A DNA stretch of 32,569 bases from Aquabacterium olei. Its GTDB lineage: Bacteria > Pseudomonadota > Gammaproteobacteria > Burkholderiales > Burkholderiaceae_C. The DNA lies in contig JAJUHM010000006.1 in assembly GCA_029279925.1 (NCBI GenBank), positions 1 through 32,569 on the forward strand, written 5' to 3'. Positions within the stretch are counted from its first letter, which is position 1. Each line of letters begins with the position of its first letter. The position numbers and the translations under genes are program-made. Below the pieces are notes generated by a model. The model made no database searches and was not told the DNA's origin. It saw nothing but the letters and a program-made list of their open reading frames with translations. This document shows, one piece after another, positions 1 to 32,569 of this stretch.

Positions 1-437
1 ACATCGACCGCGACCGACACATACCCTCGCTTGTTCATGAAGCGGTCCTGCCCCCCGACCAGCAAGGTGTTGCCCGTGCCGACCACCGAGCCCAGCAACT
101 GACCGACGTCGATGCGGTAGGCGGTCTGCGTCAGGATGGCCGGAAACGTGCCCGCCACCGGGCGGCCCATGGCGTCGGCCGGCATGGACACCAGCACGGC
201 CAGCTTCTGTCCGCTGCGCGTGGTGATGAACTGCAATGGCAGCGTCACCGAGCCCGGATGGTCCTCGGCCCGTGTGTATGCCTTCCAGGTGGCGTCTGCA
301 TGGCTGGTCAGCGCCGTCAGGGGCTGGCTCGGGCGGCTGCGGGTGCCCAGGGTGGTGGTCTGCGCGTGCACCGCGGTGTAGGCGCACAGCGCCGCGGCCA
401 CGAGTGCCAGGTTGCGCGGGGTTCGGGTTCGGGTCAT
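1..437 (-). CDS. Exported CocE/NonD (X-Pro dipeptidyl-peptidase S15-like) hydrolase, N-terminal part only
   Basis: The reading frame opens at an ATG at 435-437 and stays open to the left edge, so about 145 N-terminal residues are visible and the catalytic part is outside the window. Residues 1-25 look like a Sec signal peptide: basic start, hydrophobic core around residues 10-23, and cleavage likely after VHA before QTTT. The stretch FPAILTQTAYR (about residues 97-107), and GYVSVAVD at the edge, are typical of the first strands of the alpha/beta-hydrolase fold in CocE/NonD and S15 family acyl hydrolases. These are serine hydrolases that cut esters or peptides. The product is probably periplasmic or secreted. 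The gene lies 66 bp downstream of an AraC-type regulator on the same strand, which may control it. The family call rests on the N-terminus alone and the substrate cannot be told. Confidence 0.68.
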   Translation of the reverse strand, partial: MTRTRTPRNLALVAAALCAYTAVHAQTTTLGTRSRPSQPLTALTSHADATWKAYTRAEDHPGSVTLPLQFITTRSGQKLAVLVSMPADAMGRPVAGTFPAILTQTAYRIDVGQLLGSVVGTGNTLLVGGQDRFMNKRGYVSVAVD

Positions 438-503
438 GGGCTCCTCCGGTGTGAAATGGGGCCTGCGTCTGAAGCAGCGCCTGCCGTGATGCAAAGGGGC
501 ATG

Positions 504-1601
504 CTAGGGATCCGAGGGCTGCGCGCCTTTGCCCGCAGCGGCCACTTTGTGGCCAGCCCGGGCCAGACTATCCTGGGGTGCAGGCGTGCCATGCGCCAAG
601 ACGCCGCCTCGAGCACGCCAGGTCGCCGGTGTCTGGCCGAACCAGCGCCGGAAGGCCCGGTGAAAGCTGTGGACGGACGCGAAGCCCAGGCTGGCCGCGA
701 TCTGCTTGAGCGGGACCCGACCCTCTGCCAGCAGTCGCTCCGCGACCAGGCGCTGGCATTCCTGGACGAGATCGGCGTAGTTGGTGTCCAGGGCCGCAAG
801 GTGACGCCGCAGGGTGCGCTCGGCCTGCCCCAGCTCCCGCGCCATCTCGGTCAGGGTCGGCACGGCGGGGAGCGTGCGGAGCAAGGCTTCCCGGATCAGC
901 TCCGCCACATCGGTGCGGGCCTGCATGGCGCTGAGCAGGGCGTCGGCGCGCGAGCGGGCCGCAGCATAGGCCACCGGGTCGTGCGAGGGCAGGGGGCGAT
1001 CCAGCAGCGCGGGATCAAACTGGATCTGACACGGCGTGCGCCCGAACTCCACGTGCGGCCCGAAGGTGCTGCTGTAGCGCACGCTCCCCGCCCGGGGCGC
1101 GGGGTAAGGCAGGTGAACGGCGCGCACCTCGGTGTGGCCGGCTCCCGCCAACCGCAGCATCTGCATGGCGCTCGTGGCGACCAGATCCAGCCGGAACCAG
1201 CCACTCGCGCCACCTTGCACCACCGGCTGGATCAGCAGCCGAGCGAGCGCAGGAGTGTCGTCCAGCACGATCTCGGATTGCGGCACCGACAGGCTCGCGT
1301 AGTGAGCGATGTCTGCCAGCATCTGCCGAAGCGGGGGGGTGGCCAGCACCACGGGCGTGATCGCCCCATAGCGCATCAAGGCCAGGCTCTTGCCCGCAAT
1401 CAGCCCGAACGCGGGATCGCGTGTGATGGCCAGCGCGTCTGCCATTCGCTGGTCGAACTGTTCGACGGGCAGCCATTGGCCGTCTTCATCGAGGGCATCG
1501 AGTGTGTCGACCCCGCACGCGCGCAGAAACGGGGCTGTGTCGTAGCCCTCCACCTCCAGGGTATAGGCCAGGATCTTGATGTTGACCGGAGCGACGTGCA
1601 T
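504..1601 (-). CDS. AraC-family transcriptional regulator with arabinose-binding-type N-terminal domain
   Basis: This is a 365-residue cytoplasmic DNA-binding regulator. Residues about 5-200 match the 'Arabinose_bd' sensor type (PF12625) found in OruR/ArgR/GbdR-like AraC proteins, with the conserved pattern RYGAITPVVLATPPLRQ around residues 78-93. Residues about 248-332 form the paired helix-turn-helix AraC domain: TLTEMARELGQAERTLRRHL is the first HTH and IAASLGFASVHSFHRAFRRWFGQTPATWR the second, with the usual aromatic signature. A poorly conserved tail of about 35 residues follows. The ATG at 1601 gives a full-length family member. It precedes the exported hydrolase on the same strand, which makes that hydrolase, or an unseen gene beyond it, a likely target. 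Effector unknown. Confidence 0.9.
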   Translation of the reverse strand: MHVAPVNIKILAYTLEVEGYDTAPFLRACGVDTLDALDEDGQWLPVEQFDQRMADALAITRDPAFGLIAGKSLALMRYGAITPVVLATPPLRQMLADIAHYASLSVPQSEIVLDDTPALARLLIQPVVQGGASGWFRLDLVATSAMQMLRLAGAGHTEVRAVHLPYPAPRAGSVRYSSTFGPHVEFGRTPCQIQFDPALLDRPLPSHDPVAYAAARSRADALLSAMQARTDVAELIREALLRTLPAVPTLTEMARELGQAERTLRRHLAALDTNYADLVQECQRLVAERLLAEGRVPLKQIAASLGFASVHSFHRAFRRWFGQTPATWRARGGVLAHGTPAPQDSLARAGHKVAAAGKGAQPSDP

Positions 1602-1666
1602 GGCAGGACAGCAGGGGAGGGCAGCTGACGCAGCATGCAGCTTGGCGTCGGCCTCCCAACCCCGTG

Positions 1667-3121
1667 CTATCCATGCCGCGCGCGCGGCTTGGGGGCGGTT
1701 TCCTGACGATGCTGCGCGGTGATCAGGCGTCCCAGTGTCTGGATGCTGTGGAGCACCCGATCGTCACCGGGATGCCCTGCATTGAGCCGCAAGGCATGTC
1801 GGAAGCGGTGGTCAGCCGAGAAGAGCGGGCCGGGCGCAAGGCTGATGCCCTTTTCCAGGGCCTGTTGATGCAGCCGCAGGGTGTCGACGCCCTCGGGCAG
1901 CTCGACCCAGAGAAAGTAGCCGCCCTGAGGATCCGAGACGGAGGTGCCCGGCGGGAAGTGCGCCAGCACCCACCGCCTCACCCGACCGACCTGCTCGGCC
2001 AGCTGCCGGCGCAGGCGCCGCAGGTGGCTGTCCAGCCCCCCTTGTTCCAGGTAGTCGGCCAGCGCGAGCTGTGACGGGACCGGGGCACCGAGCGAGCCCA
2101 TCATCTTCAGCCGCATGACGGTGGTGGCATACCGCCCCGCCGCCGCCCAGCCGATGCGATAGCCCGGCGCCAGACACTTCGAAAACGAGCTGCAGTGCAG
2201 CACGAGCCCGTCGCGATCGAAGGCCTTGAGGGGATGCGGTCGTGTGGCGCCATGGAAGAGCTCGGCGTAGACATCGTCCTCGATGACGGGAATGCCTTCG
2301 GCGGCCAGCCGCTGCACGATGGCCTGCCGCCGGGAAGTCGGCATCAACGCACCCAGCGGGTTCTGAAAGCTGGGCATGATCCAGCAGGCGGCGGGCCGGT
2401 GCCGCGCGATGACCTCGGCCAGGCCGTCCGGGTCCATGCCCTGTTGCGGATCGGTCGGCACCTCGACGGCGCGCAGGTGCAGCCGCTCGAGCGCCTGCAG
2501 CGCGGCGTAGAAGGTGGGGCTTTCGACCGCGACGACATCGCCCGGCCGGGTGACGGCCTGCAGGCACAGATTGAGGGCCTCCATGGCCCCGTTGGTGATC
2601 AGGGGTTCGTCGGCGTTGAGCGTGATGCCGTGGCGCGTGGACCGGGCCCTCAGGGCGCTGCGCAGGCGTTCGTTGCCGGCCGTGAGCTCGGCGGTCAGGG
2701 CCGTGGGGGCGAGGTGCCGCATGGCGCGGGCACCGCTGCGGGCCAGCTTGTCCAGCGGAAACAGGGCGGGCGAGGGAAAGGCCGATCCCAGCGGCACGAC
2801 ATCCGCATCGCGCGTCGAGCGCAGCACGTCGAAGATCAGCTCCGACACGGCGACTTCGGTGGTGGCCGTGGAGACGTCTGCGGCCGACGGGGGGCGCACG
2901 GCCGCGGGCGTGCGGTGGCAGACGTAATAGCCCGAGCGCGGTCTGGCTTCGATGAGCCCGCGCGATTCGAGCAGGTAATAGGCCTGGAACACCGTCGACG
3001 GACTCAGGTGGGTGTTGCGGCAGGCCTGGCGCACCGAGGGCAGCTTCTCTCCGGGCCGCAGCTGACCTGCCTGGATGCGCAGGGAGAGGGCCTCGGCCAG
3101 TTCTTCGTACCGCGTGGCCAT
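1667..3121 (-). CDS. MocR-type regulator (GntR HTH plus class I aminotransferase domain), second of a tandem pair
   Basis: This 484-residue protein has a winged GntR HTH at about residues 5-70 (LPSVRQACRNTHLSPSTVFQAYYLLESRGLIEARPRSGYYV) and a fold-type I aminotransferase domain from about residue 108. PLP-site residues are present: EDDVY at 281-285 and the expected Schiff-base lysine K315 in SSFSK. MocR proteins use PLP or a PLP-ligand adduct as effector rather than as a true catalyst. I placed the start at 3121 because the HTH begins there. A longer frame continues upstream to 3949, but it overlaps the neighbouring MocR gene and carries no recognisable domain. The start shares one base with the upstream gene's stop (TGATG), so the two are translationally coupled. 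Likely role: regulating itself, its partner or the divergent Nit1C operon. Confidence 0.88.
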   Translation of the reverse strand: MATRYEELAEALSLRIQAGQLRPGEKLPSVRQACRNTHLSPSTVFQAYYLLESRGLIEARPRSGYYVCHRTPAAVRPPSAADVSTATTEVAVSELIFDVLRSTRDADVVPLGSAFPSPALFPLDKLARSGARAMRHLAPTALTAELTAGNERLRSALRARSTRHGITLNADEPLITNGAMEALNLCLQAVTRPGDVVAVESPTFYAALQALERLHLRAVEVPTDPQQGMDPDGLAEVIARHRPAACWIMPSFQNPLGALMPTSRRQAIVQRLAAEGIPVIEDDVYAELFHGATRPHPLKAFDRDGLVLHCSSFSKCLAPGYRIGWAAAGRYATTVMRLKMMGSLGAPVPSQLALADYLEQGGLDSHLRRLRRQLAEQVGRVRRWVLAHFPPGTSVSDPQGGYFLWVELPEGVDTLRLHQQALEKGISLAPGPLFSADHRFRHALRLNAGHPGDDRVLHSIQTLGRLITAQHRQETAPKPRARHG

Positions 3122-4518
3122 CACATCACCGAGGCGTGCACCTGCTCGGGGTGCGCCAGCACATCGGCCACGACGCGCAGGCTCTGCTCGCATTGCGACT
3201 GGGTGGTGGGACCGCCCAGACACAGCCGCACGGCCCGTGGCGGTGCCGTGTTGGTGGCAAACGCGGTGCTGGCCACGGCGGCCACGCCGCGAGAGCGCCA
3301 GAACGATGCGGCCTCGTTCGGGCTCAGGGTGTCGGGCAGCCGCAGCCAGGCATGGAAGCAGTCGGGCTGGCTCCAGATCTCGTGCTGCCCCAGGTGGCGC
3401 TCCAGCAGCGCGTGACGGACATTGGTTTCGCGCCGCACGGCCTGCACCACGGCCGATGCGGTGCCGTCGTTCACCCATTGCGTGGCCAGGGCCACGGTCG
3501 GAGGTGCGGCCATCACGCTCAGGGCCCGCAGCGCGCCGGCCAGCCGTTGCGTGGCCTGCGGGGTGGGGGCGTGCACATAGGCCACCCGCAATCCGGCCCC
3601 CAGGCATTTGGCGAAACCGGTCACGTGGTAGGTCAGCCCGGGTGCCAGCTCGGCCAGCGTGACGGGGGGCTTGCTCGACAGCGCCCCGTACGCGTCGTCT
3701 TCGATGATGGGGATGCTGTAGCGCAGGGCGATGTCGGCCAGCGCCTCGCGGCGGCGCGGGCTCATCGTCATGGCCGTGGGATTGAGCATCGTGGGATTGC
3801 AGTACAGCGCCTTGGGGCCGACGTGCTTGCACGCGTCCTCGAAGTGGTCGGGGCAGGGGCCTTCCTTGTCCACGGGCAAGGCATAAAGCTTGACACCGAG
3901 TTGCGTGGCGAGGGCCTTGATGCCCGGGTAGCTGACCGACTCCACACACAGGGTGTCGCCGGGTCGCACCAGCATGCTCAGCAGGCCGGCCAGCACGCCG
4001 TGGATGCCGGGCCCCACCAGAACCCGGTCTGGATGGGTCGGGCCCATGATGGTGGTGAGCCAGCGCGCGCCCGCATCGCGGTCGGCCGGCGTGCCGCCGA
4101 AGTCCTGATAGCGCAGATGGGCGAGCAGCCGCCGGGGATCCTGGTACATCTGGCGGCAGCCGTCCGCCATGCGGGCCAGCAGGTCCGGGTCGTCCGGCTC
4201 GGGCGGCAGGTTCATCGTCATCTCGGCGGCCGTGCCTCCGCGCAAGGGCACGGCCGGTGCCGCGCTGCGCACGAAGCTGCCTCGGCCGGGGCGCGCCTCG
4301 ATCTGGCCGCGCTTCTGCGCCTCGGCCAGGCCCCGGGCCACGGTGGTGTAGTTCAGGTCCAGCGCGTCGGCCAGCGCCCGCATGGGCGGCAGCCGGTCGC
4401 CCGGTGAGAGGCGGCCGCTGGCCAGGTCGTCTGCCAACAACTCCGGGATGAGGAGGTAGGCCGGCTTGTGGCTGTCACGCAGGCGCTGCAGCCAATGCTT
4501 GTAGAGCGTCGAAGGCAT
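3121..4518 (-). CDS. MocR-type regulator (GntR HTH plus aminotransferase domain), first of a tandem pair, divergent from Nit1C
   Basis: This is a 465-residue MocR protein. The GntR winged helix lies at about residues 20-85 (LPPMRALADALDLNYTTVARGLAEAQKRGQIEARPGRGSFV) and the aminotransferase-like domain at about 110-460. The PLP region has EDDAY at 273-277 and lysine K304 in GFAKCLGAGLR; the usual Ser before the Lys pair is replaced by Ala. The ATG at 4518 fits the domain start, and 350 bp of control DNA separates it from the divergently transcribed nitB. Its stop overlaps the start of the second MocR gene, so both are made from one message. The two are clearly different in sequence and not a recent duplication. 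They are the best candidates for a local nitrogen- or nitrile-responsive switch acting on the TTGATCG boxes in the intergenic region. Binding and effector are inferred. Confidence 0.88.
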   Translation of the reverse strand: MPSTLYKHWLQRLRDSHKPAYLLIPELLADDLASGRLSPGDRLPPMRALADALDLNYTTVARGLAEAQKRGQIEARPGRGSFVRSAAPAVPLRGGTAAEMTMNLPPEPDDPDLLARMADGCRQMYQDPRRLLAHLRYQDFGGTPADRDAGARWLTTIMGPTHPDRVLVGPGIHGVLAGLLSMLVRPGDTLCVESVSYPGIKALATQLGVKLYALPVDKEGPCPDHFEDACKHVGPKALYCNPTMLNPTAMTMSPRRREALADIALRYSIPIIEDDAYGALSSKPPVTLAELAPGLTYHVTGFAKCLGAGLRVAYVHAPTPQATQRLAGALRALSVMAAPPTVALATQWVNDGTASAVVQAVRRETNVRHALLERHLGQHEIWSQPDCFHAWLRLPDTLSPNEAASFWRSRGVAAVASTAFATNTAPPRAVRLCLGGPTTQSQCEQSLRVVADVLAHPEQVHASVM

Positions 4519-4524
4519 GGCTCA

Positions 4525-4537
4525 TTGATTGCATCAA
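4525..4537. promoter_or_regulatory. TTGAT-N3-ATCAA inverted repeat just upstream of the mocR start
   Basis: The sequence reads TTGAT TGC ATCAA, a perfect 5-bp inverted repeat with a 3-bp spacer, 7-19 bp upstream of the first mocR start codon. The half-site matches the TTGATCG boxes repeated further along the same intergenic region. The position would suit autorepression by a MocR protein. Inferred from repetition and position only. Confidence 0.4.
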
Positions 4538-4563
4538 GTGTGCCGATTGATCGGGTCACATTG

Positions 4564-4580
4564 TGCACTCAATGGGTGCG
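4564..4580. promoter_or_regulatory. NtrC (nitrogen regulator I) enhancer-like site
   Basis: The 17 bases TGCACTCAATGGGTGCG fit the NtrC consensus TGCACY-N5-GGTGCA with exact 5-bp spacing, and only the last base of the right arm departs from it. The centre is about 250 bp upstream of the predicted start point of the sigma-54 promoter at 4797-4812, a usual enhancer distance. It is also about 50 bp from the divergent mocR start. Known: NtrC~P activates sigma-54 promoters under nitrogen limitation. Inferred: this site does so for the Nit1C operon. Confidence 0.6.
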
Positions 4581-4699
4581 GCGCGAGCCAACAACGTGCA
4601 TGCCGTGTGCGCCACCAGCGGCGTTGATCCGATCTGGTGCGAGGAGCAATCCCCCTTTGGCAAAAGGGTTCTGGCGGCAGAGCCGAATCCGGCATCCCA

Positions 4700-4724
4700 C
4701 TTGATCGCATTTCGGCCGATCAAG
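4700..4724. promoter_or_regulatory. Inverted TTGATCG operator-like repeat (8-bp arms, 9-bp spacer)
   Basis: CTTGATCG at 4700-4707 and CGATCAAG at 4717-4724 form a perfect 8-bp inverted repeat around a 9-bp spacer. Single TTGATC(G) copies also occur at 4547 and 4624, and two direct copies follow at 4760-4778. This density in 350 bp of non-coding DNA beside two MocR genes suggests an operator array. MocR proteins such as GabR, TauR and PdxR bind short direct and inverted repeats of this size. Confidence 0.5.
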
Positions 4725-4759
4725 GTGGCGCCTTGCGTCAGATGCCCCGTGCACCGGTC

Positions 4760-4778
4760 ATTGATCGCAAATTGATCG
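4760..4778. promoter_or_regulatory. Direct ATTGATCG repeat with 11-bp period
   Basis: ATTGATCG occurs at 4760-4767 and again at 4771-4778, one helical turn apart on the same face of DNA. The block ends about 20 bp upstream of the sigma-54 promoter core, so a bound protein could activate or block the bending contact between NtrC and sigma-54 polymerase. Inferred to be part of the same MocR operator array. Confidence 0.48.
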
Positions 4779-4796
4779 GACCTGGCGGGCACGGAC

Positions 4797-4812
4797 TGGC
4801 ACATCCGGTGCA
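4797..4812 (+). promoter_or_regulatory. Sigma-54 (RpoN) promoter of the Nit1C operon
   Basis: TGGCACATCCGGTGCA fits the -24/-12 consensus TGGCACG-N4-TTGCW. The invariant GG (4798-4799) and GC (4810-4811) have the correct spacing, with mismatches only at two weakly constrained positions, and a pyrimidine precedes the TGG. Transcription would begin near 4823, giving a 5' leader of about 46 nt that includes a GGAG ribosome-binding site at 4858-4861, 7 nt before the nitB ATG. The upstream NtrC-like site supports the call. No convincing sigma-70 promoter was seen for nitB. Confidence 0.62.
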
Positions 4813-4868
4813 CCTGCTTCAGCAGCGCGCGCCCACCCTCTCTCATCCCTTACTTCTGGAGTGATCCC

Positions 4869-5351
4869 ATGCCTGCTGTGACCAAAGCCCCCAATCAGAT
4901 CGGCGACTTCCTCGTGGACTACGAAGAGAAGGTCTTCGAGGACGTGAAAGCCGAACCCGGCGACAAGGCCCTCGTCACCTTCCACACCGTGGCCTTCGAA
5001 GGCTCCATCGGCTTCGTCAACCTGCTGCAGGCCACGCGTCTGCAGCGCAAGGGCTTCGACACCTCGGTGCTGCTGTACGGGCCGGGCGTCACCCTGGGCG
5101 TGAAGCGCGGCTTTCCCAAGCTGGGTGACGCCGCGTTTCCCGGCCACCTGAACTTCAACGACCAGATCGCCAAGTTCATCGCCGAGGGCGGCAAGGTCTA
5201 TGCGTGCCGCTTCGCGCTGCAGGCCCTGTACGGGCACGGCGAGGGCTCGCTCATCGAAGGCATCAAGCCCATCAACCCGCTCGACGTGCTGGACATCATC
5301 CTGCTGCACCGCAAGGAGAAGGCCTTCATCCTCGACACCTGGACGCTCTGA
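4869..5351 (+). CDS. nitB: MSMEG_0572/Sll0783-family nitrogen-starvation response protein (Nit1C first gene)
   Basis: This 160-residue soluble protein has no signal peptide and matches the family typified by MSMEG_0572 and Synechocystis Sll0783. It looks like a DsrE-type alpha/beta protein: [37 protein letters not shown] at about residues 38-74, then [16 protein letters not shown]. Biochemical function is unknown. In Synechocystis, sll0783 is induced by nitrogen starvation and its loss affects polyhydroxybutyrate formation. In Pseudomonas fluorescens NCIMB 11764 the cluster (nitBCDEFGH, symbol used from that work) is tied to cyanide assimilation. The ATG at 4869 follows GGAG at 7-nt spacing and is the first gene after the sigma-54 promoter. 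nitC begins 23 nt downstream. Confidence 0.9.
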
Positions 5352-5374
5352 TCGACTCACCCGGGTACGCCACC

Positions 5375-6415
5375 ATGAGCCAGCCACGCATCATCAAAGC
5401 CGCCGCCGTGCAGATCTCGCCCGTGTTGAACGAGGCCGAAGGCACGCTGCACAAGGTGCTCGACCGCATCGATGCCGCCGCCCGACAGGGCGTGCAGATC
5501 ATCGTGTTCCCCGAGACCTTCGTGCCGTACTACCCCTACTTCTCGTTCATCCGGCCGCCCATGGCATCCGGGGCCGAGCACATGGCGCTGTACGAGCATG
5601 CGGTGGTCGTACCCGGCCCCGTCACCGAAGCCGTGGCCCAGCGCGCCCGCCAGCACGGCATGGTCGTCGTGCTCGGTGTGAACGAGCGCGACCACGGCAC
5701 GATCTACAACACCCAGCTGATCTTCGACGAGACCGGCACCCTGCGGCTCAAGCGCCGCAAGATCACGCCCACCTTCCACGAGCGCATGGTGTGGGGGCAG
5801 GGCGATGGCAGCGGCCTGAAGGTGGTCGACACGGCCGTGGGCCGGGTCGGGGCACTGGCCTGCTGGGAGCACTACAACCCCCTGGCCCGTTATGCCCTCA
5901 TGGCGCAGCACGAAGAGATCCACTGCGCCCAGTTCCCGGGCTCGCTCGTGGGGCCGATCTTTGCCGACCAGATGGAGGTGACGATCCGCCATCACGCACT
6001 CGAGTCGGGCTGCTTCGTCATCAACAGCACGGGCTGGCTGACGGACGAGCAGATCCAGTCCATCACGCCCGAGCCCGGCTTGCAGCGTGCGCTGCGCGGG
6101 GGCTGCTGCACGGCCATCGTGTCGCCCGAAGGCGTGCACCTGGCGCCGCCGCTGAAGGAGGGCGAAGGCATGCTGGTGGTGGATCTCGACATGAGCCTCA
6201 TCACCAAACGCAAGCGGATGATGGATTCGGTCGGGCACTACGCGCGGCCGGAGCTGCTGAGCCTGCAGCTGGATGACCGGCCGACCGCGCCCGTGCACCT
6301 GCTCGGCGGGGCGGCCCTCGAGGGGCTGCCCCCTTCCACGGCCACGGGTCTCGGCACAGCGACCTCGCCGGAAGCCTCGGCCTTGGCCCCTGCACCGCTG
6401 ACCCGCGTCGCCTGA
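5375..6415 (+). CDS. nitC: Nit1C nitrilase (carbon-nitrogen hydrolase; cyanide dihydratase-type)
   Basis: This 346-residue nitrilase-superfamily enzyme should convert nitriles, or cyanide, to acid (or formate) plus ammonia in the cytoplasm. The Glu-Lys-Cys triad is visible: E47 in [12 protein letters not shown]129 in [11 protein letters not shown], and C163 in ACWEHYNPL. The WEHYNPL context is typical of true nitrilases/cyanide dihydratases rather than amidases. The last 45 residues are Ala/Pro/Thr-rich and probably flexible, as often seen in spiral-forming nitrilases. I chose the ATG at 5375 because homology starts there ([14 protein letters not shown]), although the frame is open further upstream inside nitB. 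Known: nitC is required for cyanide use in P. fluorescens NCIMB 11764. Natural substrate here is not settled. Confidence 0.95.
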
Positions 6416-6451
6416 CCCCCTCGTCCCCGTCCTTGTCCCCAGGAGACTGGC

Positions 6452-7588
6452 ATGACCCTCTCGACCCTCAGTCCTCGCGCCCGCGACCTCATCACCGAGC
6501 TGCAATCCCGAGGCCTGCGCCTGGCGGACCCGGGCGCCGGTGCCCCGAGCCGCCGCGGCGGGGCAGGCCCGTCCGATCACAAGGCCGTGACCATCGACGG
6601 GCACACCGTGATGGTGCCCGTCCACACGGCGCCGGCCTTCGACTCGCCCTTTCTGGCCGATGCGCCGGATGCAGCCGGCACCAGCACGCTCAAGCACGGC
6701 AGCATCCCGATCGCGCAGATCACGTTTCCGTCGACCCCGCGGTTCTACGAACGCGAGACCGCCGACGGCATCCCCTACAGCCACATCGCGACCTTGCACG
6801 GCCGCGATGTGCTGGCCACCACGGTGCTGCAGACCTGCATCCGCTACGAGAGCCGACGCAAGAGCTGCCAGTTCTGCTCCATCGGCCAATCGCTGGCGGC
6901 GGGCCGCACGATCGCGCACAAGACACCGGCCCAGCTGGCCGAGGTGGCGCGCGCTGCGGTCGATCTGGACGGCATTCGCCACATGGTGCTGACGACCGGC
7001 ACTCCGGCCACGCCCGACCGCGGCGCCGCCGTGCTGGTGGACAGCGCGCGCGCCATCAAGGCTGCCGTGCCGGATCTGCCCATCCAGGCGCAGTGCGAGC
7101 CGCCGGACAGCGACCTCTGGTTCCCGCGCTTGAAAGATGCGGGCGTCGACACGCTGGGCATGCACCTGGAAGCCGTCACGCCCGCCGTGCGCGAGCGCGT
7201 GATGCCGGGCAAGGCCAGTGTGCCGCTCGCGCGCTACTTCAGCGCTTTCGAGGCGGCAGTGGCCGTGTTCGGGCGGGGCCAGGTCAGCACTTACATCCTG
7301 GCTGGCCTCGGCGACAGCCGCGAAGCCATTCTGGACATGAGCCAGCGTCTGCTCGACCTGGGCGTCTACCCCTTCGTGGTGCCCTTCGTGCCCATCAGCG
7401 GCACACCGCTGGAAAGCCATCCGGCACCGACCACCGCGTTCATGCGCTCGCTGCTCGAGCCACTCGGTCAGATGGTGAGCCAGGCCGGGCTGCGCGCCAG
7501 TGACATCAAGGCAGGCTGCGGCAAATGTGGCGCCTGCTCGTCGCTGTCGGTGTACGAAACCGCCAGCCCTGTGGCCGTTCCGGCTTGA
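6452..7588 (+). CDS. nitD: MSMEG_0568-family radical SAM protein
   Basis: This 378-residue radical SAM enzyme has an atypical cluster motif: cysteines C129, C139 and C142 are spaced C-X9-C-X2-C instead of the usual C-X3-C-X2-C, and QFCSIGQSL continues the SAM-binding region. A biotin-synthase-like TIM barrel spans about residues 120-330. The C-terminus carries C356, C359 and C362 (C-X2-C-X2-C), which may hold a second Fe-S cluster. An AGGAGA ribosome site at 6441-6446 supports the ATG at 6452, 36 nt after nitC. The family is always found with the Nit1C nitrilase. Its reaction is unknown; it may build or modify the true nitrile substrate or a cofactor, which is speculation. Confidence 0.92.
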   Translation: MTLSTLSPRARDLITELQSRGLRLADPGAGAPSRRGGAGPSDHKAVTIDGHTVMVPVHTAPAFDSPFLADAPDAAGTSTLKHGSIPIAQITFPSTPRFYERETADGIPYSHIATLHGRDVLATTVLQTCIRYESRRKSCQFCSIGQSLAAGRTIAHKTPAQLAEVARAAVDLDGIRHMVLTTGTPATPDRGAAVLVDSARAIKAAVPDLPIQAQCEPPDSDLWFPRLKDAGVDTLGMHLEAVTPAVRERVMPGKASVPLARYFSAFEAAVAVFGRGQVSTYILAGLGDSREAILDMSQRLLDLGVYPFVVPFVPISGTPLESHPAPTTAFMRSLLEPLGQMVSQAGLRASDIKAGCGKCGACSSLSVYETASPVAVPA

Positions 7589-7615
7589 TCAAAAAGCGCT
7601 TCGAAGGAGCCCGCC

Positions 7616-8191
7616 ATGCAAGCCCTGACCGTCTGTGAGTTGCCGATCGACTTTGCCCCGGCTGCCTTTCGCATCAAGTGCGTGAGCGAGCCGTGGGAGC
7701 GACGCGAGGCCCTGGCGCTGCGTCGTGCGGTGTTCTGCGTCGAGCAGGGCCTCTTCGTCGGCAACGACCTCGATGCCATCGACGCCGACGCCACCCTGCT
7801 GGTGGCCTGCGCCTGCGTGGCGGGCGAGTGCGACCAGGTGGTGGGCACGGTGCGCATCCACGAGGCCCAGCCCGGTGTGTGGTGGGGCTCGCGCCTGGCG
7901 GTGCACCCGTCCTACCGGCATCTCGGCCGGCTGGGGGCCACGCTGATACGCCTGGCGGTCAGCATGGCCCATGCGCGGGGCGCGACGGCATTCTGGGCGC
8001 ACGTGCAGCAGCAGAACGTCGCGTTGTTCGAGAAGCTGAACTGGCACCTGCATGGGCCGGTGCAGTTGCATGGCCGGCCTCATGGCCTGATGGAGGCCAG
8101 CTTGGCGCACTACCCGCCATGCCATGAACCGGACTGGGGCTACTTCACGCTGCCGCAGGCCCGTGCGCGCGCTGGGGGGAACGGGGCATGA
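7616..8191 (+). CDS. nitE: MSMEG_0567 N-terminal/Sll0786-type GNAT N-acetyltransferase
   Basis: This is a 191-residue GCN5-type acyltransferase. The fold is seen from EPWERREALALRRAVFCVEQGLF (about 25-47) through the strand VVGTVRIHE to the acyl-CoA loop RHLGRLGATLIRLAVSMA, a variant of the R-X-X-G-X-G/A box. The FCVEQGLF segment also resembles LuxI/GNAT acyl-homoserine-lactone-like folds. AAGGAG at 7604-7609 supports the ATG at 7616, 27 nt after nitD. Its stop overlaps the nitF start by ATGA (8188-8191). In Mycobacterium smegmatis the same two domains are one protein (MSMEG_0567), while here and in Synechocystis they are separate. Substrate unknown. Confidence 0.9.
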   Translation: MQALTVCELPIDFAPAAFRIKCVSEPWERREALALRRAVFCVEQGLFVGNDLDAIDADATLLVACACVAGECDQVVGTVRIHEAQPGVWWGSRLAVHPSYRHLGRLGATLIRLAVSMAHARGATAFWAHVQQQNVALFEKLNWHLHGPVQLHGRPHGLMEASLAHYPPCHEPDWGYFTLPQARARAGGNGA

Positions 8192-9258
8192 GCACCGCTC
8201 ACCCACGCGCGCCCCAGAGGCTCCCGCTCGACCTCGCGGCCCTGACCGTCCAGCTGCGTGCCAGCCGTGGCTTCGTGCACAAGCAGGACATCGCCGGGGT
8301 GGCGCAGGTGCTCTCGCGCCACCTGCCCGGCGGCTTGGGCGACACCACGCTGGCCCAGCAGGCCGGCATCGGCCTGGGCGACGACTGTGCCGTCATCCCC
8401 GATGGGCACGGCGATCACCTGCTGCTGGCCATTGAAGGCCTGGTCGAGGACTTCGTCAGCGAGATGCCTTGGTTTGCCGGCTACAGCGCCGTCATGGTCA
8501 ACCTCAGTGACATTGCCGCCATGGGTGGCCGGCCCATCGCGGTGGTCGATGCGCTGTGGAGTGATGGGGTCGGGCAGGCAGAGCCCATCGTGCAAGGCAT
8601 GGCCGCCGCCTCGGCCGCCTATGGCGTGCCCATCGTCGGCGGGCACAGCAACGCACGCGCGCCCCGGCCGCAACTCGCGGTGGCGGTGCTGGGCAAGGCC
8701 CGGCGTCTGTTGAGCAGCTTCGCGGCACGGCCGGGTCAGCGGTTGCTGATGGCCGTGGACCTGCGCGGGCAATGGGAGGGCGGCTACCCGTTCTGGAATG
8801 CGTCGACGCGGACTCCGACCGACTGCCTCCGGGCCGACCTCGCCTTGTTGCCCCAGCTGGCCGAGGACGGGCTGTGCGCCGCCGCGAAGGACATCAGCAT
8901 GGCGGGCGTGCTGGGCACGGTCCTCATGATGCTCGAGTGCTCGCAAGTCGGCGCCACGGTGGACCTTGCTGCCTTGCCGCATCCGCCCGGGCATGGGCCT
9001 GCCGAAGGGCTGCCCGCGTTGCTGCGGTGGCTGCAGGCCTTTCCGAGCTTCGGCTATGTGCTGGCCGTGGACGGTGACCATGTGGCGGCGGTGTGTGCGC
9101 GCTTCCACGCCCGCGGGATGGCCTGTGCGCCGATCGGCACGGTGCAGGGGGGCAGTGCCCTGCAACTGCAAAGCGGCCCGGACAGCGACCTCGCGCTGCT
9201 GTGGGACTGGGCCGCGCACCCCTTCATCGTGCCGCGGTGCGAGCGGGAGGCCCCATGA
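8188..9258 (+). CDS. nitF: AIR synthase-related (PurM/SelD-like) protein, MSMEG_0567 C-terminal/Sll0787 family
   Basis: This 356-residue protein of the PurM/ThiL/SelD ATP-binding superfamily has the characteristic GDDCAV at residues 64-69 (Mg-ATP aspartates) and a middle region MVNLSDIAAMGGRPIAVVDALW, followed by GVPIVGGHSNARAP. That order matches AIR synthase-like N-terminal and C-terminal domains. Such enzymes phosphorylate or activate carbonyl/amide-like groups with ATP. In the Nit1C context the substrate is unknown. Start and stop overlap neighbours by ATGA on both sides (8188-8191 with nitE, 9255-9258 with the glycosyltransferase), implying strict co-translation. Confidence 0.9.
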   Translation: MSTAHPRAPQRLPLDLAALTVQLRASRGFVHKQDIAGVAQVLSRHLPGGLGDTTLAQQAGIGLGDDCAVIPDGHGDHLLLAIEGLVEDFVSEMPWFAGYSAVMVNLSDIAAMGGRPIAVVDALWSDGVGQAEPIVQGMAAASAAYGVPIVGGHSNARAPRPQLAVAVLGKARRLLSSFAARPGQRLLMAVDLRGQWEGGYPFWNASTRTPTDCLRADLALLPQLAEDGLCAAAKDISMAGVLGTVLMMLECSQVGATVDLAALPHPPGHGPAEGLPALLRWLQAFPSFGYVLAVDGDHVAAVCARFHARGMACAPIGTVQGGSALQLQSGPDSDLALLWDWAAHPFIVPRCEREAP

Positions 9259-10445
9259 AGGCCGACCGACTCCGGATCGCCTTGCTCATGCACTCGCTCA
9301 ACCCGCGGGGCGGGGTGGTGCACACGCTGGAACTGGCCGATGCGCTGGTGGCCCAGGGCCACGACGTGACCGTGATGGCAGCCGCCGCAGCAGGTCAGAC
9401 CCTGTTCAGGGCCACGCGGGCGCGGCTGTCGATCGCGCCGCTTTCAGCCGGCCCGTCCGGGCTCGTGAACATGGTGCGCCATCGCATTGACGCCATGACC
9501 GATCACCTGCGTACATGGAGCGCGTTGGCGGACATCGATGTCTTTCACTCGCAGGACAGCATCACCGCCAATGCCCTGGCCAACCTGACCGAAGAGGGCA
9601 GGGTGGGGGGCTACGTGCGCACGGTTCACCACCTTGACGCGTTCGACGAGCCGCCACTCACGGCATGGCAGGCCAGGGGCGTGACCACCGCCAGCCTGCT
9701 GCTGTGCGTGAGCGACCTGTGGCAAGGTGTGTTGCGCCGCGACTGGGCGCGCGAGGCCCGGCGCGTGCACAACGGCGTGAACCTGCAGCGCTACACCCCT
9801 GTCGTGACGGACGAGCAGGCCGCCATGGACCGCGAAGCCTTGTGTGCGCTGGGCGTTCAGCCCGCAGGGCCGGTGTGGCTGGCCGTGGGCGGCGTCGAGG
9901 CCCGCAAGAACACCGTCGCGTTGCTACAGGCCTTTGCGCGTGTGCGCCGGTTGGTTCCACAAGCTCAGTTGGTGATCGCCGGTGGCGCGAGCCTTCTTCA
10001 GCATGACGCAGCCGTGCAGGCCTTCCAGACCCTTCGACACGAGGCCGGCCTGGCCCCGGGGCAGCCCCATGCCGATCGCCTGGTGTGCACGGGGCCGGTC
10101 TCCGATGCCGTTCTCGCTGCACTGTACCGACGGGCCCGCGCACTCGTGATGCCGTCCCTCAAGGAGGGCTTCGGGCTGGTGGCTCTGGAGGCCATGGCGT
10201 GCGGGACGCCCGCCCTCGTCTCGCGCCGTGCGCCCTTCACAGAGCACTTCCGCGAAGGCGAGGTCTTCTGGGTCGACCCGCTCGATGTGGACGACATCGC
10301 CCGCGGCCTCGTGCAGAGCCTCGATCCGGATCACCACAGCGCCCTGGCGCACCAGGCCCGCGACGTGTGCCAGCGCTTCAGCTGGGCGGCCTCGGCCACC
10401 CGCCACATCGACCTTTACCAGCACCACCTTGCCTGCCATGCCTGA
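9255..10445 (+). CDS. MSMEG_0565-family GT4 glycosyltransferase
   Basis: This is a 396-residue retaining glycosyltransferase with GT-B fold. The N-terminal Rossmann domain begins RIALLMHSLNPRGGVVHTLELADAL (about 7-31), with the donor-side domain from about residue 200 (WLAVGGVEARKNTVALLQAF). The GT4 signature E-X7-E is E304 and E312 within KEGFGLVALEAMACG. No membrane segment is seen. The frame is open further upstream to 9093, but the ATG at 9255 overlaps the nitF stop by ATGA and starts exactly at the domain. This gene is present in the Mycobacterium Nit1C cluster but not in the minimal seven-gene nitBCDEFGH set. It suggests that the cluster handles a glycosylatable small molecule; acceptor and sugar are unknown. 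Confidence 0.92.
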   Translation: MKADRLRIALLMHSLNPRGGVVHTLELADALVAQGHDVTVMAAAAAGQTLFRATRARLSIAPLSAGPSGLVNMVRHRIDAMTDHLRTWSALADIDVFHSQDSITANALANLTEEGRVGGYVRTVHHLDAFDEPPLTAWQARGVTTASLLLCVSDLWQGVLRRDWAREARRVHNGVNLQRYTPVVTDEQAAMDREALCALGVQPAGPVWLAVGGVEARKNTVALLQAFARVRRLVPQAQLVIAGGASLLQHDAAVQAFQTLRHEAGLAPGQPHADRLVCTGPVSDAVLAALYRRARALVMPSLKEGFGLVALEAMACGTPALVSRRAPFTEHFREGEVFWVDPLDVDDIARGLVQSLDPDHHSALAHQARDVCQRFSWAASATRHIDLYQHHLACHA

Positions 10446-10728
10446 AATGCACTTCACCGTCCGCTGGCCGGACGGCACCGAACAGACCTGCTATTCGCCC
10501 TCCCTGGTTGTGCGCGAGCACCTGACGGCCGGGCAGCGCTACCCGCTGCCGGAGTTCCTGCAGCGCACCCACACCGCCCTGTCGATCGCGTCCGAGCGCG
10601 TGCGAGAAAAGTACGGCTTTGCCTGCTCGCGCGCCATGGACCAGTGGGCCGAGATCGAAAGCCAGGCCGAGCGCCACACCCCGTCCCCCCAGGCCGAGGT
10701 CATGGTCCTGCATTTCGACCCTGCCTGA
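10438..10728 (+). CDS. nitG: MSMEG_0570-family nitrogen-starvation response protein
   Basis: This small 96-residue soluble protein begins MPEMHFTVRWPDGTEQTCYSPSLVV and matches the MSMEG_0570/Slr0801-like family by sequence pattern and by position before the flavoprotein gene. The pattern FTVRWPDG...CYSPS...YPLPEFLQRTHTALSIASERVREKYGFACSRA is well kept. No catalytic motif is recognised. It starts 8 bp inside the end of the glycosyltransferase gene, so it is translationally coupled. The frame extends upstream but inside the glycosyltransferase, so the ATG at 10438 is the sensible start. Function is unknown; a binding partner or subunit of the neighbouring oxidoreductase is possible. Confidence 0.85.
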   Translation: MPEMHFTVRWPDGTEQTCYSPSLVVREHLTAGQRYPLPEFLQRTHTALSIASERVREKYGFACSRAMDQWAEIESQAERHTPSPQAEVMVLHFDPA

Positions 10729-10784
10729 CAGCGCCGCCATTCCTCTTTTCCACACACGCACCCACCCTCCGCGAGGACCCGACC

Positions 10785-12074
10785 ATGCACGCCCACCCTT
10801 CATCCGATCCTGCCCATCACGCCGTTCTCATCGTCGGAGGCGGCCAGGCGGCGCTGTCGCTCAGTTACTACCTGCAGCAACGCAGCATCGACCACCTCGT
10901 GCTGGAGAAGCACACGCCCATGCACGCGTGGCGCACCCAGCGCTGGGACGCCTTCTGTCTGGTGACGCCCAACTGGCAGTGCAAGCTGCCGGGTCATGAC
11001 TACGACGGCCCCGAGCCCCACGGCTTCATGAAGAAGGACCAGATCGTGGCGTATCTCGAGGCCTTCCTGAAGAAGGTGAACCCGCCGATGCTGACCGGCG
11101 TGACGGTGCAGCACGTCAAGGCCCGTCCGGAAGGGGGCTATGCCGTGCAGACCACGGCCGGTCTGTTCACCGCCGATCAGGTGGTGGTGGCGTCCGGCGG
11201 ATACCACGAGCCTGTGGTGCCCCGCCTGGCCGAACGCCTGCCGGCCCACATCACCCAGCTGCACTCGGAGCAGTACCGCAACCCGCAGAGCCTGCCTGAA
11301 GGGGGCGTGCTGGTGGTGGGCTCCGGCCAGTCCGGGGCGCAGATTGCCGAAGACCTGCACCTGGCCGGCAAGCAGGTGCACCTGGCGGTCGGCGACGCGC
11401 CGCGGTGTGCGCGCTTCTACCGCGGCCGTGATGTGGTCGACTGGCTGGCCGACATGGGCTACTACGACATGCCGGTGGACCAGCACCCGCTGCGCGAAGG
11501 CGTGCGCGACAACACCAACCACTATGTGACCGGCCGCGATGGCGGGCGCGACATCGACCTGCGCGCCTTCGCGAAGCAGGGCATGAAGCTGTACGGACTG
11601 CTGGACGGCCTGCAAGACGGTGTGGTCTCGTTCCAGGACAACCTGAAGGCGGCGCTGGACCAGGCCGACAAGGTCTACAACGGGATCAACGCGGCCATCG
11701 ACAAGCACATTGCCGAACAGGGCATCGATGCACCCGCGGGCGAGGTCTACGAGCCGGTCTGGCAACCCGATGGCAACCACACGCGGCTGGATCTGGCGGC
11801 CGAAGGCATCACCTCGGTCATCTGGTGCATCGGCTTCAAGCCGGACTTCAGCTGGCTGGATGCGCCGGTGTTCAACGGCCGGGGCCAGCCGGTGCACCAC
11901 CGGGGCGTCACCCGGCAGGCGGGCCTGTACTTCCTGGGACTGCCGTGGCTGTACACCTGGGGATCGGGCCGGTTCTCGGGCGTGGCGCGCGATGCGCTGT
12001 ACTTGGCCGAGGCCATCGAGAAGCAGGCGCTGCGCGCACCCGTGGCGGCCCGTGAGCCCGCCCTGCACAGCTGA
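10785..12074 (+). CDS. nitH: MSMEG_0569-family flavin-dependent oxidoreductase (FMO/BVMO-like)
   Basis: This is a 429-residue two-dinucleotide-binding flavoprotein. The FAD site is VLIVGGGQAALSLSYYL (residues 14-30, GxGxxA form) and the NAD(P)H site is GVLVVGSGQSGAQIAEDL (174-191, GxGxxG). Between and after them it resembles class B flavin monooxygenases and YUCCA/indole-type FMOs, with a late 'WCIGFKPDFSWLD' segment like the second FAD contact. GAGGA at 10773-10777 supports the ATG at 10785; 56 nt separate it from nitG. This is the last gene of the conserved Nit1C set. It probably oxygenates a nitrogen- or carbon-containing intermediate with NADPH and O2. Exact reaction unknown. Confidence 0.9.
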   Translation: MHAHPSSDPAHHAVLIVGGGQAALSLSYYLQQRSIDHLVLEKHTPMHAWRTQRWDAFCLVTPNWQCKLPGHDYDGPEPHGFMKKDQIVAYLEAFLKKVNPPMLTGVTVQHVKARPEGGYAVQTTAGLFTADQVVVASGGYHEPVVPRLAERLPAHITQLHSEQYRNPQSLPEGGVLVVGSGQSGAQIAEDLHLAGKQVHLAVGDAPRCARFYRGRDVVDWLADMGYYDMPVDQHPLREGVRDNTNHYVTGRDGGRDIDLRAFAKQGMKLYGLLDGLQDGVVSFQDNLKAALDQADKVYNGINAAIDKHIAEQGIDAPAGEVYEPVWQPDGNHTRLDLAAEGITSVIWCIGFKPDFSWLDAPVFNGRGQPVHHRGVTRQAGLYFLGLPWLYTWGSGRFSGVARDALYLAEAIEKQALRAPVAAREPALHS

Positions 12075-12092
12075 CGGGCCATCTGATACGGT

Positions 12093-12108
12093 GTTTTCTG
12101 CAGAAAAC
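12093..12108. promoter_or_regulatory. 16-bp perfect palindrome between nitH and the downstream genes
   Basis: GTTTTCTGCAGAAAAC is perfectly self-complementary over 16 bp and AT-rich compared with its GC-rich surroundings. It lies 19 bp after the nitH stop and 41 bp before the next ATG. It could be a regulator operator for a secondary promoter. As RNA it has no room for a loop and no U-tract follows, so it is a poor terminator. No regulator is identified. Confidence 0.45.
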
Positions 12109-12149
12109 TGATCACACCATCCCAGGCCGCCGTGCGGGAGCATGGCGGC

Positions 12150-12872
12150 ATGACATCGGATCTCACCTCCACCGGCGCTGAGCAGGACGCGCCATCCCGC
12201 CTGACTTCTGTCGCACGCCGCGGGCTGTTGCGCTGTGCCGTGCCCCTGGCGCAGGGCGGCGACGGCGCCCCGGTTGACGAACTGGTCAGCCGGATCCGCG
12301 AGCTGGCCGGTCAGGACATGGCCTCCGCCCGCATCGTGTGGGCCCAGCGCCTCGCCATCGAGGCACTGGTCCACAGTCCCAACATCGCGCTGCGCGAGCA
12401 CCTCTTGCCCGATCTGCTGACTGGGGCCCTGGCCGGCACCTTGTCCTGGCGCCAGGACCTCACCCTGGCCTCTGCACGGTCGCTGGTCCAGGCACAGCCG
12501 CTGGAGCGCGGCTGGCACCTGAACGGCTTGCTCGACGACGTGCCCAACCTGCAATGGGAGGGCTATGTGGTCGTGTGCCCGGTGCGCTTTGATGCGCAGG
12601 TGGGCCAGCCCCAGCGCTGGGCCTGGGTGGTCCTGCGCAGTGAAGAGGACGGTCTGCGCCACGTGATCGACGTGGCCCGTCCCCAGGACGTGGCCACCGC
12701 CAGCGGCACCGTCCGCCTGAACAACGTCTATTTCCGTGAGGACGAGCTGCTGGCCGACGACCCGCACCGCCTCGCCCTGCACCTGCAACTGCTCGATCAG
12801 GCCCTGCGTCCCGCGATGATGGCGGCGGCGCTGAGCCGGCCTGCGCCTGTCCACAAGAAGTACGAGGTCTGA
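12150..12872 (+). CDS. Truncated acyl-CoA dehydrogenase-like protein (N-terminal and middle domains only)
   Basis: The frame encodes about 240 residues. The first part resembles the helical N-terminal domain of acyl-CoA dehydrogenases (GLLRCAVPLAQGGDGAPVDELVSRIRELA, then a helix with ARIVWAQRLAIEAL). The second part resembles the beta-barrel middle domain (GWHLNGLLDDVPN, YVVVCPVRFD, then VRLNNVYFREDELL, which matches the usual 'F.dV.VP...LLG' turn). The C-terminal four-helix domain of about 150 residues is absent; the protein ends at PVHKKYEV. I chose the ATG at 12150 because GGGAG at 12136-12140 lies 9 nt before it; a GTG at 12132 is possible. ccoG starts 2 nt downstream. Either a diverged non-catalytic relative or a real small flavin-binding family; medium confidence. 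Confidence 0.6.
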   Translation: MTSDLTSTGAEQDAPSRLTSVARRGLLRCAVPLAQGGDGAPVDELVSRIRELAGQDMASARIVWAQRLAIEALVHSPNIALREHLLPDLLTGALAGTLSWRQDLTLASARSLVQAQPLERGWHLNGLLDDVPNLQWEGYVVVCPVRFDAQVGQPQRWAWVVLRSEEDGLRHVIDVARPQDVATASGTVRLNNVYFREDELLADDPHRLALHLQLLDQALRPAMMAAALSRPAPVHKKYEV

Positions 12873-12874
12873 CC

Positions 12875-14317
12875 ATGTCGTCCACCCCCCGCGTGATTCC
12901 CATTCAGCCCGTGTCCCTGATGCCGGGCGTGGAGGCTGCCAGCAAGGTGCAGCCCAAGTCCGTCAAGGGCCGGTTCAGCCGCCTGCGCTGGCTGATGCTG
13001 GCCCTGACCCAGCTCTTCTTCTTCGGCCTGCCCTGGCTGGAATGGCAGGGCCGCCAGATGGTGCGCTTCGACCTGGAAGCCAAGCGCTTCTACCTGGGCA
13101 GCCTGATCTTCCTGCCGCAGGACCTGATCTTCCTCACCGGCTTGCTGGTGTTCTGCGCGATGCTGCTGTTTGCGGCCACCACCCTGGCCGGCCGCGTGTG
13201 GTGCGGCTTCAGTTGCCCGCAGACGGTGTACACCTCGCTGTTCATGTGGGTCGAGCGGCACACCGAGGGCGACCGCTACCAGCGCATCCGGCTCGATCAG
13301 TCGGGCTGGACCGCCAACAAGCTGCTGCGCCGGGGCGGCAAGCACGCGGTGTGGATCGCCATCAGCCTGTGGACGGGCTTCACCTTCGTGGGCTGGTTCT
13401 CGCCCATCCGCGAGGTCGGGCCGCAGATCCTGCACGGCACCGTCGGCTTCTGGGATGCGTTCTGGAGCCTGTTCTACGGCGTGGCCTGCTATGGCAACGC
13501 AGGTTTCCTGCGCGAGAAGGTGTGCCTGCACATGTGTCCCTACGGCCGCTTCCAGGGTGCCCTGATGGACAGCGAGACCCTGATCGTGGGCTATGACGTG
13601 AAGCGGGGTGAGCCGCGGGGCGTGCCCCGCAAGGGCAGCGACGAGCCCTCGCGCCCGGGCGCCTGTGTGGACTGCACCCTGTGCGTCCAGGTCTGCCCCA
13701 CCGGCGTGGACATCCGCAATGGCCTGCAGGCCGGATGCATCGGCTGCGCGCTGTGCATCGACGCGTGCGATGCCGTCATGGACAAGATCGGTCAGCCGCG
13801 TGGTCTGGTCCGCTACGCCCGGCAGCGCGAGCTTCAGGGCGATGGGTTGACCGGCAAGGCCACCACACCGGGCGGCGTCGGCAGCCTGCTCATGCGCCAC
13901 CGCGTTCGCCTGTATGCTGGCATGATGGGCGGCTTGCTGCTCGCCATGGCCTGGTCGGTGGCGCATCGCCCCGACATCCGTGTGGACGTCATCCGCGACC
14001 GAGGCGTGATGGCCCGCCTGGTCGAGGACGGCGCCGTTGAGAACGTCTACCGCCTGCAACTCATGAACCAGACCGAGCAGCTTCAGCGCATCGCGATCAC
14101 CGTCGAAGGCTTGCCGGGCGCTCAGGTGATGAGCCGGTCGGACATCGTCCTGCCGCCAGTGGCCGACATGCAGTGGACCGTGTCGGTGCGACTGCCCATG
14201 TCCCAGGCCGCCAGGCTGGCAGGTCAGACCCTGCCGATCCGGTTCCAGGTGGCCAGCCGAAGCGCGACGCAGGCCGACCTCGTGTCCGAAGGCAGCACCT
14301 TCATCGTGCCGCGATGA
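12875..14317 (+). CDS. ccoG: Cytochrome c oxidase accessory protein CcoG (FixG/RdxA)
   Basis: This 480-residue inner-membrane Fe-S protein is needed for cbb3-type oxidase biogenesis. Known work in Rhodobacter indicates that it reduces Cu(II) to Cu(I) for insertion into the CuB site. Membrane segments lie at about 38-55, 76-102, 158-176, 192-207 and 345-364. Ferredoxin-type clusters are C264/C267/C270/C274P and C288/C291/C294/C298. Conserved extra Cys pairs are C110/C114 (WCGFSCPQ) and C217/C221 (CLHMCPYG). The last 115 residues form the FixG C-terminal Ig-like domain. It normally sits beside ccoNOPQ; here it follows the Nit1C cluster with no oxidase genes in view. Its stop overlaps the next gene by ATGA. 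Confidence 0.95.
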   Translation: MSSTPRVIPIQPVSLMPGVEAASKVQPKSVKGRFSRLRWLMLALTQLFFFGLPWLEWQGRQMVRFDLEAKRFYLGSLIFLPQDLIFLTGLLVFCAMLLFAATTLAGRVWCGFSCPQTVYTSLFMWVERHTEGDRYQRIRLDQSGWTANKLLRRGGKHAVWIAISLWTGFTFVGWFSPIREVGPQILHGTVGFWDAFWSLFYGVACYGNAGFLREKVCLHMCPYGRFQGALMDSETLIVGYDVKRGEPRGVPRKGSDEPSRPGACVDCTLCVQVCPTGVDIRNGLQAGCIGCALCIDACDAVMDKIGQPRGLVRYARQRELQGDGLTGKATTPGGVGSLLMRHRVRLYAGMMGGLLLAMAWSVAHRPDIRVDVIRDRGVMARLVEDGAVENVYRLQLMNQTEQLQRIAITVEGLPGAQVMSRSDIVLPPVADMQWTVSVRLPMSQAARLAGQTLPIRFQVASRSATQADLVSEGSTFIVPR

Positions 14318-15222
14318 GGCCCCGCGCGGCCGGCGAGACCGGCGCCCGCCATGCAAGCGACAACCTGAGGGGCATGGGCTGGATGGTGCTGGCGATGGCG
14401 GCCTTCGCGCTGGAAGACGCCTTGCTCAAGCAGGTGGCCCGCATGCTGCCGATCGGCCAGGTCCTGGTGCTGTTCGGGATCGGGGGCGCGCTGGTGTTCG
14501 GGCTCTGCCGACGCGAGGGCATGCAGCCCCTCTGGCACGCCGATGCGCGCTCGAAGCCCATGTGGGTGCGGGCCGGATTCGAGATCACCGGCCGCCTGTT
14601 CTATGTGCTGGCCATTGCGCTGACACCGCTGTCTTCCGCGACGGCCATCCTGCAGGCCACGCCGGTGCTGGTGGTGCTGGGCGCACGCTTTTACTTCGGC
14701 GAACGGGTGGGCGCCGTGCGTTGGGTGGCGGTACTGCTGGGCCTGGCCGGCGTCGCCGTGGTCCTGAGGCCGACCGCGGGCGACTTCTCCGTGCTCTCCC
14801 TGCTGACGGTGGTCGGCATGGTGGGCTTCGCCGGGCGTGACCTGGCCAGCCGTGCGGTGCCCGTGACGCTGGGCACGCGCCACCTCGGCTTCTACGGCTT
14901 TCTGGCCGTGGTGGTGGCCGGTGCGCTGTATGCCGTCTGGCAAGGGCAGGCCTGGGTCTGGCCGGATCGCGCGGGCGCGGTGGCCCTGGTTGTGGCCGTG
15001 CTGGTGGGCACCGGGGCCTATGCTTCGCTGATGAAAGCCATGCGCACGGGCGACGTGGCGGCAGTCACGCCATTGCGCTACACGCGGCTGCTGTTTGGCA
15101 TTGGCCTGGGTGTGGTGGCGTTCGATGAGACGGTGGATGCCGCCACCGCGGTGGGATGCGGCGTGATTCTGTGTGCAGGCCTGCTGCTCGCGCTGAACGC
15201 GCGACGGAGCGGCCTGACATAG
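14314..15222 (+). CDS. EamA/DMT-superfamily inner-membrane permease
   Basis: This is a 302-residue protein with about ten hydrophobic segments arranged as two EamA halves (residues about 20-140 and 160-295). Family features include the early acidic helix MAAFALEDALLKQVARML and the second-half motif LMKAMRTGDVAAVTPLRYTRLLFGI. DMT permeases export or exchange metabolites such as amino acids and nucleotides. The frame is open upstream inside ccoG, but the ATG at 14314 overlaps the ccoG stop by ATGA and begins just before the first helix. It closes the plus-strand series that starts at nitB. Substrate cannot be predicted. Confidence 0.88.
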   Translation: MRPRAAGETGARHASDNLRGMGWMVLAMAAFALEDALLKQVARMLPIGQVLVLFGIGGALVFGLCRREGMQPLWHADARSKPMWVRAGFEITGRLFYVLAIALTPLSSATAILQATPVLVVLGARFYFGERVGAVRWVAVLLGLAGVAVVLRPTAGDFSVLSLLTVVGMVGFAGRDLASRAVPVTLGTRHLGFYGFLAVVVAGALYAVWQGQAWVWPDRAGAVALVVAVLVGTGAYASLMKAMRTGDVAAVTPLRYTRLLFGIGLGVVAFDETVDAATAVGCGVILCAGLLLALNARRSGLT

Positions 15223-15231
15223 CGCCACGCC

Positions 15232-15256
15232 CCCGCGTTGTGCCGGGTGACGCGGG
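15232..15256. terminator. Possible bidirectional stem-loop between convergent genes
   Basis: CCCGCGT at 15232-15238 pairs perfectly with ACGCGGG at 15250-15256 around an 11-nt loop. It lies in the 38-bp gap between the convergent permease and dehydrogenase genes. There is no strong U-run on either strand, so intrinsic termination would be weak. Confidence 0.35.
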
Positions 15257-15260
15257 TGTG

Positions 15261-16724
15261 TTACCAGGCGACCGCAGCGTATTTGGTGACGAGGTACTCG
15301 TCGAGCCCCTGACGACCGCCCTCCCGGCCGATGCCTGACTGCTTCACACCGCCGAAGGGCGCCACCTCTGTGGAAATCAGCCCTTTGTTCACGCCCACCA
15401 TGCCGCTCTCGAGTGCTTCCTTGACCCGGTGTACACGGCCAATGTCGCGGCTGTAGAAATAGCTGGCCAGACCGAAAGGCGAATCGTTGGCCAATGCAAT
15501 GGCTTCTTCTTCGGTGCGAAAGCGGACGAGGGCGGCCAATGGGCCGAAAGTTTCCTCGCGCGTCACGCGTGCGTCAGCTGGGACCTCGGTCAGCACGGTG
15601 GGCGCAAAGAAATGGCCTTGAGCCAGTTCACCTCCGCGCAGACGCTCGCCGCCCAGCCGCAGCGCGGCGCCGCGCTGAAGGGCGTCCTGCACGTGCTCCG
15701 CCACCTTATTGCATGCGGCTTCGTTGATGAGAGGGCCTGCCGTGACCCCGTCATGCGTGCCATTGCCCACGCGCAATGCCGATACCGCGGGCAGCAACTT
15801 CTCGACGAAGGCGTCGTACACCGCGTCCTGCACATAAATGCGATTGGCACACACACAAGTCTGTCCGCTGTTGCGGAACTTGGAGGCCATGGCTCCCTGC
15901 ACGGCGGCATCCAGGTCTGCATCATCAAAGACGATGAAGGGCGCGTTGCCACCAAGCTCCAGAGACAGCTTCTTGACGCTGCCGGCGCATTGCCCATAAA
16001 GGAGTTTGCCCACCGTTGTGGAGCCCGTGAAGCTCAGCTTGCGCACCACCTCGCTGGCGCAGAGTGTGGCGCCAATGACCTTGGGGTCTCCAGTGATGAC
16101 CTGCAGCAGGTTGCCGGGGATGCCGGCCTCCTGGGCCAGCTGCGCGAGGGCCAGGGCCGACAGCGGGGTGGCTTCAGCAGGTTTCACGATCATCGGATTG
16201 CCGGCGGCCAGCGCCGGTGCAACCTTGCGGGTGATCATGGCCAGAGGAAAGTTCCATGGTGTGATGGCCGCGCACACGCCAATGGGTTCACGGGTGACCA
16301 CCAGCTGCCGGTCGGCTACCGGGCTGGGGATGGTTTCGCCGTAGATGCGTCGGGCTTCTTCAGCAAACCAGGCGATGTATGCCGCTGCATAGGCGACTTC
16401 ACCGCGAGCCTCGGCCAGCGGCTTGCCTTGCTCGGACGTCAACAGCAGGGCGAGGTCGTCGAGGTGCGCCAGCATCAGGTCGTGCCAGCGCATCAGCAGC
16501 TTGCCGCGTGTCGCTGCGGTCTGTCGTCTCCACGCCGGCCAGGCCAGCCGGGCGGCCGCGATGGCACGGAGGGTCTCCGCTTCGCCGAGCAGGGGCACGT
16601 ACGCAAGCACCTCGCCGGTGGCCGGGTTGTGCACGGCAAATCGGGCTTGGGCGTCTGCATCGGCCCATTCGCCTGCGAAAAAGGCTTGCTGACGCAGCAG
16701 TTCGGTGTGTTTCAGGGTGAGCAT
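15261..16724 (-). CDS. gabD: NAD(P)-dependent succinate-semialdehyde dehydrogenase-type aldehyde dehydrogenase
   Basis: This 487-residue aldehyde dehydrogenase is of the GabD type. Catalytic residues are C290 (NSGQTCVCANR) and E256 (LSLELGGN); the NAD(P) site has PWNFP at 156-160 and FTGSTTVG at 232-239. PFGGVKQSGIGREGG near the end and the CVC pair after GQT are typical of GabD, which oxidises succinate semialdehyde to succinate for the TCA cycle. It is the last gene of the long minus-strand operon, 57 bp after an FCD-GntR gene. This suggests that the pathway encoded upstream yields succinate semialdehyde or a similar C4/C5 semialdehyde. Glutarate semialdehyde dehydrogenase is an alternative. 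Confidence 0.88.
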   Translation of the reverse strand: MLTLKHTELLRQQAFFAGEWADADAQARFAVHNPATGEVLAYVPLLGEAETLRAIAAARLAWPAWRRQTAATRGKLLMRWHDLMLAHLDDLALLLTSEQGKPLAEARGEVAYAAAYIAWFAEEARRIYGETIPSPVADRQLVVTREPIGVCAAITPWNFPLAMITRKVAPALAAGNPMIVKPAEATPLSALALAQLAQEAGIPGNLLQVITGDPKVIGATLCASEVVRKLSFTGSTTVGKLLYGQCAGSVKKLSLELGGNAPFIVFDDADLDAAVQGAMASKFRNSGQTCVCANRIYVQDAVYDAFVEKLLPAVSALRVGNGTHDGVTAGPLINEAACNKVAEHVQDALQRGAALRLGGERLRGGELAQGHFFAPTVLTEVPADARVTREETFGPLAALVRFRTEEEAIALANDSPFGLASYFYSRDIGRVHRVKEALESGMVGVNKGLISTEVAPFGGVKQSGIGREGGRQGLDEYLVTKYAAVAW

Positions 16725-16781
16725 GGGCGTTCACGCCGGGTGAGCGGCGTGTGGTGACAGAGATCGCGGTTGATGGGAGGG

Positions 16782-17465
16782 TCAGCTCTGCTCTTGATGC
16801 AGGGCTTCGAGTGCGCGTGTTGCGGCCTGTCGTACGTGGGCCTCTGCCGCTCTTTGCGCTGCCTCGGGCTGACGTTGACGGATCGCTTCCAGGAGCTGCT
16901 TCATTTCTGCCGGGCCGCTGCTGCTGCGTTCCCGACTTGTGATCGTGATGGCACGCAAGCGGTTGATGCGGGCGTTCAGGCTCTGGACGATGCTCCAGGC
17001 CACTGCTTCACGGCCTGCCGAGAACATCACTTCATAGAAACGGGTCGTCTCGGCCAACACCCCGACATGGTCGTTCTGCGCAAACGAGGCTTCAATCAAC
17101 ATGAGCGCGGCCGCCATGCGGACGATGGCCTGTTCATCGGCCAGTCGGGCGCAGGATGCTGCAGCATGCCCCTCAAGCAGCGCACGGATCTCGTAGATCT
17201 GGCGGGTGGTCTCGAGATCGATCGTTGCCACGATGGGGCCCTGCCCCTGAGGCGTTTCCACCAAACCTTCGGTTTCGAGGTGACGCAGGACTTCCCGCAC
17301 GATGGTGCGGCTGACCCCGAGTTCGTCGCACAGCGTCCGCTCCACCAGGCGCTGACCTGGCTGAAAGTACTGTCCGATGATGGCGTTGCGCATCTTCTCC
17401 AGGGTCAACTCCCGCAGGGTCTTCTGGTTGCGGTCGATCCGGAGTGAGCTACCTTGGGCTGGCAT
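16782..17465 (-). CDS. GntR-family (FadR/FCD subfamily) transcriptional regulator
   Basis: This 227-residue protein has an N-terminal winged HTH (residues about 15-80; recognition segment LCDELGVSRTIVREVLRHLETEGLV) and an all-helical FCD ligand domain (about 85-220). In the FCD domain the usual metal-binding histidine of the 'FH' motif is replaced by Tyr144 (RFYEVMF), while the late His in EAHVRQA is kept, so effector binding may be altered. FCD regulators commonly repress catabolic operons and release DNA on binding a small carboxylate. It sits inside the catabolic operon between porin and dehydrogenase, and is the natural candidate for the TTGGTATACCAA-type sites at 27810-27821 and 27944-27957. 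Confidence 0.92.
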   Translation of the reverse strand: MPAQGSSLRIDRNQKTLRELTLEKMRNAIIGQYFQPGQRLVERTLCDELGVSRTIVREVLRHLETEGLVETPQGQGPIVATIDLETTRQIYEIRALLEGHAAASCARLADEQAIVRMAAALMLIEASFAQNDHVGVLAETTRFYEVMFSAGREAVAWSIVQSLNARINRLRAITITSRERSSSGPAEMKQLLEAIRQRQPEAAQRAAEAHVRQAATRALEALHQEQS

Positions 17466-17489
17466 GAATCAACTCTCTTGGCGGAGTGT

Positions 17490-17511
17490 GCGGGACCCGG
17501 GTGGGCCCCGC
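17490..17511. other. Imperfect GC stem-loop between porin and gntR genes
   Basis: GCGGGaCCC at 17490-17498 can pair with GGGcCCCGC at 17503-17511 around a GGGT loop, with one A-C mismatch. It lies in the 81-bp spacer of the operon. There is no U-tract, so it may be an mRNA-processing or stability element rather than a terminator, or chance in GC-rich DNA. Confidence 0.25.
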
Positions 17512-17546
17512 GTGACACGGGTTGGCTGAGATTGTCGCAGGCGTTC

Positions 17547-18566
17547 TCAGAAGCTGTGGTTCAGGCCCACACCGTAGCCTAGCTTGCCGTCGTTCGCATG
17601 CGGCTTGTAGTGGCTCAGGTTGGTGTAGATGTAGGTACGCTTCGAGAGTGGCAGCCGGGCGCCGACGGACGCCATGCGATTGACCTCGTCACCGATCGAC
17701 TGCCGACCCAGGCTGGCCTGCAGGAGCACCGAGGTGAGCTGCCAGGTGGCACCCACCGTGGCTGCGTGCGCCGTGCTGTTGCTGAGGGTGCCCTTGTAGG
17801 TGCTGATGTCGTAGGCGCCCATGACGGCAACCGGACCGAAGGACTGCTTCAAGCCGAGGAACTTGACCGTGTCGCCATCGCCGTTGCGCCCGGTTGCCAG
17901 CATGGCACTGAAACCACCCTCGGCGTATTTCAATGCGCCAGACAGCGGCTTCGATTGACCGGCTCCCGCTGCGGTCGCCTTTTCAGGCGAGCCGGAGACC
18001 GACAGGGAGAAGCCGCCATAGGTGGGCGAGTCGTAGAAGATGCCGTTGCTCATCCGGAAGTACTCGGCGCTGCCATTGTTGCTGCGGCGGTCGACAGCGT
18101 AGTTGTAATGCCAGAAACTCCAGGCCGGAGAAGCGAGGCGATCGAAGTTGTCCCACGGGTCGTATGCCCAGTCGTTGGCGGTGACGGCGTCCATGGCCCG
18201 GCCGACGCGAATGTGGCCGAAGCCACCCTTGATGCCCACGGTGGATTCCCCGTGCCAGAAGGGCTTGTTCGTCAGCTCGGTGGAGCCGGTGTCGGTTTCG
18301 AAGCGGGTACTGAGTTTGAACGTGGCGGCCAGCCCGCCACCCAGGTCTTCGTTGCCGCTGAAGGTCAGGTTGCTGCGCGACAGCGGACCGATCTGCGTGC
18401 CCTTGGCGGTGTTGTAACCATTGCCGCGGTAGGCAGCAATGTCCATGGTGCCCGAGAGGGTCACATTGGATTGGGCCATTGCACTGACCGCAGCCAGAGA
18501 CAGTGCCGCGAGGGCCAACGTGCGGGCACGCAGAGAAGAAAGGACGGAACTACGGGACATGGTCAT
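17547..18566 (-). CDS. Outer-membrane porin (Gram-negative Porin_4/OmpC-like, Burkholderiales type)
   Basis: This 339-residue protein has a signal peptide of about 31 residues (LALAALSLAAVSAMA, then QSNVTLSGTMDIA), followed by alternating amphipathic strands of a 16-strand trimeric porin. Typical family segments are SRSNLTFSGNEDLGGGLAATFKLSTRF and a C-terminal GYGVGLNHSF ending in Phe, the BAM recognition signal. It allows diffusion of small hydrophilic solutes across the outer membrane. Its place between the ABC importer and the GntR gene suggests a dedicated entry pore for the pathway substrate. A second in-frame Met two codons in (18560) is a possible start. A stem-loop precedes it in the 102-bp spacer. 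Confidence 0.93.
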   Translation of the reverse strand: MTMSRSSVLSSLRARTLALAALSLAAVSAMAQSNVTLSGTMDIAAYRGNGYNTAKGTQIGPLSRSNLTFSGNEDLGGGLAATFKLSTRFETDTGSTELTNKPFWHGESTVGIKGGFGHIRVGRAMDAVTANDWAYDPWDNFDRLASPAWSFWHYNYAVDRRSNNGSAEYFRMSNGIFYDSPTYGGFSLSVSGSPEKATAAGAGQSKPLSGALKYAEGGFSAMLATGRNGDGDTVKFLGLKQSFGPVAVMGAYDISTYKGTLSNSTAHAATVGATWQLTSVLLQASLGRQSIGDEVNRMASVGARLPLSKRTYIYTNLSHYKPHANDGKLGYGVGLNHSF

Positions 18567-18613
18567 CTTCCTTGTTGGTGGGAGGGGGGAGCGAACAGGT
18601 AAAGCGGGGCCAG

Positions 18614-18634
18614 CAGGGCCGTTTTCCGGCCCTG
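18614..18634. other. Stem-loop upstream of the porin gene
   Basis: CAGGGCCG at 18614-18621 pairs perfectly with CGGCCCTG at 18627-18634 around a 5-nt loop, in the 102-bp gap between the ABC ATPase stop and the porin start. No U-run follows on the minus strand. It could stabilise or partly attenuate the operon message before the abundant porin. Confidence 0.35.
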
Positions 18635-18668
18635 GAACGGGGGGGTGATTCAGCGGGCGGTCGGGACG

Positions 18669-19778
18669 TCAGGCTGCCGCGTGCACCTGGCTTTGGGCGA
18701 TGTCCCAGCTGAGGTGGGCGGTGGATCCGATCTGCCAGTCGGCCGGCACGCCAGGGCGAAGGGGGACGCGGATGTCGAGGTCCTGCTCCCAGGCTGTACT
18801 GAGATGCACCTGCATGACGTCACCGAGGTAGCTCAGGTCGGTCACGCGAACAGGGATGCTCGGGCCGTCGTGCCGCGCTGCGTGCTGCAGTGACAGACGG
18901 TCGGGGCGCAGCATGAGCGCCGCGTCGGCGCCTGTCGGTGCGTCACAGCGCAAGGGCGCATTGGCTACGCGACGTCCATCGGGCAGGACGACGTCCGCAA
19001 GCCCCCCTCGGCGCTGTTCCAGCTTGACGGGCAGGAAGTTGCTGTGGCCGATGAAGCCCGCCACAAAACGGGTGGCGGGGTGCTCGTACAGCTCGTGGCC
19101 CGTGCCCACCTGTTCGATGCGTCCTTTGTTAAACACGGCAATGCGATCAGACAGACGCAGCGCTTCCTCCTGGTCGTGGGTCACGTACAGGATCGTGATG
19201 CCCGTGTCGTGATGAATGCGTTTGAGCTCGAACTGGATCTCCTCGCGCAGTTGCTTGTCAAGTGCCGACAGCGGCTCGTCCATCAGCAACACCGGCGGGT
19301 TGTAGGCCAGCGCGCGGGCGATGGCCACCCGCTGCTGTTGCCCGCCCGAGAGCTGGCTGGGCTTGCGGTCGCCGTGCTGATGCAGGTGAACCAGCTTGAG
19401 CATGGCCTGCACCCGCTCGGCGATGCGAGATCTCTCCCAGCCGCGCACTCGCAACGGGAAGGCAACGTTCTCCGCCACGCTGAGGTGGGGAAACAGCGTG
19501 TAGCGCTGAAACACCATACCGATGTTGCGCTCGTTGGGTGGCACATTAAGCAGCGGTTTGCCGGCAAGCTGCACTGTGCCTTCGGTAGGATCCTGGAAGC
19601 CGGCGGTGATGTAGAGCGTCGTGCTCTTGCCTGAGCCTGACGGGCCGAGGAAGGTCATGAACTCACCCTCGCGGATGTCCAGCGACACGCCGTCGATCGC
19701 CACGGATTGGCCGTAGGTCTTGCGCAGGCCGCGGATGCTCAGGAAGGGGGCGTCAGGGGTTGTCGTTTCAGTGGCCAT
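18669..19778 (-). CDS. ABC importer ATP-binding subunit (PotA-like, with TOBE domain)
   Basis: This is a 369-residue ATPase. Walker A is GPSGSGKST (residues 45-53), the Q-loop lies near FQRY (90-93), the signature is LSGGQQQR (143-150) and Walker B is LLMDEP (164-169) followed by SALD. Residues about 240-369 form the C-terminal TOBE-type regulatory region of PotA/MalK-like subunits. The frame is open to 19808, but the ATG at 19778 fits the domain and overlaps the upstream permease by 11 bp, the same overlap seen between the two permeases. It powers uptake with the two permeases and binding protein upstream. By similarity the importer is of the spermidine/putrescine/opine type; the solute is not known. 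Confidence 0.94.
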   Translation of the reverse strand: MATETTTPDAPFLSIRGLRKTYGQSVAIDGVSLDIREGEFMTFLGPSGSGKSTTLYITAGFQDPTEGTVQLAGKPLLNVPPNERNIGMVFQRYTLFPHLSVAENVAFPLRVRGWERSRIAERVQAMLKLVHLHQHGDRKPSQLSGGQQQRVAIARALAYNPPVLLMDEPLSALDKQLREEIQFELKRIHHDTGITILYVTHDQEEALRLSDRIAVFNKGRIEQVGTGHELYEHPATRFVAGFIGHSNFLPVKLEQRRGGLADVVLPDGRRVANAPLRCDAPTGADAALMLRPDRLSLQHAARHDGPSIPVRVTDLSYLGDVMQVHLSTAWEQDLDIRVPLRPGVPADWQIGSTAHLSWDIAQSQVHAAA

Positions 19779-20577
19779 GGTCGTCGTCTTTCTTGAACAG
19801 GGCAGCAATCAGCATGAAGATCAGGGTGATGCCGATCAGCACGGTGGACACCGCAGCGATCACGGGTGACAGGTCTTGCCGCAGGGCGCTCCAGATGCGC
19901 ACTGGAAGGGTTTCCATGCCGGGCGTCGCCATGAAGATGGAAACGACCACTTCGTCCCAGGACACTAGGAAGGAGAACACGCCGGCGGCGAACAGGCTGA
20001 GGCGCAGGGCGGGCAGCGTGACACGCCACTTCACCTGCCATGGAGTGGCGCCGCAGATCAAGGCCGCCTCCTCGAGCGCGAAGTCATAGCCTTCGAGTGC
20101 GTTGCACAGCGTGATGATGGAGAAGGGCAGTGCAATCACCAGGTGGCCGATGACGAAGCCCACAAAAGTACCCGTCAGGCCGACCTTGAGACACAGTGCG
20201 TACAGCGCCACGGCCAGCACCACCACGGGCAAGACCATCGGGGTGATGAAAAAGCCTCGGAGTAGCGCGCGCCCCGGGAAGGTGCCTCGTACCAGCGCCA
20301 GGGCTGTGATGAACCCGAGGCTGACGGACAGCGCGGTCACGACGAGCGCGACGCGGGTGCTGTGCCACATCGCCTGCAGCCATCCGGGATCGGCCCACAT
20401 TTCGCGGTACCACTGCAGCGTCCAGCCAGGCGGGGGAAAGATGAGCCAGGGTGAGGAGCCGAAGGACAGCAGGGTGATGAAGACGATCGGTGCGAGGAGG
20501 AACGCCACCACGAGTGTGCCGATGGCGCCCAGGCTCAGACGGAGGGGGAGGCCCAGGCGATCATGGTCAAGCAGCAT
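19768..20577 (-). CDS. ABC importer permease (PotC-like)
   Basis: This is a 269-residue inner-membrane protein with about six helices. The EAA loop that docks on the ATPase is visible as 'LEEAALICGATPWQVKWRVTLPAL'. The first helix begins LRLSLGAIGTLVVAFLLAPIVFITLLSFG, typical of the second permease of PotBC systems. The frame extends to 20667, but the upstream part lies inside the first permease gene and lacks family similarity. The ATG at 20577 starts 11 bp inside the preceding gene. It works as a heterodimer with the neighbouring permease. Confidence 0.93.
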   Translation of the reverse strand: MLLDHDRLGLPLRLSLGAIGTLVVAFLLAPIVFITLLSFGSSPWLIFPPPGWTLQWYREMWADPGWLQAMWHSTRVALVVTALSVSLGFITALALVRGTFPGRALLRGFFITPMVLPVVVLAVALYALCLKVGLTGTFVGFVIGHLVIALPFSIITLCNALEGYDFALEEAALICGATPWQVKWRVTLPALRLSLFAAGVFSFLVSWDEVVVSIFMATPGMETLPVRIWSALRQDLSPVIAAVSTVLIGITLIFMLIAALFKKDDDHGH

Positions 20578-21448
20578 GCTGGCCTCCCTTCGCTGGGAAG
20601 AGTTTGAGTTGAAGGGCGTACAGGCCCAGGGTGATGACGAGCAGCACCAGGGAGGCGGCCCCTGCAAGGCCCCAGTTGAGAAGGGACTGCACCAGCTGGG
20701 CGATCAGTTCGGCCAGCATCATGTGGCTGGCGCCCCCAAGCAAGGCGGGGGTCACGAAGTAGCCCAGAGACATTACAAACACCATCAGCGCGCCGCTGGC
20801 CACACCGGGCAGGGCCAGTGGCCAAAGCACCAGCCAGAACGCCTGCCAGCGCGAGGCGCCACACGTGGCGGCGGCACGCAGGATCGCCGGGTCCAGCGCC
20901 TTGATCGTCGCGTGCAGGGGCAGAACCAGGAAGGGCAGCATGATGTAGGTCATGCCGATGGTGACGCCCGTGAGGTTGTTGACCAAGGCGAGTGGTTCGT
21001 CGATGACGCCCCATTTCATCAAGGTCTGGTTGATGAAGCCAGTGCGTTGCAGCAGCACCATCCAGGCGTAGGTCCGAACCAGCAGGTTGGTCCACATGGA
21101 TAGCAGCAGGCAGCCCATCAGGAAGCGGCTCCAGCGGCTCGGCATGATGGCCATCAGCCAGGCGACCGGGAAGCCCAACACCACCGTTACCACGGTGACC
21201 ACGGAGGCGACCAGCAAGGTGTTGTAGAGCACCTTGACGTAGGTCCAGCTGCCAACAAGTTCTGCGTAGTGCTGCAGGCCGAACTCGGGCTCTGTGATGC
21301 TGCGCAGGAGCAGGCTCAGAACGGGCAGCACGAAGAACAGAGCCAGCAGGGCCAGGGAGGGGGTGAGCCAGGCGAGGCCGCTGCGCCGTCTGGGCGGTGC
21401 AGCGACGGCCGGTAGAGCCAAGGTGGCCGTCATGGTGTCAGTGGGCAT
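20567..21448 (-). CDS. ABC importer permease (PotB-like)
   Basis: This is a 293-residue inner-membrane protein with six predicted helices, starting LAWLTPSLALLALFFVLPVLSLLLRSI. The EAA loop is 'LRAAATCGASRWQAFWLVLWPLALPG'. I chose the ATG at 21448 because GAGGA lies 7 nt upstream on the coding strand; a further in-frame ATG at 21469 has no such site. It follows the binding-protein gene by 60 bp and overlaps the second permease gene by 11 bp. Typical PotB-type partner of the importer. Confidence 0.92.
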   Translation of the reverse strand: MPTDTMTATLALPAVAAPPRRRSGLAWLTPSLALLALFFVLPVLSLLLRSITEPEFGLQHYAELVGSWTYVKVLYNTLLVASVVTVVTVVLGFPVAWLMAIMPSRWSRFLMGCLLLSMWTNLLVRTYAWMVLLQRTGFINQTLMKWGVIDEPLALVNNLTGVTIGMTYIMLPFLVLPLHATIKALDPAILRAAATCGASRWQAFWLVLWPLALPGVASGALMVFVMSLGYFVTPALLGGASHMMLAELIAQLVQSLLNWGLAGAASLVLLVITLGLYALQLKLFPAKGGQHAA

Positions 21449-21508
21449 GGGTTCATCCTCTAGGGGCAAGCGCAGGGGCCGAGCCCCTGCGCACTTCCGC
21501 GGCGCGGG

Positions 21509-22552
21509 TTACTGGGCCTGCCAGGCGTACCAGCGCTTGGCGACGACGTCGCGGTTCTCTGCCCACCAGGCCATGTTCAGGTTGATCTGGCCTTTGGTGA
21601 ACTGATCGGGCAGGGCCTTGACCGCCGCAGGGGACATCAGCGCCTTCGAACCGAGGTTGACCGGGGCGTAGGCTGTGTCCGTCGCGAAGTCGGCCTGCCC
21701 CTTGGCACCAGCGGCATAAGCCAGGAACTTCATCGCCTGGGCCTTGCGCTTGCTGCCCTTGGGAACGACGAGCACGTCGGCGGCTGTCAGGCTTTGAGTC
21801 CACGACACGTCCACGTTCTGGCCACTGCTCTCGACAGAGTGCACGCGACCGTTCCAGAACACGCCGATGGGCGCTTCCCCCGAAGCCAGCAACTGCTGCG
21901 ACTGGGCGCCTCCCGTCCACCACACGATGTTGCCCTTGATGGTGTCCAGCTTCTTGAAGGCGCGGTCGAGGTCCAGCGGGTAGAGCTTGTCGGCAGGCAC
22001 GCCGTCGGCCAGCAGGGCCATTTCCAGCACGCCAGGGGCGGACCATTTGTAGAAGGTGCGTTTGCCGGGGTAGGTCTTGGTGTCGAACAGGGCCGAGAAG
22101 TTGGCGGGGGCCTTGCCCTTGTAGATGTCCTTGTTGAAGGCCATCACGAAGGCGTAGTAGAAGCTGCCCACGTGGTACGGACCGGAGAAACGCGGGTCGA
22201 GCTGGGCCTTGGGGACCACGCTGTAGTCGATCGGCTCGAGCAGGCCATCCTTGGCGGCCTTCGCGGCAAAGTCGGCCTCGACGTCGACCACGTCCCATGT
22301 GACGTTGCCGCTCTCGACCATGGCCTTGAACTTGCCGTAATCGGTCGGACCGTCTTGCTGCACGGTGATGCCCGTGACCGCAGTGAAGGGGACGGCCCAG
22401 TGTTTCTTCTGGGCAGCCTGGGTGGTGCCACCCCAGCTGGTGAAGACGATGCCGTCTTGCTGGGCTTGCGCGCTCAGGCTGGTGGCGCCCAGCAGGCCCA
22501 TCACAAGGGTGGCGATGGCGTGACGACGGGGGGAGCGAAGGGTATCGGTCAT
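21509..22552 (-). CDS. Periplasmic solute-binding protein of the ABC importer (PotD/SBP_bac_8-like)
   Basis: This is a 347-residue protein with a Sec signal peptide (RRHAIATLVMGLLGATSLSAQAQ, cleavage near residue 30) and a polyamine-binding-protein-like fold: IVFTSWGGTTQAAQKKHWAVPF at the start of the mature form, WDVVDVEADFAAKAAKDGLLEPID, then YYAFVMAFNKDIY and TKTYPGKRTFYKW. PotD-family proteins bind polyamines, opines, thiamine precursors or aromatic amines. It is the highest-copy part of the importer and normally sets specificity. It follows the NIPSNAP gene by 40 bp. Ligand not predictable by eye. Confidence 0.92.
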   Translation of the reverse strand: MTDTLRSPRRHAIATLVMGLLGATSLSAQAQQDGIVFTSWGGTTQAAQKKHWAVPFTAVTGITVQQDGPTDYGKFKAMVESGNVTWDVVDVEADFAAKAAKDGLLEPIDYSVVPKAQLDPRFSGPYHVGSFYYAFVMAFNKDIYKGKAPANFSALFDTKTYPGKRTFYKWSAPGVLEMALLADGVPADKLYPLDLDRAFKKLDTIKGNIVWWTGGAQSQQLLASGEAPIGVFWNGRVHSVESSGQNVDVSWTQSLTAADVLVVPKGSKRKAQAMKFLAYAAGAKGQADFATDTAYAPVNLGSKALMSPAAVKALPDQFTKGQINLNMAWWAENRDVVAKRWYAWQAQ

Positions 22553-22592
22553 GGTCGTGTGCAGGTTGGGGTGGGGCGGAAGAAACAGGGGC

Positions 22593-22907
22593 TCAGGGCA
22601 AGGGGGAGAAGGAAGCCGGGCGCATGACCTTGCTGTCCATTTCCTCGATCAAGGCCTGGATGTGTGGGATGAAGGCTTGCCAGGCTGGGTCGGCAGCCAG
22701 CGTGGCGCGGCGACGGTCGCGTTCGTCCAGGCTCTGGAAAGCCCAGATGTGCACGATCTGGTTCTGGGGTCCGATGTCGGACTGGAAGTACCCGACCAGG
22801 TGGCCGAGGTGCGCGCGCTGGATCGCGATGCCTTGCTCGCCCACCAGGGCCAGGTAGTTGGGCAGGGCGCCGACCTTGAGGCGATAGGTGCGGATCTCGT
22901 AGTACAT
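22593..22907 (-). CDS. NIPSNAP-family protein
   Basis: This 104-residue protein is a dimeric alpha-beta barrel (ferredoxin-like) type, beginning MYYEIRTYRLKVGALPNYLALVGEQGI and with the NIPSNAP core 'GYFQSDIGPQNQIVHIWAFQSLDERDRRRATLAADPAW'. The frame is open upstream through the aldehyde dehydrogenase gene, but homology starts at the ATG at 22907, only 2 nt after the dehydrogenase stop. Bacterial NIPSNAP proteins are common in catabolic operons. Their function is unclear; small monooxygenase-like or chaperone-like roles are proposed. Here it accompanies a flavin monooxygenase system. Confidence 0.9.
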   Translation of the reverse strand: MYYEIRTYRLKVGALPNYLALVGEQGIAIQRAHLGHLVGYFQSDIGPQNQIVHIWAFQSLDERDRRRATLAADPAWQAFIPHIQALIEEMDSKVMRPASFSPLP

Positions 22908-22909
22908 GT

Positions 22910-24406
22910 TCAGCGCATCACGAAGGGGTCGGGGATGGGAGCGTCCGAGGTGTTGATCCAAACGGACTTGGTGCGGGTGTAAGCCAGCGCGGCTTCCATG
23001 CCACCTTCGCGGCCCAGACCGCTTTGGCCGAAGCCGCCGAAGGGCACAAGCGGAGAGACGACTCGGTAGGTGTTGACCCACACGATGCCGGCGCGCAACT
23101 CGCGGATGAGGCGGTGGGCCCGCGTCAGGTTGGTGGTGAACACGCCCGAAGCCAGACCGTAAGCGCTGTCGTTGGCCAGCGCGATGGCCTCGGCTTCGTT
23201 GTCGAAGCGGATCACGCTGAGCACGGGACCGAAGAACTCGGTGCGCAGGCTCGGGATGTCGGCGTGCGGACAGTCCAGGATGGTGGGCGCGACATAGTGG
23301 CTGTCGGGCGCGAAACCTTCTGCCGTGCCGCCGCCGCACACCAGCGTGGCACCCGCATCGATGCTGGCCTTCACGGTGCGCTGAAGGTGCTCGACCTGCT
23401 TGCGCGTGGCCAGCGGTCCCATCTCGGTGGCCAGATCTTGCGGGCTGCCGATGCGGATCCGGGCAGCCTTCTCGGCCAGCATGGCCAGCAGGCGATCGGC
23501 CACGCCACGCTGCACCAGCAGGCGTGAGCCAGCCACGCAACTCTGGCCGCTGGCACCGAAGATGCCAGCGACGATGCTGTTGCAGGCGCTTTCCAGATCG
23601 ACGTCGTCGAACACCAGCACGGGCGACTTGCCACCGAGTTCGAGCGAGGTGTCGGCCAGGTTCTCGGCCGTGTTGCGCACGATGTGCCGCGCGGTCTCCG
23701 GGCCACCGGTAAAGGCCACCTTGTCGACCAGTGGGTGCGTGGTCAGCGTTTGGCCGCAGTCGTGGCCAAAGCCAGTGATGACGTTGACCACCCCGGCGGG
23801 GAAGCCCGCTTCATGCACCAGCTTGGCAAAGGCCAGCAGAGGCGCCGGGCCTTCTTCAGACGCTTTTAGCACCACGGTGCAGCCTGCTGCCAGTGCGGGA
23901 CCCAGTTTGACGGCCGAGAGAAAGAGCTGCGAGTTCCACGGCACGATGGCGGCCACCACGCCCAGGGGCTCGCGGCGGGTGTAGGCCTCCATGTCGGCCT
24001 TGTCCACCGGCAGGTGGCGGCCTTCCATCTTGTCGGCGAGGCCCGCGTAGTAGCGGTAGTACTCGGCCACGTAGCCGATCTGCGCACGGGTTTCGCGGAT
24101 CACCTTGCCGGTGTCGCGCGTTTCCAGCTCGGCCAACATCGTGGCGTCGCGGGTGATCAGATCCGCCAGCCGGGCCAGCAACTTGCCGCGCGCACTAGCA
24201 TGCAGGCCGCGCCAGGGAGACGCTGTCAAGGCCCGATGGGCTGCTCGCACGGCACGGTTCACGTCTTCCGACGTGGCGGCGGGCATGCGGGCCCAGGCCT
24301 GGCCGGTGGCCGGGTCCACGCTGTCGAAGTGCGCGGTGCCCGGCTCGAATTGGCCGTCGATGTAGTGCTGGAAGGTCTGCAGCATGGCGGGCCTGAGTGG
24401 GTTCAT
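22910..24406 (-). CDS. NAD(P)-dependent aldehyde dehydrogenase of the catabolic operon
   Basis: This is a 498-residue aldehyde dehydrogenase. Catalytic residues are C290 (GASGQSCVAGSR) and E256 (SLELGGKSP). The cofactor site includes PWNSQ at 156-160 and FTGGPETA at 232-239. The PWNSQ variant and the overall pattern resemble betaine-, aminobutyraldehyde- and hydroxymuconate-semialdehyde-type dehydrogenases rather than GabD. The ATG at 24406 overlaps the monooxygenase stop by ATGA, so it is tightly co-translated with it. Likely role: oxidising the aldehyde produced after ring or C-N cleavage by the two-component monooxygenase. The exact substrate is an inference. Confidence 0.92.
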   Translation of the reverse strand: MNPLRPAMLQTFQHYIDGQFEPGTAHFDSVDPATGQAWARMPAATSEDVNRAVRAAHRALTASPWRGLHASARGKLLARLADLITRDATMLAELETRDTGKVIRETRAQIGYVAEYYRYYAGLADKMEGRHLPVDKADMEAYTRREPLGVVAAIVPWNSQLFLSAVKLGPALAAGCTVVLKASEEGPAPLLAFAKLVHEAGFPAGVVNVITGFGHDCGQTLTTHPLVDKVAFTGGPETARHIVRNTAENLADTSLELGGKSPVLVFDDVDLESACNSIVAGIFGASGQSCVAGSRLLVQRGVADRLLAMLAEKAARIRIGSPQDLATEMGPLATRKQVEHLQRTVKASIDAGATLVCGGGTAEGFAPDSHYVAPTILDCPHADIPSLRTEFFGPVLSVIRFDNEAEAIALANDSAYGLASGVFTTNLTRAHRLIRELRAGIVWVNTYRVVSPLVPFGGFGQSGLGREGGMEAALAYTRTKSVWINTSDAPIPDPFVMR

Positions 24407-25440
24407 TGGAAGGCGGGAACGACCTGGGCGATGAAGCGTTCCAGCGTGCGCTTCTTGGTCTCGAAGGGCATGCAGTTGTCGATCCAGAAGCTGTACTGGT
24501 TGTAGCCCTGGGCTTCGTACGACTTCAATCGGGCGATCACCTCATCGGCCTGACCGATCACCAGCGTTTCGCGCAGCTTCTCGGGGGCGTACTGCGGGAA
24601 GGCGTCGAGGTCTTCCTGTCGCAGCGGCTCCATCAGCCCTTGCTCGATCGGGCGTTCCTTTTTCACCCACTTCATGAAGTGGCAATAGAAGGCCTGCAGA
24701 TCCTTGCACGCCTGGTTGACTTCCGCCTCGTCAGCACCGACGAAGGTGTGCATCAGCAGCATGATCTGCGGGCGCGGCACCTCGGGGTGGGCCGCACAGG
24801 CAGCGTTGAAGCGGTCCATCAGAGAGGCCACTTCGGCGTCGCCTGAGGCCAGCGGAGTGACCTGTACATTGCAGCCGCTTCCCACGGCGAAGTCGTGCGA
24901 ATGCGGGTCGCGGGCGGCGATCCACATCGGTGGCCAGGGCGACTGCACCGGTCGGGGCAGCGGGGTGGTGGCCGGGAACTGCCAGTAAGGCGTATCGGCG
25001 GATGCATTGCCCTGGAACAGCCTTTGCAACAGCGGCACCATGTCGCGCATGCGGGCGCCGGCCTCCATTGCGTCCAGCCCCGGGAACAGGCGTTCGTATT
25101 CGAACATGTAGGCGCCGCGGGCAATGCCGAGGTCCAGCCGGCCCTTGCTGAGGGCGTCGACGAGCCCCGCCTCACCAGCGAGCTTGATCGGGTGCCAGAA
25201 CGGCGCGATGACGGTGCCCGTGCCCAGGCGGATGGTCGACGTCTTGGCAGCCAGGTGGGCGAGGTTCACGAAAGGGTTCGGTGCAATGGTGAACCCCATG
25301 CCGTGATGCTCGCCGACCCATGCGGCCTCAAAGCCGCCCCGCTCGGCGATCTGCACCAGCTCGGTCATCTCATCGAGTTGCTGCGTGATGGGGGTCTGAT
25401 CGTCGTAGCGCTCGACGTGCAGGAAAAGAGAGAACTTCAT
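24403..25440 (-). CDS. LLM-class (bacterial luciferase-like) flavin-dependent monooxygenase
   Basis: This is a 345-residue TIM-barrel protein of the luciferase-like superfamily: MKFSLFLHVERYDD at the N-terminus, AERGGFEAAWVGEHHGMGFTIAPNPFVNLAHLAAKTSTIRLGTGTVIAPFWHPIKLAGEAGLVDALSKGR as the classic core, and WPPMWIAA as a later strand. Such proteins use FMNH2 made by a partner reductase to oxygenate substrates; relatives include alkanal, EDTA/NTA, pyrimidine (RutA) and pyridine (PyrA) monooxygenases. The reductase gene lies 23 bp upstream on the same strand. It is probably the key ring- or C-N-cleaving enzyme of this operon. Confidence 0.93.
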   Translation of the reverse strand: MKFSLFLHVERYDDQTPITQQLDEMTELVQIAERGGFEAAWVGEHHGMGFTIAPNPFVNLAHLAAKTSTIRLGTGTVIAPFWHPIKLAGEAGLVDALSKGRLDLGIARGAYMFEYERLFPGLDAMEAGARMRDMVPLLQRLFQGNASADTPYWQFPATTPLPRPVQSPWPPMWIAARDPHSHDFAVGSGCNVQVTPLASGDAEVASLMDRFNAACAAHPEVPRPQIMLLMHTFVGADEAEVNQACKDLQAFYCHFMKWVKKERPIEQGLMEPLRQEDLDAFPQYAPEKLRETLVIGQADEVIARLKSYEAQGYNQYSFWIDNCMPFETKKRTLERFIAQVVPAFQ

Positions 25441-25463
25441 GATCGGGCTCCAGTCAGGTCAAG

Positions 25464-26357
25464 TCAGGCGGTGGCCAGGGGGCGCACTTCGCCCGCGTCC
25501 TGGTTGCCGATGTAGATGCCGAAGGCGTCCTGGGCACGCTCACGCGCATAGCGGTTGAGCATGGCCTGCAGGGCGGTGTTGGCCAGGTTGAGTCGCGGTA
25601 ACTCGGCCACCGGGATGCAGCGCAAGGCATTGTCCTTGGGGGGGTGTGCGCTGCGGCCGCGGTACACGATGCGCGAGCCGGTCGGCGTGTCAAACACCGC
25701 GAAAAGGAAGTCGACCGAGGCCTGTACGCCATGTTGCTTCAGCGCGTCCAGCAGGCCAGCCACATCTCCTGAGGTGGGCAAATCCAGACCGTCCGGTCCG
25801 GCACTCAGCAAGACGCCATCCGGGGTCTCGATGAGGGCGGTGGTGCGTGCCTGGCGGGCCAGGGCTTCCTGCGCGGCCTGCTGCAGCTGGAAGCCGACAT
25901 AGGCTCCCTGGCAATAGCCCAGCGGTCGGGCCGTGCGCTGGCCCATGTCCTGTACCTGCCCGATCAGGATGGTGTGGTCGCCGGCATCCACACGTTGATG
26001 CACAGTACAGTCGAACCAGGCCACTGCCCCGGCGATGAGCGGGGCACCGGTGGTGCCCGGGTGCCACGCCGCCTGGCTGAACTTGTCGGGCGACTTGGAA
26101 GCGAACAGACCACTGATGTCTCGCTGGTCTTCGGCCAGGATGTTGATGGCAAAGCGGTCAGCTTCCATGAACACGGGGTGGCTGGCCGTGGTCTTACCCA
26201 GGCAGACCAGCACGAGGGCTGGATCGAGCGACACCGAGGTGAATGAGTTGGCCGTCAGGCCGCGCGGCGTGCCGTCGGTGTCGACCGTGGTGACGACCGT
26301 CACACCGGTCGGGAAGTTGCCGAGGGCTTGCCGAAAGGCTTTGGGATCGATGCTCAT
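25464..26357 (-). CDS. Flavin reductase (DIM6/NTAB type) with a C-terminal extension of about 130 residues
   Basis: Residues about 1-162 form a standard flavin reductase domain: FRQALGNFPTGVTVVTT, GLTANSFTSVSLDPALVLVCL, DRFAINILAEDQ and GDHTILIGQV. This domain supplies FMNH2 to the neighbouring monooxygenase. Family members are usually about 160-190 residues; here a second region (about 163-297) continues with a regular alpha/beta pattern, including ALIETPDGVLLSAG, FLFAVFDTPTGSRIVYRGR and PVAELPRLNLANTALQAMLNRYARE. I do not recognise it with certainty; it faintly recalls a Nudix-like fold without a Nudix box. The start at 26357 overlaps the hydrolase stop by ATGA. Confidence 0.92.
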   Translation of the reverse strand: MSIDPKAFRQALGNFPTGVTVVTTVDTDGTPRGLTANSFTSVSLDPALVLVCLGKTTASHPVFMEADRFAINILAEDQRDISGLFASKSPDKFSQAAWHPGTTGAPLIAGAVAWFDCTVHQRVDAGDHTILIGQVQDMGQRTARPLGYCQGAYVGFQLQQAAQEALARQARTTALIETPDGVLLSAGPDGLDLPTSGDVAGLLDALKQHGVQASVDFLFAVFDTPTGSRIVYRGRSAHPPKDNALRCIPVAELPRLNLANTALQAMLNRYARERAQDAFGIYIGNQDAGEVRPLATA

Positions 26358-27199
26358 GCGGCCTCCAGTTTGTTTGCGCGGGCCTCCGCGGCCAGCAGGA
26401 AGGGGAGCAACTCCCCGTGGACTTGCGGGGCACCGGTCAGCCCCATCATGTGTCGCTCACCGGCCAGGACCCGGCACCGGGAGCCCGGGACTGCGGCGGC
26501 CATCGACTTGGTCATGTCCGGTGTGGAATTCGGATCGAACTCGCCGGTCATGAACAGGGCGGGGGGCTGCAGTTCAGTCAGTCTTCCAATGTGGGCGCGG
26601 TCGCTCGTGGCAAACAGGGCATAGGTGCGGGCATAGCCTTCTGCGTTCACGTCTTCAAGCAGGCGCTTGCACAGCTGCGCCGTTGTTTCCAGGTAAGGCG
26701 GGATCGGCTGACCAAACCAGCGTGCCAGCGTGGCCGCGATCCCGCCCTGTGTGTTGGACGTCTGCAGGCTGCGCACACGTTCCTGCACAGCCTCCCGTTG
26801 GGCGTCGCTGCGGTTGTAGACCGCATTGAGCGCGCTGACGCTCAGGCAACGTGCCGGCTCTCGCAAGGCAAATTCCAGTGCCACCAGCGCGCCCATGGAG
26901 TGGCCCACGATGTGAGCACGAGGCAGGTCCAGCTGGTCAAGCAGACGCTTGACCTGGTCTGCATAGTCCGCAAGTGCCGGGTTTTCCGGCGGGAGCGGGC
27001 TGCGGCCATGACCGAGCATGTCGAAGGTCACCACGGTGCGATCTCGGGCGAAGCCCAGGATCTGGGGCACCCACACGTCCTGCTGCATGCCGACGCCGTG
27101 TATGAACACGATGGGCGTCCCTTGTCCATACACCGCATAGCTGGTCCCGTCGGGCAACAGACCGCGGGCGCGGCTGGGGGGCGGCTGGAGTTCAGGCAT
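26354..27199 (-). CDS. Alpha/beta-fold hydrolase (RutD/3-oxoadipate enol-lactonase-like)
   Basis: This is a 281-residue serine hydrolase. The nucleophile is S101 in GHSMG, the likely acid D222 (FMTGEFDPNSTP) and the base H250 (AGERHMMGL), with the oxyanion-hole loop FIHGVG at 32-37. Size and spacing match PcaD/RutD-type enzymes acting on lactones, esters or carbamates. The frame is open to 27307, but residues upstream of the ATG at 27199 lie inside the DUF1185 gene and lack similarity; the genes overlap by 8 bp. In the operon it probably hydrolyses an amide, carbamate or lactone intermediate made by the monooxygenase. Confidence 0.92.
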   Translation of the reverse strand: MPELQPPPSRARGLLPDGTSYAVYGQGTPIVFIHGVGMQQDVWVPQILGFARDRTVVTFDMLGHGRSPLPPENPALADYADQVKRLLDQLDLPRAHIVGHSMGALVALEFALREPARCLSVSALNAVYNRSDAQREAVQERVRSLQTSNTQGGIAATLARWFGQPIPPYLETTAQLCKRLLEDVNAEGYARTYALFATSDRAHIGRLTELQPPALFMTGEFDPNSTPDMTKSMAAAVPGSRCRVLAGERHMMGLTGAPQVHGELLPFLLAAEARANKLEAA

Positions 27200-27776
27200 T
27201 GTTTTGCAGCTCCGCCATGTCCTTGTAGCGGTCACCAATGCGGTGGTGTGGGCGGCCGCCGATGGAAGCGCCCAGTGCCACGACGATTTCGTCGGGTGCT
27301 GGCGCATCGGTGATCGAGAACTGGATCGTCAGATAGTGCGAGCGCATGCCCTCGTCGTGCTTGTGCATCAGGGGAATGGCGATGGGACACGCCGGCCCGC
27401 CCCGCACGTTGGTGAAGCTCAGGAAGCTTTTAGCGCCCACGGCGTTTCGGTAGTGGTTGCCGAAGCGGAGCGTATGGGTCAGGGCGGAGGCGTGTTCGAC
27501 TTCGCCGGACGTGCCGACGATGGCCGCTTTGCCGTAGGCCTCCACGGCCTCGCCCGAGCCGGCCATGCGGATGATCTCCCGCGTCAGCAGTTCACCCAGT
27601 TGCGGCGCGATCTCGCGAATCTCGGGCTGAAGGTCCTCCACGAAGCCTCGGCCCGCCCAGGGGTTGCGCAACACTGCCGCAGCGGCAAACAGGCGCAGGG
27701 GTTTGGCGGCCACCTTGCCGCCTTCAATGAGGGTGTCTTCCGTATAGGTGACGACTTTGCGAAGGGCGAACGTCAT
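27192..27776 (-). CDS. DUF1185 / 'amino acid synthesis' family protein (PF06684)
   Basis: This 194-residue soluble protein begins MTFALRKVVTYTEDTLIEGGKV and contains GSGEAVEAYGKAAIVGTSGEVEHASALTHTLRFGNHYR and VRGGPACPIAIPLMHKHDEGMRSHYLTIQFSI, which are typical of PF06684. Known structures of this family show a variant of the Bacillus chorismate mutase fold, akin to trimeric YjgF/RutC-like proteins; function is unproven. AAGGA 8 nt before the ATG at 27776 supports the start. The frame is open further upstream but crosses non-coding DNA. It is the first gene of the long catabolic operon and so may act on the first or a reactive intermediate. Confidence 0.9.
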   Translation of the reverse strand: MTFALRKVVTYTEDTLIEGGKVAAKPLRLFAAAAVLRNPWAGRGFVEDLQPEIREIAPQLGELLTREIIRMAGSGEAVEAYGKAAIVGTSGEVEHASALTHTLRFGNHYRNAVGAKSFLSFTNVRGGPACPIAIPLMHKHDEGMRSHYLTIQFSITDAPAPDEIVVALGASIGGRPHHRIGDRYKDMAELQNNA

Positions 27777-27809
27777 GAGCAGATTCCTTGGTTGTTGGCG
27801 CTTTGTATG

Positions 27810-27821
27810 TTGGTATACCAA
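27810..27821. promoter_or_regulatory. GntR(FCD)-type operator, perfect 12-bp palindrome
   Basis: TTGGTATACCAA is perfectly self-complementary and matches the style of FCD-GntR operators (T-G-G-T-N2-A-C-C-A cores as in PdhR/LldR-like sites). It lies 34-45 bp upstream of the first start codon of the catabolic operon, where a bound repressor would block transcription. The only GntR gene nearby is inside that operon. Confidence 0.58.
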
Positions 27822-27943
27822 GCTGTTGGTGAGTGGATTTGAGCAGAGAGATCTCAGCCTGTGATCCCGGGATTTACCCGAGCTTCTCTCCAGGTATGCG
27901 GTTTGGAAGTGCTGTCCTAAACAGCTTTTAAGAAAGTGTTGTC

Positions 27944-27957
27944 GTATGGCATACCAA
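27944..27957. promoter_or_regulatory. Second GntR-like operator copy
   Basis: TGGCATACCA at 27947-27956 differs by one base from the core of the site at 27810-27821, and the overlapping GTATGGCATAC at 27944-27954 is itself an odd palindrome. The two copies are about 135 bp apart (near 13 helical turns), compatible with looping or with two promoters. Confidence 0.42.
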
Positions 27958-28157
27958 GCATGTATCGGGCCTGCTTTTGCCACGTGTCGGTGCTCGGAAC
28001 ATGAGAGAGGTGAAGCACCGGTGATGGCGATCTGCAGTGGCACTTCAGCTGGTGCCTTGAACTGGTTCGGTCTGCCTCGGCTCGGTGCACGGCGGGCAGC
28101 CGTGGTGCACCGGCTCTGAAGCAGCCGCATACCGACCGCATCGTCCGAGCATGAAGA

Positions 28158-28191
28158 AGGCCCCCATGCGGTCGCAACCGCATGGGGGCCT
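28158..28191 (-). terminator. Rho-independent-type terminator of the glx operon
   Basis: AGGCCCCCATGCGGT at 28158-28172 pairs over all 15 bases with 28177-28191 around a CGCA loop. On the minus strand the stem is followed by CTTCTTCAT, a weak pyrimidine/U-rich tail. It lies 34 bp after the stop of the last glx gene and insulates the catabolic promoter region from read-through. Confidence 0.75.
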
Positions 28192-28224
28192 ACGTGGCCG
28201 AGAGATAACGTCTTCAGTGGGCCA

Positions 28225-29589
28225 TTAGCCGGTCTGACCCGGCACCCAGCTCGTGCCGGCCAGCGGCACCTGGGCCATGGCCGCGGCCTCCACCGTCAGG
28301 GCCACCAGGTCTTCCGGCTCCAGATGGTGCACGTCCTGCTTGCCGCAGGCGCGGGCCAGCGTGGTCAGCTCCATGGTCAGCGTCTTGAGGTAGTTCTTGA
28401 GGTGCTTGGCACCCCATTCCGGCTCCAGGCGCTTTTCCAGCACGGCGTCCTGCGTGGTCACACCCACCGGGCACTTGCCCGTGTGGCAGTGGTGGCAGAA
28501 GCCGGGCGCGGTGCCCAGCGCGGCGTAGTCGGCCTCGGCGCTGTGCTGCTGGCCGCCTTGCTGGTAGGTGTCGCGGTTGCAACCCAGGGCCATCAGCACG
28601 CCCTGGCCGATGGCCACGGCGTCGGCACCCAGGGCCAGGGCTTTGGCCACGTCGGCGCCGGTGCGGATCCCGCCCGACACGATCAGCTGCACGGTGCCCT
28701 TCATGTCGAGGTCTTCCAGCGCGGCCACGGCCTGGCGCACGGCGGCCAGGGTCGGGATGCCCACGTGCTCGATGAAGCAGGTCTGCGTGGCGGCGGTGCC
28801 ACCCTGCATGCCGTCGACCACCACCACGTCGGCACCGGCGTGCACGGCCAGCTTGACATCGTTGTAGACGCGGGTGGCGCCCACCTTCACGTAGATCGGC
28901 TTTTCCCAGTCGGTCAGTTCGCGCAGTTCCTGGATCTTGATGGCCAGGTCATCGGGGCCGGTCCAGTCGGGATGGCGGCAGGCCGAGCGTTGGTCCACGC
29001 CTTCCGGCAGGGTGCGCATCTTGGCCACGCGCGGGTTCACCTTCTGGCCCAGCAGCATGCCGCCGCCGCCCGGCTTGGCGCCCTGGCCCAGCACCACCTC
29101 GATGGCATCGGCCTTGCGCACGTCGTCGGGGTTGAAGCCGTAGCGCGAGGGCAGGCACTGGTACACCAGCGTCTTCGACGAGCGACGCTCTTCCTGCGTC
29201 ATGCCGCCGTCACCGGTGGTGGTCGAGGTGCCGATGGCGGTGGCCGCCAGGCCCAGGGCTTCCTTCACGTTGGCCGACAGCGCGCCGAAGCTCATGCCGG
29301 CCACGGTGATGGGGGTGTCCAGCACGATGGGCTTCTTGGCGAAACGGGTGCCCAGCACGGTCTTCGTGCTGCACTTCTCGCGGTAGCCCTCCAGCGGGTA
29401 ACGCGACAGCGAGGCGCCCAGGAAGACCAGGTCATCGAAGTGCGGCAGCTTGCGCTTGGCGCCCAGGCCGCGGATTTCGTACAGGCCGGTGTTCGAGGCG
29501 CGGTGGATGTAGTCCAGCGTGCTGCGGTCGAACGACGCGGATTCTTCGCGTTGCAGGCGCTTGAAGGTGATGGGGTGTTCGGTGCTCAT
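28225..29589 (-). CDS. glxD: FMN/Fe-S glutamate synthase-like subunit (GlxD/MgsC)
   Basis: This 454-residue protein is the stand-alone synthase and FMN domain of glutamate synthase. It shows TPITVAGMSFGALSANVKEALGLAATAIGTSTTTGDGG (about 92-129), GQGAKPGGGGMLLGQKV, the phosphate-binding VSGGIRTGADVAKALALGADAVAIG (304-328) and iron-sulfur cysteines C365, C368 and C373 in CHHCHTGKCPVG. The Cys spacing is C-X2-C-X4-C rather than the C-X5-C-X4-C of classical GltB. Together with the two upstream proteins it should transfer amide nitrogen to 2-oxoglutarate, or methylamine to glutamate as N-methylglutamate synthase. It lacks a GltD partner here. Last gene before the terminator. Confidence 0.92.
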   Translation of the reverse strand: MSTEHPITFKRLQREESASFDRSTLDYIHRASNTGLYEIRGLGAKRKLPHFDDLVFLGASLSRYPLEGYREKCSTKTVLGTRFAKKPIVLDTPITVAGMSFGALSANVKEALGLAATAIGTSTTTGDGGMTQEERRSSKTLVYQCLPSRYGFNPDDVRKADAIEVVLGQGAKPGGGGMLLGQKVNPRVAKMRTLPEGVDQRSACRHPDWTGPDDLAIKIQELRELTDWEKPIYVKVGATRVYNDVKLAVHAGADVVVVDGMQGGTAATQTCFIEHVGIPTLAAVRQAVAALEDLDMKGTVQLIVSGGIRTGADVAKALALGADAVAIGQGVLMALGCNRDTYQQGGQQHSAEADYAALGTAPGFCHHCHTGKCPVGVTTQDAVLEKRLEPEWGAKHLKNYLKTLTMELTTLARACGKQDVHHLEPEDLVALTVEAAAMAQVPLAGTSWVPGQTG

Positions 29590-29600
29590 GACAGGGCTCC

Positions 29601-30290
29601 TCAGTAGGTTTGATCAGCGTCTGCGTTCCAGTGGTACAGCGAGCGAGCGGAAGCCACGCGCTTGAAGTCTTGCGGCTTGTGGTTCAGGCCCGCGGCGGCC
29701 AGCAGCTCGGTCAGCGCGGTGATGTCGCTGTCGCCCAGTGGCTCCAGCTGCGCATCGGCGCCCAGGCTCTTGATCTCGCCCTTCACGTAGATCACGGCTT
29801 CGTACAGCGAATCGCCCAGAGCGTCGCCGGCGTTGCCGCAGATGACCATGCGGCCGGCTTGTGCCATGAAGCCCGAGAAGCTGCCGACCGAGCCCCCCAC
29901 CACGATGTCGCCGCCCTTGAGCGAGATGCCGCAGCGCAGGCCCGCATCGCCGTCGATGATCAGCAGGCCACCGTGGGCCGAGGCCCCGGCGCTGTTCGAG
30001 GCAAAGCCCTTCACGTGCACCTTGCCGCTCATCATGTTCTCGGCCACGCCGGTACTTGCACTGCCGTTGATCGTCACGTCGGCCAGCTTGTTCATGCCGG
30101 CCGCGTAGTAGCCCGCATGGCCATCGATGGTCACCTTCACCGGGGCGTTCAGGCCCACGGCGATGTTGTGGGCACCATCGGGGTTCACGACGGTGATGTG
30201 CTGACCGGTCAGCTCGGCTGCCGGGCCGTGCAGGTGCTGGTTGAGCGGGCGAACGCCACCCTGGCTCAGGTCAAAGGTCAGGCTTTCCAT
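29601..30290 (-). CDS. glxC: GXGXG-motif protein (glutamate synthase C-terminal-domain-like; GlxC/MgsB)
   Basis: This 229-residue protein is built from right-handed beta-helix repeats with Gly pairs (NAPVKVTIDGHAGYYAAGMNKLADVTINGSASTGVAENMMSG, then GGLLIIDGDAGLRCGISLKGGDIVVGGSVGSF), the same fold as the C-terminal structural domain of GltB. In the split enzyme it links the amidotransferase and FMN subunits and lines the ammonia tunnel. Its start is 13 bp inside the amidotransferase gene, with GAGGAG 8 nt before the ATG at 30290. The stop is 11 bp before the glxD start. Confidence 0.92.
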   Translation of the reverse strand: MESLTFDLSQGGVRPLNQHLHGPAAELTGQHITVVNPDGAHNIAVGLNAPVKVTIDGHAGYYAAGMNKLADVTINGSASTGVAENMMSGKVHVKGFASNSAGASAHGGLLIIDGDAGLRCGISLKGGDIVVGGSVGSFSGFMAQAGRMVICGNAGDALGDSLYEAVIYVKGEIKSLGADAQLEPLGDSDITALTELLAAAGLNHKPQDFKRVASARSLYHWNADADQTY

Positions 30291-31186
30291 ACGTACATCT
30301 CCTCAGGGGCAGGTTCAAAGACGGTGGCGTGCTTCACATCGGGCAGGTGGGCCAGCGAGCGGAACTCGGAGGCAATGGCCACGTAGTCGTCGGTTTCGGC
30401 CACCACGGCCGGCTTGCAGGCAAAGGGGTCGCGGATCAGGGCGAGCTCGGTCGAGGTGCCCATCAGGAAGGTGTAAAAGCCATCCAGCGCTTCGAAGCCC
30501 TTCTGCAGTGCGTTGTGCAGGGTGTCGCCTTCGCGCAGACGCCACTCCAGGAAGCGGCAGGCCGCCTCGGTGTCGTTGTCGGTCTCGAACTGGATGCCAC
30601 GCGGCTCGAGCATGCGGCGCACGCCGTTCGGGTTCGACAGCGAGCCGTTGTGCACCAGGCAGAAGTCTTCACCGGCGGTGAAGGGGTGTGCGCGGTCCGG
30701 CGTCACGGCCGACTCGGTGGCCATGCGGGTGTGGCCGACCAGGTGGCTGCCTTGCAGCTGGCTGAACTGGTAGCGGGCGGCCACTTCAGCCGGTGTGCCG
30801 ATGTCCTTGTACAGGTCGATGCTGCGGCCGGTCGACAGCAGGTGCAGCTTCGGACCGTAGGCCTTGACGAAGGCCTTGACCGGCTCGGCCGCGCCCTCGA
30901 AGGTGATCACGGCATGGTTGGCCTTGACGCTCGCCTTGGCCTGGACTTTCAGCTCGGCGTTGAGCGCGTCCAGCAGGGCCGACCAGTCGTAGTCGTTGCC
31001 TTCCTCGGTCAGGCCCGAGTACACGCTGATCTTGCGCAGGCCCGCGGGCAGCGGGTCGGTGAACACGGCCAGGCCGGCCGAATCGGGGCCACGCTCGGTC
31101 ATGCCGATGAGCATGGGCACCATGAGCTCGCCGAGCTGGCTGCGCAGCGCGGGCTTCTTGAGGAGCAATCCAACGATTCCACACAT
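30278..31186 (-). CDS. glxB: Class II glutamine amidotransferase (GlxB/MgsA)
   Basis: This 302-residue Ntn-type glutaminase has the N-terminal nucleophile Cys2 exposed after Met removal (MCGIVGLLL). Further motifs are ERGPDSAGLAVF (31-42), GHTRMATESAVTPDRAHPF and the VHNGSLSN oxyanion segment, all as in GltB and GlmS amidotransferase domains. It releases ammonia from glutamine (or methylamine from gamma-glutamylmethylamide) and passes it to the FMN subunit. The gene begins 18 bp after the glutamine-synthetase-like gene, so ligase and amidotransferase are made together. Confidence 0.93.
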   Translation of the reverse strand: MCGIVGLLLKKPALRSQLGELMVPMLIGMTERGPDSAGLAVFTDPLPAGLRKISVYSGLTEEGNDYDWSALLDALNAELKVQAKASVKANHAVITFEGAAEPVKAFVKAYGPKLHLLSTGRSIDLYKDIGTPAEVAARYQFSQLQGSHLVGHTRMATESAVTPDRAHPFTAGEDFCLVHNGSLSNPNGVRRMLEPRGIQFETDNDTEAACRFLEWRLREGDTLHNALQKGFEALDGFYTFLMGTSTELALIRDPFACKPAVVAETDDYVAIASEFRSLAHLPDVKHATVFEPAPEEMYVWKA

Positions 31187-31204
31187 GATGGGTCTGTTCC
31201 TTCT

Positions 31205-32551
31205 TCAGAAAAATTCCAGGTATTGCTTGACTTCCCAGTCCGAGACATGGCGCTGGTATTCGATCCACTCCATGCGCTTGAGCTTGAGGAACTCCTTGGC
31301 GACCGGGCCCAGGGCGCCCGTGATCAGCTCGTCGGCTTCCAGCGCATCCAGGGCGGCGCCCAGGTTCTGCGGCAAGAGGCCAATGCCCGCATCCTTGAGC
31401 TGTGCATCGCTCCACTCGTAGAGGTTCACGTTGCGCGGGGCACCCGGGTCCAGCTTGCGGTCGATGCCATCGAGACCGGCTGCGATCACAGCGGCGGTGG
31501 CCAGGTAGGGGTTGCAGGCACCGTCAGGCAGGCGCAGTTCCAGACGACCCTTGGGCACGTGCACCATGGTCGAGCGGTTGTTGTCGCCGTAGCTGATGTA
31601 GGCCGGGGCCCAGGTGGCGCCGGTCAGCGAGCGGCCCACTACCAGACGCTTGTACGAGTTCACCGTCGGGGCGCACAGCGCGGTCAGGGCCGGCGCGTGG
31701 GCCAGCAGGCCGCCCAGGAAGTGATAGGCCATGGGCGACAGTTCCAGCCCGTTGGCATCGGCCTTGTCGCAGAACAGGTTGCGCTTGCCGTCGCCGATGG
31801 ACAGGTGCATGTGCATGCCGTTGCCCGGGCGGTTGGCAAAGGGCTTGGGCATGAACGAGCACACCAGGCCCATCTCGTTGGCGATCTCGGCGGCCGCCAT
31901 CTTGAAGAACACAAAGTGATCACACGAGGTGAGACAGTCTGTGTAGGTGTAGTTCAGTTCGAACTGGCCGTTGGCGTCTTCGTGATCGATCTGGTAGACG
32001 TCGATGCCGGTGGCGCGCATCACGTTGGAGAGCTTCTCCAGGTAGGCGCGGGTGCGCGACAGGCCCTTGTAGTCATAGCAGGGCTTGGCCAGCGTGTCGC
32101 TGGGGTCGCAGGGCTCGATGCCGCCGGACTCGGTGCGACGCAGCAGCGAGAACTCGGGCTCCAGACCGGTGAACATTGTCAGGCCGCGCTCGGCCAGACG
32201 GGCCACCTGCTTCTTCAGCGTGACGCGGCTGTCGTAGACCCAGGGTTCGCCTTCCACATGGCCTTCGCACACGATGCGGGCCAGGCCGGGCTGCCAGGGC
32301 ACCAGCGAGACGGTGCTCAGGTCGCCGCGGGCCATGAAGTCCGGGCCGTGGGGCTCGATGCCGACGCCGCAGATGGCGAAGCCGGCGAAACCGGCGCCGT
32401 CGGTCAGCACGGTCTCCAGATGCGCCACTGGCACCGACTTTGCCTTCGCCACACCGTGGATGTCGACAAACTGGGCCAGCACATAGGACACGCCCTGGGC
32501 ACGCAGGTATTGCTGCGCTTCTTCGACGGTGTCGAAACGCACGGGGGGCAC
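31205..32551 (-). CDS. glnT: Type III glutamine synthetase-like ligase (GlnT / gamma-glutamylmethylamide synthetase)
   Basis: This 448-residue (from the GTG at 32551) cytoplasmic ligase belongs to the glutamine synthetase superfamily. Motifs are [11 protein letters not shown] (metal-binding Glu), [37 protein letters not shown] and [40 protein letters not shown]. It couples ATP hydrolysis to amide formation from glutamate and ammonia or a small amine. The frame remains open from 32551 to the window edge, so the true start may lie just outside. Followed by glxBCD it forms the glnT-glxBCD (Rhizobium) or gmaS-mgsABC (methylotroph) arrangement. GlnT versus GmaS cannot be decided by eye. Confidence 0.88.
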
Positions 32552-32569
32552 GAGTTCGCCGGGCGGGGC

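Follow-up and report, generated by a model that had tools for sequence, protein, structure and literature searches.

The DUF1185 gene of Aquabacterium olei analyzed here is, from sequence comparison, almost certainly tgnF, a member of an operon for the catabolism of trigonelline (N-methylnicotinate). The explanation that we consider best overall, with a probability of roughly 0.6, joins this identity to a proposed role for the product immediately downstream of TgnD in the pathway, possibly as an enzyme of the enamine or formyl-acid stage. The gene lies in a 32,569-nt stretch of contig JAJUHM010000006.1 (the window), and its operon very probably enables growth on trigonelline, a plant compound. 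Linkage between an LLM oxygenase and DUF1185 in the trigonelline operon has already been published, and TgnF itself is a further member of the known tgn-type proteins; what is new for the family, PF06684, is its family-wide genomic context.

Gene content and boundaries of the operon

The 194-aa product of the minus-strand open reading frame at 27192 to 27776 matches PF06684 (AA_synth, DUF1185) with 239.7 bits against a Pfam cutoff of 27, over the whole profile (positions 1 to 175 of 175), and no other Pfam family matches it. The family label "amino acid synthesis" has no solid biochemical proof (PMC2954203), as an earlier note on this DNA, made from the sequence alone, had correctly stated. 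The gene heads a minus-strand operon, and its last codons contain the start codon of a hydrolase gene, with 8 bp common to the two genes (27192 to 27199; ATGCCTGA). Its upstream neighbor is a glutamate-synthase-like gene; because a hairpin (-33.4 kcal/mol) and a gap of ~380 bp lie between that gene and DUF1185, we regard DUF1185 as the first gene of the operon. The earlier note had described a DUF1185 protein at these coordinates, its leading position, and the 8-bp overlap, and these are confirmed, as is its two-component monooxygenase operon, given that a flavin reductase and an LLM oxygenase lie downstream (Table 1); it missed the trigonelline operon. The hairpin was missed by the terminator scan because it has no T-run, and a promoter/terminator consensus scan upstream of the DUF1185 gene gave no match.

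Table 1. Features in the window, with coordinates, strand, and supporting evidence
Feature	Coordinates	Strand	Evidence
TgnF, PF06684/DUF1185, 194 aa, operon gene 1 (almost certain)	27192..27776	-	PF06684, 239.7 bits; clade with LLM-linked DUF1185, support 100/100
TgnD-like alpha/beta hydrolase	26354..27199	-	Abhydrolase_1; 36% identity over 251 aa to the equivalently placed hydrolase of the Acinetobacter PK01 tgn cluster
TgnA-like flavin reductase with C-terminal extension	25464..26357	-	Flavin_Reduct; 38% identity over full length, including the extension, to PGAP-named tgnA
TgnB-like LLM oxygenase	24403..25440	-	Bac_luciferase; 59% identity over 344 aa to PGAP-named tgnB
TgnC-like aldehyde dehydrogenase (ALDH)	22910..24385	-	65% identity to PGAP-named tgnC
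NIPSNAP family protein	22593..22913	-	PF07978, 113 bits; same place in S. meliloti pSymA
PotD-type ABC transporter, likely uptake system	18669..22552	-	Profile matches and annotation of the matching plasmid region
PotD-type transporter parts	binding protein 21509-22552; permeases 20567-21469, 19768-20577; ATPase 18669-19808	-	
Porin	17547..18566	-	Weak PorB match; porin annotation in A. olei
GntR-family regulator, candidate TgnR	16782..17465	-	GntR models; homology (172 bits) to the GntR gene adjoining tgnF in A. baylyi
TgnE-like succinate-semialdehyde dehydrogenase (SSADH)	15261..16724	-	TIGR01780, 673.8 bits, above cutoff; 57% identity to the PK01 tgn-cluster SSADH
Type III glutamine synthetase and three glutamate-synthase-like subunits	28225..32551	-	TIGR03105, 631 bits; A. 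olei annotation
Hairpin, likely terminator, between the glutamate-synthase-like gene and the operon	28158..28191	-	-33.4 kcal/mol, z -6.0
Perfect palindrome TTGGTATACCAA, candidate GntR/TgnR operator	27810..27821	.	Motif search; kept upstream of tgnF elsewhere

The DUF1185 and LLM proteins of the window match their counterparts on the A. olei plasmid pTB101 with 100% identity, and the region is annotated there gene by gene; the TgnC-like ALDH is listed with the start annotated there (24385), its longest open reading frame beginning at 24406. The order DUF1185-hydrolase-flavin reductase-LLM-ALDH is the same in the window and in Acinetobacter sp. PK01, in which PGAP names three operon genes tgnA, tgnB, and tgnC (two trigonelline monooxygenase components and a hydroxybutyrolactone dehydrogenase, in full (Z)-2-((N-methylformamido)methylene)-5-hydroxybutyrolactone dehydrogenase). 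A. baylyi has this arrangement as well (locus L130), and the DUF1185 protein of its tgn cluster is 63% identical to that of the window. Further tgn-type blocks occur on S. meliloti pSymA and on plasmids of Pantoea, Leisingera, and Mesorhizobium. Counterparts of TgnA, TgnB, TgnC, TgnD, and TgnE were all found in the window (38, 59, 65, 36, and 57% identity to the PK01 proteins, respectively), the assignments being phmmer best scores rather than curated orthology.

The window resembles the A. baylyi ADP1 tgn cluster (TgnA to TgnF; cited in PMC7913881 and PMC8269262) in gene content, in the order from DUF1185 to ALDH, in a GntR regulator with a TGGTATACCA-type site, and in an SSADH gene further on. 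It differs in its transport genes, with a PotD-type ABC transporter and a different porin in place of the cytosine-permease-like transporter of Acinetobacter, in the GntR gene, which lies at the far end of the operon rather than divergently, and in the additional NIPSNAP gene. The transporter difference and the modest identities of the TgnD and TgnA counterparts (36 to 38%) could indicate that the substrate of the operon is not trigonelline but a related N-heterocycle. Some TgnB relatives with 36 to 41% identity (genomes G249, G123, and G319) probably do belong to different systems. We consider this substrate change quite improbable for the window, given the higher identities of TgnB (59%), TgnC (65%), and SSADH (57%), the matching gene order and operator type, and the methylamine-type genes that may adjoin the operon. 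A second, more distant TgnB/TgnC/TgnD-like system, with a divergent DUF1185, a helix-turn-helix regulator, and an amino-acid ABC transporter, was observed at five loci (L108, L111, L267, L082, and L097); the LLM of this second system in G249 and G123 is ~40% identical to the window LLM.

The enzymes encoded upstream of the operon (28225 to 32551) are candidates for handling the methylamine released from trigonelline. Their split glutamate synthase is glxBCD/mgsABC-like, and the block possibly encodes gamma-glutamylmethylamide and N-methylglutamate synthases; in the genome to which the window belongs (87% complete), a search for N-methylglutamate dehydrogenase gave weak partial matches only. 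The Acinetobacter tgn cluster is flanked instead by purU, folD, and mgd-type (sarcosine-oxidase-like) genes. The C-terminal extension of the TgnA-like flavin reductase comprises ~140 aa and is common to Acinetobacter TgnA. A few kilobases from the trigonelline operon, the window also contains a Nit6803-type nitrilase cluster (5372 to 12074) encoding a nitrilase, a radical SAM protein, an N-acetyltransferase, an AIR-synthase-like protein, a glycosyltransferase, and a flavoprotein.

The perfect palindrome upstream of the DUF1185 gene has a second, imperfect copy at 27946 to 27957, and TGGTATACCA with at most one mismatch occurs at three sites in the window, against 0.17 expected. Most TgnF-clade loci have a WTGGTATACCAW-type palindrome ~50 bp 5' of DUF1185; with up to two mismatches, it was found at 74 of 114 tgnF-clade genes, compared to 14 of 570 shuffled sequences and none of 62 other DUF1185 genes. 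The form (A/T)TGGTATACCA(A/T) is kept upstream of tgnF in Acinetobacter, Burkholderia, Serratia, Pantoea, and alphaproteobacteria (loci L112 to L191). The palindrome is likely the operator of the GntR regulator (TgnR) and, as such, could define a trigonelline regulon.

Linkage of DUF1185 to catabolic gene clusters

The earlier note had proposed a neighborhood survey to see whether PF06684 genes are linked to pairs of LLM and flavin reductase genes. Our survey of 399 genomes from a single phylum, Pseudomonadota, examined 74 loci, each with its surroundings of up to 20 kb; some of the genomes are near-identical, and the counts below are not fully independent. PF06684 was present in 60 of the 399 genomes. 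A TgnB-like LLM, sought in an independent search, was present in 23 genomes, exactly the same 23 that have a TgnF-clade DUF1185 (Fisher P = 7e-38). In the tree, the window protein falls in a 23-row DUF1185 clade with support of 100/100, in which every row has TgnC and TgnD homologues nearby and every genome has the LLM; the 61 rows outside the clade have none of these. The linkage thus holds for one subfamily (23/23 genomes, compared to 0/52 other loci), and a family-wide linkage of PF06684 to LLM systems was rejected. Within the survey sample, trigonelline clusters contain TgnF just as invariably as they contain the oxygenase.

Seeming exceptions within the clade proved to be matters of distance or labeling. 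At three loci of the f15 family, the LLM lies 13 to 18 kb away. A separate hydrolase gene occurs near DUF1185 in 106 of 110 loci and adjoins it in the four annotated loci of tgn order; in three of the remainder (L062, L077, and L175), hydrolase and flavin reductase form a single open reading frame, and the apparent absence is a labeling artifact. Such TgnD-TgnA fusions, of ~570 to 650 codons and with DUF1185 separate, were seen in several alphaproteobacteria (also at L295:9581-11368). DUF1185 is divergent from the LLM block at survey loci L082 and L097 and at plasmid loci L108, L111, and L267. SSADH genes are common in the tgn clusters of Acinetobacter and Burkholderia; among the survey loci, one was found near a TgnF-clade gene in 1 of 22 (L075), and extending both flanks by as much as 20 kb at 20 survey loci (flanks of up to ~30 kb) revealed no further SSADH. 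We therefore rejected SSADH as a co-localized partner of TgnF.

Most of the remaining DUF1185 genes belong to a different type of cluster. At 31 of the 52 non-TgnF survey loci, a gene for 6-hydroxynicotinate reductase (hnr) and a UPF0280 gene directly precede DUF1185, which is present as one gene or two; molybdenum-hydroxylase subunits and a HAAT-type transporter are often encoded there as well. Of the 32 genomes with 6-hydroxynicotinate reductase in the 399-genome sample, 31 also have PF06684 (P = 2e-28), and of the 60 genomes with DUF1185, 52 have one or the other of two catabolic systems of the vitamin-B3 type. These nicotinate clusters, of the Azorhizobium/Bradyrhizobiaceae type (PMC3511419), resemble tgn in placing DUF1185 beside enzymes that break down a pyridine-3-carboxylate. 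They differ in their reductive route by Mo-hydroxylase and 6-hydroxynicotinate reductase, in their HAAT-type ABC transporter, and in often carrying two tandem DUF1185 genes, and their DUF1185 proteins fall in other clades of the tree than TgnF. The route via 6-hydroxynicotinate reductase leads through THON to glutarate (PMC3511419), and UPF0280 and DUF1185 are natural candidates for steps in it. Tandem DUF1185 pairs from two clades, mostly in nicotinate-type clusters (L262:8426-9585, L268:13423-14585, L040, L043 to L045, L048, L053, L054, L060, and L063), possibly form hetero-oligomers.

In a third clade (eight loci), the DUF1185 gene follows a gene for a FAH-domain protein, and another 13 loci lie outside the TgnF, hnr, and FAH contexts. 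Simple gene calling produced spurious long open reading frames at GC-rich survey loci, and the other clades were accordingly examined by phmmer queries and from the annotation of plasmid records. Like TgnF, the FAH-linked proteins and HcdD of the 7-hydroxycoumarin operon (PMC7913881) are PF06684 members in catabolic operons, but these have no LLM, no TgnD, and no N-heterocycle. A. baylyi TgnF has been described as a homologue of HcdD (PMC7913881).

Fold and conserved residues of DUF1185

The two solved structures, BB2672 (3byq) and SPO0826 (2qtp), share the fold and the conserved His/Glu/Arg cluster of the window protein, to which they are 37 to 38% identical, but lie outside the TgnF clade: BB2672 is 81% identical to its nearest relative, in the FAH-linked clade, and SPO0826 shares 84% identity with a protein of the hnr-linked clade. 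Given the latter identity, the branched-chain amino-acid link described in PMC2954203 probably reflects a nicotinate-type transporter. Among the residues conserved throughout the family are E92, E94, H95, H101, R110, R145, H147, E163, R175, and R179. TgnF-specific residues are concentrated in the cavity segments described for BB2672 (PMC2954203), at 22 of 60 positions compared to 18 of 134 elsewhere (P = 4e-4).

The earlier note had credited DUF1185 with a YjgF-like fold, which our results do not support. In a Foldseek search with an AlphaFold model (built from 31 fairly close relatives; pLDDT, 84.7, with a poor C-terminal loop), only 3byq and 2qtp had E values below 0.001, and no Rid structure was among the 50 matches listed. 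Chorismate mutase was also not among the listed matches, although the BB2672 paper, using other programs, states a Bacillus chorismate mutase-like fold (PMC2954203). Comparison with a Rid alignment by hhalign gave probabilities of 0.1 and 0.4%. It is true that the operon logic is like that of rut, with an LLM, a flavin reductase, an alpha/beta hydrolase, a small oligomeric protein, and a proposed handling of an enamine, which would suit a RutC-like enamine deaminase of the Rid/YjgF family. RutC and TgnF have no detectable homology, however, and the Arg105 on which the deaminase activity of Rid proteins and RutC depends (PMC8113886) cannot be placed in DUF1185, which has invariant Arg residues of its own, in any credible alignment. 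With AA_synth as the sole Pfam match, true membership of TgnF in the Rid family is highly improbable. The names RutD and RutF for the neighboring genes were rejected as well, with NCBIfam scores of 78 (cutoff, 238.5) and 102 (cutoff, 254.8) bits, respectively.

Position of TgnF in the pathway

Perchat et al., writing in PNAS in 2018, are said to have found that TgnA and TgnB of Acinetobacter open the pyridine ring and that TgnC oxidizes the 5-hydroxybutyrolactone formed by ring opening. Hydrolysis of the enamide MFMS by TgnD reportedly yields CO2, formate, methylamine, and succinate semialdehyde (SSA), and TgnE is said to oxidize SSA to succinate, with the assistance of TgnF. Loss of formate from MFMS leaves an enamine beside a carboxylate, from which 2-formylsuccinate and then SSA arise; opening of THON gives an analogue that is one carbon longer, followed by glutarate. 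The product of TgnD should be an N-methyl enamine, and the 6-hydroxynicotinate reductase route should form the same kind of enamine, so that a 2-(aminomethylene)/2-formyl dicarboxylate is expected as an intermediate of both DUF1185-linked routes, although we infer the formyl-diacid node of the nicotinate route from known chemistry. Since both routes should share this stage, a RutC-like job is plausible; the analogy to RutC drawn in the earlier note fits better than expected for the unstable enamine and fails in its argument from homology.

We propose that TgnF would take over directly from TgnD and act at the enamine or formyl-acid stage, along a path from 2-(methylaminomethylene)succinate through 2-formylsuccinate to SSA. 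Although its family is unrelated to that of RutC, it would likewise speed otherwise slow spontaneous steps, in the way that RutC acts on 3-aminoacrylate, and would use the conserved His/Glu/Arg cluster at the subunit interface. On balance, we favor a role somewhere between TgnD and the oxidation of SSA, and the exact enamine/formyl-acid chemistry is put forward tentatively. The unbroken co-occurrence with the ring-opening oxygenase, the adjacency to an amide-type hydrolase, and the loose association with SSADH are consistent with this placement. Less consistent with an enzyme of the enamine stage are the FAH-linked clade (eight loci), which has no enamine in view, and HcdD, from a coumarin operon that has no N-heterocycle, for which attempts to demonstrate an effect failed (PMC7913881).

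The sole published function of TgnF, given second-hand in PMC7913881 for the A. baylyi protein, is stimulation of TgnE-dependent SSA oxidation, which, as cited there, is not an enamine-deaminase assay. An effect on TgnE with SSA is not an obvious property of an enamine-stage enzyme unless SSA amine adducts matter, and it is the main observation behind the view that TgnF is a protein activator or channeling partner of TgnE with no catalysis of its own. The SSADH genes in the window operon and the Acinetobacter clusters fit such an activator, which we nevertheless consider rather unlikely: SSADH lies near TgnF-clade genes at 1 of 22 survey loci while TgnB, TgnC, and TgnD homologues are always present, the DUF1185 genes of nicotinate-type loci have no linked ALDH, and the conserved cluster of charged and His residues, together with the cavity residues specific to the clade, resembles a ligand site. 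If TgnF is instead the proposed enzyme, the resulting increase in SSA supply could, in a coupled assay, be mistaken for assistance to TgnE.

A third reading is that TgnF opens cyclic lactol or pseudo-acid forms (the 5-hydroxybutyrolactone MFMB and cyclic SSA) to the free aldehydes, aiding both ALDHs. TgnC is named a hydroxybutyrolactone dehydrogenase and has a homologue near TgnF at all survey loci, SSA can cyclize, and one activity would serve both TgnC and TgnE; the HcdD operon also processes a lactone (PMC7913881). The nicotinate-type clade, in contrast, has neither a lactol step in its known route nor a linked ALDH. Lactol opening is, moreover, usually fast at neutral pH, and we consider this reading unlikely.

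PF06684 has two solved structures and a public name, "amino acid synthesis," that misleads annotation. The survey narrows the function of DUF1185 to a few named, assayable substrates and calls into question TgnF as a mere helper of SSADH. More speculatively, DUF1185 as a whole may be a Rid-independent enzyme class of the enamine/formyl-acid stage of pyridine-3-carboxylate breakdown, taking 2-(aminomethylene)dicarboxylates to the semialdehyde, with the "amino acid synthesis" label and the branched-chain link being transporter artifacts. Its substrates would then be methylaminomethylene-succinate in trigonelline degradation and aminomethylene-glutarate in nicotinate degradation. Trigonelline is widespread as an osmolyte of plants and plankton, and its degradation pathway therefore matters for nitrogen cycling in the rhizosphere and the ocean.
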